A DNA stretch of 64,000 nucleotides, from assembly GCF_000375485.1 (NCBI RefSeq), contig NZ_AQXE01000007.1, forward strand, positions 119,735 through 183,734, in the 5' to 3' direction. Numbering within the stretch: the first letter of the stretch is position 1; every line of letters starts with the position of its first letter. Origin of the DNA: Desulfovibrio oxyclinae DSM 11498. GTDB taxonomy: Bacteria; Desulfobacterota; Desulfovibrionia; Desulfovibrionales; Desulfovibrionaceae. Under the pieces are notes generated by a model. That model ran no database searches. It was not told the origin of the DNA and saw only the letters and a program-made list of their open reading frames with translations. Shown one piece after another: positions 1 to 64,000 of this stretch. The position numbers and the translations under genes are program-made.

Positions 1-98
1 GCAATATAGTCCCCGTGCTCCACTTCGAGACTCACGTTCTCCAGAATGGTAGAGCCGCCGAGGACCACGTTTACGTTTTTCAGTTCTATGTCGGACAT
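1..98 (-). CDS. ABC transporter ATP-binding protein (N-terminus only)
   Basis: The reverse strand encodes the first ~32 residues of an ABC-type ATPase; the rest lies outside the window. It starts at an ATG at 98 (minus) preceded by a GGGAA ribosome-binding site. The visible part, beginning MSDIELKNVNVVLGG and ending near LEVEHGDYI, is the first beta-strand block that precedes Walker A in ABC ATPases. The wording is similar to zinc/manganese (ZnuC-type) ATPases, but the substrate cannot be assigned from this piece. The downstream rhomboid gene is on the same strand but its coding sequence begins beyond this start, so no operon link can be shown. Confidence 0.7.
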   Translation of the reverse strand, partial: MSDIELKNVNVVLGGSTILENVSLEVEHGDYI

Positions 99-175
99 GG
101 CTGCTTCCCGAGTTGCGGTAATATATGGTTCGGGAAAGATAGCATTATTTTGGGATTATGCAACGCCGCGCTTTC

Positions 176-1186
176 TCAGCCTGCGGTGAAGGCCAGATAC
201 CAACAGAGCGCCGGAAGCGCGAAGGCCACCGTGCCGGGCAGCAGGTCATGCCCTTCGAAGCGTATGCCGCGCCTTCTGAGCCATCCGGCCAGAATGCCAA
301 GAGGCAGCCCGCAGGCGAAGCCGAACAGGTGCGCGCCCAGATCGGTGCGCCCGTCAGCATTGCCCGAGCCGAGCATGGCCAGCAGTCCCAGTCCGGCCGC
401 GAGGGGAACGAAGGCTTCGCGCAGTAGCCTACCGAAGCGCTCGGGAAACGGACTGTCCGGGTCGGCGCGTTCCGCGAAGGGGCGCGCGCCGGAGAGCATC
501 CCGGCGGCGGCGAATACCGCGGTGGAGAACCCCACCGCGTCGTGCGGCGCGCCGAGCACATAAGCGTTGACGAAGTTGCCCGCCGTGCCGCCTAGCACCA
601 CGCCCAGCCACGCCGCGCCGGTGCCGATGCGGCGGCAGCAGAGCCAGCACAGGGTGCCGCCGATGAGCGCATTGGCAGTGACGTGCGCCCAGTCACCGTG
701 CAGGGTCAGCGCGGTGACAGCCCGCCACCACTGGCCGCCCAGAATCCGGGCCGCGTCGGCGCTGCCCAGTCGCGTCCAGTCGCCCGCGTAGAGGTCGAAA
801 TCCGGAAACGCGCGCAGGGTGAGCGCATGGAACATCAGCAGGCAGAACATGACCGCCACTGTGGCCTGTGCGCCGGTCTTCGGCGGCAGGTCCGGGTCCA
901 CCAGCGAGCGGAACAGTCTCGGGCGATTCTCTTCGATGTAGCTTTCGATTTCGTCCACCGCCGTCTCCAGCAGGCCGGGACGGACCATGATGGTCCAGCC
1001 GCCGCCTTCATCAGGACGGAGTCGCTTGATGCGATGCGGCACCTCCCGTGAAAGCAGGACCAGTTCGAACCGGCGCGCCTCGGCTCGTGACAGGCTTCGG
1101 CGGCCCTGCGGCAGATGTGGCGGGACCTCCAGCCACTCGCCGTGCGGACCGGGCTTGAGGGGTTTGGAGTGGGATTCTTCTTCCAT
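176..1186 (-). CDS. Rhomboid-family intramembrane serine protease
   Basis: This 336-residue protein has a soluble N-terminal part of ~105 residues followed by six or more hydrophobic helices. The rhomboid signatures are present: HGDWAHVTAN with His168 and Asn172, GFSTAVFAAAG with the predicted nucleophile Ser221, and AHLFGFACG with the predicted general base His286. Rhomboids cut transmembrane segments of other membrane proteins, so this should act in the inner membrane; its substrate is unknown. The cytoplasmic N-terminal extension is longer than in minimal GlpG-like enzymes and could be regulatory. It is transcribed alone, divergently from the nagZ-cdd-deoA operon. Confidence 0.85.
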   Translation of the reverse strand: MEEESHSKPLKPGPHGEWLEVPPHLPQGRRSLSRAEARRFELVLLSREVPHRIKRLRPDEGGGWTIMVRPGLLETAVDEIESYIEENRPRLFRSLVDPDLPPKTGAQATVAVMFCLLMFHALTLRAFPDFDLYAGDWTRLGSADAARILGGQWWRAVTALTLHGDWAHVTANALIGGTLCWLCCRRIGTGAAWLGVVLGGTAGNFVNAYVLGAPHDAVGFSTAVFAAAGMLSGARPFAERADPDSPFPERFGRLLREAFVPLAAGLGLLAMLGSGNADGRTDLGAHLFGFACGLPLGILAGWLRRRGIRFEGHDLLPGTVAFALPALCWYLAFTAG

Positions 1187-1268
1187 GCGCCCGACACTAC
1201 GCGCAAAATACCGGCAAGAAAAGACCGTGAGCCTTGCGCTGGATGCGGTTTAATCCTATCACCTGATC

Positions 1269-2360
1269 ATGCGATCACTTATTCTCATTCTTCTTATGCT
1301 TGTCCCTGTCCCGGCCTTTGGCGCATCTCTGGAAGTGATGGTCGGGCAGATGCTCATGACCGGATTCCGGGGCACGTCCGTTGACGCCGAAAGTCCGATC
1401 GTTCGCGACATCGAGAATCGGCACCTCGGTGGCGTGGTGCTGTTCGACTACGATGTCGAGCGAAAGGTCTTTGACCGCAACATCGAAAGTCCGGAACAGG
1501 TCAAGCGGCTCACGCATTCACTACAGTCCCGGGCCGATATTCCGCTCTTCATCGCGGTGGATCAGGAGGGCGGCAAGGTACAGCGTCTCAAGGAACGCTG
1601 GGGATTTCCGGAGACTCCCTCGGCGCAGAAGCTCGGCCTGAAGGGGCCCGCTGCCAGCGACACGGCCGGTCGCATCGTGGGACGGATGCTCTCGCAAAAC
1701 GGCATCAACATGGATTTCGCTCCAGTGGTCGATGTGAACGTGAACCCGAAAAGCCCCGCCATCGGCGCGCTGGGACGCAGCTTTTCGGCCGATCCGCAGG
1801 CCGTCGCCGACAACGCCGCGGCCTTTGCCAAAGGCTTGCGCGGGCACGGCGTCATCCCTTGCCTCAAGCATTTTCCCGGTCACGGCAGCGCCATGGCCGA
1901 CAGCCACAAGGGCCTGACGGACGTAACCGATACATGGTCCAGGCAGGAACTGGTTCCCTATCAAACCCTGATTGATGAAGGATACGTCGGCATGATCATG
2001 ACCGCCCATGTCTTCAATGCCACGCTTGATCCGAAGTATCCGGCCACCCTGTCCGACAAGGTCATCGGCTCCATCCTGCGCCAGCGGCTTAGCTGGGACG
2101 GGGTGGTGATAACGGATGACATGGACATGCGCGCCATTCGCGACAGCTACGGTATGCGCACCGCGCTCAAGCTCGCCATCCGCGCCGGTGCGGATATCAT
2201 GCTCTACGGCAACAACCTGCGGCACGATCCGCAGATCATGAAAAAAGCTTATGACACGATTCTGGATCTGGTACGCTCCGGAGAGATTCCGGAAGCACGC
2301 ATCAGACAATCCTTTGAGCGTATAATGAAACTGAAAGAACGCATGAAGGAGGCATTATGA
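1269..2360 (+). CDS. nagZ: Secreted glycoside hydrolase family 3 beta-N-acetylhexosaminidase (NagZ-like)
   Basis: This 363-residue protein has a signal peptide (about residues 1-18, cleavage after AFG) and a single GH3 TIM-barrel. Family features are clear: the KHFPGHG loop at 200-206, the Asp211-Ser-His213 general acid/base dyad typical of NagZ enzymes, and the ITDDMDM strand with the nucleophilic Asp283 or Asp284. NagZ removes N-acetylglucosamine from muropeptides during peptidoglycan recycling; the signal peptide suggests export, as in Gram-positive NagZ, rather than the cytosolic enterobacterial enzyme. No good Shine-Dalgarno sequence precedes the ATG. It is the first gene of an operon with cdd, which it overlaps by 4 bases (ATGA). 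Confidence 0.85.
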   Translation: MRSLILILLMLVPVPAFGASLEVMVGQMLMTGFRGTSVDAESPIVRDIENRHLGGVVLFDYDVERKVFDRNIESPEQVKRLTHSLQSRADIPLFIAVDQEGGKVQRLKERWGFPETPSAQKLGLKGPAASDTAGRIVGRMLSQNGINMDFAPVVDVNVNPKSPAIGALGRSFSADPQAVADNAAAFAKGLRGHGVIPCLKHFPGHGSAMADSHKGLTDVTDTWSRQELVPYQTLIDEGYVGMIMTAHVFNATLDPKYPATLSDKVIGSILRQRLSWDGVVITDDMDMRAIRDSYGMRTALKLAIRAGADIMLYGNNLRHDPQIMKKAYDTILDLVRSGEIPEARIRQSFERIMKLKERMKEAL

Positions 2361-2764
2361 CCATCCCGTGGCAGGAACTGGAGCAGGCGGCGCAACAGGT
2401 CGTGCTCAACGCCTATGTCCCGGCAAGCGGATTTTCCGTGGGGGCCGCGCTGCTTGACGAGAGCGGAACCGTTCACCGGGGCTGCAATGTGGAGAATGCT
2501 TCCTTCAGTTTGACTAGCTGTGCCGAGCGCAACGCGGTCTTTGCAGCGGTGGCTTCGGGGGTGCGGCCGGGGGGCGTTCGGGCGCTGGTGCTGTACACCC
2601 CGACTGAGAAAGCCGTCAGCCCTTGTGGTGCGTGCCGTCAGGTGCTTGCGGAGTTCATGCCCGCACAGGCTCCGGTCAGGGCACTTTGCAAGGGACCGGA
2701 TCAGAAGGAGTGGACCGTGGAGCAGCTGCTGCCGGATGCGTTTGCAATGAAGGAAGGCGGCTGA
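2357..2764 (+). CDS. cdd: Cytidine deaminase
   Basis: A 135-residue homotetramer-type cytidine deaminase that converts cytidine or deoxycytidine to uridine or deoxyuridine. The zinc site is intact: CAERNA (catalytic Glu after the first Cys) and PCGACRQ (two more Cys ligands). Length is normal for the short bacterial form. The start overlaps the nagZ stop as ATGA, and its own stop overlaps the next start (TGATG), indicating translational coupling through a three-gene unit. With the downstream phosphorylase this forms a pyrimidine nucleoside salvage route. Confidence 0.95.
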   Translation: MTIPWQELEQAAQQVVLNAYVPASGFSVGAALLDESGTVHRGCNVENASFSLTSCAERNAVFAAVASGVRPGGVRALVLYTPTEKAVSPCGACRQVLAEFMPAQAPVRALCKGPDQKEWTVEQLLPDAFAMKEGG

Positions 2765-4068
2765 TGCTGCCGCAGGAGATCATCCGCAGAAAACGCGACG
2801 GGCTGCTCGTGGCCGAGAGCGACATCAGGGACTTCGTTCGCGGCATGGTGGATGGCGTGGTCAGCGAAGGGCAGGTGGCCGCGTTCGGCATGGCGGTTTT
2901 CTTCAGGGGGATGACCATGGACGAGTCCGTGGCCCTCACACGGGCCATGACGGAATCCGGCACGACGCTCGCGTGGGATGTGGACGGCCCCGTGCTGGAC
3001 AAGCATTCCACGGGTGGCGTGGGTGATCTCGTGAGTCTCGCACTCGGCCCGCTGGTTGCGGCCTGCGGCGGGTATGTTCCCATGATATCGGGACGCGGCC
3101 TCGGGCATACGGGAGGCACGCTGGACAAGCTCGAATCCATCCCCGGCTACGTCGCGACCCCGGACGAAGCTCTGTTCCGCAAAGCCGTGGCCGAGGCGGG
3201 GTGCGCCATCATCGGTCAGACCAGTGATCTTGCCCCGGCGGACCGTATGTTCTACGCCGTGCGCGACGTGACGGCCACGGTGGAGTCCGTTCCTCTCATA
3301 ACTGCTTCCATTCTTTCCAAAAAACTCGCGACCGGACTTGGCGGCCTGGTGATGGACGTCAAGACCGGATCGGGCGCCTTCATGCCGACGCGTGAGAAGT
3401 CGCGGGAGCTTGCGAAAAGCATTCGCGCGGTCGCTCATGGCGCGGGCTTGCCGTGCGAGGCGCTGATCACGGACATGAACCAGCCGCTCGCTCCGTGCGC
3501 AGGCAATGGTGTGGAGGTGACCGAGACGGTCCGCTTCCTGACCGGAAACCGTGACCCGAGGCTGGAAGCGGTGGTACTTGCGCTTGGGGTGCGGATGCTT
3601 CGGCTAGGCGGGTTGGCCGATTCGGATGACGGCGCTGAGGTCATGCTTGGGCAGGCACTGGACACCGGGCGCGCAGCGGAACGCTTCGGGCGTATGGTGG
3701 CTCTGCTGGGCGGACCGACCGATTTGATGGAAAACCCCGAAAGGTATTTGCCGCAGGCTCCTGTTCGGATGCCTGTTACCGCTGAACGTGCCGGAGTGGT
3801 GACCGAGATGGATGCACGGGCGCTCGGGCTGGCGGTCGTGGAGCTTGGCGGCGGGCGCACGCGTCCCAGCGACAAGGTGGACCATGCCGTGGGGCTGTCT
3901 GCCGTGGTTCGTATCGGGGACAGGGTTGAGGCGGGAGAACCGCTGTGCCTGATTCATGCGGCGGACAAAGCGCAGGCAGAATCAGCGAAAGCGGCGGTGC
4001 AGGGTGCGGTTCGGGTTGCCGAGGAGTGTGATGTTCCGCAGAGCGGTCCGGTCTTGGAACGGGTCTGA
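2764..4068 (+). CDS. deoA: Thymidine/pyrimidine-nucleoside phosphorylase
   Basis: A 434-residue enzyme that cleaves thymidine, uridine or deoxyuridine with phosphate to free base and (deoxy)ribose-1-phosphate. Signatures seen are KHSTGGVGD for phosphate binding, SGRGLGHTGGTLDKLES, and a K-TGSGAFM segment. The C-terminal alpha/beta domain ends normally, and the length matches DeoA/Pdp (430-440). The start ATG at 2764 is chosen because it overlaps the cdd stop (TGATG) and opens with the family-typical PQEIIRRKRDG; a longer in-frame reading only runs back through cdd. Whether thymidine-specific (DeoA) or broad (Pdp) is not decided. Confidence 0.92.
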   Translation: MLPQEIIRRKRDGLLVAESDIRDFVRGMVDGVVSEGQVAAFGMAVFFRGMTMDESVALTRAMTESGTTLAWDVDGPVLDKHSTGGVGDLVSLALGPLVAACGGYVPMISGRGLGHTGGTLDKLESIPGYVATPDEALFRKAVAEAGCAIIGQTSDLAPADRMFYAVRDVTATVESVPLITASILSKKLATGLGGLVMDVKTGSGAFMPTREKSRELAKSIRAVAHGAGLPCEALITDMNQPLAPCAGNGVEVTETVRFLTGNRDPRLEAVVLALGVRMLRLGGLADSDDGAEVMLGQALDTGRAAERFGRMVALLGGPTDLMENPERYLPQAPVRMPVTAERAGVVTEMDARALGLAVVELGGGRTRPSDKVDHAVGLSAVVRIGDRVEAGEPLCLIHAADKAQAESAKAAVQGAVRVAEECDVPQSGPVLERV

Positions 4069-4088
4069 GTAATGATTGCGGGAAGGGA

Positions 4089-4721
4089 TCACACCTTGCT
4101 GTTCAGCGTCCCGCCGCTGCCGAGGACCGCGTAGGCACCGAGTGCTTCCCCGTCGCCCATGGCTGCGGCCTGCCGGTTGTAAGCGGTGGAGGCCATCTCC
4201 TGCATGAAGTTCATGATGCCTTTGCCGGACGAGGTGTTCCCGGCATCCGGACGGCTTTTGCGTGCAAGGGATTGGTCCAGCATGAAGCCGGTACGGTCCG
4301 GCAGTCCGGCGGCCTGATCGCCTAATTCTTCATCCTCGTCGCTGGTGTCGCGGTCGAGGGCGTTCAGTCCCGAAGAAAGTTTGGTGTGAATCTCGACGCC
4401 GGTTATCTCCGACATCTCCTTTTCGATCTCGCGGATCCGCCGCTTCTGCGCTCCGGTTGGTTCGTCACCCATCTCCAGCAGGATGCCGTCAAGCATGTCC
4501 CGCAGCTGCTCAAGCCTGCGCTCTTCCTCGGGCGTGAGCGAGCGGACGTTGAACCCTGAAGAGCTTTTTTTCGCGTCGGCGGATTTGTCCTCCACCTCCA
4601 CGCCTTCGGTGGAGAGAAAGGTTTTGGTCAGCGAAAACTCTTCCCGCTCCTTGCGCTTGTTGCGAAGGAGGTCCAAGGCATCCGCGGATCCCGCGCCGTA
4701 TGAACTGCTGATCGTGCTCAT
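4089..4721 (-). CDS. Conserved hypothetical protein with charged helical segments
   Basis: A 210-residue hydrophilic protein I do not recognise. There is no signal peptide or membrane segment. Residues ~60-115 are strongly charged and probably helical or coiled (EEERRLEQLRDML, RIREIEKEMSEI); the C-terminal ~80 residues are rich in Gly, Ser, Ala and Asp and likely disordered. The start ATG at 4721 follows GGGAGAAAGCA and removes 14 doubtful upstream residues. It stands alone, convergent with deoA, and the two stops are only ~20 bases apart. The composition resembles small cytoplasmic or flagellar-accessory proteins of Desulfovibrio, but no function is proposed. Confidence 0.6.
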   Translation of the reverse strand: MSTISSSYGAGSADALDLLRNKRKEREEFSLTKTFLSTEGVEVEDKSADAKKSSSGFNVRSLTPEEERRLEQLRDMLDGILLEMGDEPTGAQKRRIREIEKEMSEITGVEIHTKLSSGLNALDRDTSDEDEELGDQAAGLPDRTGFMLDQSLARKSRPDAGNTSSGKGIMNFMQEMASTAYNRQAAAMGDGEALGAYAVLGSGGTLNSKV

Positions 4722-4795
4722 TGCTTTCTCCCGGCAAGGTTTGCCTGCCGGTATGAAAAGCAAAAGTCATGCCCACGGAAAAAGCGTCCCTCGGG

Positions 4796-5218
4796 TCAGG
4801 AAATATAGCCTTTTTCTCGCTGCGAGTCGGGATCGGCAAAGTTCGCCATGGCGGTTTTCATGGGGCGGAATCCGTAGCGGAGGTAGAAAGGTTCCTTGCC
4901 CGGCACCGCCCACAGCACCACGTTGGGCGCGTCGCACCGCGAGAGCATCCGTTTGAGGATGCTTCCGCCGATGCCGCTGCCCTGAAGGTCTGGGTGCACG
5001 CACAGGTCGTACAGTACGGCCTGACAGGTGTGGTCCGAAAGCATCCGGGCCATGCCGACGAGCTTTCCATCCTGCATGGCGAAGCAGACGAGGTCGCTGT
5101 TTTCGAAGCAGCGGCGGATCATGTCCGGTTCGCGGTCTGCAAGGGGAGCCCGGCGCATGAGCTCTGCCGCGTCATGCCAGTCCACTCCGTGGCAGGAGTC
5201 GAGCAGCAGCAGGCTCAT
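4796..5218 (-). CDS. GNAT-family N-acetyltransferase
   Basis: A 140-residue GNAT acetyltransferase. The acetyl-CoA pyrophosphate-binding segment (motif A) reads LCVHPDLQGSGIGGSILKRML, and the YLRYGFRP segment is the usual C-terminal motif B. The start at 5218 overlaps the stop of the upstream thioesterase gene as ATGA; longer readings would overlap that gene for 180 bases and are rejected. The pair is translationally coupled. The substrate is unknown, since GNATs acetylate amines on antibiotics, proteins or small metabolites. Confidence 0.8.
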   Translation of the reverse strand: MSLLLLDSCHGVDWHDAAELMRRAPLADREPDMIRRCFENSDLVCFAMQDGKLVGMARMLSDHTCQAVLYDLCVHPDLQGSGIGGSILKRMLSRCDAPNVVLWAVPGKEPFYLRYGFRPMKTAMANFADPDSQREKGYIS

Positions 5219-5949
5219 CGCGGTTCCCACCATGTCTTCATGCGGGCCGTTTCGCGCTGGTCCGATTGCCTGATGAGGGTGTGCAGCATGGTGCCATCCT
5301 CCTGCGGGGAGGCGAGGGAGCGCAACTCGTCCCCGGCAAAGCATTCCGCGCGGAACTGCACGTCGCCGCCCACGCAGATCCGCTCGCGCCGCCACGATTC
5401 CGGAACCGCCTCAAGGCAGTATTCCACGGAGCGCATACTGTTGACGTGGCCGTTGATGTCATGGTCGCCGTATCGGGCGCGCACCGTGGTGGCGTGCTCC
5501 CCGTCGCGAATCCGTTTGACCGCCCTTGATTCGAATTCTAGGGCGCGCGGTACCTGAGGGATGTCGCGGTCCGCGATGAGCGACTCGGGGGAGACCGCCT
5601 TGCGGTCTTCAATATCGATCACGGCCCATGCGCTGGTGCCGCGGCCGATGACGTCACCGTTCTTGAGCAGGAAATCGCGTGTGGCGACGGTCTTCTGGTT
5701 GCCGGAGGGCCAGGTTTCCACCTCGACGTCGGTACCGAAGCCCGGCAGCGCGTCCATGTGGATGAAGGCGCGGGAGAGGACCCATGCGCGTCCGAGGCGG
5801 TGAAGATCGCCGTAGCCGAATCCCAGTTCTGCCGCGTGCATGGATGCGGCGTCCTGAAGCATATTGCAGAGCGCTGTCAGAAAGGCTCTGTCTTCGAAGT
5901 CCACTTCGTAGGAGCGGAGACGGTAGGTGCTGGTGTGTATGAGATTCAT
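5215..5949 (-). CDS. Acyl-ACP thioesterase (double hotdog fold)
   Basis: A 244-residue protein of the acyl-ACP thioesterase family, which releases fatty acids from acyl carrier protein. Two hotdog domains are visible (about 1-130 and 145-244). The second begins at RYGDHDINGHVNSMRSVEY, matching the family's D-N-GH-N segment with catalytic Asn/His. The start ATG at 5949 is favoured by AAGGA seven bases upstream; a longer reading to 6009 has no such site. It is followed by a coupled GNAT gene (ATGA overlap). It lies close to recN on the same strand, with a ~80-base gap. Confidence 0.85.
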   Translation of the reverse strand: MNLIHTSTYRLRSYEVDFEDRAFLTALCNMLQDAASMHAAELGFGYGDLHRLGRAWVLSRAFIHMDALPGFGTDVEVETWPSGNQKTVATRDFLLKNGDVIGRGTSAWAVIDIEDRKAVSPESLIADRDIPQVPRALEFESRAVKRIRDGEHATTVRARYGDHDINGHVNSMRSVEYCLEAVPESWRRERICVGGDVQFRAECFAGDELRSLASPQEDGTMLHTLIRQSDQRETARMKTWWEPR

Positions 5950-6026
5950 ACGGGTATCCTTGATTCTGGTTGCATCAGCAACTTGGTCTAAGATGGGAAA
6001 GGATGTCAATAGGGGGAAGTCCCATA

Positions 6027-7646
6027 TCAGTCGTTGTCGTGAAGGAGCTTGTCGGCCATGGCTTCGCCCTGCGCGCCGCCGCCGGCCATGCGGATCAGTT
6101 CGCGACGAATGTCCTCGCCCCTGAGTTCGTCACAGCGGGTGAAGGTCTCGCCGTCCACCACTTCCTTGAGGATGGAGAAGTGCCGTTCGGCCCGGCCCGC
6201 AAGCTGGGGCCAGTGGGTGATGAGGATCATCTGCTGCCGGTCGGCCAGTTCGGCCAGCTTGCGCCCCACGCTGCCGAGCGTCAGGCCGCCGATCCCGGCG
6301 TCCACTTCGTCGAAGATGAGGGTGGGCAGATGGTCGCCTCCGGGGTTTCGCTTGAGGCTGGTCAGCGCCAGCAGCAGGCGGGAGAGCTCACCGCCCGAGG
6401 CGATTTTGTCCAGCGGCTGCGGCGGCTGGCCCGGGTTGGGCGTCCACATGAGCCGCGCTTTCTGGTCGGTGACGCCGTCGTGCAGCGGCACGTCACTGAA
6501 TTCGAAGTCAATCTTGACGTGCTCGGAAAAGCCGAGGTCGGAAAGTTCGCCTTCAATGCGCAGCGCGAGTTCCTTGGCGGCCTTGCGTCGGGCCTTGCCG
6601 AGTCTGCCGAGCGTGTCGGAAAGCTTTTCCACAATCTCGGCCTCGCGGCGTTCCAGCGTCTTGCGATCCAGTGAGCAGGCATCATGGAAGGAGAGCTTCT
6701 CTTCCACTTCGGCGGCAAGGTTCACCAGATCGGCAATGTTGCGGCCCATCTTGCGCCGCAGCTGGGAAAGTTTGAAAAGACGCTTTTCGATGTCGTCGAG
6801 CGTCATGTCGTCGTCATCGTCGTGCACGTGTTCCGGGCCGCGGCGCAAACGGGAGTCGATTTCGTGCAGCCTGAGCCGGAACTCTTCAACCGCGTCGTGG
6901 TCCTGCTCCATGTCCGGGAAAAGGCGGGAAATGATGCCCATTTCCCGCGAGAGCAGAGTCAGGCCGTCGAGCAGGTTGCTGTCGCCGTGAATGGCGTCAA
7001 GGGCGTGTCGGAAACATTCGCCAGCCTGTTCGCGTTCCTTGAGGACCGTCTTGCGTTCTTCAAGCGCGTCCTCTTCGCCCGGCTGCGGATTGACCTCGGC
7101 GATCTCGCGTTTCTGGAACTCCAGAAAGTCCCGCTGACCGGCGATCTCCTCGCATTTGCGGTCAAGTTCCTCCATCTCCGCCAGAACGGATTTGAGCTCG
7201 GTCCAGAGGCTGTTACGCTCTTTTAGAATGCTCGGGTCGGGCAGGAAGGAGTCGAGCAGCTCCGACTGGAAGGCGGGGGAGAGCAGTTTCTGCTGTCCGT
7301 GCTGGCTGGTGTGGATGACCAGTTGCGGCTTGAGTTCGCGGACCGCGTCCTGCGAGCTGAGACGGTCGTTGATGAAAATGCGGCTGCGGCCGGTCTCCGC
7401 GCTGAGTTCGCGCCGGATGACGGTTTCGCCCTGAGGCAGTATGAACAGCGCCTCCACCTCGGCCTTGTCCGCTCCGGGACGCACGAGCTTGCGGTCCATC
7501 TTTTCGCCGGTGATGAAGTCCACGGCGCGCAGAATGAAGGATTTGCCAGCCCCGGTCTCACCAGTGAGGGTGTTCATTCCGGGACCGAATTCCAGTTCCG
7601 CGTCTTCGATGAGCGCGAGGTTTCGGATACGCAGCAGTTCGAGCAT
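6027..7646 (-). CDS. recN: DNA repair protein RecN
   Basis: A 539-residue SMC-like ATPase for double-strand-break repair. Walker A GETGAGKS is at 29-36, the coiled-coil arms occupy roughly 150-360 (many Glu/Arg/Leu heptads), and the C-terminal head carries the ABC signature region ASGGELSRLLLA and Walker B LIFDEVDAGIGG. Length matches RecN (about 550). It loads onto broken ends with RecA in the cytoplasm. The coding sequence starts 10 bases from the stop of the upstream alginate-lyase-like gene, so the two may be co-transcribed, although a functional link is not obvious. Confidence 0.95.
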   Translation of the reverse strand: MLELLRIRNLALIEDAELEFGPGMNTLTGETGAGKSFILRAVDFITGEKMDRKLVRPGADKAEVEALFILPQGETVIRRELSAETGRSRIFINDRLSSQDAVRELKPQLVIHTSQHGQQKLLSPAFQSELLDSFLPDPSILKERNSLWTELKSVLAEMEELDRKCEEIAGQRDFLEFQKREIAEVNPQPGEEDALEERKTVLKEREQAGECFRHALDAIHGDSNLLDGLTLLSREMGIISRLFPDMEQDHDAVEEFRLRLHEIDSRLRRGPEHVHDDDDDMTLDDIEKRLFKLSQLRRKMGRNIADLVNLAAEVEEKLSFHDACSLDRKTLERREAEIVEKLSDTLGRLGKARRKAAKELALRIEGELSDLGFSEHVKIDFEFSDVPLHDGVTDQKARLMWTPNPGQPPQPLDKIASGGELSRLLLALTSLKRNPGGDHLPTLIFDEVDAGIGGLTLGSVGRKLAELADRQQMILITHWPQLAGRAERHFSILKEVVDGETFTRCDELRGEDIRRELIRMAGGGAQGEAMADKLLHDND

Positions 7647-7655
7647 GTGATCTCG

Positions 7656-8840
7656 TCAGTAAGCGAGGTTTGAGCGGTCCCGCGCGAGTCTCTCGCGGGG
7701 GAGCCGGTGAAGGATTTCTTCGTAACCCGGATTCTTATACACGACGGAAGCCTTTCGTAAAACCCCCGCATAGGGCCATGGAGAAAAATCCCGGGAGTGT
7801 ATGTGTTGGCATTGTTTCGGCTCGGCCATACAGGGCGCCACCCTGTCCAGCATCTTGCGAAGCGATTTTCCCTCAAACGATTCATGGTGCCAGAGCGAGC
7901 AGCAGGTTCCTTCCACGGCGGATGCGAGCGTGAAAAGTGCCTTGAGGTTGAAGAAGGAGTATTTGAGTGGCCTGGTCCGCTTGAGCTCCAGCGGTTGAGA
8001 CCCGTCCGATTTGCTCTGGATGCTGATGAGTTCGTGTCCCCTTCGCGCCATGTTTCTCGCAATGTCCGGATGTCCGGCATACAGGGAGTAGACCGCCACC
8101 TGAGCCGCATGCCACGAGGCCCGGTTGTTCTGGCGCGCCATCTCGCGGTGGCCCTCGGGGCTGTATAGCAGCCATTGACCAAGGCGGCTGAACCAGTCCC
8201 GCAGGTTCATGTCGTGCGATCCCGGCCAGTGTGGAGAACCATTGAGCAGAAGCGCCGCGTCCACCACGCGTACGAGCACGTTGCCCACGATGATGCCGCC
8301 GCCGGAGTCCTTGTGCCCCGGCCGGAATTGTGCGTGGTGAAGATTCGGATTCATGGCGGTTTCGGGATTGAGAAACCACACCCTGAGGACCTCGGCGCAT
8401 TTCTCGGCAAACCGCTCGTCCTGCGTGAACCAGTAGGCCAGCGCAAGGGTCTCCGCCATAAAGGCCATGCGCTGCATTCGCAGGGAGTCAAAGCGGGTGC
8501 CGTCGGCTTCGGGATTCCTTTTGCCGTCGCGTCGAACGTAGGGCAGTCCGTCCGGCGTGTCGGGGTTCGGCCACCAGTACGGGGAGAGGCTTAGATAGTC
8601 GTGCAGCGATATTCCGGCTGGCGTGTGTCCCTTGTCCGTGACGCTGGGACTGTCCTCGTGCAGAAGTTCCCGCGCTTCACGCAGCAGTTTGTCGTAGGCC
8701 TGCATGAGCCGCATGTCGCCCTGATGAATGCGCTCCCGTTTTTCATGCAGCACCTGAGGGTCAAAGACGATGGTGTGCGAACGTGCCGCAGCCGGTGCGA
8801 GAGTGCAGACAAGGAGAAGGAAGGCCAGCAGCTTATGCAT
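7656..8840 (-). CDS. Secreted alginate-lyase-family protein
   Basis: A 394-residue exported protein with an N-terminal signal peptide (hydrophobic stretch LLAFLLLVCTLAPAAA, cleavage near ARS). It belongs to the (alpha/alpha) toroid alginate-lyase family: SPYWWPNPDTPDGLPYVRRD and, in the middle, NNRASWH, which corresponds to the NN-x-x-x-W-H/Y catalytic segment of polysaccharide lyase 5-type enzymes. These cut uronic-acid polymers in the periplasm or outside the cell; the actual polymer is not predictable. The start at 8840 overlaps the end of the preceding GNAT gene by 8 bases and removes a spurious 55-residue extension. Confidence 0.8.
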   Translation of the reverse strand: MHKLLAFLLLVCTLAPAAARSHTIVFDPQVLHEKRERIHQGDMRLMQAYDKLLREARELLHEDSPSVTDKGHTPAGISLHDYLSLSPYWWPNPDTPDGLPYVRRDGKRNPEADGTRFDSLRMQRMAFMAETLALAYWFTQDERFAEKCAEVLRVWFLNPETAMNPNLHHAQFRPGHKDSGGGIIVGNVLVRVVDAALLLNGSPHWPGSHDMNLRDWFSRLGQWLLYSPEGHREMARQNNRASWHAAQVAVYSLYAGHPDIARNMARRGHELISIQSKSDGSQPLELKRTRPLKYSFFNLKALFTLASAVEGTCCSLWHHESFEGKSLRKMLDRVAPCMAEPKQCQHIHSRDFSPWPYAGVLRKASVVYKNPGYEEILHRLPRERLARDRSNLAY

Positions 8841-9315
8841 TCGGGCCGACCCTTTTCGATTTTTCCAGGACAGTGCTGCCCGGAACGTCTTTGGAGAGAA
8901 ATGCGTTGGAGACGGTCCAGCCGTGCTTGCGGTAGAATTCGCGGGCCGTGACGTTGATGTCGTAGACGAAAAGTGTGGCCGACTGGTAGCCGCGGGTCGC
9001 CACAAGCCATTCGGCGTGTTGCAACAGGCGGGAGCCGACGCCCTGTCTCATGTGTTCCGGGGCTACCCAGAGTTCGGCCAGGTGAGCCTCCTGAACCTGT
9101 ACCACCCCGCCGGGGCGCCCTCCGATCTCCGCCACGGCAAATTCCGGCCATGCGCGGCGGGCGAGATCGCCCGCGAGGTCCTTTCGTTCCCAGTTCTCAA
9201 TGAATTCAGGCGGCATGAACATGGCGTAGCTGGCCTCGAAGGATTCCTTGAGAATGCGTTCAATGTCCGGAATATCTCCGGACGAGGCGGGGCGGATAAT
9301 GTATTCTTCCATCAT
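8833..9315 (-). CDS. GNAT-family N-acetyltransferase
   Basis: A 160-residue GNAT protein. The CoA-binding motif reads LWVAPEHMRQGVGSRLL and motif B reads AREFYRKHGWTVSN. Either of two adjacent ATGs (9315 or 9312) can start it; 9315 gives an ATGA overlap with the upstream permease stop and is used here. It is thus coupled to the two dipeptide-type permeases and to the downstream alginate-lyase-like gene in one tight run. The acetyl acceptor is unknown. Confidence 0.8.
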   Translation of the reverse strand: MMEEYIIRPASSGDIPDIERILKESFEASYAMFMPPEFIENWERKDLAGDLARRAWPEFAVAEIGGRPGGVVQVQEAHLAELWVAPEHMRQGVGSRLLQHAEWLVATRGYQSATLFVYDINVTAREFYRKHGWTVSNAFLSKDVPGSTVLEKSKRVGPNA

Positions 9316-10154
9316 TGTCGCAGCCTCGGGTCTAGAATGTCGCGCAGGGATTCTCCGAGCAGGTTGTATCCCAGCACGGTGAAAAGAATGGCCAGACCGG
9401 GGAAGACCGAAAGCCACCATGCAACGCCCAGTACCTCTTTGCCTTCGGTGAGCATGTTGCCCCAGCTGGGTTCCGGCGCCTGAACTCCCAGCCCGAGGAA
9501 GGACAGGGAGGATTCGACGAGAATCGCCCCCGCGACTCCCAATGTGGCGGAGACGAGGACGGGGGAAAGCGCGTTGGGCAGGATGTGCCGGAGAATGATC
9601 CGACCGGGACCGGCTCCAGCGGCGCGTGCAGCCCGGATGAAGTCGCGCTGCTTGAGACCCAGCGTTTCGGCCCGCACCAGCCGGGCCACACCCATCCATG
9701 AGGTCACGCCAATAACCGCCATGATGTTGAACAGGCTCGGTTCCAGAAAGGCAATGACCGCAAGGATAAGGAAAAATGACGGGAAGCAGAGCATCACGTC
9801 CACGCCGCGCATGATGATTTCGTCAACGAGCTTGCCGAAGTAGCCCGAGATGAGTCCCAGCGCCACGCCGATGGCCGTAGAAATGCCCACGGCCACGAAT
9901 CCCACCCAAAGCGATACGCGCCCGCCGAACAGGATGCGCGAAAGCACGTCGCGTCCAAGTGCATCGGTGCCGAGGGGGTGTGCGGCGCTCGGCGGCAGCA
10001 GCATGGCGTTCACGTTGATGGCGTTGGGGTCGTAGGGTGCGATCCACGGAGCCAGAACCGCCCCGAGGGACATGACAGCCACCAGCGAGGCACCGATCAT
10101 CAGCAGGGCGTTTCTTGAAAGAAAGGAAGGGCGGCGCAATGGTCCCTTGATCAT
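9312..10154 (-). CDS. ABC transporter permease, DppC/OppC type
   Basis: A 280-residue inner-membrane permease with about six transmembrane helices and the binding-protein-dependent permease EAA loop (RAARAAGAGPGRIILRHILPN) near residue 190. The N-terminal block, with NAMLLPPSAAHPLGTDALGRDVLSR, is typical of DppC/OppC subunits of oligopeptide or nickel importers. It overlaps the DppB-like gene by 4 bases (ATGA). No substrate-binding protein or ATPase gene lies next to it, so the complete transporter must use subunits encoded elsewhere. Confidence 0.9.
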   Translation of the reverse strand: MIKGPLRRPSFLSRNALLMIGASLVAVMSLGAVLAPWIAPYDPNAINVNAMLLPPSAAHPLGTDALGRDVLSRILFGGRVSLWVGFVAVGISTAIGVALGLISGYFGKLVDEIIMRGVDVMLCFPSFFLILAVIAFLEPSLFNIMAVIGVTSWMGVARLVRAETLGLKQRDFIRAARAAGAGPGRIILRHILPNALSPVLVSATLGVAGAILVESSLSFLGLGVQAPEPSWGNMLTEGKEVLGVAWWLSVFPGLAILFTVLGYNLLGESLRDILDPRLRQ

Positions 10155-11146
10155 GCGTCCCTCCCCGAAACACGAATGCGCGGATCAGCCAGTCCGTAGC
10201 CGATGTCCGCCAGCAGGTTGCCCGCCAGTGTCAGCACGGCGCCGAGGACCAGACTGCCCATGATGAGCGGGTAGTCGCGCGCCATGACGCCTTCATAGAA
10301 AAGCTGCCCAAGCCCAGGCAGGGCGAAGATGGATTCGATGATGACCGAACCGCCGATGAGCGTCGGCACCGAAAGGCCGAGGATGGTGATGACGGGCAGC
10401 AGGGCGTTTCTCAGGGCGTGGCGGTACAGCACCGAACGGCTGGAGAGCCCTTTGGCCCGGGCGGTCATGATGTAGTCCTGCCGCAGTACTTCGAGCATCC
10501 CCGAGCGCATGTAGCGGGACAGCCCGGCCCAGCTGCCGAAAGTATAAATGAATATGGGCATGGCCAGATGCCGAGCCAGATCCACGAGCTGTTCATGCCA
10601 CGCCATCTGATCGAATCCCATGCTGGTGAGTCCCGAGATGGGCAGCACCGGCCAGTATATGCCCAGCCAGAGCATGAGCAGCAGCGCGAGCCAGAATCCG
10701 GGCATGGCAAAGCCCACGAACACAAGCACCGTCGATATCCTGTCGAACCAGCCGCCGCGTCGCCACGCCGCCGCAACCCCGATTGGAACTGCGATGATCA
10801 GCGTCAGCACGAGGCTCGCCACGTTCATGCCGAACGTCAGCGGCAGCCGCTCCTTGATCTTGTCCCAGACGGGCCGATGGTCGCCCGAGAGCGACTTGCC
10901 GAAGTCGAGCCGAACGAGCCTGCCGAGCCAGTCCGCGTATTGTACGTGTATGGGTTTGTCGAGTCCGTAGAGTTCCTCAAGCCGCTGACGGGCTTCAGTG
11001 TCGGCCTGCGGATTGAGCGTCGTCTGAAGGTCGGTGGGGGAGCCCGGAGCCAGATGGATCACCCAGAAACTGATCACCGTAATGCCCAGAAAGACCACGG
11101 CGGTCCATCCCAGCTTGACGAGTATGCGTTTGAGTACGGCGTTCAT
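10151..11146 (-). CDS. ABC transporter permease, DppB/OppB type
   Basis: A 331-residue permease with six predicted helices and the DppB-type N-terminal domain (APGSPTDLQTTLNPQAD, YGLDKPIHVQYADWL). The EAA loop reads TARAKGLSSRSVLYRHALRNALLPV. It should form the heterodimeric channel with the DppC-like product of the overlapping downstream gene. The start at 11146 is chosen because of GGAG seven bases upstream; the longer in-frame extension to 11260 lacks permease-like sequence. It is first in the run permease-permease-GNAT-lyase on the minus strand. Confidence 0.9.
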   Translation of the reverse strand: MNAVLKRILVKLGWTAVVFLGITVISFWVIHLAPGSPTDLQTTLNPQADTEARQRLEELYGLDKPIHVQYADWLGRLVRLDFGKSLSGDHRPVWDKIKERLPLTFGMNVASLVLTLIIAVPIGVAAAWRRGGWFDRISTVLVFVGFAMPGFWLALLLMLWLGIYWPVLPISGLTSMGFDQMAWHEQLVDLARHLAMPIFIYTFGSWAGLSRYMRSGMLEVLRQDYIMTARAKGLSSRSVLYRHALRNALLPVITILGLSVPTLIGGSVIIESIFALPGLGQLFYEGVMARDYPLIMGSLVLGAVLTLAGNLLADIGYGLADPRIRVSGRDA

Positions 11147-11320
11147 CGGTGTCTCCGTTGCGACCATTTCTGAACCTGCCGATTTACTTACGTCATTCCC
11201 GCCCTCGTTGCAATTGCGGTCGCACGCATCATGTCCCGGAAGGTATCGCAGCGTTGCCAAAAGGATATTTGCCGTTTCACCCGCCCCGGAATACGAAATG
11301 ATTTACAGGAGGTAGAGACA

Positions 11321-11725
11321 ATGCGGATACGATATTCCACGGAAAACGAATTTACGGCTGAGGAATTGGCGGCCCTGTTTGCGTCTGTGGGGTGGGCATC
11401 GGCCAAACGCCCCGGTGAACTGGTTCGCGCCATGCGCAATTCGCATCGGGTGGTGAGTGCACGGATCGACGGGAAGACCGTCGGACTGGCCAACAGCATC
11501 TCGGACGGCTGCATGGCGGCCTACGTGCCGTACGTGCTCGTGCATCGCGACTGGCAGGGGTGCGGCATAGGGCGTGAGCTGGTGAACCGGCTGCTGGCCG
11601 AATATGTGGATTTTCCGCGCGTAGCGCTCATTTCCTATGCCGATGCCGCCGGATTCTACGAGCGATGCGGGCTGCACCGGGGTGACGGCAAGCTGCCGAT
11701 GTTCGCGGGGGAACTCCCGTCCTGA
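11321..11725 (+). CDS. Small GNAT-family N-acetyltransferase
   Basis: A 134-residue GNAT protein. Motif A is VHRDWQGCGIGRELVNRLL and the C-terminal ADAAGFYERCGL is motif B. The start ATG at 11321 follows a full AGGAGG site eight bases upstream; the extra 30 residues of the longer reading are not conserved-looking. It stands alone and runs into MarC tail to tail, the two stop codons being directly adjacent at 11725/11726. The acceptor is unknown. Confidence 0.82.
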   Translation: MRIRYSTENEFTAEELAALFASVGWASAKRPGELVRAMRNSHRVVSARIDGKTVGLANSISDGCMAAYVPYVLVHRDWQGCGIGRELVNRLLAEYVDFPRVALISYADAAGFYERCGLHRGDGKLPMFAGELPS

Positions 11726-12319
11726 TCAGGTCAGGAAGTTGCGAACGCCCGTGAAGACGATCTGGGCGGCCAGCGCGGAGAGCACGAGCCCGGTGATCTT
11801 GGTGAGCATGGCAAGCCCGGTGCGGCCGATGATCTTCTTGATGGCCGAGGCCGAGAAGAGCAGTGCGCCCACACAGCAGCAAGCCGCCACCAGTGCCACC
11901 GCGCCCACGAGCTTGTCCGTGGTGTTCTCCAGTTCCGCGCCGAGGATGAGCAGCGTCCCGATGGTGGCGGGGCCGACGGTAATAGGCATGGCCAGCGGCA
12001 CCACGGCGATGTCGCCGTCGTCTTCGGGTTCGGGGCGCGCCCGCTTGCCGGACACGAGCGAAACCGCAGAAAGAAAGAGCAGACTTCCCGTGCCGATCCT
12101 GAATCCGTCGAGGGTGATGCCGAGTGTGGAGAAGATGGTGTTTCCACCGAAATAGAGCACGAGGCTGATGACCATGACGGAAAGAACGACCCGAAGCGCG
12201 AGCTTTCGCTGCGCAGGCACATCCATTTCCTCGGTCATGGAGAGAAAGACGCTGAGCACGAAGAAGGGCGTCAGCAGGAAGAAAAGCTTTATGGTCAGAC
12301 TGATGAACAACTCTATCAT
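11726..12319 (-). CDS. MarC-family integral membrane protein
   Basis: A 197-residue membrane protein with six predicted helices of the MarC (UPF0056) family. The conserved segments PLAMPITVGPATIGTLLIL and the N-terminal LTPFFVLSVFLSMT are present. MarC was once linked to multiple antibiotic resistance, but a transport role is not established. The start at 12319 follows GGGAGGTGCCCC. A longer reading would cross the neighbouring tRNA-Ala gene and is rejected. It flanks the island insertion point on the chromosomal side. Confidence 0.88.
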   Translation of the reverse strand: MIELFISLTIKLFFLLTPFFVLSVFLSMTEEMDVPAQRKLALRVVLSVMVISLVLYFGGNTIFSTLGITLDGFRIGTGSLLFLSAVSLVSGKRARPEPEDDGDIAVVPLAMPITVGPATIGTLLILGAELENTTDKLVGAVALVAACCCVGALLFSASAIKKIIGRTGLAMLTKITGLVLSALAAQIVFTGVRNFLT

Positions 12320-12422
12320 GGGGCACCTCCCGTGGCTTGCGCGGGGACTATGGACGAGGCCGCAGTGAAAAGCAACGGCCATTTTGCATCGCTTTCCATC
12401 GATGAGAACCCAAAATTTGCTG

Positions 12423-12451
12423 TTGACAGCCCATCCCGATTTGGATAAATC
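12423..12451 (+). promoter_or_regulatory. Sigma70-type promoter for tRNA-Ala
   Basis: TTGACA at 12423-12428, a 17-base spacer and TAAATC at 12446-12451 place a start site near 12458, about a dozen bases before the mature tRNA. The perfect -35 box and spacing make it the likely promoter of the tRNA gene. Confidence 0.6.
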
Positions 12452-12469
12452 CATTTCTCCCAACGCAGT

Positions 12470-12545
<76 letters not shown>

Positions 12546-12555
12546 CAAGAAAGTT

Positions 12556-12589
12556 AAGGGTTTCAAGTAAATACTTGGAACCCTTTTTT
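12556..12589 (+). terminator. Rho-independent terminator after tRNA-Ala
   Basis: A 14-bp stem (12556-12569 with 12572-12585, one G-T pair) with a 2-base loop, ending in six T (12584-12589). It lies 10 bases downstream of the tRNA CCA, inside the island. Confidence 0.8.
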
Positions 12590-12616
12590 CGTGCTTTGTG
12601 GCGGATTTCAGGAATA

Positions 12617-12634
12617 TGTCCGCTATGTGTCCGC
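12617..12634. repeat. Candidate integrase arm-type site, left end
   Basis: TGTCCGC occurs twice here with 11-base periodicity (12617 and 12628). The 18-base block matches 34813-34830 near the other end of the island at 17 of 18 positions in the same orientation. Paired heptamers near both ends are what arm-type binding sites of lambda-like integrases look like. The block overlaps the stop codon of the integrase gene. Confidence 0.5.
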
Positions 12635-13810
12635 CGCTTCCGACGGGGTGCCGTCCGTGCCGGTCATGCCGTAGCGGGTGGCCAGACGGTCCTGGGGGCC
12701 GTCTTCCAGCACACCTTCAAGGTGGCTGTAGCGGTCCGTCATGCGCAGGGTCTTGTGGCCGATCATGACGTTGGTCTCCTTGAGCGTGCAGCCTGCCTTG
12801 AGCATGTTCGTGCAGTAGGTGTGGCGGTGGTCGTGGAAGTGCAGGTCGTTGAAGTCGTGGTCCTTGCACAGCCCTTTCCACGCTGTCTTGATGGATTTGA
12901 ACGGGGTGCCGTCCATGTTGCCGACAACGTAATCCCCCTTGACCTTCACACCGCGTTTTTCCCGGTGCCGGGTTACATGCTCCAACCGGGCTACGAGAGC
13001 CTCACGGGTGCGGGGCATGATCCGATGGGTTCGGGTAATACCATTTTTGGTACGGTGGAACGTGATGTGGTTTTCCGAAAGGTCCATATCGGGCCACCGA
13101 AGGCTGAGGACTTCCTGGGTGCTGCACCCGTGCTCGACCGCCAGCAGGATCGCCAGGGGCAGGTAGTGCTTTGCCCTGCGCTGTCGGGCCGCCGCAAGCA
13201 GCTTCTCGATTTCGAGAGGCTGCTGGGCCTTCTTCCTTTCACTGGCCTTTTCCGACAGGTAGGGGATGTCCCGCGCAATGTCTTTTTCGATCAAGCCGTG
13301 CTTCACGGCCTGCGCGAAGACCTGCTTGATGACAAACAATCGGCGGTTCACAAGGACGTTGCAGTTCTTGCCGTCTTCGCACCTGGCCAACAGCTTCGCC
13401 TTGGTCTGTTCGGCGACACGGATGCGGTAATCCCGAATGGTGTCCTCGTCGAGATCATGGAGCAGGGTGTGCTTCCATTTTTTCAGGACCGGGGTCATAA
13501 GGTAGCCGTACCCGGCATGACTTGCTTCGCCGATCTTGCCTTCCCCCAGCTTTCGATCCCATTCGGCCTGACACAGCAGGGCAGCCTGCCCGAAAGTGGG
13601 CAGGGCCTGCTGCTTGGGCTGCCGGGTTTCCTTGGTCGGCAGCCTGCCGCTGTCAAGCAGGGTGCGAAGCCGATTGGCCTCTTCCTGAGCCAGGTCTTTC
13701 CGTCTGTACGTCTTGTGGTATTCCTTCCTGCCCGTATCCGGGTTGGTGAAGTTGATAACGTACGCTTTTCCTTTTTTGAGCGAACGGGTCGCGATAGTGA
13801 CTGTAGCCAT
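12623..13810 (-). CDS. int: Tyrosine recombinase (island integrase) with altered first catalytic Arg
   Basis: A 395-residue phage-type integrase: N-terminal arm-binding region, SAM-like core-binding domain (about 75-180) and C-terminal catalytic domain. Catalytic residues seen are Lys255, His326 and Arg329 in HFHDHRHTYCTN, His352 in IGHKTLRMTDRYSHL, and the nucleophile Tyr361. The usual TG-x-R-x-x-E box reads HGCSTQE, with Ser230 where the first catalytic Arg is expected (codon AGC, one base from CGC). It lies next to the tRNA attachment site and shares a transcription unit with the excisionase-like gene 3 bases upstream. It may be impaired unless another Arg substitutes. Confidence 0.88.
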   Translation of the reverse strand: MATVTIATRSLKKGKAYVINFTNPDTGRKEYHKTYRRKDLAQEEANRLRTLLDSGRLPTKETRQPKQQALPTFGQAALLCQAEWDRKLGEGKIGEASHAGYGYLMTPVLKKWKHTLLHDLDEDTIRDYRIRVAEQTKAKLLARCEDGKNCNVLVNRRLFVIKQVFAQAVKHGLIEKDIARDIPYLSEKASERKKAQQPLEIEKLLAAARQRRAKHYLPLAILLAVEHGCSTQEVLSLRWPDMDLSENHITFHRTKNGITRTHRIMPRTREALVARLEHVTRHREKRGVKVKGDYVVGNMDGTPFKSIKTAWKGLCKDHDFNDLHFHDHRHTYCTNMLKAGCTLKETNVMIGHKTLRMTDRYSHLEGVLEDGPQDRLATRYGMTGTDGTPSEAADT

Positions 13811-13813
13811 AAG

Positions 13814-14017
13814 CTATGCCCCCTTCGGACTGTTCGCCGCCAAGCTTCTTCGATTTTCAAGGAACGACAGCAGGTCTGTTTCCAGAACAAGCTTTCGTGA
13901 TCCTATCGCGAGATGGGGCAAGGCGCCAGTCCCGATCAGGCGCGACACAGTCGCACGGTGGACCCGCAAAAGGCAGGCGACTTCCTTGATGGTCAAAAGC
14001 TTCGGTGCATCGGTCAT
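13814..14017 (-). CDS. Excisionase-like helix-turn-helix protein
   Basis: A 67-residue protein with one winged HTH domain of the excisionase/MerR-like type: LLTIKEVACLLRVHRATVSR is the helix-turn-helix and IGSRKLVLETDLLSFLE the wing and last helix. Excisionases bend DNA at attachment sites and steer the integrase toward excision. The start ATG at 14017 gives a compact domain; longer readings add unlike sequence. Its stop lies 3 bases before the integrase start, so the two are coupled. Confidence 0.72.
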   Translation of the reverse strand: MTDAPKLLTIKEVACLLRVHRATVSRLIGTGALPHLAIGSRKLVLETDLLSFLENRRSLAANSPKGA

Positions 14018-14182
14018 TTTGTGATTCTCATAGGAACGGAACGTAAAGCCTCCTACCGCTTGCGCGTACCCGTTTCCAACTTCCCCTTCGGTTGAGGTTG
14101 CTATCAATACTCGGCCAACAGGCCAGTTTGACACCGCCAGAGAAGTGAAAGTCAAATGTCGGAGAGGGGGTCGGAGAAAAAA

Positions 14183-14222
14183 GATGAAAAAAAGTGAAGC
14201 CCCGCCGAAAATGGCGGGGCTT
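14183..14222 (-). terminator. Terminator of the second recombinase gene
   Basis: On the minus strand a perfect 10-bp stem (14222-14213 with 14206-14197, 6-base loop) is followed by two runs of T (complement of the A-rich 14177-14194). It directly follows the stop at 14226. Confidence 0.8.
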
Positions 14223-14225
14223 CTG

Positions 14226-15185
14226 CTAACGGGAACTGCCCAGATAGGCGTTCGATACGTCCCGACGGCCAGGCGAATGCCCTGCCGTCACTTCGATTTT
14301 GTCGCGTGCTTCGTCATCGAGCCGGGGCCAGTCGTCCCCGGCCGTTGCCTGGGCGGATTCGTGAAATGCCTGAACGCTTTCGTGCTGGTTCGGTGGCTCG
14401 AATCCGGTGTGGTCCACATACATCTGTCGGAACCGTTGGTGACGGAGACCATGCAGGGTGCCCCCGGCGTCCTTACCTGTCAGGCCGTGCTTTCTGGCTG
14501 CGTAGTCCAGCCGGTGTAACCATACATCGCCCATATTCTCGGGCATGAGATTGTTGATACCTTTCCGGTCGGAAGGCGACGCGTATTCTTCAGCCCGTTC
14601 AAGGGCGGCTTCCTGTTGTGGCGACAGGTCGAACAGGGTTCTTGGTCTGCCGCCTTTGGTGCCGTACTGAATGAGAAGGCTATGGTTTTCCCGATCCCAG
14701 TCGTTGGGCAGGTCCACCTTGGCCGCCTCTTCTCTCCGTAGTCCGAGTTCATACATCAGCTCGACTTGCGTGGCCGCCCGACCCGCATGCGGATACGACG
14801 TGTCGTTCCGCATACGGGTCAGGGTATCTTGAAAGGCTTCCGGGGTGACCGCACGGGACGTCGCGTTGGCGATGGACCCGCGCCTGACCCCGAAGGTCGC
14901 GTTTCTTTTACTGATGTGGTCGTTCCCGTAGGCGCGGCAGATGTGGCGCGCGGCGCTGAAGACTTCGGCAATCCTGCCGTCGCCCACACCGTCGGCACGC
15001 ATGACATCCGCCACGCGCTGGAAATGTTTGTTGGTTACCTTGGTCCACTTTTGGGCTCCCATATTTGCCTGGCGCAAGACCTTGACGAAATGATGGGCCG
15101 TCTGGCGGATTCGGTGTTGTTTCGACTTTGGGCCGGACAGGACTGCCCGGTTGATCCCGTACTTGAGGCTGTCGGATTTTCCCAT
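14226..15185 (-). CDS. Second tyrosine recombinase with complete catalytic set
   Basis: A 319-residue integrase-domain protein of the phage-integrase SAM-like plus catalytic type. The catalytic set is complete: Arg150 (ELGLRREEA), Lys177 (TKGGRPR), His245 and Arg248 (LHGLRHQRFRQMY), His303 (TAGHSPGRRD) and Tyr314 (NAYLG). The N-terminal ~110 residues are a helical DNA-binding domain. The start follows GGAAGGAGAATTCCC. It is a separate transcription unit from the first integrase, ended by its own terminator. It may control inversion, dimer resolution or mobility of the island, or act with the Arg-less integrase. Confidence 0.8.
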   Translation of the reverse strand: MGKSDSLKYGINRAVLSGPKSKQHRIRQTAHHFVKVLRQANMGAQKWTKVTNKHFQRVADVMRADGVGDGRIAEVFSAARHICRAYGNDHISKRNATFGVRRGSIANATSRAVTPEAFQDTLTRMRNDTSYPHAGRAATQVELMYELGLRREEAAKVDLPNDWDRENHSLLIQYGTKGGRPRTLFDLSPQQEAALERAEEYASPSDRKGINNLMPENMGDVWLHRLDYAARKHGLTGKDAGGTLHGLRHQRFRQMYVDHTGFEPPNQHESVQAFHESAQATAGDDWPRLDDEARDKIEVTAGHSPGRRDVSNAYLGSSR

Positions 15186-15473
15186 GGGAATTCTCCTTCC
15201 TTAAAGGTTCGGGGCAGCGCCCCGGGGCCAAGCAGATGGAACATCTTTCGTCAGCCGAAAGAAATCTGCCTGTGGCGGTAAACCCGCCACGCATCACCAG
15301 CTAAGGGAAGAATGAATGCCCGTTTCCCATTGGAAGAAGATTCCGGAAAACCCAGTCAATAAGGGGTGCTGCCCCGCAAGCGCATACGTCTTGCGGATTC
15401 AATGGCAGCCGTAGGGGAAGTGCGGCAATGACAAGCGTAGATACCTGCCATTCCACCATCGGCGGGTGCTGCG

Positions 15474-15602
15474 TTACAGCCTGAGTGTTTGGATTTGGAA
15501 ATGGCCGTTTGTTTGGAAAACGGCGCGTGGATCGTTGAAGCACAAGGCTTCTTCATGCGTCATCAGTTCGGACTTCGTCACGAACTTATGACGCGCGTCA
15601 AT
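15474..15602 (-). CDS. Possible 42-residue leader protein with ATT start
   Basis: A perfect AGGAGG (15616-15611, minus) sits 8 bases before an ATT codon that opens a 42-codon frame ending in TAA at 15474. The frame reads protein-like (DARHKFVTKSELMTHEE at its start). ATT is a rare initiator (known for infC). It precedes the second recombinase on the same strand. It may instead be a decayed gene start. Confidence 0.2.
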   Translation of the reverse strand: MDARHKFVTKSELMTHEEALCFNDPRAVFQTNGHFQIQTLRL

Positions 15603-15746
15603 GCGTTTTACCTCCTTCTGATTACGGAATTATCCGATGGATATGCTCAAGCATAGGACGCCGCAAAACCTTCGCGCAAGCTCCAGCGGCAGGATTTCTT
15701 CACCTCCCGCCGTTTTTGTTCGCGAGCGTGACGCAAGCAGCCGCCA

Positions 15747-15796
15747 GAGCAAGGCCGAGCCCTTCGGGCGTCCGTCTTCGCCGGACGGCCTTGCTC
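15747..15796. repeat. Branched inverted repeat
   Basis: An 11-bp perfect outer stem (15747-15757 with 15786-15796) encloses two smaller hairpins, GCCC-TTC-GGGC (15759-15769) and GTCCG/CGGAC (15770-15786, its last base shared with the outer stem). The cruciform or three-way shape is unusual for a simple terminator, and no T-run follows. Confidence 0.5.
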
Positions 15797-15908
15797 CGGC
15801 GACTTTATTTGCGTCGTAATCTACGCAGGCGACGGCGAGAGGGATGGCGGTTTCGACTCTGGCTCAAGGGATGTTCCTACATACTTTGGGGGATTCCCGC
15901 AGATTGTC

Positions 15909-15945
15909 CACCTTAAGAACCCCGTTCGGTCGTTCAATTAAGGTG
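15909..15945. repeat. 8-bp dyad CACCTTAA / TTAAGGTG
   Basis: Perfect 8-bp inverted repeat with arms 15909-15916 and 15938-15945 around a 21-base spacer. It could be a protein-binding operator or recombinase site. No gene start lies immediately next to it. Confidence 0.35.
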
Positions 15946-16043
15946 AACTCAGGAGCCATTCAGGGAGATAGTCTATTTCATGTCGATTCGGATGTTGTGA
16001 GACGACAGTGGACGCAAACAGCGGAGAAGGGCTCGGAAGGAGT

Positions 16044-18233
16044 TTAGGCGCGCAAATGGGATAAAGCCTTGATAGCCCCTTCAACATCTAAAATGCCGAC
16101 ACTGCAAGCTGCATCGAGCAGGCCGTCATCAAGAAGATAGTCGAATTTTTCTTTGCCTTTCCCTTCCAGAGTATGGATCAGGGCCATCGGGTCTGGAAGC
16201 GAGCTTTTCAGGATATTGTTGATGGCTTCATTGAAGTCTGCTGGCGATACCTTATGGGCCGTGAACACCGGACCTACATAATCGACCGAAAGCCCCGACT
16301 TGAGCAGAATAAGAAAGATCGTGAAGCAGATTCGATCCCCTTTCCAGACAACAAAAGTCGTGTCGGTACCCTTGGGCAAAACTCCTTGATGCTCCAGGTC
16401 GGCTTCCGCGTATGCCTTTCGCGCTTGGGACAGCAATTCCTGACCTTGTTTGTCCAAAAATGAGGGGAGTGCTGTTGCCTTAAGACAATTCCGCATCTCT
16501 TCGCGCACCCTGTCATGCACGAACGATCCGCCGCCACCGTCGAATTTGGGGAGTTCGCCGCCTGTGGCGGGTGACACCAGCACCTGTTTTCTCTCTTCAT
16601 CATACGATTTGATGATCCAGCGCCGTCCGGCAAATATCAAAAATGAATCGGGAACTATCGGATAGACCGTAGTCAAGGTCCCAAGCGTCTTTCCTTCAGA
16701 AACGATGCTCACTTCCTCCGGGGAAGTGAAGGCGGCGTAAAAGGTGTAATGCTCGACAATTCGTTCACCCTTTCTGCCTAGGAGTAAGGTTCCGTCGCCA
16801 GCTTGTAGAAGGACTTCCTTCCCGCCGAGCACACGCAAGATGTGTTTAAAGACCTCGGGGGCAATATGGTTGAAGGGGCCGGTCCCGCACAATGCGTTCC
16901 ATGCGGCTGCGGGGTTCATCCCTCCATGTTGTGATATCGAAGACAGAAGTTGCTGGATGAATGTTGAGAGATGCAGCCGGTTGGGGAGTGGGGGTTCATT
17001 CCAGCCCTGAGCCAAAAGCTGTATCATGGCCACGGCCTGGACTGTCCTCAGGCGCAGCTTGTCGAAGAGCGACAATTCGGTATCCCATTCGGCTTCCCGG
17101 ACGTAGGCGCGGAGTATCGCCGGGTCGCCTTCCTTCCTTCCAGAACGTCCGATGCGTTGGCAGAGGCTTGCGACCGAAGGGGGAGAGCCTATCTGGGCGA
17201 TGCTTTTCACGCTTCCGATGTCTATGCCAAGCTCCAAGGTGTTCGTGCAAAGGACCGATGTGGGGAGGCGATGCTTTTTCAGACGTTCTTCGACTTCTTC
17301 CCGGATTTCCTTTGAGAGGCTGCCATGGTGCGGGAAAAATTCATTGGGTACCCGTGCCGCTTCACTGGTTCTGCGGAGCATGTCGGACAAGAGTTCAACG
17401 TTTTGCCGGCTATTGGCGAAAGCAAGGTTGTTGCTGCCCCTGAGCGTTGTGAACAGGTGACTGCCGATCGCCTGCCACACGCTTTCCTCATTATGATCCG
17501 GACCATCGGATTTGGTTTCAACATATCCTCGGACTTGAATCTTCAGTTCTCTTCCACCTGTTTTCGATTCGATGATGTCGCAAGGCAGGGAGCCGTCATG
17601 GCGCAGGAAATCCGAGGCGATGGATAAGTCGCCCAAGGTCGCGCTCAGCCCGATACGGGGGATCTTTCTCCCTGCCGTCATCTCTACTCGATGCATGAGG
17701 CTTTGCAACTGCATTCCCCGCTCGGTCCCTATGAACGCATGCAGTTCGTCCACCACGATTCTTCTCAGTGAGCGAAAGGCCTTCCGCAGTTCCGCATGAC
17801 GTCTGACGAATAAAGCCTCAAGTGATTCGGGAGTAATGAGCAGGATACTTGACGGAGTGCTTAGGGCCTTACCTTTTCTGGATGTGGAAATGTCGCCGTG
17901 CCAGGCAAAGACCGGCACATCCGTATTGCGGGTGACGCCTTCCATCCGCTGGAACTGATCGTTGATCAGCGCCTTGAGGGGGATGATGCCGAGTATGCCG
18001 ACAGCCTCGGGCTCAGCTCTCAAGACGTCGCTTATCGCGGGAAGAAACGCCGCTTCGGTTTTTCCTCCCGCAGTCGAGGCAGAAATGATGACATCCCGAT
18101 TGCAATCGAGGATGGAGCCTATCGCCTGTTCCTGGATATCCCGAAGGCTGGTCCACCCCTGTTTCCATATCCATCGTTGGATGGACGGGTGAAGGAGTGT
18201 GAAGCCCCTAGATTCTGAACGTTGCGAGCTCAT
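16044..18233 (-). CDS. sngC: Lhr-like DEAD/DEAH helicase (SngC of a Shango-type defence system)
   Basis: A 729-residue superfamily 2 helicase. Motif I is SASTAGGKT (to residue 59), motif II DELH (162-165), motif III LSATLG, then CTNTLELGIDIG (motif V) and QRIGRSGRK (motif VI); a ~300-residue C-terminal domain of Lhr/BrxHI type follows. The start ATG at 18233 lies within the end of the ATPase gene (26-base overlap); a longer frame to 18422 is only the shadow of that gene. TerB protein, BrxD-like ATPase and helicase in this order are the three components of Shango, an anti-phage system. Its mechanism is not known; nucleic-acid unwinding is inferred. Confidence 0.75.
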   Translation of the reverse strand: MSSQRSESRGFTLLHPSIQRWIWKQGWTSLRDIQEQAIGSILDCNRDVIISASTAGGKTEAAFLPAISDVLRAEPEAVGILGIIPLKALINDQFQRMEGVTRNTDVPVFAWHGDISTSRKGKALSTPSSILLITPESLEALFVRRHAELRKAFRSLRRIVVDELHAFIGTERGMQLQSLMHRVEMTAGRKIPRIGLSATLGDLSIASDFLRHDGSLPCDIIESKTGGRELKIQVRGYVETKSDGPDHNEESVWQAIGSHLFTTLRGSNNLAFANSRQNVELLSDMLRRTSEAARVPNEFFPHHGSLSKEIREEVEERLKKHRLPTSVLCTNTLELGIDIGSVKSIAQIGSPPSVASLCQRIGRSGRKEGDPAILRAYVREAEWDTELSLFDKLRLRTVQAVAMIQLLAQGWNEPPLPNRLHLSTFIQQLLSSISQHGGMNPAAAWNALCGTGPFNHIAPEVFKHILRVLGGKEVLLQAGDGTLLLGRKGERIVEHYTFYAAFTSPEEVSIVSEGKTLGTLTTVYPIVPDSFLIFAGRRWIIKSYDEERKQVLVSPATGGELPKFDGGGGSFVHDRVREEMRNCLKATALPSFLDKQGQELLSQARKAYAEADLEHQGVLPKGTDTTFVVWKGDRICFTIFLILLKSGLSVDYVGPVFTAHKVSPADFNEAINNILKSSLPDPMALIHTLEGKGKEKFDYLLDDGLLDAACSVGILDVEGAIKALSHLRA

Positions 18234-19515
18234 CGTCACCCGAGATGTCCTCGATCGATTCCGCACCGCCGTCATCCTTGGTAATGCAAACGGCCTGCAA
18301 CAGTTCCTGCCAGGAAGCCCCGGGGTTTTGCTCAAGGATCGCCAGCAGGTCAAGAAAGGCCTTGATGGTGTTACGGGGAGTCCGAAAGTAGTCTTGACCG
18401 ATGGTATTGTTGCAGTGCTCAAGGAATTTCGTCAGGGCGTCATCGGGTAAGGCGTAGGCGTCTTCATTGCCGCTTGCGAAAACATTACGCAACCGCTCCA
18501 GAAGCACATACATGTCCTCCGGGGTGAGGTTGGCCAGGTTGATGACCGGGCCGCTCATATCGACATAGTTGCCCGAGGCGAAGGTGTTCAGGGCGAGCCG
18601 TGATTGAAGGGCTTCATAACTGAACAGGCCGCGCCTTGTGTCCAGGAGGAAATCGGGTGTGCCTCCCATGAGGAAAGCAAGGCCTTCGCAATTGGCCTGG
18701 AGGCAATCGTTCAGTATCCGCAGCAGTTGTTCGTAGTTGTTCTTGCGGCTGACAGAGTTGCTGATCTTATAGAGATTGACCATTTCGTCGATGCAGACGA
18801 GCAACCCTCCGTATCCGGCAAGGCGCACGAATTGGGAAAGGATTTTCAAATGGTCGTACATGGATGCATCATCGACGAATGTCCTGACGCCGAGGGCGGC
18901 CCGGGCGTCGGTTTTTGTCGTGAACTCTCCGCGCAACCAACGGATCGCATTCTCCTTGGCCGCTTCATCGCCCGAGTCATGGCCTTCCCAGTATGCATTG
19001 ATGACATCGGCAAAATCGTAGCCACCAACAAGTTCGGTCAGGCTTTGAAGGCGTGTGTGGATGACTTCAGTTGTCTGTACCCCGTTGGCTTTGGATTCCT
19101 GGATGGCAGTTGAAATGAACTTTTCAACGATGGAAGACAAGGCTCCGCCTTCAGCCTTAGCTCTTGTAGCCATATTCCTGACAAGTTCTCGGTAGAGAGA
19201 CTGGGTTTGCCCTTTGGAAGAGTAGAGGCGGCGTTCAGGGGTCATGTCCGCGTGAAGTGTGACGAGCTTCTTTTCAAGCGCGACAGTGCGGACAAGATTC
19301 ATGAAGAAGGTTTTCCCCGAACCATACTCGCCTATAACCATCCGGAAGGAAGAGCCTCCGTCAGCGACCGTGTTGATGTCTTGCAACAGGCTTTTGACCT
19401 CCAACGCTCTGCCGACCTGTACATGCTGAAGGCCAATTCTGGGAACAACTCCGGATCGAAGAGATTTGATTATTGCATCGCGCTCTTTGGTGCGCAGTTT
19501 TTTGGGGTTACTCAT
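18208..19515 (-). CDS. sngB: BrxD-like P-loop ATPase (SngB of a Shango-type defence system)
   Basis: A 435-residue ATPase of the DUF2791/BrxD family, related to ORC/Cdc6-like AAA proteins. Walker A GEYGSGKT is at 62-69 and Walker B LLVCIDE ends at residue 244; a conserved MGGTPDF segment and winged-helix-like C-terminus follow. The same family is found in type 2 BREX, but no PglX, PglZ or PglW gene is present here. It overlaps the TerB gene by 4 bases (ATGA) and the helicase gene by 26 bases, so the three are translationally coupled. It probably loads or controls the helicase. Confidence 0.78.
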   Translation of the reverse strand: MSNPKKLRTKERDAIIKSLRSGVVPRIGLQHVQVGRALEVKSLLQDINTVADGGSSFRMVIGEYGSGKTFFMNLVRTVALEKKLVTLHADMTPERRLYSSKGQTQSLYRELVRNMATRAKAEGGALSSIVEKFISTAIQESKANGVQTTEVIHTRLQSLTELVGGYDFADVINAYWEGHDSGDEAAKENAIRWLRGEFTTKTDARAALGVRTFVDDASMYDHLKILSQFVRLAGYGGLLVCIDEMVNLYKISNSVSRKNNYEQLLRILNDCLQANCEGLAFLMGGTPDFLLDTRRGLFSYEALQSRLALNTFASGNYVDMSGPVINLANLTPEDMYVLLERLRNVFASGNEDAYALPDDALTKFLEHCNNTIGQDYFRTPRNTIKAFLDLLAILEQNPGASWQELLQAVCITKDDGGAESIEDISGDDELATFRI

Positions 19516-21749
19516 GCCAACATCTCCTCAAGGACCTCTCGGTTGACTTCTATGTTTTCTTCTTCAAACAGCACTTCATCATCGAAATTATCAAGCGCAG
19601 CATCATTCAGTGATTCCAAGACGCCAGACGGCATCAAGCCGAATTTTTCAGCCAAAGTGTTGAAACTGTCCTTGTCCCAGGCATCCTGTTCGCCGAGTGC
19701 GACAAGGATGTTTTTGTACGGAGCGTCAAGCCCATAAAAATCCGGGGCTTCTTCCGCTTCGGGCTCCGGCTCCGCGACATCCTCCGCGAAGACCTCTTCT
19801 AGGAGTTCGGCAACCTCCTTCGTCTGTTCGCGTTTGAGACGCAGACGGTCGGCATCAAGTTTGACATCGGCTTCGGGAGTTGCGTCCGGGGCAGACGGGA
19901 TGGAGTAGCCGGTCTTGCCGGTGTCCGCATCTTTTACGGTGACAGGCTGGCTGTCGCCGTTGGCGAGGAAACGATGAATGTGGGTCTGGACGTCACTCGG
20001 TTCCATACCCATGGTTTTGTATATTTTTTCCAGTATTTTTATTTCCTTGGGATGAATGATTCCATCCGCTCCAGCCACACTGATCAGGAAATCGGCAACC
20101 TTTTCACGCTGTGCGGCACTGAGCCCTGACAGCTTTGCCTTCATACCGGCCATGCTCGGCGGACGGGCAATTATCCATTCGAAAAAAGCTGATAGGCGCA
20201 ACGATTCTGACAGGTTCAAGCCTAAAGAAGAGGCTAGGTGAGAATTAAGGGTTGAACGTTCTTCTGGCGATACGTCGCCATCTGCGGCTGCTACCAACCC
20301 TGTCAAGTGAACAAGGGCGATAGCTTGGTGGTAGCCTGTGCCGGGAGCGTCGTCCTTACCGTCAGGTAACTTGAAGAGGACGATTTCGTCGCCGGCTGCG
20401 GGAGTCCGTCCACCATAGCGAGGGTCTGGCTCCATTCCCGTTCCAAGACTACCAAGAATGTTCGCGAGTTGGCTCACTTCTGCCTTGGTGAATTTTCCGG
20501 GTGTCTTTGTCGGCCACATATCAATCAAGTCGCTTACCAGGGCGGTTCCCACATCCCCATTCGCCAGTGCACTGCTGCATAGTTGGCGCAAAACGTCCAA
20601 CTCAGTAGACTTGCGTTTCATGGCAATGGAGCTTGGCAGAAGAGAAATGCCGGAAATTCCTTTTGCCGCTTCCGGATCTTTGCCCATGAGGCGGCTATAG
20701 GAGTCCAGTTCAGACATGCTTTGATCCACAAGCTTCCACAGATTCCCCAGAGGGCGTTTAAGCTCGCTTGGGTCCGGAATGTCAACAGTCGAACTGAACC
20801 CTCGAAGTGATGAGCTTGCGGGATGATATTCGAGCCTGACCTTTTTCTTGTTTGGGGGGACAATCATGCCTTCCCCATATTTTTCCCGATAGAGAGTCTT
20901 GAAAAGGAATGCGAATTCATGCGGGCAACGCTTTGCCGGTACCCGCAATCTGGTTTCCGGGTCTCTGAGTACCCATTCCAGGGCCAAGTCCCAAGGTATC
21001 GGTTTTCCTTCGGCAACGTTTCTGCCAAGTTCTATTTTGAAGCTTGGCGGATATACTCCTCTGGCAATTTTGTTGGGGTTGATTTCCGATTTGTGGGTGT
21101 CTTCACCGATCAGGACACTGACAAGACCTAAGAAGTTCTCACAGTATTGCCTGAATGAGCGGTTGTCGCCGTAGATGGTCAGGAGGTCACTTAGCTCGTC
21201 ACGTATGTGGTGCAATTCGTCCTGCGCCATCTTGCCATGCAATACACGTCTTTCCAGTCCGTAAAAAAATAGGAAGACATATCCTATATAAGCACCTTCG
21301 ACCCGCCGCCCCTTGACAAGCCAGTCGATATAAGCGGCCCTGGCTTCGGGTGAGATCCGGCTGTATGAAGGCCAGTAGGACATCCCATGATTATCCGTGC
21401 ACGACTTGTCGGAGCTTCTGGAAAGATCGGGGTTGATGAGGGCCGGGTCGGCACCGTACCCGCTCAGTGCGCCAAGCCCGGTACCAACGTAAAGCATCCC
21501 TCCTTTGATGGCGTGCCCGTGTATCTCGACAGACTGGCCCGGAGGAATCCAGCACTCCTCATCGGACTGTGTCGCTTTGAAACTGTAATCATCATAGTCG
21601 TCGTAATCGTCATGGGAATAGGTGACCCGGACCTCGATGCTGTTGGCCAAATTTTCGAGTTCTTGCTTGGCCTTCTTTTTGAAGGAGGCTTTTTTGATGA
21701 AATGAACAATGAGCCAGATAACCAAGACTGCAACGATGGCGTTTCCCAT
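19512..21749 (-). CDS. sngA: TerB_N-TerB-TerB_C protein with membrane anchor (SngA of a Shango-type defence system)
   Basis: A 745-residue protein. Residues 2-18 form one hydrophobic helix, so it is likely membrane-tethered. The TerB_N domain (about 75-280) contains GMSYWPSYSRISPEARAAY; a TerB domain (about 490-600) contains two acidic helical repeats, AADGDVSPEER and GADGIIHPKE, of metal-binding type; the last ~125 residues are TerB_C. TerB domains are tied to tellurite and phage-stress responses. The start follows AAAGGATTTCATC. It is first in the coupled sngA-sngB-sngC unit and has its own candidate promoter. Role as phage sensor is inference. Confidence 0.78.
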   Translation of the reverse strand: MGNAIVAVLVIWLIVHFIKKASFKKKAKQELENLANSIEVRVTYSHDDYDDYDDYSFKATQSDEECWIPPGQSVEIHGHAIKGGMLYVGTGLGALSGYGADPALINPDLSRSSDKSCTDNHGMSYWPSYSRISPEARAAYIDWLVKGRRVEGAYIGYVFLFFYGLERRVLHGKMAQDELHHIRDELSDLLTIYGDNRSFRQYCENFLGLVSVLIGEDTHKSEINPNKIARGVYPPSFKIELGRNVAEGKPIPWDLALEWVLRDPETRLRVPAKRCPHEFAFLFKTLYREKYGEGMIVPPNKKKVRLEYHPASSSLRGFSSTVDIPDPSELKRPLGNLWKLVDQSMSELDSYSRLMGKDPEAAKGISGISLLPSSIAMKRKSTELDVLRQLCSSALANGDVGTALVSDLIDMWPTKTPGKFTKAEVSQLANILGSLGTGMEPDPRYGGRTPAAGDEIVLFKLPDGKDDAPGTGYHQAIALVHLTGLVAAADGDVSPEERSTLNSHLASSLGLNLSESLRLSAFFEWIIARPPSMAGMKAKLSGLSAAQREKVADFLISVAGADGIIHPKEIKILEKIYKTMGMEPSDVQTHIHRFLANGDSQPVTVKDADTGKTGYSIPSAPDATPEADVKLDADRLRLKREQTKEVAELLEEVFAEDVAEPEPEAEEAPDFYGLDAPYKNILVALGEQDAWDKDSFNTLAEKFGLMPSGVLESLNDAALDNFDDEVLFEEENIEVNREVLEEMLA

Positions 21750-21784
21750 GATGAAATCCTTTTGAGATTGAAAAGATACGGTCT

Positions 21785-21813
21785 ATGCTAAAGTGTCGTT
21801 ACCACTTTTTCAA
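21785..21813 (-). promoter_or_regulatory. Candidate promoter and operator for the Shango-type unit
   Basis: On the minus strand TTGAAA (21813-21808), 17 bases, TAGCAT (21790-21785), 36 bases upstream of the sngA start. A 6-bp dyad AAAGTG/CACTTT with a 7-base centre (21790-21808) fills the spacer and touches both boxes, the position of a repressor operator. Confidence 0.45.
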
Positions 21814-21825
21814 TATAAGAGTCTC

Positions 21826-24800
21826 TTAGGATGAGTCTTTTTGAATAAGTCTTTCTAAGACACCTTCTGGTGTAGACAAATTGAAGTGCCTCAGGGCTGT
21901 AGGGAAATATCGCATTTGCGCCCACAGATTTTTGTCTCCGACGATGAAACAACGCTTCTTGGCACGGGTGATGGCCACGTTTAGCAGGTTGGGCTTGGAC
22001 GCGACCCATTGAGCGGCCCCGATTTTGGAGTGGCTGTCTGCGCCGAGGATCATGATGACGCAATCTTCTTCCTTGCCCTGGAACGTATGAACCGTTCCTA
22101 TGCGGTCTTTGCACCAGTCGTTAACTGTGCGTTTTGATGGCTTGGTTGTTGCGCCGTATATGGCCCAATCGCCTTTCATTTTTTTCTGAAGCTGCTTCTT
22201 AATGGCTTTGAAAGGAGAAATAACATAGATGGCAGGGAGTTCCCCGTATTGAACAAACGAGGTAATTATGAGTTTGACAACGAATTCGATCTGGCCGGGG
22301 ACAACCTGTTGTCTGCTGGTTTCCCCAGGGATGTGCACCCAAGAGCTTTCCACGGGTACAGGTGGTATGTCGGGGACGGATTTGTGGGGAAGCCCATAAA
22401 TCATCTTGCCTTCATATGCGATGTTGTTGGAGACGGAGAACATGGGCTCGATGCAGCGCCTATGCACTCTCAGCGGGCTACCTATCCATGTTTTGCTTTC
22501 CCCCTCAGAAGACGATGCGTACGTGCCATATTGGTTGCAGGCATCGGCCAGATTCTGAGCCGAAACCGAATCCGGAGCATAGTCCCCTTCACTCGTATGC
22601 GAAGAAAGTGATGCGATGGATCGAATCAGGTTGGCGGGAACAGTGAAGACCGGCTCGATCTGGAGCGGGTCACCAACCACAACAGCGTTTTGAGCTCGCC
22701 ACAATGCGCCGACTGCCGCCTGCGGAACGGCTTGCCCGGCTTCGTCGATGAACAGCCAGCCAAGAGAGTTGGGGCCGACGTCTTTGAATTGCTTGGCAAA
22801 GGATGCGAACGTCGTCGAGACAACTGGCACGATCATGAAAAGACTTTGCCAGATCGTAAGCGCATCCTGTGCCTCCAGACGGGTATGCCCTTTAAGGTAG
22901 CTGCTGATTGCCATGATGTTGCCAGCAAATCCGGCGGTGCCCCCGTTGATTTTGCTTTTGCCGACATCGGCAAGCCAGGCTTCGTGCAATGACAAGGCCG
23001 CGCAAAGGAGTTCGGTACGGAGTGTCGAGAGCCTTCTGTCGTTCCAGAGACCTCGTAGTTGATATTCGTCAGTTTCAAGTATTTCAGGAGTCCGAGGGAT
23101 GGCAATGTCGCTAAATCTTTTTTTGAATTCTACGAGTCTTTCCTGCTTCGATATCCATTCCTGACGTAGCTTTGCCAAACGCCCTGAGGCTTTCTGATAT
23201 TGATCGTTTGCCCAAGTTTTCTGATCTTGGAGAGAGTCCAATCTGCTTTTTACCGCCGTAATATTCGCTTCCAGGCTCTTTTGTCTCGATTCAAGGACAC
23301 GTGCGGCTGACAGGTAGTTTCTAGTTGACGGGAGTCGGAAGAGTCGGCTGAACCAGCCTGGTCTCTGTCGGTCAAGCACAAGCCGATCGTTTTCGGCCAG
23401 ATGGATCGCACGCTGGATCTCAGCTACTTGTTCATTTGATTCAGAGATATCCTTTTTAATTCTGGTTAGCTCTTCCTTATATCTTTCAACATCTTGGAGT
23501 GCTGCACCGATATATGTCTCTTCTGTCTGGCCGGTTAGTTCTTCTACGAGGTCAGCGAACGCGGTTCGTATCTCAAACTCGTCATCAACAATCTTCTGTT
23601 TGGAGAGAAAGGTGTCCCGAGCCTCATCAAAGGTTGGTCCGCTGTATTTTTTAATCCAGTCGTAGATGTTGAACAGGCCCAACTTGTGTGCTGGGGCTTT
23701 GTTGTTTTTATCAGGATAAAACGCAAAGCCTTCGTTGAATTTTTTTCTGTTAATATAGTTGCCTAGGGCGCAGGCGATGAGTCCCCATTGTGATTCGTCG
23801 GGGGGAAGGGGGGTGAACTTATTATCCTTGTTTTTGGTCGCTATTTTTTGTGCCGTAGGCTGGATATAAGTTTGCTCACGCCAGCATTCTCCCAGAGACT
23901 TTGTTTTCGGGAGTTCCTTGGAGATGTTGTTGACGGCTGCATTGTTTGACGACGCGACGACCATTTCGAAGCCTGTAAGCTCAGGCCTGAGAGTGCGGGC
24001 CCATATTCCATTCTCCAAGGGCAATTGTTTCCTGCCGTCGAAAGCTGATGATGCAGTCCGGCAGGACGCCAGGACCTTCGCCCTTCGCACTATGTTTTCG
24101 GCTATTAAATCGCGCAATAAGGTCGTTTTGCCTGTCCCAGGAGGACCATTGACCGAGAATATGCCGGTTTTTTCGTTGGCCTCGAATGCCATGTTGATGG
24201 CAAATTGCTGCATGAGGCTCATCAGGTGTTCGGGGGTGTCGGGCCAATGCCCTTGATTGAACTTCCCGGGGTGCAGTTTCTGTTGGAGCACCCCCGGGCC
24301 TTCTTCGGAGTAGAGGTCGACCCGTTTAGAAGGGCTGTGCGGCGTGAGGTATTCATACAGCGAACGGGATATCCTGGCCGCTTGGACCTGCCGCATTGCT
24401 CGTTCGATATCCTGGATGAAAAAACTGTTGAGGATATCGACCTCCGGTTCGTTCTGGTCATCGCCATCCTGACCGTCGTCCTCGGTGTCTTCTTCATCGG
24501 TCTCATCGGTTTTTTCATATGACTCCTGCCACTGGATGACTGCGGGAGCAATGATGTTCTCGGGAGTGAATTGCGCCCAATCGTAGAGCAGGTCGCACAG
24601 GTCGAAAACGTCTTGGGCCGTAAGCGGAAGTGGGATGTCCGTGATTTCCCGTTGATTGGCCAGATTCTGTAATTTTTCGACTAACCGCCCTTGAGCCAAG
24701 GCAAAATCATTTGCGTTCAATCCTTCAAGCCCGGAGCGCTGAATCGTTCCCAATGCCCAGGGCAGCGTTGAGATTGATATCTCGTCATAAAGGGGTTCAC

Positions 24801-25188
24801 CGAAATCATTGAGCTTGATTCTGGCGAAACAGGTGGGCCCTTCCAGGTCTCCGCGTTCCGTGTTTTCGTATATGTCGTTAGAAGGGGAATCCAATTCGAG
24901 TGCCTTGTCGCAAATTGGGGCAAGCTCGTTTTTGTCAAACACACCAAGGAATAATGAATATCTGGGAACCTTGCCGTCGGAACAGTTTGGGAAGTTGAAG
25001 ATGTTCTCCCCTTGAAGAAGAGCATCCTCATGCAGCCAGTTCGCTTTTTTATACTGATGGGTATCTTGAATGACGCTGCGGTCAAGATCGAATGGAATGA
25101 AAAACTCTATTTTGTGCCACGAATTGAGAATGGCGAGAATTCGTTCCTTGTCCGACTCGGTGAGTGATGTCATGCCGTGGTGATCCAT
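21826..25188 (-). CDS. Large superfamily 1 helicase (UPF1/Dna2-like)
   Basis: A 1120-residue protein. The N-terminal ~340 residues are unassigned and include an acidic stretch at ~226-249. The helicase core begins with GPPGTGKT (348-355) and is split by a long coiled coil (about 560-700). After it come motif II FIDEAGQAVPQ, motif III VVGDPLQIEP, HTFQGKEEDCV (motif V) and NVAITRAKKR (motif VI). Such SF1B helicases act on DNA or RNA and are frequent in defence islands. It starts 24 bases after the stop of the PHP-ATPase gene, so the two are an operon; whether it works with the Shango trio 76 bases downstream is open. Confidence 0.85.
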   Translation of the reverse strand: MDHHGMTSLTESDKERILAILNSWHKIEFFIPFDLDRSVIQDTHQYKKANWLHEDALLQGENIFNFPNCSDGKVPRYSLFLGVFDKNELAPICDKALELDSPSNDIYENTERGDLEGPTCFARIKLNDFGEPLYDEISISTLPWALGTIQRSGLEGLNANDFALAQGRLVEKLQNLANQREITDIPLPLTAQDVFDLCDLLYDWAQFTPENIIAPAVIQWQESYEKTDETDEEDTEDDGQDGDDQNEPEVDILNSFFIQDIERAMRQVQAARISRSLYEYLTPHSPSKRVDLYSEEGPGVLQQKLHPGKFNQGHWPDTPEHLMSLMQQFAINMAFEANEKTGIFSVNGPPGTGKTTLLRDLIAENIVRRAKVLASCRTASSAFDGRKQLPLENGIWARTLRPELTGFEMVVASSNNAAVNNISKELPKTKSLGECWREQTYIQPTAQKIATKNKDNKFTPLPPDESQWGLIACALGNYINRKKFNEGFAFYPDKNNKAPAHKLGLFNIYDWIKKYSGPTFDEARDTFLSKQKIVDDEFEIRTAFADLVEELTGQTEETYIGAALQDVERYKEELTRIKKDISESNEQVAEIQRAIHLAENDRLVLDRQRPGWFSRLFRLPSTRNYLSAARVLESRQKSLEANITAVKSRLDSLQDQKTWANDQYQKASGRLAKLRQEWISKQERLVEFKKRFSDIAIPRTPEILETDEYQLRGLWNDRRLSTLRTELLCAALSLHEAWLADVGKSKINGGTAGFAGNIMAISSYLKGHTRLEAQDALTIWQSLFMIVPVVSTTFASFAKQFKDVGPNSLGWLFIDEAGQAVPQAAVGALWRAQNAVVVGDPLQIEPVFTVPANLIRSIASLSSHTSEGDYAPDSVSAQNLADACNQYGTYASSSEGESKTWIGSPLRVHRRCIEPMFSVSNNIAYEGKMIYGLPHKSVPDIPPVPVESSWVHIPGETSRQQVVPGQIEFVVKLIITSFVQYGELPAIYVISPFKAIKKQLQKKMKGDWAIYGATTKPSKRTVNDWCKDRIGTVHTFQGKEEDCVIMILGADSHSKIGAAQWVASKPNLLNVAITRAKKRCFIVGDKNLWAQMRYFPTALRHFNLSTPEGVLERLIQKDSS

Positions 25189-25212
25189 TTCAGACCTTGT
25201 TGATGAGAGTGG

Positions 25213-27993
25213 TTACTTGTCGTGGACGATTCTGTTGTAACGTTTTTTGAAGGCAATCTTACCGCCTTCCATTATACTGCATATTTTGTTGCGAATGGCC
25301 TTTTGGCCGAGGCCGCCCGAAGCTTGCAAGCGGATTTGGTCCCCTCCGAACCCCAGAGCGTGGACCAATTCGGCATCTCCGTTGACAACGATATTTGCGT
25401 TGTGCGTGACAAGAATAAGTTGCCGCTGCCTTTTTTTATCGACGATGTGTTGGACAATAAGGCTGTAGATAAGCTCACTGTCAAGATCATCCTCGGGTTG
25501 GTCGATAATGAGCGGAGTCGTCCCGTGGCTGAGGAGAAAGGCCAACATGGCGGCAGCCTTTTGGCCCGCCGAACCTTTCTCGAGTTCTTTGAAGTCATCC
25601 TTACGTTTTGGGTCGCCATGTCGTACCCGTAACAAATCCTCCGGCCACCATGTAAGCAGGTTGTCCATACATGATGGGTTTGCTTCGTGGGTGGCCGCAA
25701 GTTTCACAGGGAGTCTACCATCAACTATGTCGTGGCCAGGCGCTTTCTCTTTGGTCCGGAGCATATAGTCCGTGGCTTCTCTGAGTTCTTTCAATTTGGC
25801 TGGAATATTTTTCCCGGCCGCGTCCTCTGCCACCCAATTGGTCAACTCCCAAAGCAGCCCACATTGCTTTTCTTGATCAAGGAGTGACCCATCGTAACCA
25901 ACCCTGATGTCGAACAGCTCCCGATATTTGGCTTCGACCTGTGAGGTGTCTCCATAGGGTACCAACTCCATTTGGACGTATTGGTTGTCCTTGAGGGTTT
26001 TCTCTATGAAGGTTTTTCGAGCGTTGTAAAGCTCCTCTCGGAGCTCAACGAGCTCTTGCTGGCAGGTTGTGATTTCCATTTCCAGCCTTTTGGCATTATT
26101 CCGGTGTTCCTCTATCTGGGCCAACTTTTTCTCACACTTTCCGCGTTGTTTGACCCACTCGTCATAGTCCTCAAGCTTGTTGTCCTTGCCTTCGTAAAGG
26201 GTTTGGATTTCCTGATATGCAGACTCAGCCTCTTGTACGGCTGCGTACCATTTACTTGCCTCCAGGCTTTCCTTCCTGGTTTTCGTGACTGTCTCAATTT
26301 TCTTTGCGATACCTTGAAGCTCGACGCCAATAGTATTGAGTTCCCCCAGCATGGTTGAATGGATTTCCCGGATCTCCGCCTCATGAGGGTCCCCATCCTT
26401 GAAAAGGTCACTGGGTATCGCCGTGACTTGGATGTCTTCAGCCAAGGACTTTACTTTGTCAGCAAGGCCGTCGAAATCATCCGTGAGCGGAAGCGCTTGT
26501 TTTTGACGCTTTCTGTATTGATATTCGGTCAGAGTCTCCCCATGCCCCGAATCCTCGTACGTCTTCATATCGTTCTTTAAGTCTGTAAGCCTTGCGTTCA
26601 GCGTTTTTTCGTCAACCGTTTGCGCCAGGAGCCTTCTTCGCCGTTCTCTCAATTCGCGGTATTCACTTACCTTTGCCGCCCAGCGGCTATGCCAGTCCTG
26701 TTTGTTGACTTGTGGGGAGCGGTCGATGATCGCGAGCAATCCTTGCGGGGCAGAGGCGAGGGTGTATATTTGTTTCTGGCTGAAAATGTCCATGGGGAAG
26801 CGGTCGAGAAGATCGCCTTCATTCTGGCTGGGTATCCATTCTCCTGCATCAAATTGCTCCAAGGAGTGACTGCCGTTCTGCCTCCATGTCAGTCTATAAT
26901 CGATCCCCCGCCGTGCAACAGTGAGGACAAGCTCGGTGTCTGTCTTCATGACACCGTTTTGTTTGCTTAGGCGTGTGAATTCATCGAGGTCCTGAGCCAG
27001 CTTATCCATGCCGTCATTATGCAGCTGATCTTTCCGCCTGGCAGCAATACGGATAGATTCAAGAGCCGTGGATTTTCCGGTCCCCCTGCCTCCGATGAAT
27101 GCATTGAAAAAAGGATTGAACTCGAAGGTAAGCGGCTTGCCGCCGGGCTTTGCCCCGCAATGGCTCATTTCCTTTATTGTCAGGGAGCGCAGAAAAATGT
27201 CCGGCGTCTTGTTTGGGTCTTCTTCGGTCTGATCCAATACGCAGACTTCATGGGCCAGGAGAGCCTGGCGCAACTCCTCCCAGCACGGGGTTTCCATCTT
27301 GACCCAGGTGAAGTGGCTGCCGGGGAATTTCTGTCCCGGTTCGCCAGTGGGGTGGTGTTGGTCGGAGCCTGTTACGCGAGCCCAGTTGAGCTTGTTTTCT
27401 TTGTATGATTGTGGAGGCTCCCAGCCGATGGCGCATTCCATGGCGATGATGTTGTCGTTTTCAAGGATTTTTTTCAGTGTCGGCCCTTGGAGTGCTCCGA
27501 AAATCCCTGTTTTCTCTCCGGCATGGGCCGGAATGGCAAGGCCGCCCTTTTTGGTGATTTTGTCGATGACATCGGCTGGGGATTGCTTGGTGCAGTCGTT
27601 GCTTGCCCCTTTTTCTCCATCGTATTCGCAATTGTCGACAACAGTGTTGATATCTTTCAATTCCGTTGTTTCAGGGAATATCCCCAAAATATGCACGTTA
27701 CCCAAAGCTGTGATTTCAACTCCAGGCAGGATGGTCAGCTTCCGAAATCCCGCAGGCTTCCTCTCCGTCAAATCCTCATATGCGGCTTTGATGTCATCAA
27801 TGGCGGCGCCCGTGTTGTGGTCCGTCACCGCCACGCAGTCTATCCCGGCCTTCATGTAGTCCAGCAGCCATTCCTTGAGGGGGTATTTCTTGAGGGCCTT
27901 TTCGTCCGGGTGATTTTTGCCGTAACAAACAGAGGCGGGAGTATGAGCGTGGAAGTCGACTTTCCACCATTTGCTGCCGGGAAATGTATTCAT
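25213..27993 (-). CDS. PHP-domain phosphoesterase fused to SMC-like ATPase (TrlF-like)
   Basis: A 926-residue fusion. The N-terminal PHP domain (1-~230) has its metal-binding residues: DFHAHTP (His15, His17), VTDHN (57-60), PGVEIT, HILG, IPAHAGE and SDQHH (211-214). The ATPase half has Walker A GGRGTGKS (301-308), long coiled-coil arms (about 440-720) and a head with GTTPLIIDQPEDDLDSE (Walker B) and LILVTHNANI. PHP domains hydrolyse phosphoesters, so a nuclease gated by an SMC-like ATPase is likely. It heads the minus-strand operon and is divergent from the HARE-HTH nuclease gene. Confidence 0.85.
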   Translation of the reverse strand: MNTFPGSKWWKVDFHAHTPASVCYGKNHPDEKALKKYPLKEWLLDYMKAGIDCVAVTDHNTGAAIDDIKAAYEDLTERKPAGFRKLTILPGVEITALGNVHILGIFPETTELKDINTVVDNCEYDGEKGASNDCTKQSPADVIDKITKKGGLAIPAHAGEKTGIFGALQGPTLKKILENDNIIAMECAIGWEPPQSYKENKLNWARVTGSDQHHPTGEPGQKFPGSHFTWVKMETPCWEELRQALLAHEVCVLDQTEEDPNKTPDIFLRSLTIKEMSHCGAKPGGKPLTFEFNPFFNAFIGGRGTGKSTALESIRIAARRKDQLHNDGMDKLAQDLDEFTRLSKQNGVMKTDTELVLTVARRGIDYRLTWRQNGSHSLEQFDAGEWIPSQNEGDLLDRFPMDIFSQKQIYTLASAPQGLLAIIDRSPQVNKQDWHSRWAAKVSEYRELRERRRRLLAQTVDEKTLNARLTDLKNDMKTYEDSGHGETLTEYQYRKRQKQALPLTDDFDGLADKVKSLAEDIQVTAIPSDLFKDGDPHEAEIREIHSTMLGELNTIGVELQGIAKKIETVTKTRKESLEASKWYAAVQEAESAYQEIQTLYEGKDNKLEDYDEWVKQRGKCEKKLAQIEEHRNNAKRLEMEITTCQQELVELREELYNARKTFIEKTLKDNQYVQMELVPYGDTSQVEAKYRELFDIRVGYDGSLLDQEKQCGLLWELTNWVAEDAAGKNIPAKLKELREATDYMLRTKEKAPGHDIVDGRLPVKLAATHEANPSCMDNLLTWWPEDLLRVRHGDPKRKDDFKELEKGSAGQKAAAMLAFLLSHGTTPLIIDQPEDDLDSELIYSLIVQHIVDKKRQRQLILVTHNANIVVNGDAELVHALGFGGDQIRLQASGGLGQKAIRNKICSIMEGGKIAFKKRYNRIVHDK

Positions 27994-28140
27994 TTCAGGA
28001 GTCCTTGACTTGCTGGTTGTTTGACTGTGTATCCATGTAACCCCGCTGTGGGGAGTTTGTGAAGAGTGTTGAAGTTGTTTAAGAAATATGTTTTATCTAA
28101 ATCGCAATGCGAATACAAGTTTGTCGTTTTTGAGGTCTGT

Positions 28141-28872
28141 ATGAATCGATTGGATATGTGCATAGAAGTCTTGAAGACAACAAAGAAGAAAATGCACGTC
28201 AAAGAGATCGCCGAGATTATGGTAGTTCGCTACCCGGCCGAATTCGGCAATGAGAATGTTGAGGGGCTTGCTCGAAAAGTCGGAGCGTCAATCAGCAGTC
28301 ATATCCGCAGCGCGAAACGGAATGCCATGATATCCAAAGTGCCGAATGGACGGGGCGGGCATCTATCGGGGATGTACAAGGTCCGGCAGAAACGGAAGAA
28401 GGCCGTGCCTGCCAAGCTGCCGAAAGTCACAACCGGCTATACCGGCAAGGCCGGTGAATATGGCCTGTTAAGTGAATTGCTCTTCAGAGGGTACAATGCT
28501 TCGATTATGACGGTCGATGAAGGTATCGACGTTGTCGCCTCCAAGAGAAACAAGTATTTTCACATCCAAGTTAAGACAGCCAACGTGAACCAGAGTGGGA
28601 AATATCAGTTCACCATTCCGGCAAGCAGCTACAAATCGCACGATGCCTCCACGACCTTTTACGTCCTTATTACGCGACGGATTATCAATAATTTCTGGAG
28701 AAGCGATTATATCATTTTGTCTAGCAGCGACATCGCCCGTTTTATTGCCACTGATGTGATCAATAATGGCAAGAAGTACTCGTTGCATATCCGATATGAA
28801 GGGAATAAGTGTATTCTGAATAAAGAAGAGGATGTTACGTATTTTTTGAATAATTTTGAGCCAATGAAATAG
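28141..28872 (+). CDS. HARE-HTH plus PD-(D/E)XK nuclease-like protein
   Basis: A 243-residue protein. Residues 1-85 look like a HARE-HTH domain (MCIEVLKTTKKKMHVKEIAE, then a wing ending SGMYKVR), a DNA-binding module common in restriction and modified-base-sensing proteins. Residues ~98-200 resemble a PD-(D/E)XK fold: Glu106 in GKAGEY, Asp130 in DEGIDVV, and Gln143-Val-Lys145 in HIQVKT. The start at 28141 follows GAGG TCTGT; a longer frame to 28066 lacks domain support. It is divergent from the PHP-ATPase operon and upstream of the peptide cassette. A sequence- or modification-specific endonuclease is inferred. Confidence 0.7.
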   Translation: MNRLDMCIEVLKTTKKKMHVKEIAEIMVVRYPAEFGNENVEGLARKVGASISSHIRSAKRNAMISKVPNGRGGHLSGMYKVRQKRKKAVPAKLPKVTTGYTGKAGEYGLLSELLFRGYNASIMTVDEGIDVVASKRNKYFHIQVKTANVNQSGKYQFTIPASSYKSHDASTTFYVLITRRIINNFWRSDYIILSSSDIARFIATDVINNGKKYSLHIRYEGNKCILNKEEDVTYFLNNFEPMK

Positions 28873-28919
28873 TCGTTGGGAATGCCTGTTGTCATGGTGT
28901 GAGCTTGTTTTCAGATGGC

Positions 28920-28948
28920 TTGACTTAATGTTTGGCAGCCTCTAAAAA
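28920..28948 (+). promoter_or_regulatory. Candidate promoter of the peptide/E1 cassette
   Basis: TTGACT (28920-28925), 17 bases, TAAAAA (28943-28948); predicted start near 28955, giving a ~49-base leader before the peptide ATG at 29004. Confidence 0.5.
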
Positions 28949-29003
28949 TTGTCTGTCGATAATGAATTCTCGTAAATGAAAATTTAACCGATTGAGGATC
29001 GAT

Positions 29004-29216
29004 ATGCAGAAAAAGAGTGATGAGCACATGGAGAAGTTTGGGTTTGCCGTTGTTTCCGACGAAGACGGCATGGAGAGCGTCGCCTACACGGCTTCTTGTT
29101 CCGGCAGCCGCTCCGATTGCTGCACCAGGACCTGTTCCGCGGATGCCAACTTCGCTGAAAACGCCGAAGCCTGGGAGCAGTACCTGGCCGTTAAAGGTGG
29201 ACAGGTTCAATACTAG
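29004..29216 (+). CDS. Small Cys-containing peptide, possible precursor for E1-like enzymes
   Basis: A 70-residue protein. The ATG at 29004 follows GAGGA with a 5-base gap, so it is preferred to a TTG at 28992. The N-terminus is acidic/charged (MQKKSDEHMEKFGFAVVSDE). The middle has four cysteines in pattern C-x6-CC-x3-C (Cys32, 39, 40, 44) flanked by Ser, Arg and Thr. The C-terminus is acidic and aromatic, ending VKGGQVQY. It is the first gene of a tight plus-strand unit, 12 bases before the first E1-like gene. I do not recognise the family. Position and composition suggest a RiPP-type precursor or a peptide tag; a small metal-binding protein is also possible. Confidence 0.55.
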   Translation: MQKKSDEHMEKFGFAVVSDEDGMESVAYTASCSGSRSDCCTRTCSADANFAENAEAWEQYLAVKGGQVQY

Positions 29217-29228
29217 CAGGCAGACACA

Positions 29229-30353
29229 ATGACACATTTATCGGAAGCCTCCGCCCCGGAACTTCGAGACGGGGTGGAGGTTTTTCTTTATCCTCCAAAG
29301 GAAGAAATCTGCTCGGTTCTCTTCCTTTTTTTGTCAAACAGGCGGAGGCTGCGCATTGAATGCAAGCCCGCCTTTACCCTCTTGCTCAAGGAACTATCTA
29401 AGCCGCAGCCGCTGGCGGATTCGTTGGAACGCGCCGGGCTGGTCTTGGATGATGAAACCGAGGCGTTTCTGTCCTTTCTTGAGACTGAGGGAATCGTCAC
29501 CGTGTCCGATCCTCTCGAAACCGACCAGCTTTCGGCCGCGTATATGGAACAATACAAGCGTCAAGTGTATTTCTTGCTGGACATCCTAAAGTCTCCGGCA
29601 AAGGCCCATGAAGTCCAGAAACGGATTTTCGATGCGCACATAACGGTTTTCGGCCTGGGAGCCATTGGCAGCGGCATTCTGCAGCAACTCTGCATGATGG
29701 GATTCAGGCGGTTTACCCTCATCGATTACGCAGAGGTCGAGGAGAACGACATCGCTCGGACGCCTTACAGGATTGCTATGGATGTCGGCATGCCAAAGGC
29801 CGAGGCCGCCAAAGCGCTGGTTGAGGATTTCGCCTTTGATCCACAAGTCGAGATGCACAATGTCAGCCTCAGGACGGACACCGATCTCGGCGAGTTGGTC
29901 CAGGGAACGTCGCTTATCATCAACACCACCGATCAACCGTACGTCGGATACACCAACATCAAGCTTTCGCGTTACGCTTTGCAGCATAGCATTCCGGTGT
30001 TGGCTGCTGGTGGGTTCGACGCCCACCTTGCCTCTCTAGGGGAATTGCTGATTCCGCATTTAACACCGTGCGCGGATTGTTACGCCACGTTTTTTCACGA
30101 GAGCTTGAAGGATTGGAAGCCCATTCCCCATCCTGTAAAGGAGCGCGAAGGATGGTTCGGCGGCCTGGGCAGCCTGTCCACGTTCAGCGCCTCCACGGCC
30201 GCGCTGGATATCCTAGGCTACTTCATGAACCCGGAAGACCGAAAGGCGGCTCCCGGCGGTCGGGGCGAATTCCTTTTTCATGACTACAGCCTCGACACCT
30301 TTGTCGTCGAAAGGGACAAGGAGTGCCTGTCTTGCGGGGAGGGGCACAAATGA
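29229..30353 (+). CDS. E1/ThiF-like adenylating enzyme 1 with N-terminal leader-binding-like domain
   Basis: A 374-residue protein. Residues 1-~110 form a separate domain with the size and position of a RiPP recognition element. The E1-like fold follows: ATP loop GLGAIG (142-147), Asp166, ENDIAR (Asn173, Arg177), Lys190 and TTD (Asp235). Zinc cysteines are Cys281/Cys284 (PCADC) and Cys366/Cys369 (CLSC). ThiF/MoeB-type enzymes adenylate a peptide C-terminus; MccB and PaaA are RiPP enzymes of this fold. A GGFDAHLASLG loop replaces the usual catalytic-Cys region, so thioester formation is doubtful. It overlaps the second E1-like gene by 4 bases (ATGA). Confidence 0.82.
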   Translation: MTHLSEASAPELRDGVEVFLYPPKEEICSVLFLFLSNRRRLRIECKPAFTLLLKELSKPQPLADSLERAGLVLDDETEAFLSFLETEGIVTVSDPLETDQLSAAYMEQYKRQVYFLLDILKSPAKAHEVQKRIFDAHITVFGLGAIGSGILQQLCMMGFRRFTLIDYAEVEENDIARTPYRIAMDVGMPKAEAAKALVEDFAFDPQVEMHNVSLRTDTDLGELVQGTSLIINTTDQPYVGYTNIKLSRYALQHSIPVLAAGGFDAHLASLGELLIPHLTPCADCYATFFHESLKDWKPIPHPVKEREGWFGGLGSLSTFSASTAALDILGYFMNPEDRKAAPGGRGEFLFHDYSLDTFVVERDKECLSCGEGHK

Positions 30354-31465
30354 GCCGATATAGCGAGGAATGCTTTCGGCTCCGCCCGTCCGTCTCATTC
30401 GTGCCCATGCCGCAGGAGGGGACCTACCAATTCTTTGTTTCGGACATCAGGCAGAGCTTCAACCTTGCCTTTGCCGATGAGGATTACGTCAGGATTCTGT
30501 CCAACCTAGATGGGAGCCTGCCGTATGCCAAGCTGGCGGAAACCTACGCCCTTGATGATCGGCAACTTGTCGGGCTGGAGCGGCTTTTCGACGTCCTGAT
30601 CGAGCGGTGCGCCGTGGAAGATGTGCAGGTTGTAGCGTCCCGCGAATCCGATCCGTTTCGGCGGGTGAAGACGTTCATCGGCTCCTATGTCCCATATTAC
30701 GATGTCGAAGCCGCCTGGCAGCGGGTAGCGGATAGTCATGCTGTCGTGATCGGGGCCGGGGGCGTCGGAAGCTGGGTCGTCTCCCTGTTGGCGCAAATGG
30801 GGGTCAAGCATTTTACGGTGCTCGATGACGACGTGGTAAAGCCTCATAACCTGAACCGCTCCTTGTTCTCCAGAGATGATGTGGGAAGCCTCAAAACCCT
30901 AGCCTTGGAAAAGATGCTCAACTCGCGCCGGGATGAGTCTTATACGGTCAAGGCCGTCGAAGAGAAGCTGGAGAGCTCGGAGCGGCTGATCGCATTATTA
31001 AGGGGTGATTCGCAGTCGCAGACAGTCCTGATCAATTGCGCGGATTTTCCTTCGGTCGCCCACACGTCGGCGATCATCAACGAGGCGGCCTTTGCGCTCG
31101 ACCTGCCCTACATAATTGCCGGTGGCTACAACATGCACCTCAGCCTGGTTGGGCCGACGATTATCCCCGGCAAGACGCCGTGCTTTCACTGTATCTCGCA
31201 CGGTATGGACCAACTCAAAGTAGCCGAGATCGAAGGAGCGGAGCGTGTCGTCAAGGAACACCGCAATCTCGGGAATCTAGCCCCTTTGGCAGCGATTTCC
31301 GCATCTTTTGTCGCCAACGAATGCTTGAAGTTGTTGCTTGGGCTGCCGAATTTGAAACCGACCATGATCGGCAAGCGTGGCGAGTTCAATTTTTTCACGA
31401 AGAAACTGGTGTTGGAAGAGTATGGCGTGTGGGATGAATGTCCGTATTGTGCACGGAGGAAGTAA
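30350..31465 (+). CDS. E1/ThiF-like adenylating enzyme 2
   Basis: A 371-residue paralogous partner of the preceding enzyme. The N-terminal ~115 residues are again a small extra domain. The E1 core is canonical: GAGGVG (135-140), Asp159/160, HNLNR (Asn167, Arg170), Lys182, and NCAD with Asp232. Zinc ligands are Cys278/Cys281 (PCFHC) and Cys364/Cys367 (CPYC). The start at 30350 follows GGGGAGGGGCACAA and overlaps the upstream stop (ATGA). Two coupled, divergent E1 proteins suggest a heterodimer in which this one, with the better-conserved motif, does the adenylation and the other binds substrate; this is inference. Confidence 0.85.
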   Translation: MSRYSEECFRLRPSVSFVPMPQEGTYQFFVSDIRQSFNLAFADEDYVRILSNLDGSLPYAKLAETYALDDRQLVGLERLFDVLIERCAVEDVQVVASRESDPFRRVKTFIGSYVPYYDVEAAWQRVADSHAVVIGAGGVGSWVVSLLAQMGVKHFTVLDDDVVKPHNLNRSLFSRDDVGSLKTLALEKMLNSRRDESYTVKAVEEKLESSERLIALLRGDSQSQTVLINCADFPSVAHTSAIINEAAFALDLPYIIAGGYNMHLSLVGPTIIPGKTPCFHCISHGMDQLKVAEIEGAERVVKEHRNLGNLAPLAAISASFVANECLKLLLGLPNLKPTMIGKRGEFNFFTKKLVLEEYGVWDECPYCARRK

Positions 31466-32578
31466 ATGGGTGTTTTGTTTGATTTTTCAAAATGTTTTTC
31501 TCGTTCAATGTTTTTCATATTTGTCTTTGTTGTTGCATTAGCATTTGTCTTTTTCTTGTTGTTAACACTAAAGATAGTAGACTATTCTTTTGTTCCAAGC
31601 ATAAAAACTATAACGCAAAGCACATCTGAGTCTATGGCAAGAGGGTTTGACCCGTTTCAGACATATCGAGATTTTGTTACTACGACAACTGGCCTACTTA
31701 CTTTAATAATTGGTGCAATTGGAATAGGATCATTTATATCCTTTAGAAAATTTAAAGAAGAAGAAGCCAAGATTACTGATAGAAGAAATCAGCTTGATAT
31801 GTTTTTGAAAATTGAAGAGGGACGTAATATCTCTGAATCAGAAGCAACCTACTCTACTGCAATCAAGCTTTATGATGAGGCGGAAAGGTTACATAGCAAA
31901 TACCACATGCTATATACGTTAAGAGGCGAAGCATACTATTATAGGAATAGAACTGGTGATCTTCAGAATGCAATTAAAGATTTTGAAGTGGCTATAGAGT
32001 TAAAGAAGAATTCATCTAGAGCTTGGTTTGGGCTTGGACAAGCTCGTTTTAGGTTAGTAAGGAGAAAACATTGTAATATAAACAATCTTGAAAGGCATCT
32101 TGAGAACGAAGATGTTGCCGATTTGAAAATTGCTGACAATGAAGGGGTTATAGATAGAAAGAAAGAGACACGAGAAGCAATGGAAGACATAGAAAAGGCA
32201 ATTAGTTTTCAATACGCTGAAGCTCCTGCACGTCTTGAGCTGGGTAAAATGTATAAATCTATTGGTGATAATAAAGGCGCTCTAAAACAATACAAGCTGG
32301 CATACGAGAGCAATAAAGCACATGCTGCCTGCGGTTTTACATACGCTTTACTATGGTTGTCAGAGAACGATGATTGTTTAGAGAAAGCAAAAGAAGAAGG
32401 CATTCTCGACATAATAAGGAAGGCCAGTGTATACGATGTATACAACAGCAAGGCTGCGTATGCATTGTTGTGGTATTTATATAGCAAAGTGCCTGAATTG
32501 GGGGGCGCAGAAAAAGCCAAATCGATGACAGATTCGTTGGTCATAAACGAACTATTTGAATTGAGGGAAACTGTTTAA
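31466..32578 (+). CDS. Membrane-anchored TPR protein
   Basis: A 370-residue protein with two transmembrane helices (about 15-37 and 74-92), the short segment between them presumably outside the cytoplasm. TPR-like helical repeats fill 120-340 (for example TRGEAYYYRNRTGDLQNAI style pairs and ARLELGKMYKSIGDNKGAL). It starts directly after the preceding stop with GGAGGAAGTAA as ribosome-binding site. Base composition is strikingly AT-rich, with many AGA and ATA codons unlike its neighbours, so it was probably recruited separately. It may scaffold the cassette at the membrane or serve as immunity protein; neither is shown. Confidence 0.72.
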   Translation: MGVLFDFSKCFSRSMFFIFVFVVALAFVFFLLLTLKIVDYSFVPSIKTITQSTSESMARGFDPFQTYRDFVTTTTGLLTLIIGAIGIGSFISFRKFKEEEAKITDRRNQLDMFLKIEEGRNISESEATYSTAIKLYDEAERLHSKYHMLYTLRGEAYYYRNRTGDLQNAIKDFEVAIELKKNSSRAWFGLGQARFRLVRRKHCNINNLERHLENEDVADLKIADNEGVIDRKKETREAMEDIEKAISFQYAEAPARLELGKMYKSIGDNKGALKQYKLAYESNKAHAACGFTYALLWLSENDDCLEKAKEEGILDIIRKASVYDVYNSKAAYALLWYLYSKVPELGGAEKAKSMTDSLVINELFELRETV

Positions 32579-32580
32579 AA

Positions 32581-34755
32581 ATGATGTTTACCCTCCACGG
32601 CATAGAAACCAACAACCTCAATTCGGTTGACGTTTCCATCCCGCATGGACAGATAACCGCCGTTGTCGGCGGGAGCGGGGCGGGCAAAACCTCTTTAGCG
32701 TTCCATACACTCTACGCGCTCTGCAAGAACGAACTCGACATCATCTCCGGAGTCCCGGCCAGTCATCGTCCCAAGGTTCGAGATCATACCAATCTGCTCC
32801 CGGCCATCGCGTTGAAGCAGAAGAATGCCAACGTCAATCCACGGTCGAGCGTCTTCAGCTATCTCGGGCTCGACAAGTTGTTTCTGCCCCTGTTTGTGCA
32901 GGCCAACCCGGACATCAAGCGGAATATCCTAGCCCAGAACAATCCTGCCAACTATTGCCCGGCCTGCAAAGGGCTCGGCGTCGTCTTTCAGCCCGATCCG
33001 GCCCGGATTGTCGATCTACACAAGCCCCTTACGGACAAGCCGTTCATTTCCTGGAATAATTTCCTTTCCAATCATTACTATCCGTTACTTAAAGCCTTCT
33101 GCTCGAAGCGTGGTATCGACACAACCAAGTCCATTTCACAGTTGCCGTCCCGGCAGCAGGAGTTGCTGCTCCATGGGGCCGACGAAAAGCAGTTCCAGGT
33201 TAAGTACAAGCAAAAAAAACGCTACTGTCAGAAACAGTTTCCCTTTATCGGAGCCATCCGGGAGATTCAGGACTGCTGCGAAGATCTGCAGAAGCCGGGT
33301 AACCGGCAGAAAGCCAAGTCGTATATCGCCGAGCAGGTCTGTCCGGAGTGCCATGGAGCAAGGTTTTTTAAGGATCTCTCGAAGTACACGGTTAACGGCT
33401 GGACGATCCACGACATCCTCTTGTCGAGCTTTAATGCGTTGCTTTCTTTCATCCAATCAATCCCGACTCATGAGTTCGCAGTAAACAAATTGAAGGCCCT
33501 GGTTTCCAACGTCGTCAGGAACAACCTGGGCTACCTCGCCTCGATGCGCTCGATACCATCCCTTTCCGGGGGAGAGTTCCAACGGCTGCAACTGGCCTCG
33601 GTGCTCAACTCGGACTTCACGAATCTGCTCTACGTAATCGATGAGGTTTCTTCTTCATTGCACGTTGCGGAGTACCCGAACGTCATTTCTCAACTCCAGT
33701 CATTGAAAAAACGCAATTCCACCCTGGTCATGGTCGAACACGAACTGGAATTCATTGAGAAAGCCGACAACCTGATAGCCCTTGAGGATGGCAGGGTGAT
33801 CGACTCAACGAATTGGCTTCAAAGACAGCGGGAGGTCTCCGTTGACCGTACCAACATCGAACCACGCGGCACTATGGATTTCACAGTCCACGGCGTCCAC
33901 AATATCCGCCACCTTGATGTCTCCCTGCCCATGGGCTGTCTCATCGGCTGTTGCGGCGTGTCCGGTTCGGGCAAGTCCTCTTTTGCCAAGACCATCTCGG
34001 GCAAAACTGGCGTTGAGTACATCAGTCAGGGAACGATCCAGGGGAACAGCAACTCTACAGTGGCGACCTTTCTCAAGCTCATGCAGCCGATTGATACGTT
34101 TTTATGTAAAGCTCTGGATACTCCGCCGAAGACTTTCTTGTTCAACAACAGACCCAGCCAATGCCCCGCTTGCGAGGGCAAGGGGTATGTAGAACAGGAA
34201 GCCTCGTTTGGACATGCGTATCGTTCCGTATGCGAGGCCTGTGAGGGCAGACGTTACAATCCCGAAGTTCTTGCATACCGAATTAACTCGCTCACCGTTC
34301 ATGACATCCTGACGATGACAGTTACCGAGTTGTCGGCAGCCGGGGTGTTCGTGGAAAACAGGAAGATTGCTGCCAAATTGGAGGACATGATCAGCATCGG
34401 TCTGGGGCACCTGACCCTTTTCAGGCCCACCAGCGAACTCTCTGGCGGGGAAGCGCAACGGATCAAGCTTCTGTCTCGGGTGAAGGCCAATCTCAAAAAC
34501 ACCTTCCTCATCATCGACGAGCCCGCCAACGGCCTGGAGCGAGACGATACAAAGCGTCTGATCGGATTTCTGGACAGGCTGCTCATCAAGGCAAAGGGGA
34601 TCATGGTCATCGAGCACAACCTGTTCTTGCTGAAAAGCATGGACTACATCTTGGAGTTCGGCCCTCGCGGCGGCGACGAGGGCGGCAACATTGTTTTTCA
34701 GGGCCGCATTGAGGATATGGAAGACTCGGAGTCTATTCTCATGGATTATATTTAG
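32581..34755 (+). CDS. Reduced UvrA-like double ABC ATPase
   Basis: A 724-residue UvrA paralogue, about 200 residues shorter than UvrA proper. Both ATPase cassettes are intact: Walker A GGSGAGKT (30-37) with SLSGGEFQRLQL and YVIDEVSSSL, then GVSGSGKS with ELSGGEAQRIKL and LIIDEPANGL. Zinc-finger cysteines remain (CPACKG/CPECHG and CPACEG/CEACEG). The missing length falls in the first-half insertion region that carries the UvrB-binding domain, so normal excision repair with UvrB is unlikely. Relatives such as DrrC protect producers from DNA-binding drugs. Last gene of the cassette, 2 bases after the TPR stop. Confidence 0.85.
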   Translation: MMFTLHGIETNNLNSVDVSIPHGQITAVVGGSGAGKTSLAFHTLYALCKNELDIISGVPASHRPKVRDHTNLLPAIALKQKNANVNPRSSVFSYLGLDKLFLPLFVQANPDIKRNILAQNNPANYCPACKGLGVVFQPDPARIVDLHKPLTDKPFISWNNFLSNHYYPLLKAFCSKRGIDTTKSISQLPSRQQELLLHGADEKQFQVKYKQKKRYCQKQFPFIGAIREIQDCCEDLQKPGNRQKAKSYIAEQVCPECHGARFFKDLSKYTVNGWTIHDILLSSFNALLSFIQSIPTHEFAVNKLKALVSNVVRNNLGYLASMRSIPSLSGGEFQRLQLASVLNSDFTNLLYVIDEVSSSLHVAEYPNVISQLQSLKKRNSTLVMVEHELEFIEKADNLIALEDGRVIDSTNWLQRQREVSVDRTNIEPRGTMDFTVHGVHNIRHLDVSLPMGCLIGCCGVSGSGKSSFAKTISGKTGVEYISQGTIQGNSNSTVATFLKLMQPIDTFLCKALDTPPKTFLFNNRPSQCPACEGKGYVEQEASFGHAYRSVCEACEGRRYNPEVLAYRINSLTVHDILTMTVTELSAAGVFVENRKIAAKLEDMISIGLGHLTLFRPTSELSGGEAQRIKLLSRVKANLKNTFLIIDEPANGLERDDTKRLIGFLDRLLIKAKGIMVIEHNLFLLKSMDYILEFGPRGGDEGGNIVFQGRIEDMEDSESILMDYI

Positions 34756-34812
34756 GCATTCGCGCCGCGAGCCCGTTTAAATGCCAAGACCGCCCCAGTG
34801 AAGTCGTGTTCG

Positions 34813-34830
34813 TGTCCGCTATATGTCCGC
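34813..34830. repeat. Candidate integrase arm-type site, right end
   Basis: TGTCCGC twice (34813 and 34824), 17 of 18 bases identical to 12617-12634, same orientation; 142 bases inside the right attachment core. Confidence 0.5.
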
Positions 34831-34972
34831 TTTTCTCACGACGCCCAGCGAAATCAGCGACATTCCGCGCTTTCTGCACATCATGCTACAGTGTATTTCG
34901 AGTAAGCTTGGCGGCAAACAAGTCCATTGTTGTTGTGTGGTTAGATGGTCATATAAGTTGAACGTCCTCAAA

Positions 34973-35018
34973 AATGGCATTCAAGAGGTCGTCAGTTCGA
35001 TTCTGTCCAGCTCCACCA
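34973..35018 (+). repeat. attR: displaced 3' half of tRNA-Ala
   Basis: Copies the tRNA from anticodon loop to CCA. T-stem differences from the intact gene are paired: positions 51-63 and 52-62 are C-G and A-T here but G-C and G-C in the intact gene. Both versions could fold, so this is a remnant of another functional tRNA-Ala, most likely the original host 3' half pushed aside at insertion. Confidence 0.88.
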
Positions 35019-35025
35019 ATTTTCC

Positions 35026-35062
35026 AAGAGGTTATTCAGTTATCTGGATAACCTCTTTTTTT
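35026..35062 (+). terminator. Terminator originally belonging to the host tRNA
   Basis: Perfect 10-bp stem (35026-35035 with 35048-35057), extendable inward by four pairs to a TTAT loop, ending in seven T (35056-35062). It sits 8 bases after the displaced CCA, mirroring the terminator after the intact tRNA. Confidence 0.85.
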
Positions 35063-35164
35063 GTTTGGCCTTATTCAACAATTGCAAGATAACCAGATCT
35101 CGTATGATGATGTATCGTTTTCCATAGCTATAATGATCGTTTATTCAATGTAGTCTAATAAAAA

Positions 35165-35887
35165 CTACTCATCAAAGAGGCATGGAAAATGGGTCGTGAC
35201 ATCGGCTGGTCCGGTTTCCTCGCCGCGCAGGTAGTTGTAGACGTTCATGTCGTGCACCACCTGTAGCCACAGGGGCGGGCCTTCGGCCTGTATGACTTCC
35301 GAGACATTGTAGATGGATGGGTGATCCACCCAGAAGACGGTGTTGGGCGACGCAGATGGTTCCAGCAGTGAAACAAAGGCGTTCGTCATGTCCCGAAAGT
35401 CGAAAAATCTCCCTTCCTTGTACTGGAGCCCGTTTGGGAAGTTGATATACAGCGTTTCCTGCCTTTCGAGGTTTTCTTCCTCTATCTGATTGCAGATGGT
35501 CTGCAACGTCCTGACGAAGTTGACGGAGAGGGCGTCATCATTGTCGAGGCGCGTGCTGAGGTACCACTTTGCTGCCGGTGCGGTCTCCTTCATCTTTTCA
35601 ACGACAGTGGGGATCGTCGTTTCATAGGAATCGCAGTAAACGGGAACGAAATTCTTCTGCCGGGCGAATATGTTGATGAGCCGCCGATATCGTTCGGGCG
35701 TGCGTGTGTCGAAGAGCACCAGCCACGTGAAGTTGTCTTCGGTCTGAGCCGTCACGGTGGGGAAGCAGTATTTGCGAAACAGCTCGAACCGAAGCGCGAG
35801 CCACGTGTCTTCCAGTCTGGCCGGAAAGTCCATCGGATAGATGTTCACGTTGAACCGGGTGATGATGAAGTGGTGGAAGTCGAGCAT
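35165..35887 (-). CDS. Putative rhamnosyl/glycosyl transferase
   Basis: A 240-residue protein of the putative rhamnosyl-transferase family. The N-terminal motif HHFIITRFNVN and FTWLVLFDTRTPERY are family-like, and STRLDNDDAL gives the metal-binding D-x-D-D motif of GT-A glycosyltransferases. No signal peptide is seen. It would transfer a sugar from a nucleotide donor onto surface glycan in the cytoplasm. It stands alone immediately outside the island, divergent from the antiporter gene. Donor and acceptor are unknown. Confidence 0.72.
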   Translation of the reverse strand: MLDFHHFIITRFNVNIYPMDFPARLEDTWLALRFELFRKYCFPTVTAQTEDNFTWLVLFDTRTPERYRRLINIFARQKNFVPVYCDSYETTIPTVVEKMKETAPAAKWYLSTRLDNDDALSVNFVRTLQTICNQIEEENLERQETLYINFPNGLQYKEGRFFDFRDMTNAFVSLLEPSASPNTVFWVDHPSIYNVSEVIQAEGPPLWLQVVHDMNVYNYLRGEETGPADVTTHFPCLFDE

Positions 35888-36051
35888 TATCCTTCATAGC
35901 CAAAAGGCAAGCTCCAAGTAAAGATGCACGCCAAATGCGCTTGGATAATGGCCAACCTCGCGGAACCCTTTGACGTGGTTCGGCTATATCGGTAAGGCAG
36001 AATAGAATCGCCTTGCCCGGTGATGCCGATGTGCAAGCACAAGGAGGTCCG

Positions 36052-37896
36052 ATGCACGTACATGCGCTTGTGGCGCTTTCCGTGGTTCTGCTCGTGGGGA
36101 TCGTCTGCCAGCTGGTTGCCTGGCGTGTGAAGCTGCCGGCGATTCTCTTTCTGCTTCTCAGCGGCATCGTGCTCGGTCCGGGTGTAGGCTTCCTGAATCC
36201 CGATCAGCTGTTTGGCGACCTGCTGTTTCCGTTCATTTCGCTCGCGGTCGCAATCATCCTCTTTGAAGGTAGCCTGACTCTCAAATTTCACGAAATCCCC
36301 GGACTGGAAAAGGTCATACGCAACATGATCACGATTGGCGTCGTGGTGACGCTGCTTGTGACCGCGGTCGGCACACGGTATCTCATGGGCCTTTCCTGGG
36401 AGATATCGTTCCTGTTCGGCGCACTGATGGTGGTTACCGGCCCCACGGTCATCGTGCCCATGCTGCGGACCGTGCGGCCCAAGGAGAGCGTGTCGCACAT
36501 CCTGCGCTGGGAAGGCATCCTCATCGATCCCATCGGCGCGACGCTTGCGGTGCTCGTGTTTCAATTCATCGTGGCAGGCAGCCTTCAGAGCGGCATCGCC
36601 GGAATGTTGGGTGTCTTTGGACGAATCCTCGTCATCGGCGGCGTGCTCGGGTCCATCGGCGGCTATCTATTCGGCGTGGTGCTGCGCAAGCACTGGATTC
36701 CGCACTACCTGCACAACTACGCGGCGTTGGCCCTCGTCTGCGCGATCTTTGCGCTGTCCGACATGCTTGAGGCCGAATCCGGCTTGCTGTCCGTGACGGT
36801 CATGGGGGTGTGGCTCGCCAACACCAAGGGCGTAGACCTCGACGAGATTCTCGACTTCAAGGAGCACCTGAGCGTGGTGCTTATCTCCATGCTGTTCATC
36901 ATCCTTGCCGCCCGGATGGAGCTTGCGGAATTCACGGCGCTGGGCTGGCCCGCACTGGGCCTGTTCGCGGTGATTCAGTTCATCTCGCGGCCGCTGGCGG
37001 CGCAGGCCTCGGCCTACGGGTCGCGCCTGTCCATGGCGGAACGGCATTTTCTGGCATGGATCGCCCCGCGTGGCATCATTGCTGCCGCAATATCGGCCCT
37101 GTTTGCCATCAAGCTTGGAGAGATGGGGTATGCCGAGGCTTCCAAACTCGTACCGCTGACCTTCATGGTCATTGTGGGCACGGTGCTGTTGCAGAGCGCC
37201 ACCGCCCGTCCCATTGCGAAGTGGCTCAAGGTCGCGGAACCGGAGCCCAAGGGATTCCTTATCGTGGGCGCTGACCTCGTGGCGCGGACCATCGCCACGG
37301 AACTCAGGGAGAATGGTTTCCGGGTGCAGCTCACGGATCAGAACTGGGACAACATCGTCACGGCCAGAATGGAGGGATTGCGTGCGTACTGGGGCAATCC
37401 GGCTTCGGAGCACGCTGAGCGGCACCTGAGTCTTATCGGGATAGGACGCCTGCTTGCGCTGAGTTCGGGCCGCGAGCTCAACGCGCTGGCGGCGCAGCAT
37501 TACAAAATGGAATTCGGCGCGGGCAATGTCTTTGCCATCCGTCTGCCCAGCGAGGATGGGCCTGAAGATGACGCCAAGACCAACATCCGCTCCGGGGGCC
37601 GTCCGCTGTTCGAAGAGGGTGTCACCTATCAGAAGCTCCGGGAACTGTTGGAAAGCGGGGCCGAATTGAAGACGACCCCGCTGACGGAAAGATTCACGTT
37701 CAAGGATTACGTCGAGCAGTGTGAAGAGCAACGCATTCCGCTTTTCGCCATTGCCCCGGGAGGCAAGATACACCTGTTCACGGGGGAGAACGACTTTGAG
37801 CCCAAGCCGGAATGGCGCATCATCGGCACAGCGTCCTGCATGCCTATTTCGCGTTCCAACGGCAGGCGAAACGGAAAGCGCAACGGCAAGGGCTGA
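36052..37896 (+). CDS. Cation:proton antiporter (NhaP/CPA1 type) with TrkA-N-like domain
   Basis: A 614-residue membrane protein. Twelve or so helices in the first ~395 residues carry the antiporter signatures FEGSLTLKF, TGPTVIVPMLR and EGILIDPIGATLAVL (ion-binding acidic site). From ~400 a cytosolic Rossmann-type nucleotide-binding domain begins (FLIVGADLVARTIATELRENG), followed by an extra ~100-residue regulatory tail. It exchanges Na+ or K+ for H+ at the inner membrane. The start at 36052 follows AAGGAGGTCCG; a longer frame adds non-membrane sequence. The C-terminus is Arg/Lys/Gly-rich. Confidence 0.87.
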   Translation: MHVHALVALSVVLLVGIVCQLVAWRVKLPAILFLLLSGIVLGPGVGFLNPDQLFGDLLFPFISLAVAIILFEGSLTLKFHEIPGLEKVIRNMITIGVVVTLLVTAVGTRYLMGLSWEISFLFGALMVVTGPTVIVPMLRTVRPKESVSHILRWEGILIDPIGATLAVLVFQFIVAGSLQSGIAGMLGVFGRILVIGGVLGSIGGYLFGVVLRKHWIPHYLHNYAALALVCAIFALSDMLEAESGLLSVTVMGVWLANTKGVDLDEILDFKEHLSVVLISMLFIILAARMELAEFTALGWPALGLFAVIQFISRPLAAQASAYGSRLSMAERHFLAWIAPRGIIAAAISALFAIKLGEMGYAEASKLVPLTFMVIVGTVLLQSATARPIAKWLKVAEPEPKGFLIVGADLVARTIATELRENGFRVQLTDQNWDNIVTARMEGLRAYWGNPASEHAERHLSLIGIGRLLALSSGRELNALAAQHYKMEFGAGNVFAIRLPSEDGPEDDAKTNIRSGGRPLFEEGVTYQKLRELLESGAELKTTPLTERFTFKDYVEQCEEQRIPLFAIAPGGKIHLFTGENDFEPKPEWRIIGTASCMPISRSNGRRNGKRNGKG

Positions 37897-37906
37897 GGCG
37901 TTTCCG

Positions 37907-38986
37907 TCAGTTCCCGGCCAACTCCGAACATTCCTGCATGGTCAGCGGCCGCCCTGTGCGGCACGCATGATCACTTACCTGTTCCAGCAGGCTGTCGGCA
38001 TCGGCAGAGGTTTTGTTTCCCAGAACCGTTTTCAGCAGTGAGCGCCCGCTCTTTGCGCTGAACCCCAAACGGCGTGCGCCGCGGACCGACTCCGGCGAGT
38101 ACGGCTCGAAAAGGTTCGGATCGCGCGCCATGCCGTGCAGGTGGACACCGCTTTCGCAGGCAAAGATGTCGTTGCCCACCACCGCCTTGTTCCGTGGCAC
38201 CGCCAGATCCGCCAGCCGGGCGATACGGGCGCAGAGCGGGGCGGCGCCTTCCATGCGGTAGTTCCCTGACATGTCGATCAATTCCAGATACCCCGTAAGC
38301 TCCTCGGTGGCGGCGAGCCCGGAGCGTTCGCCGATGCCGAGCAGGCTTCCGTCCGCCCAGTCCGCACCGGCATCCAGCGCGGCCATGGCGTTGGCGGTGC
38401 CCATGCCGAAGTCGTCGTGGCAGTGCACCGCGATGTCGATGACCAGCCGCTCCCGCAGTTCCGATACAGCCTTCATGACCTTGGTCGGGGTCCAGATGCC
38501 TACGGTGTCCGACAGGCGGACCCGGAACGCTCCTGCGTTCTCAGCTTTGAGGGCCAGCTTGCCCAGCCACTTGGCATCGGCGCGCGAAGCGTCTTCCAGT
38601 CCCACGGAGACTTCCATGCCGTAGCTGCGGGCCAGTGCGATAACGGTTTCCATGCGCGCGATCAGTGCCCGGCGGGTAATGTCAAGCCGCTTGCGCCGGT
38701 GCTCGTCCGAAGCCGGGACACCTATGTTGATGCGTCCGGCACCGATGCGCGCGGCTTCGATTATGTCTGACTCGCGGCAGCGGCTCCATACGGAAATGGC
38801 GGATTTGCCGAGTCTGCGTCCGGACCAGCGGCAAAATGCCTCCAGTTCTTCTAGGCCTGCCCAGCCGACTTCCATCTCTTCCACGCCCATGCAGGAGAGG
38901 CCCATGGCGACGGTCTGGCGCTCTTCAAGTCCCATGCGGACGCCGAACATCTGGGCCCCTTCACGGAGAGTGGTGTCTATAAGCAT
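37907..38986 (-). CDS. nifV: Homocitrate synthase-like protein
   Basis: A 359-residue enzyme of the alpha-isopropylmalate/homocitrate synthase family, TIM-barrel type. The N-terminal DTTLREGAQ provides a metal-ligand Asp, and HCHDDFGMGTANA gives the HxH metal ligands and catalytic loop. Homocitrate is the organic part of the FeMo cofactor. The start at 38986 follows AGGAGGCGAC. It is divergent from nifH, with its own sigma54-type promoter (39024-39039), which strongly supports a nif role over leucine or lysine synthesis. Confidence 0.85.
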   Translation of the reverse strand: MLIDTTLREGAQMFGVRMGLEERQTVAMGLSCMGVEEMEVGWAGLEELEAFCRWSGRRLGKSAISVWSRCRESDIIEAARIGAGRINIGVPASDEHRRKRLDITRRALIARMETVIALARSYGMEVSVGLEDASRADAKWLGKLALKAENAGAFRVRLSDTVGIWTPTKVMKAVSELRERLVIDIAVHCHDDFGMGTANAMAALDAGADWADGSLLGIGERSGLAATEELTGYLELIDMSGNYRMEGAAPLCARIARLADLAVPRNKAVVGNDIFACESGVHLHGMARDPNLFEPYSPESVRGARRLGFSAKSGRSLLKTVLGNKTSADADSLLEQVSDHACRTGRPLTMQECSELAGN

Positions 38987-39023
38987 GTCGCCTCCTGTTT
39001 TTTGTGTTGCTTGCAAAGGCAGA

Positions 39024-39039
39024 GGCAACTTTGGTGCCA
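39024..39039 (-). promoter_or_regulatory. Sigma54 promoter of nifV
   Basis: On the minus strand TGGCAC (39039-39034), 5 bases, TTGCC (39028-39024): the -24/-12 pattern with exact spacing, 38 bases before the nifV start codon. Confidence 0.8.
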
Positions 39040-39118
39040 CTGGAGTCCGGAATGGTAATGTCCCGAATTTCAGGGCCTTTGCCCTGGATCAGCCAGATGC
39101 CTTTGCGATCCACGGAAG

Positions 39119-39164
39119 TGTAGGAATCTACAATTTTGTGGGTTCACGAGTGTTGTCGCCTACA
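39119..39164. promoter_or_regulatory. Paired palindromes, candidate activator binding sites
   Basis: TGTAG-GAAT-CTACA at 39119-39132 (perfect) and TGTTG-TCGC-CTACA at 39151-39164 (one mismatch), centres 32 bases apart, or about three helical turns. Both have the form TGT-N8-ACA, two bases shorter than the classical NifA site TGT-N10-ACA. They lie between the two sigma54 promoters, about 80-125 bases from each. Confidence 0.55.
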
Positions 39165-39200
39165 AAATCGGCGGGACTCTTCTGTGGTGACGACTTGTGA

Positions 39201-40142
<942 letters not shown>

Positions 40143-40169
40143 CAACACGAATTTCAAGGAGAAATACAC

Positions 40170-40529
40170 ATGTCCATGATCATGATCCGAGCCATCGTGC
40201 GTCCCGAAAAAGCCGATGACGTTTTGGCCGCCCTGATGGATGCCGGGTTCCCGGCCGTGACCAAGTATTCCGTTGCCGGTCGCGGCAAGCAGCGCGGCAT
40301 CAAGATAGGTGAAGTCACCTACGACGAGATTCCCAAAACCATGCTCATGAGTGTGGTCCCGGAAGTGGATCGCGACTTCGTCCTCGACACCATAATGAAG
40401 GCCGCGCGTTCCGGCACCAAGGGCGCCTTCGGCGACGGTAAGATCTTCATCTCCGACGTGGAGGACGTGTTCACCATTTCCTCGGGCGTGAAGGAAACCG
40501 CCACGGCGGCCGAGGGGGTGCCCGCATGA
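40170..40529 (+). CDS. nifI1: PII-like nitrogenase regulator NifI1
   Basis: A 119-residue GlnB/PII-family protein. The T-loop region differs from GlnB (it lacks the uridylylated Tyr context), and DGKIFISDVEDVFTI is the PII C-terminal signature. NifI1 and NifI2 form a complex that binds NifDK and switches nitrogenase off when 2-oxoglutarate is low. The position between nifH and nifD is diagnostic of archaeal/clostridial/Desulfovibrio-type nif operons. AAGGAG precedes the start, and the end overlaps nifI2 by 4 bases. Confidence 0.93.
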   Translation: MSMIMIRAIVRPEKADDVLAALMDAGFPAVTKYSVAGRGKQRGIKIGEVTYDEIPKTMLMSVVPEVDRDFVLDTIMKAARSGTKGAFGDGKIFISDVEDVFTISSGVKETATAAEGVPA

Positions 40530-40900
40530 AGGAGATCATCGCCGTCGTACGCATGAACATGATGAACCGGACCAAGACCGCCCTGACCGAGGCCGGGGTG
40601 GATGCCTTCTTCGCCAACGAGGCGCAGGGTCGCGGACAGGGCTTTGCCAACCTCATGCTCCTCGAAGGCGCCGAGCGCGGTTACGAGGAAGCGGTGGAGC
40701 ACCTCGGCGGCAAGGGCAAGTTGTATCCCAAACGCATCCTTACCGTGGTGGTCCCGGAGGATGAGGTGGACGGCATCGTCGAAACCATCATCGAGACCAA
40801 CAAGACCGGCAAGCCCGGTGACGGCAAGATCTGGGTCCTGCCCGTGAAGGACGCCGTCAGGGTCCGCACCGGCGAAAGCGGCATCAAATCCATAAGCTGA
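40526..40900 (+). CDS. nifI2: PII-like nitrogenase regulator NifI2
   Basis: A 124-residue PII-family protein and partner of NifI1. It begins MKEIIAVVRMNMMNRTK, carries the long GRGQGFANLMLLEGAERGYEE-like T-loop of NifI2, and ends with DGKIWVLPVKDAVRVRTGE. The ATGA overlap with nifI1 ensures equal synthesis. With NifI1 it gives rapid post-translational control by ammonium/2-oxoglutarate. Confidence 0.93.
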   Translation: MKEIIAVVRMNMMNRTKTALTEAGVDAFFANEAQGRGQGFANLMLLEGAERGYEEAVEHLGGKGKLYPKRILTVVVPEDEVDGIVETIIETNKTGKPGDGKIWVLPVKDAVRVRTGESGIKSIS

Positions 40901-40922
40901 TCATTCAGCAAAGGAGATATAC

Positions 40923-42560
40923 ATGGCGACCAAGAACAAGTCGGTGCAGTGGAATCCCGCCGAAATCAAGGAGGAGCTGCTCAGCAAGTACCCTCCGAAG
41001 GTGGCGAGGAAGCGCGCCAAGCAGATTCTCATAAACGAGGCCGAGGGCAGCGAGACGCCCGAGATTACGGCCAACGTGCGCACCGTGCCCGGCATCATCA
41101 CCATGCGCGGCTGCACCTACGCGGGCTGCAAGGGCGTCATCATGGGCCCCACCCGCGATATCGTGAACATCACCCACGGCCCCATCGGCTGCGGCTTTTA
41201 TTCCTGGCTCACCCGCCGGAACCAGACCGATGTGTCCGACCCGGATGCCGAAAACTACATGATGTATTCTTTCTCCACGGACATGCAGGACGAGGACATC
41301 ATCTTCGGCGGGGAAAAGAAGCTGGAGGCGGCCATCCAGGAAGCCTACGACCTGTTTCATCCCAAGGGCATCTGCGTCTTCGCCACCTGTCCCGTGGGGC
41401 TGATCGGCGATGACATCCACGCCGTGTGCAAGAAGATGCGCGAGAAGCTCGGTGACTGCAACATCTTCGCCTTCTCCTGCGAGGGATACAAGGGCGTGAG
41501 CCAGTCCGCGGGCCACCACATCGCCAACAACCAGGTCTTCCGCTACCTCGTGGGCGAAAATGAGGAACCGGTCAAGGGCGATTACAAGATCAACCTGCTG
41601 GGCGAATACAACATCGGTGGCGACGGCTTCGAGATCGACCGCATCCTGAACAAGTGCGGCATCACCAACGTGGCCACTTTCTCGGGCAACTCCACCTACG
41701 AGCAGTTCGCCTCGGCCCAGCACGCGGACCTGTCCTGCGTCATGTGCCACCGCTCCATCAACTACGTGGCAGACATGCTGGAGACCAAATACGGCATCCC
41801 GTGGATCAAGGTGAACTTCATCGGTGCAGAGGCCACCGCCAAGTCGCTGCGCAAGATCGGCCAGTACTTTGAGGACAAGGAGCTCATGGAGCGCATCGAG
41901 AAGGTCATCGCCGAGGAAATGCCGGATGTTGACGCCATGCGCGACGAAGTGCTGCCGCACACCACCGGCAAGACCGCCATGCTCTTCGTGGGCGGCTCCC
42001 GTGCGCACCATTATCAGGAGCTCTTCAAGGAAATGGGCATGAAGACTCTCTCCGCCGGGTACGAGTTTGCACACCGCGACGACTACGAAGGCCGCGAAGT
42101 CCTGCCGAATCTCAAGGTGGACGCGGACTCCCGCAACATCGAGGAGATCGAGGTCGGGCCCGACGAGAAGCTCTACCAGCCGCGCAAGACCGACGAGCAG
42201 ACCCGCAGGCTGGAAGAGGCCGGGTTCCGCTTCAAGGATTACGACGGAATGCTGCCCGACATGGATCACCGCACCATCGTGGTGGATGACCTGAACCAGT
42301 ACGAGGCCGAAAAGCTCGTGGAAATCATGAAGCCGGACCTGTTCTGCGCGGGCATCAAAGAGAAGTACTCCATCCAGAAGCTGGGCGTGCCCATGAAGCA
42401 GCTGCACAGCTACGACTCGGGCGGCCCCTATGCCGGATTCCGTGGCGCGATCAATTTCTACAAAGAAATCGACCGCCTCGTCACCAGCCGGGTCTGGAGC
42501 TACATGAAGGCTCCCTGGCAGGAGAATCCCGAACTCTCGGCCACCTACGTGTGGGAATAA
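40923..42560 (+). CDS. nifD: Nitrogenase MoFe protein alpha chain
   Basis: A 545-residue subunit of the catalytic component. P-cluster Cys residues lie at GCTYAGC (Cys64 region), HGPIGC (Cys90) and ATCPVGLIGDD (Cys156). The FeMo-cofactor ligands are Cys275 (CHRSINY) and His495 (KQLHSYDSGGP). It is about 50 residues longer than the Azotobacter protein, the extra lying in the central/C-terminal half (around 385-440), as in clostridial-type NifD accompanying NifI proteins. The start follows AAGGAGATATAC. Confidence 0.97.
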   Translation: MATKNKSVQWNPAEIKEELLSKYPPKVARKRAKQILINEAEGSETPEITANVRTVPGIITMRGCTYAGCKGVIMGPTRDIVNITHGPIGCGFYSWLTRRNQTDVSDPDAENYMMYSFSTDMQDEDIIFGGEKKLEAAIQEAYDLFHPKGICVFATCPVGLIGDDIHAVCKKMREKLGDCNIFAFSCEGYKGVSQSAGHHIANNQVFRYLVGENEEPVKGDYKINLLGEYNIGGDGFEIDRILNKCGITNVATFSGNSTYEQFASAQHADLSCVMCHRSINYVADMLETKYGIPWIKVNFIGAEATAKSLRKIGQYFEDKELMERIEKVIAEEMPDVDAMRDEVLPHTTGKTAMLFVGGSRAHHYQELFKEMGMKTLSAGYEFAHRDDYEGREVLPNLKVDADSRNIEEIEVGPDEKLYQPRKTDEQTRRLEEAGFRFKDYDGMLPDMDHRTIVVDDLNQYEAEKLVEIMKPDLFCAGIKEKYSIQKLGVPMKQLHSYDSGGPYAGFRGAINFYKEIDRLVTSRVWSYMKAPWQENPELSATYVWE

Positions 42561-42570
42561 GGAGAACGCA

Positions 42571-43950
42571 ATGACGTTGCTCAGACATACGCCGAAAGAG
42601 GTCGCGGAGCGCAAGGCGCTGACCGTCAACCCGGCCAAGACCTGCCAGCCCATAGGGGCCATGTACGCCGCACTGGGTATCCACGGCTGCCTGCCGCACT
42701 CCCACGGCTCGCAGGGCTGTTGCGCCTATCACCGTTCTGCGCTGACCAGGCACTACAAGGAGCCGATCCCGGCCGCCACCAGTTCCTTCACGGAAGGTGC
42801 CTCGGTCTTCGGCGGGCAGGCCAACCTGCTACAGGCCATCAACAACATCTTCAGCGTCTACGAGCCCGAGGTAATCGCGGTGCACACCACCTGCCTGTCG
42901 GAGACCATCGGCGACGACCTGAACCAGATTATCACCAAGGCCCGCAAGGACGGCAAGATTCCCGAGGGCAAGGACATGCTCGGCGCGTCCACTCCCAGCT
43001 ATGTGGGATCGCACGTCACCGGCTTTTCCAACATGGTCAAGTCCATGGCTTCGACCTTTGCGAAAAACACCGGCGAGCGAAACGGCAAGGTGAACATCAT
43101 CCCCGGCTGGGTCGAACCCGCGGACATGGAAGAGATCAAGCGTCTTGTGGCCCTGATGGGCGTTGACATCACCCTGTTCCCGGACACCTCGGGCGTGCTC
43201 AACGGTCCGCTCTCCGGCGAATACCACATGTTCCCCAAGGGCGGCGTGACCGTGGACGAACTCCGCGATGCGGGCAACGCCATGGGAACCATGGCACTGG
43301 GTGAGTGGTGTTCCGCGGACGCGGCCCGCTGGCTGGACGCCAACTGCAAGGTGCCGTGCACCGTGCTGGACATGCCCTTCGGCCTGAAAGCCACAGACCG
43401 CTTCATCGATACCCTGCGCATCATCGCGGGCACCAGCGTGGCGGATGCCGTGGCGCACGAACGCGGGCAACTCGTGGACATGATCTCCGACATGCACCAG
43501 TACACCTTCGGCAAAAAGGTGGCCCTCTGGGGCGACCCGGACCAGCTCATCAGCATGTGCGAGTTCCTGGTCTCCATGGACATGTGGCCCGTGCACGTGG
43601 TCACCGGCACGCCCGGCAAGCGCTTCGAGGCCCGCATCAAGGAAATCACGGCGGAGCTTCCGTTCGACATCAACGTCAAAGCCGGGGGCGACCTGTTCCT
43701 GCTGCACCAGTGGGTGAAGAACGAGCCCGTGGATCTGCTCATGGGTAACTCCTACGGCAAGTACATCGCCCGCGATGAGGACACCCCGCTGATTCGCTGG
43801 GGATTCCCGATCCTCGACCGCGTCGGGCACCAGTACTTCCCCACTGTTGGATACAAGGGCGGGCTGCGCCTGCTGGAAAAGATGCTCGGCGCGTTGCTGG
43901 ACCGCAAGGACCGCGACGATCCCGAGGAAACCTTCGAACTCGTTCTGTAA
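42571..43950 (+). CDS. nifK: Nitrogenase MoFe protein beta chain
   Basis: A 459-residue subunit that shares the P-cluster with NifD: Cys25 (KTCQPIGAMYAALG), Cys50 (GSQGCCAYH) and Cys108 (HTTCLSETIGDD). It lacks the ~50-residue N-terminal extension of proteobacterial NifK, matching the long NifD: together these are the clostridial-type pairing. It starts 10 bases after nifD with AAGGAGAACGCA. Followed by an inverted-repeat-rich gap before the ferredoxin gene. Confidence 0.97.
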   Translation: MTLLRHTPKEVAERKALTVNPAKTCQPIGAMYAALGIHGCLPHSHGSQGCCAYHRSALTRHYKEPIPAATSSFTEGASVFGGQANLLQAINNIFSVYEPEVIAVHTTCLSETIGDDLNQIITKARKDGKIPEGKDMLGASTPSYVGSHVTGFSNMVKSMASTFAKNTGERNGKVNIIPGWVEPADMEEIKRLVALMGVDITLFPDTSGVLNGPLSGEYHMFPKGGVTVDELRDAGNAMGTMALGEWCSADAARWLDANCKVPCTVLDMPFGLKATDRFIDTLRIIAGTSVADAVAHERGQLVDMISDMHQYTFGKKVALWGDPDQLISMCEFLVSMDMWPVHVVTGTPGKRFEARIKEITAELPFDINVKAGGDLFLLHQWVKNEPVDLLMGNSYGKYIARDEDTPLIRWGFPILDRVGHQYFPTVGYKGGLRLLEKMLGALLDRKDRDDPEETFELVL

Positions 43951-43986
43951 GCTTCGGCAGTTTGTGAACGCCATCCGGCCAATAGT

Positions 43987-44067
43987 CCCGCGGAAGCGGG
44001 ATTCCAAAGGGGCGATGCCCCTTTGGGCGCCGGAAGGCATAATCTGGAACCGGTCCGCCGAAGGCGG
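43987..44067. repeat. Cluster of hairpins between nifK and the ferredoxin gene
   Basis: Three stems in 81 bases: CCCGC/GCGGG (43987-44000), a perfect 10-bp stem with GAT loop (44004-44026) and CCGCC/GGCGG (44055-44067). No T-run follows, so they are more likely mRNA-stabilising or processing structures, or a mobile palindromic repeat, than a full terminator. They would let nifHDK message outlast the distal part. Confidence 0.6.
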
Positions 44068-44110
44068 CATTCCTGAATGGGAATCAACCGAGAATTACGA
44101 GGATTCTTAC

Positions 44111-44413
44111 ATGGCTACTACCGAACGTACCATTCTTCTCTGCCAGAGCTTCCGTGCGGGCGGCGACCCGAAGGGCATCTGCCACAAACAGACCGACGGA
44201 TTTCTCCAGTACATCGAGGAAGAGATCATTGATCGCGGCCTTGACTGTCTCGTAACCGCCACCGGTTGCCTCAAACAGTGTGAAAAAGGGCCCGTGATGG
44301 TCGTCATGCCTGAGAACTGGTGGTTCCGGGGCGTTGACAGCGAGGAAGCCATCGACGCGATTCTTGACGGCGTCGAGGACGGCGAACCGGCCGAGGACTA
44401 TCTCATCGCCTAG
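44111..44413 (+). CDS. 2Fe-2S thioredoxin-like ferredoxin
   Basis: A 100-residue ferredoxin with cluster ligands Cys11, Cys24, Cys53 and Cys57 (C-x12-C, then C-x3-C), the pattern of thioredoxin-fold 2Fe-2S ferredoxins such as the Clostridium pasteurianum protein that interacts with nitrogenase. It lies between nifK and nifE, so a role as electron carrier or protective partner for nitrogenase is likely. The start ATG at 44111 follows GAGG with 8-base spacing; the longer frame runs through hairpins and is excluded. Confidence 0.88.
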   Translation: MATTERTILLCQSFRAGGDPKGICHKQTDGFLQYIEEEIIDRGLDCLVTATGCLKQCEKGPVMVVMPENWWFRGVDSEEAIDAILDGVEDGEPAEDYLIA

Positions 44414-44422
44414 GAGGCAGCC

Positions 44423-44899
44423 GTGAGCGTCCATGCAGAATTCACCATCAGACAGGCCCGCCCCGACGACGTAAGGGCCATGACCGGGCTGCTGTCGGAG
44501 CTTTTCTCAATCGAAACGGATTTTCGGCCGGACGGAGAAAGGCAGCAGACGGGGCTGTTCATGTTGATGGAAGAAGATCGCGGACGCGTCACGGTGGCCG
44601 AAAAGGACGGGGAAGTCGTGGGCATGTGCACCGGGCAGCTCGTTGTCTCCACCGCCGAGGGCGGCTGGTCCGCTTTGGTGGAGGATCTGGTGGTCCGCAA
44701 GGACTGCCGCAGAAACGGCATGGCCCGGGCGCTGCTCGCGGATATCGGAAGCTGGGCGTCCGGAAGCGGGGCATCCCGTCTCCAGCTGCTCGCGGACCGG
44801 GACAACGACCCCGCCTTGAAATTTTACGCAAGGATCGGATGGAGCCTTACGCGGCTGATCTGCATCCGCCGCAACATGAACCCGGGAGAGAACGCATGA
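44423..44899 (+). CDS. GNAT acetyltransferase inside the nif operon
   Basis: A 158-residue GNAT protein with GTG start preceded by AGGAGG. Motif A is VVRKDCRRNGMARALL and motif B ALKFYARIGWS. It sits 9 bases after the ferredoxin and overlaps nifE by 4 bases (ATGA), so it is made with the nif proteins. Its acceptor is unknown. Candidates are a nitrogenase assembly protein or a regulator, by inference from position only. Confidence 0.82.
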   Translation: MSVHAEFTIRQARPDDVRAMTGLLSELFSIETDFRPDGERQQTGLFMLMEEDRGRVTVAEKDGEVVGMCTGQLVVSTAEGGWSALVEDLVVRKDCRRNGMARALLADIGSWASGSGASRLQLLADRDNDPALKFYARIGWSLTRLICIRRNMNPGENA

Positions 44900-46290
44900 C
44901 CAATGACAGCACCATACTCGACGAACGGCGGGCGCAGGTCTTCCGCAGCGGAAGCGGGGATATCGACATCGCCTGCAACCGGCAGTCGTTGGCCGGAGCG
45001 GTCAGCCAGCGCGCCTGCGTCTTCTGCGGGTCCCGAGTGGTGCTCTATCCCATCGCCGATGCATTGCATCTGGTGCACGGTCCGGTGGGATGCGCCGCCT
45101 ACACCTGGGATATCCGCGGCGCGCTTTCCAGCGGTCCGGAGCTGCATCGCCTGAGCTTCACCACCGACCTGCGGGAAAAGGACATCATCTTCGGCGGCGA
45201 ACCCAAGCTGGAAGCCGCGCTGCTGGAGCTGATCGAACGCAATAAGCCCAAAGCCGCGTTCGTCTATTCCACCTGCATCGTCGGCCTGATCGGCGACGAC
45301 ATGGAGGCCGTCTGCCGGCGCGTGGAGGAAAAGACGGGCATCCCGGTGCTGCCGGTGCAGTCCGAGGGCTTCAAGGGCAGCAAGCGCGAAGGCTACCTTG
45401 CGGCCTGCAAGGCCATGTTCCGGCTGGTGGGAACCGCCGACATCTCGGATGTCCCCGAGCTGTCAGTCAATATTTTCGGCGACTTCAACATCGCCGGTGA
45501 AACGTGGATCATCAAGGACTATCTGGAGCGCATGGGCCTGACCGTGGTGGCAAGCGTCACCGGCGACGGCAGGGTGGACGACATCCGCCGCATCCACGGC
45601 GCATCGCTGAATATGGTCCAATGTTCGGGCGCGACCCTCGATCTGGCCAAGATGATCGAAGAGAAGTTCGGCAAGCCGCACTGTCGCGTCTCGTGGCTGG
45701 GCATCGAGGACATGGCCGAGTCGCTTTACAAGGTCGCGGAACATTTCGCGCACCTTGATCCCGGCATCATGGAACGCACCGCCGATCTGGTTCGCAGCGA
45801 ACTGGGAAAGATCATGCCGGGGCTGGCGCGCTACCGCGCCGATCTGGAAGGCAAGAAGGCCGCGGTCTACGTGGGCGGCGCGTTCAAGGCTTTTTCGCTC
45901 ATCAAGTCCTTCCGGCACCTCGGTATGGAGGTGGCCGTGGTCGGCTCCCAGACAGGCACCAAGGAAGATTACGCGGAACTGGCGGAGGTTACCGATCCCG
46001 GAACCATCATCGTGGACGACGCAAACCCGCTGGAACTGCAGGAATTCATCAAGGAAAAGGACGTGGACGTCTTCGTGGGCGGCGTCAAGGAACGCCCCAT
46101 CGCCTTCAAGCTCGGCGTTGGATTCTGTGATCATAACCACGAACGGAAGATACCGCTTGAAGGCTTCGAAGGTATGTTGAACTTCGCCAGAGAAGTGCAC
46201 GCCTCGGCCATGAGCCCGGTCTGGAATTTCGTCCCGCGCCGGGAAGCGCGGCACCGCGATGTCGGAAAGGAGTGCGGCCATGACGAATAA
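44896..46290 (+). CDS. nifE: FeMo-cofactor scaffold NifE
   Basis: A 464-residue NifD paralogue that, with NifN, forms the scaffold on which the NifB product matures to FeMo-co. Cluster-binding cysteines are in ACVFCG (Cys41/44), HGPVGC (Cys66) and STCIVGLIGDD (Cys127). The start at 44896 overlaps the GNAT stop (ATGA). It overlaps nifN by 11 bases. Length is normal. Confidence 0.95.
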   Translation: MTNDSTILDERRAQVFRSGSGDIDIACNRQSLAGAVSQRACVFCGSRVVLYPIADALHLVHGPVGCAAYTWDIRGALSSGPELHRLSFTTDLREKDIIFGGEPKLEAALLELIERNKPKAAFVYSTCIVGLIGDDMEAVCRRVEEKTGIPVLPVQSEGFKGSKREGYLAACKAMFRLVGTADISDVPELSVNIFGDFNIAGETWIIKDYLERMGLTVVASVTGDGRVDDIRRIHGASLNMVQCSGATLDLAKMIEEKFGKPHCRVSWLGIEDMAESLYKVAEHFAHLDPGIMERTADLVRSELGKIMPGLARYRADLEGKKAAVYVGGAFKAFSLIKSFRHLGMEVAVVGSQTGTKEDYAELAEVTDPGTIIVDDANPLELQEFIKEKDVDVFVGGVKERPIAFKLGVGFCDHNHERKIPLEGFEGMLNFAREVHASAMSPVWNFVPRREARHRDVGKECGHDE

Positions 46291-47644
46291 TCCCGCTGCA
46301 AAGAACGCCGTTTCCACAACCAACGCGTGCAAGCTGTGTACGCCACTGGGTGCCAGCCTCGCCTTCAAGGGCGTGGAGGGGGCGGTGCCGTTCCTGCACG
46401 GATCGCAGGGCTGCGCCACCTACATGCGTCGCTACATCATATCCCACTTCCGCGAGCCTATCGACATCGCGTCCTCGGCGCTCGGTGAGAAGCAGGCGGT
46501 GTACGGCGGCGGCCCGAATCTGAAGAAGGGCATTCTCAACGTCATGAAGAAGTATTCGCCCAGCCTCGTGGGCGTGGCCTCCACCTGTCTCACCGAAACC
46601 ATCGGCGACGACATGGGCCTGATTCTTCACGAATTCCGCGAAGAGTTCTCCGATCTGGACCTGCCCGAAGTGGTGCACGTGTCCACCCCGAGCTATCAGG
46701 GCACCCACTCCGATGGGTTCCACCGAGCCGTGCACGCCCTGACCGATCAGCTAGCCGACCCGGAAGCGGAGAAGAATGAGCGCATCGCCCTTTTCCCGGG
46801 CATGGTCTCGCCCGCGGAGATTCGGCTGCTCAAGGACATATTCCGAGAGTACGGGCTGACACCGACAGTACTGCCGGACATTTCCGACACCCTCGACGGC
46901 CCTGCGCTGGAGGACTACGAGCCAGTGGCTTCCGGCGGAACTCCGGTGGCCGACATCAAGGCTCTGCCCGGTGCGGCCGCGTCCGTGGAGTTCGGCAGCT
47001 GTCTGCCGAGGGAATCCGGGGGTACCTGTCTGGAAAAACGTTTCGGCGTCCTGAATACGCGCCTGCCTATCCCGCTGGGAGTTCGTGCCTGCGACGATTT
47101 CTACGATGCCCTTGCCGAGCTTTCCGGCAGTTGCATTCCACGCCGTTACGAGCAGGAGCGCGGACGACTGGTGGACGCCTACGTGGACGGCCACAAGTAT
47201 GTCTTCGGCAAGCGGGCCGTCGTTTACGGCGAGGAAAACCTCGTGGTGGCGCTGACCGCGTTTCTGGCGGAGATCGGCGTGCAGCCCGTGCTGGTGGGTA
47301 CCGGCGCCGAGGGCAAACGCCTCGCCGAAGCCGTGGAAAGCGCGTGCGGCGATCTGCTTCGGGAGCAGCCTCTGGTGCGCGAGGGCGTGGACTTTCACGA
47401 CATCGCGGAAGAGGCCGAGGCCCTGACCCCTGAACTGGTGCTCGGCAACTCCAAGGGGCAGCGTTACGCAAGGGCATGGAACGCGCCGCTTATTCGCGCA
47501 GGGTTCCCCATTCACGACCGTTTCGGCGGCCAGCGTCTGAAGGGAATCGGTTACGAGGGAACGCAGGAACTTTTCGACCGCATCGTCAACGCCCTGATCG
47601 ACAAAAAGCAGTCCGACAGCCCCATCGGCTGGGGATATATCTAG
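46280..47644 (+). CDS. nifN: FeMo-cofactor scaffold NifN
   Basis: A 454-residue NifK paralogue and NifE partner. Conserved segments are ACKLCTPLGAS (Cys17/20), HGSQGCATYMRRY (Cys45) and ASTCLTETIGDD (Cys103). AAGGAGTGCGGCC precedes the ATG at 46280, within the nifE end. It runs into nifB after 10 bases. No nifX domain is fused. Confidence 0.95.
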   Translation: MTNNPAAKNAVSTTNACKLCTPLGASLAFKGVEGAVPFLHGSQGCATYMRRYIISHFREPIDIASSALGEKQAVYGGGPNLKKGILNVMKKYSPSLVGVASTCLTETIGDDMGLILHEFREEFSDLDLPEVVHVSTPSYQGTHSDGFHRAVHALTDQLADPEAEKNERIALFPGMVSPAEIRLLKDIFREYGLTPTVLPDISDTLDGPALEDYEPVASGGTPVADIKALPGAAASVEFGSCLPRESGGTCLEKRFGVLNTRLPIPLGVRACDDFYDALAELSGSCIPRRYEQERGRLVDAYVDGHKYVFGKRAVVYGEENLVVALTAFLAEIGVQPVLVGTGAEGKRLAEAVESACGDLLREQPLVREGVDFHDIAEEAEALTPELVLGNSKGQRYARAWNAPLIRAGFPIHDRFGGQRLKGIGYEGTQELFDRIVNALIDKKQSDSPIGWGYI

Positions 47645-47654
47645 GAGATCCGCC

Positions 47655-48923
47655 ATGAGTACGAAAAAGCACCCCTGTTTCGACAAGTCTTCCATCGGTG
47701 AATGCGGCAGAGTTCATCTTCCGGTGGCTCCCAAGTGCAACATCAAATGCAACTACTGCGATCGCAAGCACGACTGCGTGAACGAATCGCGCCCCGGCGT
47801 GACCTCGGCGGTGCTCAAGCCGCATCAGGCCCTTGAGTATCTGCACAAGGTCATGGAGGCCGCGCCGAGCACCACCGTGGTCGGCATCGCGGGGCCGGGC
47901 GATCCCATGGCCAATCCTGCGGAGACGCTGGAGACCATGCGGCTGGTAAAGAAGCATTATCCGGACATGCTGTTCTGTCTGTCCTCCAACGGATTGGGAA
48001 TGCCGCCGTATCTGGACCGCCTCAAGGAGTTGGGGGTGACCCACGCCACCATCACCGTCAACGCGGTGGACCCGGACATTGCCGAGCGCATCTACGCTTG
48101 GGCCCGCGACGGCAAGGTCATCTACCGCAAGAAGGACGCCGCAAGGATTCTCATCGAACGCCAGCTCGAATCCGTCAAGGGGCTGGTGGAGCGCGGCATC
48201 ACCGTGAAGGTCAACACCATCGTTATTCCCGGATACAACGATCATCATGTGGAAGAAGTGGCCAAGGTTGTCGGCGCACTCGGTGCGACCCTGCAGAACT
48301 GCATCCCGGTGTATCCCAACAGGGAAACGCCGTTTGCGGACGTGGAGGAGCCGTCGCACGCCATGGTCAGTGAGCTTCGAAGGACGGCAGGCGAGCATGT
48401 GGAGCAGATGACGCACTGCAAGCGTTGCCGCGCCGATGCCGTGGGGCTGCTTGAAGCGGATCGGTCCGGGGAATTCGCGGATACGCTGGGAGCCTGCTCG
48501 CGGCTGCTTCCCAGCAATGAAGATGAGGACCGTCCCTACGTCGCCATCGCCAGCCGTGAAGGGATGCTGGTGAACATGCATCTCGGCGAGGCGCGTTCGT
48601 TTCAGATTTGGGGTCGCGCCTCCGATGACGCCGGATTCGTCAAGATAGAGGATCGTCCCGCGCCGCCCATGGGCGGCGGACCCAAGCGCTGGGAAGCACT
48701 GGCCGGAACGCTGAAGGACTGTCGCGCAGTGCTCGCGGCGGCCATGGGCGATACGCCCAGGATGCTTCTGGAGGAAAACGGCCTTCCCGCGCATGCGGTA
48801 ACCGGGTTCATTGCCGACAACCTCGCCGCCCTCTACCGGACCGGCGACCTGAGTGCCTTTGCCGCCCGTCGGGGTGGCGGATGCGGCACGGGCTGCTCAG
48901 GCGGAGGCGGCGGGTGCGGATAG
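47655..48923 (+). CDS. nifB: FeMo-cofactor biosynthesis radical SAM protein NifB
   Basis: A 422-residue radical SAM enzyme that builds the 8Fe-9S-C core (NifB-co). The SAM cluster motif is Cys28-x3-Cys32-x2-Cys35, and GIAGPGDPMANP is the glycine-rich SAM-binding strand. A C-terminal NifX/NafY-like domain (about 295-400) is fused, followed by an unusual Gly/Cys-rich tail (GCGTGCSGGGGGCG) that could bind metal. TAGGAGATCCGCC precedes the start. It is the last gene of the operon, ended by a terminator. Confidence 0.96.
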   Translation: MSTKKHPCFDKSSIGECGRVHLPVAPKCNIKCNYCDRKHDCVNESRPGVTSAVLKPHQALEYLHKVMEAAPSTTVVGIAGPGDPMANPAETLETMRLVKKHYPDMLFCLSSNGLGMPPYLDRLKELGVTHATITVNAVDPDIAERIYAWARDGKVIYRKKDAARILIERQLESVKGLVERGITVKVNTIVIPGYNDHHVEEVAKVVGALGATLQNCIPVYPNRETPFADVEEPSHAMVSELRRTAGEHVEQMTHCKRCRADAVGLLEADRSGEFADTLGACSRLLPSNEDEDRPYVAIASREGMLVNMHLGEARSFQIWGRASDDAGFVKIEDRPAPPMGGGPKRWEALAGTLKDCRAVLAAAMGDTPRMLLEENGLPAHAVTGFIADNLAALYRTGDLSAFAARRGGGCGTGCSGGGGGCG

Positions 48924-48970
48924 ACGTGACACCCCGACATGTTGCCCATAGTGGGCGCACCTCCCCCAAA

Positions 48971-49009
48971 GGCCCCGGTCAATGCGTTCAGACCGGGGCC
49001 GTTTTATTT
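48971..49009 (+). terminator. Terminator of the nif operon
   Basis: Perfect 10-bp GC-rich stem (48971-48980 with 48991-49000), 10-base loop, then GTTTTATTT. It lies between the convergent nifB and nifA-like genes. Confidence 0.82.
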
Positions 49010-49037
49010 GGGGTGAGGGTGGAGTCGGGTGAGGAAA

Positions 49038-50636
49038 TTATTTGTGACGCCGCAGTTCGGCGCGGCCTTCGGCGATCATGGACTCCAGACCGTACTTGTG
49101 CACGCGGTATCCCATCTGCCGGGGCGTGATGCCGAGTTCTTCGGCCGCACGATACTGTATCCAGTCCGCACGCCTGAGCGCCGCGATGACTTCGTTGCGC
49201 TCCATATCCGCAAGGGAGCCCATGCCGCCGCAATGCTCGGCATGGACGGGTGATGCGTGGAGGTCCGGTTCTGGAACCGGCACAGGTTCCGGGGCGTGCG
49301 TCGCGGGCGTGAGAAAGCTTCGGATGAAGTCGTGATCCAGCCGTTCCTGATCGGCCATGATGACGAGCCGTTCGATGAGGTTTTCCATCTCCCGCACGTT
49401 TCCGGGCCAGTCGTATTCCGTGAGCAGGTTCAGGGCTCGAGGTGTGAGCGACAGAGTGCGCCCGTAGTCTTCTTCTGCCTTCTTGATGAAGTGGGAGAGC
49501 AGGCCGGGAACGTCTTCCTTGCGTTCACGCAGGGGCGGCACCGTCATGGGGAACACGCTCAGGCGGTAGAACAGGTCGGGCCGGAAGTTGCCCTGAGCCG
49601 CAAGCTGTTCAAGGTCGCGGTTGGTGGCGGTGACGATGCGCACGTCCACGGAGCGCGTCCGGCTGGAGCCGAGGCGCTCGAACTCCTTTTCCTGCAACAC
49701 GCGCAGCAGTTTCGCCTGCACGGGCATGGCCAGCTCGCCGATCTCGTCCAGAAATATGGTGCCGCCGCATGCTTCCTCAAAGCGGCCGGGGCGCGTGTTG
49801 GCCGCGCCGGTGAAGGCCCCTTTTTCGTAGCCGAACAGTTCGCTCTCCAGCAGGTTTTCCGGGATGGAAGCGCAGTTGACCTTGATGAACGGATATGATT
49901 TGCGGTCGGAAAGCTCGTGGATGATCCGTGCGATCAGTGTTTTGCCCACCCCGGATTCCCCCAGTAAAAGCACGGTGGCGCGGGTCGGAGCCACGCGTTC
50001 CAGCTGGCGCTGGACTTCCTGCATGGCGTGGGAACGGCCGACAATGTACGGTCCCTTGTTCTCGCGTGAGAGCTGACTGCGAAGCTGCACGTTTTCGGCC
50101 CGCAGCACTTCCTCGCGCTTCTTCACCTTCTCGTTGAGGCTGATGAACTGGGCGATGAGCGTTGCCACCACCGAAAGAAATTCCATGTCCTCACCGAAAT
50201 CCACGTCATCCGTGAACAGCCGGTCCACGTTCAGCACGCCGATGGGCGACCCGCCGAGGAGGATGGGAACCCCGAGAAAGGAAAGGGTGTTCTTCTGCAC
50301 GGCGCGCGTTCCGGTCTTGTCCAGAAAAAGCGGCTCGCGGCTGACGTCCGGCACATAGTAGGGTTGCGCCGTCTGGAAGATCCGTCCGGTGACGCCTTCG
50401 TCCAGACGATAGACGCCGCGCCGTTCTTCTTCCGGACGCAGGCCGTATGACGCGCTGATGTTCAGCAGGCCGGTATGCTGGTCGAGCAGCGTCACCGTGG
50501 CGCGTTGCATGGCGAGCTTTTCGGAAAGAATGCGCAGGATGTCACCCAGGGTCCGTTCCAGATCAAGGGCGCGATCGATCACTTGACAGATAGCCAGAAG
50601 AGCGGAGAGTTTCAGTTTTCGGATGGGGGTATGCAT
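49038..50636 (-). CDS. nifA: Sigma54-dependent activator NifA
   Basis: A 532-residue activator: GAF domain (about 20-175), AAA+ domain with Walker A GESGVGKT, the GAFTGA sigma54-contact loop and [11 protein letters not shown], and a Fis-type HTH at the C-terminus ([22 protein letters not shown]). The linker before the HTH has one Cys only, so it lacks the four-cysteine oxygen-sensing motif of rhizobial NifA. Start: ATG at 50636 gives the usual NifA N-terminus; an upstream ATG at 50669 is possible. Convergent to nifB and next to the cluster, it should drive the two sigma54 promoters. Confidence 0.88.
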
Positions 50637-50780
50637 ACCCCTGTACGAGCAGGATAGATGCCAAAGCAACTATTTAAAAAGTGTTTTATTGCAGTTTCTT
50701 GCGAGGTATGGGCTTTGGTTGGGTTTAACGTATTTGTGAATTTTCGAGAGTGGTTGAACAAAATGGTGAGTTCTTAGGGG

Positions 50781-50822
50781 GCTCTGTATCCCGGAGTCGG
50801 GGGCGACTCCGGGATACAGAGC
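50781..50822. repeat. 19-bp perfect hairpin with GGGG loop
   Basis: Arms 50781-50799 and 50804-50822 are fully complementary. It lies 3 bases after the stop of the HPP gene (minus strand), so it probably acts as a terminator or 3' stabiliser for it, although no T-run follows. Confidence 0.7.
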
Positions 50823-50824
50823 GT

Positions 50825-51367
50825 CTAGGTGATCTCTTCCGCAGGGCAGACGGGACGTGGATAAACGCGGCCCGGTGCCATGCGGTTCACGGCAAGTGCC
50901 ACCAGCAGCATCAGCAGGGCGCCGGTGCCTACGGGGAAAAGGGCATAGAGGTATCCGAGCTTATGGATCTGCGGACCGCCGATAACCGCGATGAGCGCGG
51001 TGGCGCCGCCGGGCGGGTGGAGCGTGTCCGTGAATTGCATCAGGGCAATGGCCGTTGCCACGGCTGCTGGGGCCGCTATCCACATCTGGCCGCCGAAAAG
51101 CTGCATGGCGGCGACGCCAACCACTGCGGAAAGGATGTGTCCGCCGATGAGGTTGCGCGGCTGGGCCAGCGGGCTGTCCACAGCACCATAGATGAGCACG
51201 GCCGAGGCCCCGAAGGATCCGATGATGAGCGTCAGCCCCGTGCCTTTGAGCAGGAAGCCGGTGATGAATGAAACCGAGGCGATGCCTGCGAATGCGCCGA
51301 TCCATGACCAGATAATCTGTGTTTTGCAGGTGGCGTTTCTGCCCTTGATGAGCGAGCGTGAGATCAT
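50825..51367 (-). CDS. HPP-family integral membrane protein
   Basis: A 180-residue protein with four predicted transmembrane helices and the family motif TLHPPGGATAL. HPP proteins have been linked to nitrite transport in chloroplasts and cyanobacteria, but bacterial members are mostly uncharacterised. AAGGAGG precedes the start. It ends with a very strong hairpin and stands between nifA and cfa on the minus strand. A link to nitrogen metabolism is suggested only by neighbourhood. Confidence 0.8.
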   Translation of the reverse strand: MISRSLIKGRNATCKTQIIWSWIGAFAGIASVSFITGFLLKGTGLTLIIGSFGASAVLIYGAVDSPLAQPRNLIGGHILSAVVGVAAMQLFGGQMWIAAPAAVATAIALMQFTDTLHPPGGATALIAVIGGPQIHKLGYLYALFPVGTGALLMLLVALAVNRMAPGRVYPRPVCPAEEIT

Positions 51368-51514
51368 ACGGTGCGTGCCTCCTTGAGAAAACAGCTGTCT
51401 TTCATGAAGAGAAACAATACCCCATGAGCCGGACTGTTTCTTTGATACAGGTCAACTGTCCGGCATTTCATGCGGTTGCCGTTTCGGGCAGACGGTGCTG
51501 GCGCTGGAGGGGTG

Positions 51515-52627
51515 CTACAGGCGGCAGCAGGGTTGCTCGCGGCAGGCGTCCTCGCGGGTCATGACCACCTGCCAGAGCTGCATATCGCGGGCGCGGAAAG
51601 CGCCTGCGCATGATTGCAGATAGTACTCCCACATGCGCTTGAACCGTTCACTGTACTCGTCGGCGAGCTCCGGCCAGTTCTGCTGGAAGTTTTCATTCCA
51701 GTTCATGAGCGTCGTGTCGTAGTGCGGGCCGAAGTTGTGCCAGTCCTCGATGACGAACAGGCCCTCGGCGCTGCGGCCGATCTGCGCCGCGCTCGGAAGC
51801 ATGCCGTTTGGGAATATGTAGCGGGAAATCCACGGATCGCAATCAGTGCAGGATTCGTTGCCGCCGATGGTGTGCAGCAGAAATATGCCCTGCGGCTTGA
51901 GACAGCTGTGAGCCGCGCGCATGAAACTGCGGTAGTTGCGATATCCCACGTGCTCGAACATGCCCACGGAAACGATCTTGTCGTATTCGCCCTCAATGTC
52001 GCGGTAATCCATTTCGGCAAAATGAACGGGGAGGTCCTTGCAGAAGTCGGCAGCAAAGGCCAGCTGCTCGCGCGAAATGTTGACGGCCGTGACCTCGCAG
52101 TCGTGGTTTTCCGCAAGGTACCGCGCGAGACCGCCCCAGCCGCACCCGATGTCGAGTACGGAGTCGCCCGGTTTGATGTTCAGCTTGCCCGCAATTATGG
52201 CGAGCTTGTTTCGCTGGGCCTCGTTCAGGTCGTCCGTACCCTCGAAGTAGCCACAACTGTATTGCAGGTAGTCGTCGAGAAAAGAGAGAAAAAGGTCGTT
52301 GCCCAGGTCGTAATGCTGCTCCGCTACAATACGGCTTCGCAGTTTGGACTGAAGATTCAGGATTATTCCCGGGAGCATTCGCAGCAGGTGTCTGGGACTT
52401 CCCGTGACCTTTTCATGCAGGCGGGCCGCGAGCAGCCGCTTGATCATCTTGTCGATGCGCGGACAGTCCCACCAGCCGTCCATGTAAGATTCGCCAAGAC
52501 CGAGGTTCTTATCGCGCCAAATGCGGGCGTACCACCTGTCGTCATACACCCGGATGTCCCAGGGTCTCTCACCGTTGATGGAAATGTCGGCCGACTCCAT
52601 TAGTTCCCGGATGGTTTTGGCAATCAC
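51515..52627 (-). CDS. cfa: Cyclopropane-fatty-acyl-phospholipid synthase
   Basis: A 370-residue SAM-dependent enzyme that adds a methylene bridge to unsaturated lipid chains in membranes. The SAM motif is VLDIGCGWGG, and EQHYDLGNDLF and FEHVGYRNY are family hallmarks. The GTG start at 52627 follows AGGAGG nine bases upstream. The C-terminus carries an unusual Cys-rich tail (EDACREQPCCRL). Length agrees with bacterial Cfa (about 380). It is transcribed alone. Confidence 0.93.
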   Translation of the reverse strand: MIAKTIRELMESADISINGERPWDIRVYDDRWYARIWRDKNLGLGESYMDGWWDCPRIDKMIKRLLAARLHEKVTGSPRHLLRMLPGIILNLQSKLRSRIVAEQHYDLGNDLFLSFLDDYLQYSCGYFEGTDDLNEAQRNKLAIIAGKLNIKPGDSVLDIGCGWGGLARYLAENHDCEVTAVNISREQLAFAADFCKDLPVHFAEMDYRDIEGEYDKIVSVGMFEHVGYRNYRSFMRAAHSCLKPQGIFLLHTIGGNESCTDCDPWISRYIFPNGMLPSAAQIGRSAEGLFVIEDWHNFGPHYDTTLMNWNENFQQNWPELADEYSERFKRMWEYYLQSCAGAFRARDMQLWQVVMTREDACREQPCCRL

Positions 52628-53014
52628 GACTCAAGTCCTCCTTTCGTCCGGAACAGAGCCAAAACGTGAGCCGCTCATAAGACTCCTTAGGCTCCATGGA
52701 CGAGTCTTGGTCGGTTAGGGGAAAGGGTATTTTTCAAGATTTAACAAAAATTGACATTGATGCAACCTGCTTCAGTCGTTTTCACTGCACTGTGAAACTT
52801 CAGCGTGGCAGGAAATGTGTGGTTTGCGAATTCCATGGCGGTGAGAAAACGGAAAATCGCTTCAGTGGGCAATGCCCGGACATGATTGTCTTTCGTGCCC
52901 TCATGGAAGGGATGGGGGCGTACAGCGCCTTGCCAAGCCGTGCCGTTTGTGCAACTTTTCGCTCAGGAGCCGGGCACGGCGGCTACCGATTTTCATCCAT
53001 TGCATGGGGGGAGC
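52628..53014. other. 387-bp divergent regulatory gap between cfa and the BMP gene
   Basis: No convincing gene is seen. It contains the cfa ribosome-binding site at its left edge, a TTGACA box (52751-52756) without a clear -10, and a dyad TTTCAC-N6-GTGAAA (52780-52797). The promoters of both divergent genes must lie here. Confidence 0.6.
52780..52797. promoter_or_regulatory. Dyad TTTCAC-N6-GTGAAA, possible operator
   Basis: Perfect 6-bp arms around six bases, in the divergent promoter region. The shape resembles CRP/FNR-family sites, several of which control redox genes in Desulfovibrio; the actual regulator is unknown. Confidence 0.4.
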
Positions 53015-54109
53015 ATGGTGAGAGCGTCCAGCGGGAAAACAATTCGGGAAAAAACAGCATTTATACGATCTTTTTGTCGCCTTATTGCGCTTTGCGTAAT
53101 GCTTGTGCTTCCTCTCGGATGTGCTGAAGGGCCTTCTGAGAAGCGGGAGCAGAAGAGCAGCATCGCTGAAGAGCGCGGCGTGCTGTTCGGAATGTATCTG
53201 GATGCCAGCGGTCTCGGTGACAGGGGCTTTCTCGACATGCAGTATCAGGGGCTGGTGCGCGGTTGCCAGAAACACGATGCGCGTTTCGTCATCGAACAGC
53301 GTGAGAGTGATGACGGAGTGGAAGAAGCGCTCGGGAGTCTGGAGCATCTGGTGGCACAGGGGTGTCGCGCCGTATTCTGCACCAGTCTGGTCATGCGGGA
53401 AGCCATGCAGATTGCCGCAAGAAATCACCCGGACGTTCTGTTCGTGCTCATGGATACCCGACTGGAGGACTATCTGCCGAATACCGCCTCGGTCACGTTT
53501 CGTACCGGAGAGGCGTCGTACCTTGCGGGATACATAGCCGCCCACATGAGCGACAGTATCGGCATCATAGGCGGCACCGACGTGGTCCCGGTTCGGGAGT
53601 TCGTTGTCGGTTTTCGTGAGGGAATCCGGGCCGCGAGTGAGCAGACGGCCATCCATGAGCGCTACATCGACGATGTGGACGCAACAGGGATCGTATGGAA
53701 CAACCCGTCGGCAGCCGCAGGCATTGCCAGAGCCATGTCGGAAACGCATGGCGTGGATCTCTTCTTTCCGGTGGCCGGCGCTTCGGCGCTGGGCGTATTC
53801 AACTACATCGAAACGACGGACAAGCTCGCAATTGGCGTGGACTCGGATCAGGATTATCTGGCCAAGGGTCAGATAATCACGAGCGTCATCAAGCGCATGG
53901 ATGTGGCGGTGGAAGACCTCGTGGGCGAAATCTCGGCAGGGCGTTTCGAAAATCGCGACTATGCCTTCGACCTGTCCAGCGGCGGGGTGGCTCTGAGCCC
54001 AATGCATCACACCCGTCACATGCTTCCAGACGGCCTGCATGACGAGGTGGACTCGCTCAGGAAGAAGATAATCGACGGCACCATTCAGGTCCCCACGGCA
54101 TACAGGTGA
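53015..54109 (+). CDS. BMP-family (PnrA-like) substrate-binding lipoprotein
   Basis: A 364-residue protein with lipobox LPLGC (lipidated Cys36) and a periplasmic type I binding fold of the basic-membrane-protein family, which binds nucleosides or similar ligands (DRGFLDMQYQGL, CRAVFCTSL, GEASYLAGYIAA, IGIIGGTDVVPVREFVVGF). The start at 53015 gives a normal lipoprotein signal; 43 upstream residues are excluded. No ABC permease follows. Instead the stop overlaps a histidine kinase start (GTGA), so it is likely a ligand sensor for that kinase. Confidence 0.82.
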   Translation: MVRASSGKTIREKTAFIRSFCRLIALCVMLVLPLGCAEGPSEKREQKSSIAEERGVLFGMYLDASGLGDRGFLDMQYQGLVRGCQKHDARFVIEQRESDDGVEEALGSLEHLVAQGCRAVFCTSLVMREAMQIAARNHPDVLFVLMDTRLEDYLPNTASVTFRTGEASYLAGYIAAHMSDSIGIIGGTDVVPVREFVVGFREGIRAASEQTAIHERYIDDVDATGIVWNNPSAAAGIARAMSETHGVDLFFPVAGASALGVFNYIETTDKLAIGVDSDQDYLAKGQIITSVIKRMDVAVEDLVGEISAGRFENRDYAFDLSSGGVALSPMHHTRHMLPDGLHDEVDSLRKKIIDGTIQVPTAYR

Positions 54110-55713
54110 AAACGGTGAGAAGGGCGCTTCGGAGTTTACTAAAGGGCATCGGGGCCCGCCTTTCCCTGAAGATCAACCTTGTGGTGGTGGTCTGCATGGT
54201 CATGCTCATGCTCATCCCGGCCATTCTGCTGGCGCAGACTTACCGCCAGCGGCATCTGGAAAGCGTAAGGCGCGACGCGGAACGGATGGTGGAGCTCTTT
54301 GCCGAACTGTCTCAGGACCAGCTGGCTCGTCAGGCTTACGGCATGCTCTATTACAATGCCAAGAGCCTCATGGGAAAGGAAAACGTCCGCTTCGTGAACA
54401 TCTATGACACGCAAGGTGTCAACCTGCTTCCCTTCACCGGAAAAGGTTCGCTTCCGGACGACAGTGTGCATGTGGTCAGCCGGGACGTGGTGGCCCGTCA
54501 CATTGAATCCGGGTTCGTGGGACGCGTGGTGGTCGGCGTGGATCTCGCCCCGGCGGAGGCCGAGGTGGATCGGATGTTCGCTCTGCTGCTGCTTGGTATC
54601 TTCGGTTCCGGAGGCATCCTTGTGCTAACGCTGACCCATATGCTGCAACGGTTTGTGGTGCGGCCGGTGAACACCCTGGAAGAATCAGTCAGGACCATCG
54701 CGACCGGAGATCTGGAGCATCGCATAGCCGAAACCGGTCACGACGAGCTTGGGCGACTGGCTTCCAACATCAATATTATGACCGCCAACCTCAATATGAG
54801 CATGCGGGCCAGACGACAGGCCGAGGCCGGACTGGAGAAGCTCAACCGCGAGCTTGAGGAAAAGGTGCGCGAACGCACCGAGCGGCTTTCCGAAAAGGCC
54901 GTGGAGTTGGAAAAGGCCAACGAACGGCTTCAGGGGCTTGATCGTGTGAAGTCCTCCCTTCTTTCGCAGGTTTCCCATGAACTCAGGACGCCCCTGACTT
55001 CCATTCTCGGTTTCACCAAGGTCATTCACCGGGATTTCGACAGGCTTTTTATGCCGCTGGCCCGGGAGGACGGCACCCTGTCCCACAAGGGGGAGCGCAT
55101 CGTCTCCAATCTTGAGATCATCGAGAACGAAGGAGACAGGCTGACACGGCTCATCAACGACCTGCTTGACCTGAACAAGATCGAATCGGGACACATGGAG
55201 TGGCGCGACAGGGTGGTGGACTTTTCGGAATGCGTGGAGCAGGCGGTCCGCTCGTGCTACGGCGCGTTTACCGCCAAGGCGGACGTGCAGCTTGAATGGG
55301 AAGTGGAAGACGAGCTTCCCGCCGTGTTCGTGGACCCGGACCGTATGGACCAGCTGCTGACGAACCTCATCGGAAACGCGGCCAAATTCACCCACTCGGG
55401 CAGCGTCTCCGTGACGGCTCGCAGGTGCGACGAAGGCTGGATCGAGGTCAGCGTGGCGGACACCGGAGTCGGCATCCGCAGCGAGGATCTGGACAGGATT
55501 TTCCGCAAGTTCACGCAGGTGGGGCAGGAAAACTGCGAAACCACTCGCGTGCGCGGGACCGGGCTTGGTCTGGCTATCTGCCGTGAAATCGTGGAGCGGT
55601 ACGGCGGTTCGCTGCGGGTCGAGTCCGAATACGGAAAAGGCAGTGCGTTCATCTTCACCCTGCCGGTATACGGTCCCGATTTCCGAAAGACCGGCGAACC
55701 CTTGCTTGACTAG
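54106..55713 (+). CDS. Membrane histidine kinase with periplasmic sensor, HAMP and ATPase domains
   Basis: A 535-residue kinase: TM1 (about 24-44), a ~115-residue periplasmic sensor, TM2 (about 158-180), HAMP (181-235), coiled coil (235-280), HisKA with phospho-acceptor His291 (SQVSHELRTPLTSILGF) and HATPase with NAAKF, DTGVGI and GTGLGLAI. The GTG start overlaps the BMP lipoprotein stop, so both are co-translated and probably sense a common ligand through lipoprotein-kinase contact. No response regulator is encoded nearby. Confidence 0.9.
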   Translation: MKTVRRALRSLLKGIGARLSLKINLVVVVCMVMLMLIPAILLAQTYRQRHLESVRRDAERMVELFAELSQDQLARQAYGMLYYNAKSLMGKENVRFVNIYDTQGVNLLPFTGKGSLPDDSVHVVSRDVVARHIESGFVGRVVVGVDLAPAEAEVDRMFALLLLGIFGSGGILVLTLTHMLQRFVVRPVNTLEESVRTIATGDLEHRIAETGHDELGRLASNINIMTANLNMSMRARRQAEAGLEKLNRELEEKVRERTERLSEKAVELEKANERLQGLDRVKSSLLSQVSHELRTPLTSILGFTKVIHRDFDRLFMPLAREDGTLSHKGERIVSNLEIIENEGDRLTRLINDLLDLNKIESGHMEWRDRVVDFSECVEQAVRSCYGAFTAKADVQLEWEVEDELPAVFVDPDRMDQLLTNLIGNAAKFTHSGSVSVTARRCDEGWIEVSVADTGVGIRSEDLDRIFRKFTQVGQENCETTRVRGTGLGLAICREIVERYGGSLRVESEYGKGSAFIFTLPVYGPDFRKTGEPLLD

Positions 55714-55880
55714 TACCTTACACAGCATTTTCGACTACCTTGCCGGAATTTCTTCCGGTTCTTGGCAACAGACCGCATATCGCGTTATGGTGCGATCACA
55801 CTCAGGAAGCTTCTGCTCCCGGCAGAGCGCGCGTACGCGTTCGTAAGCCATCAGGCCGGGAGAACACCGAGGAGGTTGTT

Positions 55881-56111
55881 ATGATCGCACGTTGGGAACG
55901 CATGAATATCAAAGAGCGTATCAGACTGGTTCTGGTGACGCTGCTCGTCGCCCTTGTCCTGCTGTTTTTCATTCAGAACAATGAAACCGTGCAGGTTGCC
56001 TTTCTGTGGGGAACCTTCGCGCTCCCCCGTTTCGTGATGCTCCCGGGACTGCTGCTTCTGGGATTCGTGGCCGGATACCTTGTGGCAAGACTGCGGAGGC
56101 ACCGGAGGTAG
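55881..56111 (+). CDS. LapA-domain small membrane protein
   Basis: A 76-residue protein with two hydrophobic helices, the first with FFIQNNETVQVAFLW, the second ending GFVAGYLVARLRRHRR: the LapA (DUF1049) pattern. In E. coli LapA works with LapB in controlling LPS synthesis. The start at 55881 follows GAGGAGGTTGTT. corA begins 6 bases later, so the two are one unit. Confidence 0.8.
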   Translation: MIARWERMNIKERIRLVLVTLLVALVLLFFIQNNETVQVAFLWGTFALPRFVMLPGLLLLGFVAGYLVARLRRHRR

Positions 56112-56117
56112 CCGCTC

Positions 56118-57179
56118 ATGGCAAGGTTTCTTCGCAAGATAGACCGCAAGGCTGGCCAGCCGCCCGGAGCGGTTATCTTTGTGGGCGAGCGGAAGATGGA
56201 GCGGCCGAGGCTGCGCGTCATTCGCTTCGACCCGCAGACCGTTCAGGAGGAAGAACCGGAGTCGGTAGAAGACGTGCAGGCCGCAGCGTCCCGGGGTGGC
56301 GTGCTCTGGGCAAATCTCGACGGGCTGCACGATGAATCGATATTGCATCGCTTCGGTGCGGGGTTCGACCTGCCGTCGCTCGTGCTCGAAGACGTGGCTA
56401 ACACCTCTCAGCGTCCGAAGGCTGAGGATTTTGAGGAGTTCTCGTTCATCTGCGCCCGGATGCTCTGGCTTGGCGAAGACCGGCAGGTGCATGCGGAGCA
56501 GTTGAGCATGGCGGTGTTTTCGTCCGTGCTGCTCACGTTTCAGGAGCGGACCGGGGATGTCTTCGATGCAGTGCGCCAGCGTATTCGCTCTGGGCGGGGG
56601 AGGGTACGCAGACGCGATGCGCCCTATCTGGCCTGCGCATTGCTGGATTCCGTCATGGAAAACTGTATCCGGGTCATCGAGGTGCTCGGTGAACGGATAG
56701 AGGATATGGGCGAGGAAGTGCTGAATGATCCGTCCCCCGAACTGTTGGAGGAAATCCACGAATACCGGCGTGAAGTGGCCTATGTTCGCAAACATCTGAG
56801 GCCCATGCGGGAAATGGTGCATCGGCTTGCGCGCAGCGAGTCCGAGCTGTTCGGTCCGGACATGCGCCCGTTCCTCGATGAATTGACCGATCTGGCGGAT
56901 CAGGCTTCCGAGGCCGCGGACCTGTACCGGGACATGCTGGGCGATCATCTGAACGCCTATAACATGGTCATGGCCAACAGGCTCAACGACGTCATGCGTT
57001 TTCTGACGGTGTTCGCCACCATCTTCATCCCATTGACTTTCGTGGCCGGGGTGTACGGCATGAACTTTCAGCACATGCCGGAGCTTGGCCTGCGTTGGGC
57101 CTATCCCGCATTCTGGGGTCTCATCGTCGCCCTCGGTGGCGGAATGATTGTCTATTTTCGCAAGAAAGGGTGGCTCTAG
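56118..57179 (+). CDS. corA: CorA-family divalent cation channel
   Basis: A 353-residue CorA/ZntB-type protein: a soluble N-terminal alpha/beta domain, long stalk helix (about 200-290), two C-terminal transmembrane helices and the signature YGMNF between them. It forms a pentameric Mg2+ (or Co2+/Zn2+) channel in the inner membrane. The N-terminal ~30 residues are basic and atypical. Convergent with polA, stops 7 bases apart. Confidence 0.9.
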   Translation: MARFLRKIDRKAGQPPGAVIFVGERKMERPRLRVIRFDPQTVQEEEPESVEDVQAAASRGGVLWANLDGLHDESILHRFGAGFDLPSLVLEDVANTSQRPKAEDFEEFSFICARMLWLGEDRQVHAEQLSMAVFSSVLLTFQERTGDVFDAVRQRIRSGRGRVRRRDAPYLACALLDSVMENCIRVIEVLGERIEDMGEEVLNDPSPELLEEIHEYRREVAYVRKHLRPMREMVHRLARSESELFGPDMRPFLDELTDLADQASEAADLYRDMLGDHLNAYNMVMANRLNDVMRFLTVFATIFIPLTFVAGVYGMNFQHMPELGLRWAYPAFWGLIVALGGGMIVYFRKKGWL

Positions 57180-57186
57180 GCCGGGG

Positions 57187-59823
57187 CTAGTGTGCCTCGG
57201 CCCAGTTCACGCCAACGCCTACGTCCACCTTCAGCGGCACACTGAGGTCCACGGTGGACTGCATTACTTCCTGAAGACGGTTGCCCGCCTCCTGCGCCCG
57301 GTCCTCGGGCACTTCCGCGATGAGTTCGTCATGCACCTGAAGAATGAGGAGTGCGCCAAGGTCGCGCAGTTGTTTGTCGTCGCGAGCCTTGATCATGGCC
57401 ATCTTGATGACGTCCGCGGCGCTGCCCTGAATCACGGTGTTCACCGCCTGCCTGCGCGCCTGGGAGACCACCTGGTTATTGCGGGAGTGCAGTTCCGGCA
57501 GCAGCCTGCGGCGTCCCGCCAGCGTGGTGACGAACCCTTTCTCCGTGGCGTCCTCGATGATGCCTTCGTAAAAACCCTTGAGCGTGGCGAGCTTTTCGAA
57601 GTAGCGCTCAATGAACTCCTTGGCCTCGTTCACGGTGATGCCGAGCTCGCGCGAAAGCTTCTGTGGTCCCATGCCGTAGATCAGGCCGAAGTTGACGGTT
57701 TTGGCGTTGCGGCGTTCCGAGTCGGTCACTTCGGAGGACGTTTTTTCGGCAAGCAGAGCGGCTGTTGCGGTATGAATATCCGCATCTTCGCGAAACGCTT
57801 CCACCAACGCCGGGTCCTGTGAGAAGTGGGCCAGCACGCGCAGTTCGATCTGCGAGTAGTCGGCCGCGGCCAGCAGGTTGCCCTTTTCGGCGGTGAAGCA
57901 GGCGCGCATGCGCTTGCCGTACTTCCCGCGGATGGGAATGTTCTGCAGGTTGGGCCGCGAACTGGAAAGTCTGCCGGTGGCTGTTGCGAGCTGATTGAAA
58001 TGCGTGTGGATGCGACCGTCGTTGCCCGCCAGTTTTGGTAGCGGTTCCAGATAGGTGGAGCGCAGTTTTTCGAGCATCCGGTATTCCAGGACATCGTCCA
58101 CGATGGGGTGTTGGTCGCGGATTTTCTCAAGCACGGTGTTGGCGGTGGAGTACTGGCCCCCGGCCGTCTTGCCCGCGGGCTTGAGCCCGAGCCTGTCGAA
58201 GAGCACGCCGGAGAGCTGCTGGCTGGAGCGGATGTTGAATTCCTCGCCCGCCTTGTCGATTATCTCGCGTGTCAGACCGGAGAGCTGCTGACTGACTTCA
58301 TTGAGGAAATCGTCGAATGCTTCGCGGTCGATGGCCACCCCGGCTTTTTCCATCTCTACGAGCGCCGGGATAAGCGGAATCTCCAGGTCGCGCATGAGCG
58401 GGCCGAGCTTGGCGTTGTCTATCTGCGGCGACACGCCGTGCATGTAGGCGAGTGCGGCCAGACCGTCGGCGTCGGGATGTAGGTCCGAACCCGCGTCACT
58501 GAAGGCCTGTCCGGAAAAAAGGGACTGTTTCAGGCGGTCCCACTCGTACCCGCGTGATTCGGGGTCGAGCAGGTAGGCTGCGAGGCTGAGGTCGTACCAC
58601 TGCGAGCTGGGTATGGACTCCCAGCACTCGTGGTCGCGAAGCAGCTCCTGAAGGCTGGGCGTGGCAATGAGCATGGCCTTGCCAACCTTCTCTGCCAGTG
58701 CCGGAGCTTCGGCGGTGCACAGGTATTCCTTTCCCTCAAAGCCGATGCGAAAGCCGTCCGGCGTGACGCAGAGACCGACTTCTCCACCCTTGAACGAGGG
58801 AAGCCCGTCCGCATCGGTCGTGGTCATCTCCAGCGGCGGCTGATCCTTTTTTTCTTCCACGGCCTCGCCGAAGAGGGAAAGCTGTTTCTGCCCGTTGTCG
58901 CCGGAAGGCTTGGGCGCGGCAGGAGCCGCCTTGCCGGATGACTTGGCCGGGACGGGGATGCTGGCCGCAAGCGACCTCAGCTCGTAGTTTATCAGAAATT
59001 CACGCAGCTTCTCCGCTTCGGGATCGCGCACCTCGAAGATTTCGAGCTTGTCCATGCAGCAGTCGAGCTTCATGCGCGTGAGTTCGCGGTACATGAAAAT
59101 ATTGTCGAGCTCCGGCTCAACCTTTTCCCTGAGTTTGGGCGGCAGGTTCTCGTAACCGTCGCGCAGGTCCTCCAGCGTGGGGTAGTCGGCCATGATCTTC
59201 TTGGCAGTGACCGGGCCCACCTTGGGAATGCCGGGGATGTTGTCCGAGGAATCGCCGATAAGAGCTTGAAAGTCGGGCCACTGGTTCGGTTCCATGCCTT
59301 CCTCTTCCCGAAAACTCTCAAGCGTGATCAGCTTTTCCTGCTTGCCTGCCGGATTGAGGATTACCACGTTTTCGTCGAGGCACTGCTTGAGGTCCTTGTC
59401 CGAACCCACGATCACCACGGGACGGCCGCCTTTGTAGCGGGCCGCAAGCGAGGCGATGCAGTCATCGGCCTCCACGCCTTCGGAGACCAGCAACTTGAGG
59501 CCGAGCATCTGCACGCCCTCGCGCACCGGTTCGATCTGCGCGGCGAGGTCTTCAGGCATGGCGGGACGGTTGGCCTTGTACTGGTCGTACAGGTCGTGGC
59601 GAAAATTCGGTCCCTTGCCGTCCATGATGAACCCGCAGAACGTGGGCTGTTCCTTTTTGAGAAGGTTCAGCACCGTGCGCAGGGTGGTGTTGATGGCACC
59701 TGTGGGAAAGCCGTCGGACCGGCTCAGGTTGGAGCGGGCGTAAAACGAACGGTACAGCAGGGCGGTCCCGTCAATGAGAAAGACGGGCTCTTTGTCGAAA
59801 TTCAATTGTTTTATCAGTGACAT
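57187..59823 (-). CDS. polA: DNA polymerase I
   Basis: An 878-residue polymerase I. The N-terminal 5'-3' exonuclease (1-~290) is intact (FLIDGTALLYRSFYA, LIGDSSDNIPGIPKVG). The middle 3'-5' exonuclease fold (about 330-480) lacks the DxE and DxxxD metal-binding residues, so proofreading is predicted inactive. The polymerase domain has motif A DYSQIELRVLAHFSQD, motif B RRNAKTVNFGLIYGMG and motif C QVHDEL. It fills gaps in repair and Okazaki-fragment processing. The length, shorter than E. coli's 928, reflects the reduced proofreading domain. Confidence 0.94.
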   Translation of the reverse strand: MSLIKQLNFDKEPVFLIDGTALLYRSFYARSNLSRSDGFPTGAINTTLRTVLNLLKKEQPTFCGFIMDGKGPNFRHDLYDQYKANRPAMPEDLAAQIEPVREGVQMLGLKLLVSEGVEADDCIASLAARYKGGRPVVIVGSDKDLKQCLDENVVILNPAGKQEKLITLESFREEEGMEPNQWPDFQALIGDSSDNIPGIPKVGPVTAKKIMADYPTLEDLRDGYENLPPKLREKVEPELDNIFMYRELTRMKLDCCMDKLEIFEVRDPEAEKLREFLINYELRSLAASIPVPAKSSGKAAPAAPKPSGDNGQKQLSLFGEAVEEKKDQPPLEMTTTDADGLPSFKGGEVGLCVTPDGFRIGFEGKEYLCTAEAPALAEKVGKAMLIATPSLQELLRDHECWESIPSSQWYDLSLAAYLLDPESRGYEWDRLKQSLFSGQAFSDAGSDLHPDADGLAALAYMHGVSPQIDNAKLGPLMRDLEIPLIPALVEMEKAGVAIDREAFDDFLNEVSQQLSGLTREIIDKAGEEFNIRSSQQLSGVLFDRLGLKPAGKTAGGQYSTANTVLEKIRDQHPIVDDVLEYRMLEKLRSTYLEPLPKLAGNDGRIHTHFNQLATATGRLSSSRPNLQNIPIRGKYGKRMRACFTAEKGNLLAAADYSQIELRVLAHFSQDPALVEAFREDADIHTATAALLAEKTSSEVTDSERRNAKTVNFGLIYGMGPQKLSRELGITVNEAKEFIERYFEKLATLKGFYEGIIEDATEKGFVTTLAGRRRLLPELHSRNNQVVSQARRQAVNTVIQGSAADVIKMAMIKARDDKQLRDLGALLILQVHDELIAEVPEDRAQEAGNRLQEVMQSTVDLSVPLKVDVGVGVNWAEAH

Positions 59824-59840
59824 GTGGTGCCGTCTCAGGG

Positions 59841-60836
59841 CTAGATTCGTTTTATCACGCCCCGTTTGCCCTTTCCGAGCTTTTTGAGCATGAAGATTTC
59901 GGGGTCCTCGTTGCCGAGGTTCTCCAGATCCACTTCGGCGCGGGCGGCTTCCTTGTGCCCACCCGCGGAACCAAGCTCACCGAAGAGGTTGGTGGCCATC
60001 TTGCCCATGTCGCGGCGCATGCCGTCGCCCCGGAAAATGACGACCAGCTTGCCTTCGTAGACGCCGGAGACGACGAGCCACGGGACACCGTGGATTCTGG
60101 TGAAGAAGTCGGCCACGATCACGAGGATGTCGGGGTTCTCAACCTTTCCGGCATGGGCGAACAACCCCTGTCCGACGCGGCGGAGATTGTAGAAGGAGCG
60201 GGAGAAGTAACGCATCCAGTCGAGGTGGAACTCGCTGCGGCTGATGCGGTTCATGAGCTTGGTGTCGGCGTACTTGTTCAGATATTTGAAGGCCGCCATG
60301 TCCGCGTCGATGAACTCGCGCTCGAAGCTTCTGGTGTCGCTCTTGATGCCGTACATGAGCGCGGTGGCCAGCAGCTTCGCGGGCCGGATGCGCATATTGT
60401 ACAGGTATTCCGTGAGCATGGTGCAGGTCGAGCCGTATTTTGGACGCACGTCCACAAAGTCGGCCTCGGGCTTCTTCTCCGGAAGCAGGGGGTGGTGGTC
60501 TATGACCACGGAAAAATCGAACTGCTCGAATTCCGGATTGTGGTGCGGCTGGGAATCCACCAGTGCGAACTTGTCGTACTGTGCCGCGAGGTTCGGAATG
60601 AGTTTGCGCGTGGGGATGCGCAGATAGCGGATCATGGCCAGGTTGTCGGGCCGCTTGATCTCGTTGATCTGGCCGATGCCCACGTGGGACACCTTGCGGG
60701 CCATGATGCGCCTGAGGGCCAGTGCGGACCCGAGTGCGTCCGGGTCGGCGTTGATGACGATCAGCCAGGCGTCGTCCTTCTTGAACAGGGCGAGCAGTTT
60801 CTCGACGTGTTCATCCAGTTGGCGAAAAATAGCCAT
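59841..60836 (-). CDS. DHH-family phosphoesterase (NrnA-like)
   Basis: A 331-residue DHH/DHHA1 phosphoesterase. The metal-site motifs are NADPDALGSALAL, LVDSQP, VVIDHHP (DHH) and GSAGGHKEAA (DHHA1 substrate site). NrnA-type members degrade nanoRNA and pAp; others hydrolyse cyclic dinucleotides. The N-terminal ~20 residues are a helical extension. Its start is 7 bases after the end of the upstream cobU gene on the same strand, forming a run cbiR-cobU-DHH-polA. Confidence 0.85.
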   Translation of the reverse strand: MAIFRQLDEHVEKLLALFKKDDAWLIVINADPDALGSALALRRIMARKVSHVGIGQINEIKRPDNLAMIRYLRIPTRKLIPNLAAQYDKFALVDSQPHHNPEFEQFDFSVVIDHHPLLPEKKPEADFVDVRPKYGSTCTMLTEYLYNMRIRPAKLLATALMYGIKSDTRSFEREFIDADMAAFKYLNKYADTKLMNRISRSEFHLDWMRYFSRSFYNLRRVGQGLFAHAGKVENPDILVIVADFFTRIHGVPWLVVSGVYEGKLVVIFRGDGMRRDMGKMATNLFGELGSAGGHKEAARAEVDLENLGNEDPEIFMLKKLGKGKRGVIKRI

Positions 60837-60843
60837 GCTGTTC

Positions 60844-61347
60844 CTATTTGAGCTTGAGCGGCAGGCCCGCGGCCACTAGGTGCACGCGGTCCGCGATGCG
60901 GGCCGTCCGGCGGTTGAGTTCACCGAGGTTGCGTATGAAGGCACGGACTTCGCCCGACATGGGCAGCGGTCCGAGACCGGCCTCGCATGAAACCAGAATA
61001 AGCTCAGCTCCTCTCCAGTTTTGAAGCGTGTCCAGCAGTTGCTGCACGGCTTCTGTTTCCGTCCCGGCCTCCCGGCATGCAAAGAGCCAGAAGTCGAGAC
61101 TGTCCGCAAGCACGGAACCAAAGTCCGTGTTAGCTTGTCTGAGTCTTTGAGGCAAGTCCCACCCGACCTCAAGCACCTCGATGAGAGGATTTCTTTCGTG
61201 ACGGTGGGTATTTATCTGCCTTCGAAATTCCTGATCCCCCGCCTTTCCCGTGGCCACAAAGGCCTTTGGACCGGGGGCCTGCTCCAGCAGTTCCAGCGCG
61301 TAGTCGGACTTGCCCGACTTGTTTCCGCCAAGCACCAGCGTGATCAT
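60844..61347 (-). CDS. cobU: Adenosylcobinamide kinase / guanylyltransferase
   Basis: A 167-residue CobU-type enzyme that phosphorylates adenosylcobinamide and then transfers GMP in B12 nucleotide-loop assembly. P-loop GGNKSGKS is at 7-14, the HRHERN region carries the guanylylated His, and DSLDFWLF and VSCEAGLGPLPM match the CobU blocks. The start overlaps the end of the CbiR-like gene by 4 bases (ATGA), which supports joint cobamide metabolism. Slightly shorter than E. coli CobU (181). Confidence 0.88.
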   Translation of the reverse strand: MITLVLGGNKSGKSDYALELLEQAPGPKAFVATGKAGDQEFRRQINTHRHERNPLIEVLEVGWDLPQRLRQANTDFGSVLADSLDFWLFACREAGTETEAVQQLLDTLQNWRGAELILVSCEAGLGPLPMSGEVRAFIRNLGELNRRTARIADRVHLVAAGLPLKLK

Positions 61348-62219
61348 GCGCCGTCCTCCCGGTCGCCAAGCAGTTTATGCAATCGGCGCAGTGAACTTTC
61401 AAGCTGCCCCTGCCGAAAAACTTCCAGCACGAGGCTTCCGTCCTGCGGAAGCCGCCCGACCCATCGACGCAGCATATTCGCGCCTTTTTCGTCAAGATCG
61501 TCCAGCGGGCCGTGTTCGCCCCTTGGTCCGGGACCGTAAACGTGCAGCATCCGCACACGCTCCCACAGACCCGGCAGCGACTCCAGTCCGTCCTGCCCGA
61601 AGGCAATGCGGTGGCCGATGTCCAGGCACACCCCGTAACCGTTTTCGGCGATCTCTCCCCAGCAGGCCGAAAGATCGTTGCCCTCGATGTTTTCGATGAG
61701 CACTGATTCGGTGGCGATACCGCCGTCTGCAAGGAGTTGGGAGAGTTGCCCGAGTTTCCGGGCATCATCTGGGGGATGTAGGACATAGGCCGTCGGGCGA
61801 AGATAGTCAACCTTGCGGGCGAGGGCGAGGATGGCTTCGGCCACTGACGTGACGCCTTCCTGCCACGGCAGGTCGAGCGGAAGGTGCACGCTGTAACGCA
61901 GGTTCAGTTCCGAGAGGTCCGGAGGCAGGTCGTTTTCGTCATAGGCGAGGCAGGAGTCGGTTTCAAAGAACGTCAGACTGACCTCGTCCACCATTCCTTC
62001 CAGATGACGGCAGTTGCCGCCCACCGTGTCCGGAATCACGAACGAAGGCGCAGCAATGCGCGGCCCACCGTCGAAAAGTCGACGAGTGCGCGAAAAATGT
62101 TCGCTTTTGCCGGACGTATTCTCGGAAACGTGGGAAATAACGGCCCGGTTGCCGGAGCAAGGGGTTGATAAGTGAAGACTATCTCTTCGGGGCATGACTA
62201 TTGCTGAGTCTGTTGACAT
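61344..62219 (-). CDS. cbiR: TIM-barrel protein, CbiR-like cobamide-remodelling phosphodiesterase
   Basis: A 291-residue protein of the AP-endonuclease-2/sugar-isomerase fold. Metal-site-like residues lie in SFFETD/VHLPLDLPW, VLIENIEG, CLDIGHRIAF, LHVYGPGPRGEH and LVLEVFR. The arrangement before cobU matches CbiR, which cuts the nucleotide loop from cobamides so the cell can rebuild its preferred form; CobU then processes the product. The start at 62219 follows AGGGTTTCCG but the first ~55 residues are not family-like, so translation may begin later. Confidence 0.72.
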   Translation of the reverse strand: MSTDSAIVMPRRDSLHLSTPCSGNRAVISHVSENTSGKSEHFSRTRRLFDGGPRIAAPSFVIPDTVGGNCRHLEGMVDEVSLTFFETDSCLAYDENDLPPDLSELNLRYSVHLPLDLPWQEGVTSVAEAILALARKVDYLRPTAYVLHPPDDARKLGQLSQLLADGGIATESVLIENIEGNDLSACWGEIAENGYGVCLDIGHRIAFGQDGLESLPGLWERVRMLHVYGPGPRGEHGPLDDLDEKGANMLRRWVGRLPQDGSLVLEVFRQGQLESSLRRLHKLLGDREDGA

Positions 62220-62246
62220 CGGAAACCCTGTCCGGAGGGTCAGGCC

Positions 62247-62396
62247 ATGAATTCCATACGAAACATTGCACAGCACACATTCAACCCCCTGCACGTCTTC
62301 TGCAGACTGCGGCAGGTAGGTATGAATATCCGCGCGGCGCGCGTTGTCTGCCGTGTCTATGAAAACTGTCTGTATAAGCTGATGTTCCCGTTCTAG
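62247..62396 (+). CDS. 49-residue basic small protein
   Basis: Starts at ATG 62247 after a strong GGAGGGTCAGGCC site and ends TAG at 62396. It reads MNSIRNIAQHTFNPLHVFC at the start and ends YENCLYKLMFPF; it is basic and contains three cysteines. The composition and the NPLHVFCRLRQVG pattern look like a conserved short Desulfovibrio protein rather than noise. Its stop shares a CTAG with the stop of the convergent UvrD-like gene. Divergent from cbiR. Function unknown. Confidence 0.6.
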   Translation: MNSIRNIAQHTFNPLHVFCRLRQVGMNIRAARVVCRVYENCLYKLMFPF

Positions 62397-64000
62397 CCGA
62401 GCAGGCTCATCTGCTTTTCCTTCGTGACCTTCTTGGCGGTCATGGTGCTGTGGGTGAACATGTCCGCGGGCACTTCGCGAAGATAGCGGGAGGGCGGCAG
62501 GTGAAGCTCCTTGCCGAACAGGTGCCGTTTATCGGCCCGGCTCATGAAAAGCATCCTCTTCGCCCTTGTCATGGAGACATAGAGCAGACGACGTTCCTCG
62601 GCGAAAGACTGGCCCCGTCCGGGGGTGAGCGTCACCTTGGCCGTCAGCAGGTCCAGTCCGGCAAAGGGCATGATCCCTTCTTCCAATGCCGGAATGAAGA
62701 CCGCATCGAACTCCAGTCCCTTGGCCGCGTGCATGGTCATTATCTGAACTTTCTCGGCGGATTTGCCGACAAGCTCGGTCTCGCTCTGCAGGCTGACCCA
62801 GTTGACGAGCCCGGCCCAGCCGCCTCGCCTGTCGAACTCGGCTTTGAGCTGTTTGAACGGCTTGCTTTCCCAGAAGAACTGGTCGAAAGGCGGTACTTCC
62901 TCAAGGTAGGCCGAGAGCCCGATGGGACCCTTGGCAAGGATGTGTTCCGGCACTTCCAGCACTTCCTCGCTGCCGATCATGGTCATGCCGAGGAAGCTTC
63001 CGGCCGCGTCAAGGATGATTTTGCAGCGTTCGTCGTTCCAGAACGGTTCGGTCTCGGGCGTGGCAACAGGCAGGCCGAACCGTTTGAGCGCGGATTCAAG
63101 TATCGGCACGAGGGCCTTGAACCGAACCAGCACGGCGATGTCGCCGGGGGCCATGGAGCCGTGGCCGATCTCGTCGGCAAGGGTGTGGCTCGTGGCACCG
63201 ATGAGTTGCTTGGCGCGGTCCGCTATCCACGCGGCCTCGCGGGTGTCGTCGGGGGCTTCGAAGGCGTGCAGCACGGTCTCCCGGTCCCGGACCGCGCGAA
63301 TGCGCGTGTCATCAGGGAAAAGGTGCTGGGCCGCAGTGAGCACATCCTGTCCCGAGCGGTAGTTCTCTTCAAGCGTGATGGTTTTCAGCGACGGCCAGAA
63401 GCGTTTCAGCTGTTCCTCCGCGTTATCCGTGGCGCCGCGGAATCCGTAGATGGACTGGCGCGGGTCGCCGATGCAGAAAACGCCCTTGCCGGATTCGGGG
63501 GCGATGCCCTTGATCACCGCAAGCTGCAACGCGGTGAGGTCCTGCACCTCGTCCACGAGTACGTGTCGCCACGGCTGATGAAAGGTGGGCGCCTCGGTCT
63601 GCTCAAGCATGAACTCCAGCAGGTCGGTGTGATCCAGCAGGTTCCAGTGGTTTTTCTGGTTGCCGTAGTTGATGTGGGCGTCAAACAGGTCGTCGGGCAC
63701 CGGTTCGAGCCGCTCGCGCGAAAGATTGTATTTGTTCCAGTAGTGCTTGAGGTGCTTCTTGGAGATGTCCGGGTTCACCTCGTGAAACAGCTTGATGGCA
63801 GCGTCTTCGGGCAGGATGACCGGAGTCTCGGAGTAGGCGTGCTTCCAGTAGTCGAAGCACAGGGAGTGCAGGGTGCCTGCCTGCGGCTGCTCGTCGTCCA
63901 TGCGTTCGCGCTTCAACCGGTCACGAAGCTCCTGTGCGGCGCGGCGGGTGAAGGTCAGGCACAGGATGCGTCTGGCGCGTTCGCCCTCGTCGAGCAGGCG
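62393..64000 (-). CDS. UvrD/Rep-type superfamily 1A helicase (C-terminal part)
   Basis: The visible 535 residues are the end of a larger helicase whose N-terminus with Walker A lies beyond 64000. The frame is open to the window edge and includes LTFTRRAAQELRDR (motif Ia). Then follow HVLVDEVQDLTALQ (motif II), VFCIGDPRQSIYGFRGA (motif III), LEENYRSG (motif IV), MTMHAAKGLEFDAVF (motif V) and YVSMTRAKR (motif VI). An internal TTG at 63916 is not the start. It unwinds DNA 3' to 5' in repair or recombination. PcrA/UvrD versus another member is undecided. Confidence 0.9.
   Translation of the reverse strand, partial: RLLDEGERARRILCLTFTRRAAQELRDRLKRERMDDEQPQAGTLHSLCFDYWKHAYSETPVILPEDAAIKLFHEVNPDISKKHLKHYWNKYNLSRERLEPVPDDLFDAHINYGNQKNHWNLLDHTDLLEFMLEQTEAPTFHQPWRHVLVDEVQDLTALQLAVIKGIAPESGKGVFCIGDPRQSIYGFRGATDNAEEQLKRFWPSLKTITLEENYRSGQDVLTAAQHLFPDDTRIRAVRDRETVLHAFEAPDDTREAAWIADRAKQLIGATSHTLADEIGHGSMAPGDIAVLVRFKALVPILESALKRFGLPVATPETEPFWNDERCKIILDAAGSFLGMTMIGSEEVLEVPEHILAKGPIGLSAYLEEVPPFDQFFWESKPFKQLKAEFDRRGGWAGLVNWVSLQSETELVGKSAEKVQIMTMHAAKGLEFDAVFIPALEEGIMPFAGLDLLTAKVTLTPGRGQSFAEERRLLYVSMTRAKRMLFMSRADKRHLFGKELHLPPSRYLREVPADMFTHSTMTAKKVTKEKQMSLLG

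Follow-up and report, generated by a model that had tools for sequence, protein, structure and literature searches.

A rare cassette of a cysteine-rich peptide and two MccB-type enzymes, often with a UvrA-like protein, as a probable intracellular chemical defence

The window analysed here is a 64,000-nt stretch of the Desulfovibrio oxyclinae DSM 11498 genome (contig NZ_AQXE01000007.1), and all coordinates refer to it. Five consecutive genes on the plus strand form the cassette. The first encodes a Cys-rich, precursor-like peptide of 70 amino acids (29004..29216). It is followed by two distinct adenylyltransferases of the MccB type, E1A (29229..30353), with a predicted N-terminal β3-α3 (RRE-like) domain and a likely C-terminal zinc Cys4 site, and E1B (30350..31465). 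The last two genes encode a TPR protein with N-terminal hydrophobic segments (31466..32578) and a class II-like UvrA homolog without the UvrB-binding domain (32581..34755). The arrangement proposed in a sequence-only reading of the locus is real: the gaps do not exceed 12 bases, and E1A and E1B overlap by ATGA. Pfam domains were identified in four of the products: ThiF in E1A (3.4e-26) and E1B (2.1e-35), TPR in the TPR protein, and ABC_tran and UvrA_DNA-bind in the UvrA-like protein. The σ70-like promoter suggested for the cassette (28920..28949, plus strand) does match the consensus (TTGACT-18-AAAAAT, 9/12), but only weakly, with one match found versus 0.3 expected. An upstream gene on the same strand (28066..28872), missed in the sequence-only reading, encodes a HARE-HTH/PD-(D/E)XK-like protein, as judged by weak matches below the Pfam cut-offs; it adjoins the peptide gene in 6 of 40 loci (the window, L020-L023 and L026).

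The whole cassette lies inside a genomic island of approximately 22.5 kb at a tRNA-Ala gene. One island end is the 3' part (12500..12545, plus strand) of tRNA-Ala(GGC) at 12470-12545, and the opposite end carries the 46-bp repeat of this part (34973..35018, plus strand), the first 20 bases being identical. A type I restriction-modification system at 16-25 kb was ruled out by a SngA match, a BrxC/D-domain ATPase and a helicase, which point to a Shango-like system. No YcaO protein was found among the nine window proteins scanned with profiles, in agreement with the earlier view that this is not a standard TOMM cluster; the cyclo_dehyd_2 profile reached only 19.9 bits in these proteins versus a cut-off of 36.9. 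The scan revealed no leader peptidase or exporter in the window cassette, and visual inspection of the gene clusters common to other loci turned up neither.

A genome scan with E1A alone as the query, and not the peptide, yielded 32 loci. A peptide match was found directly upstream of E1A in all 32 of them, and full-length matches to both E1 enzymes in 31. The peptide and the E1 pair thus recur together, in line with the sequence-only reading. The core of the cassette consists of the peptide, E1A and E1B; the UvrA-like and TPR proteins are optional. Overlap of the E1A and E1B frames was measured in 27 loci and is seen in 25; some of the start positions behind this count were assigned by the analysts.

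The cassette is rare and mobile. Of 297 genomes from the window's class, 6 carry it, the window's own genome included, and its locations include plasmids and islands. The hosts, as filed, belong to the Alpha-, Beta- and Gammaproteobacteria, the Desulfovibrionaceae and one genus of Bacillaceae. When the class to which genome G303 belongs (369 genomes) was searched for a wider peptide family, this returned only G303 itself and one weak match, which is antisense to another frame and was taken as chance. Nothing was found in viral contigs, phages and E. coli genomes. Weak ThiF matches occur in 57 plasmid records, four of which were opened. E1 enzymes from Lactiplantibacillus and Priestia plasmids have no second E1 or UvrA annotated alongside and were kept as a tree outgroup only; genome G256 has a weak partial ThiF match. 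No description of the cassette appeared in the results of the open-access literature searches made.

The peptide is a conserved frame, as had been supposed, supported by alignment and by substitution rates. Across 39 untruncated peptides (35 distinct), the residues that never vary are F14, C32, C40, C44, W57, L61, G66 and, at the C-terminus, Y70. Three blocks can be distinguished: an N-terminal part with F14, a Cys block C32-x7-C40-x3-C44 (the window peptide has Cys at 32/39/40/44), and a tail W57..L61..G66..Q69-Y70. All 39 peptides have a C-terminal Tyr, a single Trp and a spacing of 13 residues between them. In seven pairs with the window peptide, dN/dS is 0.024-0.046 in five and 0.066 in L026, L024 being saturated. 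As judged from these comparisons, the peptide is under purifying selection and is no chance frame. It has no match in PDB. A second peptide considered in locus L053 turned out to be a tail-like fragment only.

The assignment of both E1 enzymes to the MccB/PaaA type holds, as the best PDB match of each is MccB (4.4e-34 for E1A, 2.1e-48 for E1B). In the phylogenetic tree, E1A and E1B each have a clade of their own (supports 1.0 and 0.776), and the branching in the two looks alike by eye; they are MccB-type adenylyltransferases that separated anciently. Equivalents of the catalytic R/K/D residues are present in 28/30, 30/30 and 30/30 E1A sequences, R177 being replaced in 2/30, and in 30/30 E1B sequences each. 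For a leader-binding domain like that of MccB and PaaA, the E1A model offers a candidate, an N-terminal β3-α3 domain with the RRE topology (pLDDT blocks of 90-95 over residues 11-90). By sequence, RRE profile matches are not significant, the best being 0.075 (a winged-helix regulator) and PqqD reaching 0.34.

The TPR protein has a hydrophobic segment in 19-residue windows starting at positions 7-28 (maximum 3.24) and a weaker one at 70-76 (maximum 1.93). Its gene is AT-rich (36% GC) and diverged. Only 8 of the 40 loci carry it, and each of these is near the window either in the E1 tree or in E1 identity; the general role once ascribed to it is not supported. One of these loci, L026, belongs to a record filed as an alphaproteobacterial MAG.

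Of 36 judgeable loci, 22 have the UvrA-like gene, which makes it an optional member. The protein retains two ABC modules, two zinc Cys4 sets and the UvrA_DNA-bind domain, and it aligns in a single stretch to PDB entries 2vf7 and 7sh1, with a gap in 2r6f. The block of 131 UvrB-binding residues is represented by none in 17 cassette UvrAs, by 8 in L036 and by 131 in six canonical UvrAs. The same 17 proteins form one well-supported clade, with L036 outside it, in a tree that was built without UvrA2 and Ecm16 themselves. The L036 genome encodes another class II-like UvrA (L111), which was rejected as a cassette member; no peptide motif was found and no E1 recognised alongside it. The P-loop, signature and Cys residues are invariant in 19 aligned UvrA rows, consistent with ATP-dependent DNA binding and drug self-resistance. 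An immunity function, proposed from the sequence, is plausible for a UvrA without the UvrB-binding domain. The protein is nevertheless not an obligatory immunity protein, since it is missing from 14 of 36 judgeable loci, and two such genomes that were searched, G078 and G297, gave no match at 1e-40 elsewhere.

Known defence genes are abundant around the cassettes and sparse in control windows: at 1e-30, PADLOC matched 91 families in the case set versus 8 in the control set, counting families and not proteins. BREX is annotated in L017; a neighbour in L042 picked as defence-like matched nothing. The E1 pair and the near-invariant Cys-rich peptide, often with a DNA-scanning protein and often among anti-virus genes, lead us to view the cassette as a probable chemical defence, so far undescribed, whose agent would be produced in the cell and stay there. 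The more specific reading that we prefer, tentatively and at somewhat less than an even chance, is an intracellular peptide, modified by ThiF-type enzymes, that serves to protect against phages; the class II UvrA would be an optional partner that handles DNA.

We speculate that E1A and E1B form a heterodimer, whose RRE-type N-terminal domains would hold the N-terminal part of the peptide around F14. The opposite subunit would adenylate the free carboxylate of the C-terminal Tyr. The acyl-adenylate could then be attacked from inside the peptide, either by the invariant Trp at its fixed spacing, giving an indolylamide, or by a conserved Cys, giving a thiolactone, so that the peptide would be closed into a macrocycle or bear an electrophilic tail. 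The other active site may be used for a further step or for a different carboxylate. The product would target the nucleic acid of an invader or the expression of that nucleic acid, and the class II UvrA, where present, would bind DNA with ATP and either clear the product from host DNA or direct it. Precedents are the IndF indolylamide (PMC12150305), the ThiF-type RiPP enzymes GrcB and EnfB (PMC12250964), the class II UvrA Ecm16 (PMC10192343) and the intracellular anti-phage lanthipeptides of Streptomyces, with genes in defence islands (PMC12360287).

Several points stand against the preferred reading. A DNA-toxic product that needs UvrA immunity is not general, given the loci without UvrA and the two genomes without a match. 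With no leader peptidase recognised, either the leader would stay on the product or a protease of the host would be needed. Such strong conservation of the core is unusual in an arms-race toxin and would suit a cofactor as well. The RRE profile matches are not significant, and R177 is replaced in 2 of 30 E1A sequences. The neighbourhood of defence genes can be hitch-hiking, and the defence-like pick in L042 matched nothing.

The cassette could instead be a DNA surveillance system, in which the UvrA-like ATPase senses phage DNA, the modified peptide is the effector or signal, and E1B and UvrA act as one complex. Seventeen cassette UvrAs have their own clade, the UvrA gene adjoins E1B in most UvrA-bearing loci, and in L045 E1B and UvrA form a single open frame of 1096 amino acids. 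However, UvrA is optional, and four Pseudomonas loci have its gene upstream and in the opposite orientation. The L045 fusion is a single case with a short duplication at the junction, and could thus result from assembly or a recent mutation. We regard surveillance as unlikely. Slightly more unlikely, in our estimate, is that the modified peptide is a redox, metal or sulfur cofactor or carrier for an enzyme elsewhere. Peptide-derived cofactors such as PQQ and mycofactocin are known, and the Cys block and tail are extremely conserved, but the rare and patchy spread (including G303 alone in its class), the carriage on islands and plasmids amid defence genes, and the lack of a common partner enzyme recognised among the loci do not favour this role.

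E1-type conjugation is known in CBASS type II, and protein tagging had been offered as an alternative: the E1 pair would activate the peptide of about 65 amino acids at its C-terminal Tyr and attach it to other proteins as targets, as in a ubiquitin-like or Pup-like conjugation defence. The combination of E1 enzymes with a small protein bearing an invariant C-terminal tail fits this scheme, and the E1 fold and defence context are shared with CBASS type II. PADLOC E1-E2 models match the cassette, but in the E1 part only; the window proteins that were scanned include no E2 domain and no deconjugase, and no cyclase was found in the window cassette. There is no clear thioester Cys, because the invariant Cys residues of E1A are only the four likely zinc ligands and E1B adds only one, in the NCAD motif. 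The match to Cap2 is far weaker than that to MccB, the peptide has no GG tail, and its Cys block would be left unexplained. The genomic context favours the defence part of that proposal, but more as a peptide made and kept in the cell than as conjugation, which we consider improbable. The least probable reading is a classical bacteriocin or RiPP antibiotic that leaves the cell through a transporter of the host, with UvrA as producer immunity: MccB-type enzymes make antibiotics, the class II UvrA Ecm16 confers self-resistance to a DNA-binding drug (PMC10192343), and plasmid and island location would fit, but no exporter or peptidase was recognised in the window cassette or, by eye, in the clusters common to the loci, UvrA is absent from 14 of 36 loci, and the peptide is nearly constant across records filed as Alpha-, Beta- and Gammaproteobacteria, Desulfovibrionaceae and a Bacillaceae genus.

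The intracellular defence peptide that we prefer resembles several known systems in part. Like MccB, PaaA, GrcB, EnfB and IndF, the cassette has an adenylyltransferase with the R/K/D set and, in the E1A model, a candidate N-terminal domain of RRE topology; as in MccB and other ThiF-type RiPP systems, a short precursor gene lies alongside and activation of the C-terminal carboxylate is expected. Unlike them, it has two non-equivalent enzymes instead of one, a Cys-rich precursor with a near-invariant core and tail, no recognised exporter or peptidase, a setting amid defence genes, and a UvrA partner in most judgeable loci. The cassette UvrAs share with UvrA2 and Ecm16 (PDB 2VF7/2VF8, 7SH1) the ABC modules, zinc Cys4 sets, DNA-binding (insertion) domain and missing UvrB-binding domain, but are linked to a peptide-modifying pair and not to a DNA-intercalator cluster. 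The Streptomyces lanthipeptides likewise act as modified peptides inside the producer, as proposed here, and differ in enzymes, bond chemistry and hosts, with UvrA unmentioned in the part of that source considered.

The UvrA-like protein DrrC reportedly gives self-protection from anthracyclines. The cassette might even represent a new immunity class, although we think this doubtful: a heterodimeric MccB-like E1 pair would turn the near-invariant Cys/Trp/Tyr peptide into an intracellular macrocycle acting on phage DNA or its expression, and the class II UvrA, as a DNA-scanning partner, would spare or clear the host chromosome. Such a class would be a ribosomal counterpart of the anthracycline/DrrC and echinomycin/Ecm16 logic. 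Mining for RRE-ThiF fusions has sought clusters with a precursor, proteases and a transporter (PMC12150305), and would miss this cassette, which has no recognised proteases or transporter. If the preferred reading is true, ThiF/MccB-type peptide chemistry would join bacterial immunity, with a simple test case of one peptide, two enzymes and an optional UvrA, in which the exact spacing of 13 residues between Trp and the C-terminus predicts one definite bond. A possible role in defence would also be gained for the class II UvrAs, a group in which Ecm16 is an example of drug resistance.

The Cys-rich peptide of 70 residues (29004-29216) and the two MccB-type adenylyltransferases, E1A (29229-30353) and E1B (30350-31465), were found together in a variety of genomes. 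In the class, seven of 297 genomes have an E1A match at 1e-12 or better; six of these are cassettes, the window's own counted, and the seventh is a partial match (G256). Two plasmids, from Moraxella and Acinetobacter, carry the peptide-E1-E1-UvrA row, the Acinetobacter copy beside BREX genes. Scanning genome contigs with the E1A alignment yielded 32 loci. By record title these belong to several classes of proteobacteria, to delta MAGs (Desulfovibrionaceae among them) and to one Bacillaceae genus (Robertmurraya); a broken copy comes from Helicobacter (L056). A peptide match lies upstream in all 32, and in 31 of them both E1s are matched over their full length; in a Desulfovibrionaceae MAG (L025) E1A is 78% identical to that of the window, which makes this the probable family of the window too. 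In total, 40 loci are described (the window, L016, L017, L020-L024 and L025-L056), which are not independent, since some are near-identical (35 distinct sequences among 39 peptides).

The peptide frame proposed by the sequence-only reading is conserved. Eight residues are invariant in all 39 copies compared (the truncated L056 copy was omitted): F14, C32, C40, C44, W57, L61, G66 and, ending the chain, Y70, in window numbering. C39 and Q69 are each changed once, both times in L041, and every copy contains exactly one Trp. The spacings C40-C44 (4) and W57-Y70 (13) are fixed, C32-C40 is 8 in 32 peptides, 9 in six and 6 in one, and C44-W57 varies from 12 to 21; therefore the peptide consists of two rather rigid blocks with a free linker between them. 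Silent changes exceed amino-acid changes: of seven comparisons with the window copy, six give a dN/dS of 0.024-0.066 and one is saturated, and in six Rhodobacteraceae pairs dN (0.006-0.050) is far lower than dS (0.09-0.52), the four pairs with L029 being saturated. Bacteriocin cores are, as a rule, more variable. The peptide has no matching model in PADLOC 2.0, NCBIfam or Pfam, with one non-significant Pfam line. Peptides of Cedecea, Pectobacterium and Pantoea records (L048, L052, L054) have a fifth Cys in a variant core, CC-x3-C-x4-C. In L053, a fragment at about 7341-7450 with the end WKDYLNINAGVLKY, a degenerate second peptide tail, lies upstream of the untruncated peptide.

The best match of both E1 proteins among solved structures is MccB. 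In a tree of 30 E1A and 30 E1B proteins each forms one clade (supports 1.0 and 0.776), and the branching is alike by eye. MccB/EnfB bind ATP and Mg through R, K and D residues, whose aligned equivalents are present in 30/30 proteins of each clade, with the exception of the E1A R (28/30). Both E1s also retain four Cys that probably form a Zn site, the last one in 27/30 E1B. The E1A and E1B frames overlap in 25 of 27 measured loci, some starts being set by hand. The E1A model (mean pLDDT 85.6, pTM 0.85, from 27 rows) begins with three strands followed by three helices, the order found in the RiPP recognition element. Profile searches with the E1 N-terminal parts gave only non-significant matches, for example to PqqD, LynD, winged-helix regulators and a radical SAM protein, but to unrelated proteins as well; PaaA-like_N matched one of 17 members (0.0014).

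The UvrA-like gene (32581-34755) is present in 22 of the 40 loci and absent from 14 (L022, L024, L025, L027, L029, L031-L035, L037, L038, L041, L043), among which L022 is interrupted by a transposase-like gene and the upstream flank is short in L027 and L035; L026, L028 and L030, which run into a contig edge, and the broken L056 were not counted. The peptide and the E1 pair recur together, and UvrA is optional. In L039, L040, L042 and L055 UvrA lies upstream on the opposite strand. Aligned to UvrA, the profile of the UvrA-like protein skips the UvrB-binding part; its alignment to UvrA2 (2vf7) and Ecm16 (7sh1) runs in one stretch. The UvrB-binding block of the alignment holds none of its 131 residues in 17 cassette UvrAs, 8 in L036 and 131 in six canonical UvrAs. 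These 17 group in a single clade (support 1.0). The Robertmurraya protein falls outside it and has a much higher score with the UvrA model, suggesting two separate acquisitions of a class II UvrA. A canonical UvrA is additionally encoded in all six genomes checked. In L045, a Pectobacterium contig, E1B and the UvrA-like protein form a single open frame of 1096 aa (9085-12375) whose junction bears a short tandem duplication; this counts as weak evidence.

The TPR gene (31466-32578) was found in eight of the 40 loci (the window and L020-L026; the L022 copy is a fragment and the L024 match is weak), and the upstream HARE-HTH/PD-(D/E)XK-like gene (28066-28872) in six. GC content of the TPR gene is 36-41% in six copies measured, compared with 53-56% for the window peptide, E1s and UvrA. 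TPR identity is 35-40% in L020, L021, L023 and L025, where that of E1A is 78-88%, and 65% in L026. Both genes are taken as probable lineage additions. In L041 a TPR protein lies slightly downstream of the cassette. L024 (6782-10372) has the row peptide-E1A-E1B-TPR without UvrA, flanked by genes that resemble leu and psp genes.

In the window the cassette is the last cargo of a genomic island of ~22.5 kb (12.5-35.0 kb), bounded by a tRNA-Ala gene (12470-12545) and a 46-bp repeat of the tRNA 3' part (34973-35018) and containing two integrase genes (12623-13810, 14226-15185). It is preceded, in order, by a Shango-like defence system (16044-21749 (-); SngA match 6.6e-87, BrxC/D-domain ATPase, DEAD helicase), an MkoC-like helicase (21826-25188) and a Ppl/TrlF family anti-phage protein (25213-27993 (-); 7.4e-145), which passes the NCBIfam cut-off of TrlF_fam_ATP and fails that of Ppl_antiphage. 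Among 20 neighbour proteins chosen by eye from 13 loci, strong defence-family matches include SngA (window), SngB (L020), RdrA and RdrB (L045), GajA and GajB (L053), a CBASS cyclase with NucC (L033), TmtA (L047), MkoA (L049), Hhe/PDC-S37 (L021, L054) and type I restriction genes (L025, L029, L036); a kinase of L042 matched nothing. With the BREX annotated beside the cassette in L017, at least 13 of the 40 loci have a defence-gene neighbour. From 21 loci, 95 neighbouring ORFs reached 300 aa; 80 of these, drawn at random within a size limit, matched 91 PADLOC families at 1e-30, compared with 8 in the control, these being counts of families, not proteins, where one protein can match several models and the two sets are not drawn from an identical group of genomes. 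For the control, 20 windows were placed at round coordinates in nine of the genomes, and 80 of their 139 ORFs of that minimum length were chosen by hand (every other ORF and ten more).

ThiF-type enzymes adenylate a peptide carboxylate, which is attacked by Cys (GrcB) or a backbone amide (EnfB) (PMC12250964), or, in IndF, by the indole N of Trp; IndF is modelled as a dimer in which leader and C-terminus occupy different subunits (PMC12150305). We infer that the peptide closely matches this chemistry with its Cys block, its free C-terminal Tyr, which never varies, and its only Trp at a fixed distance; a W57-Y70 ring would be far larger than the known rings. In Streptomyces, lanthipeptides that act inside the cell and are encoded in defence islands give phage protection, and anthracyclines that bind DNA inhibit DNA phages (PMC12360287). 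Ecm16, described as having no UvrB-binding domain, confers echinomycin resistance (PMC10192343). Among the open-access PMC matches listed, none describes a Cys peptide combined with two ThiF enzymes and UvrA. Taken together, the peptide features and the precedents above favor, as the best reading with the DNA target and the UvrA role as its weakest steps, a cassette peptide that would be modified, retained and possibly DNA-acting, with UvrA as an optional partner.
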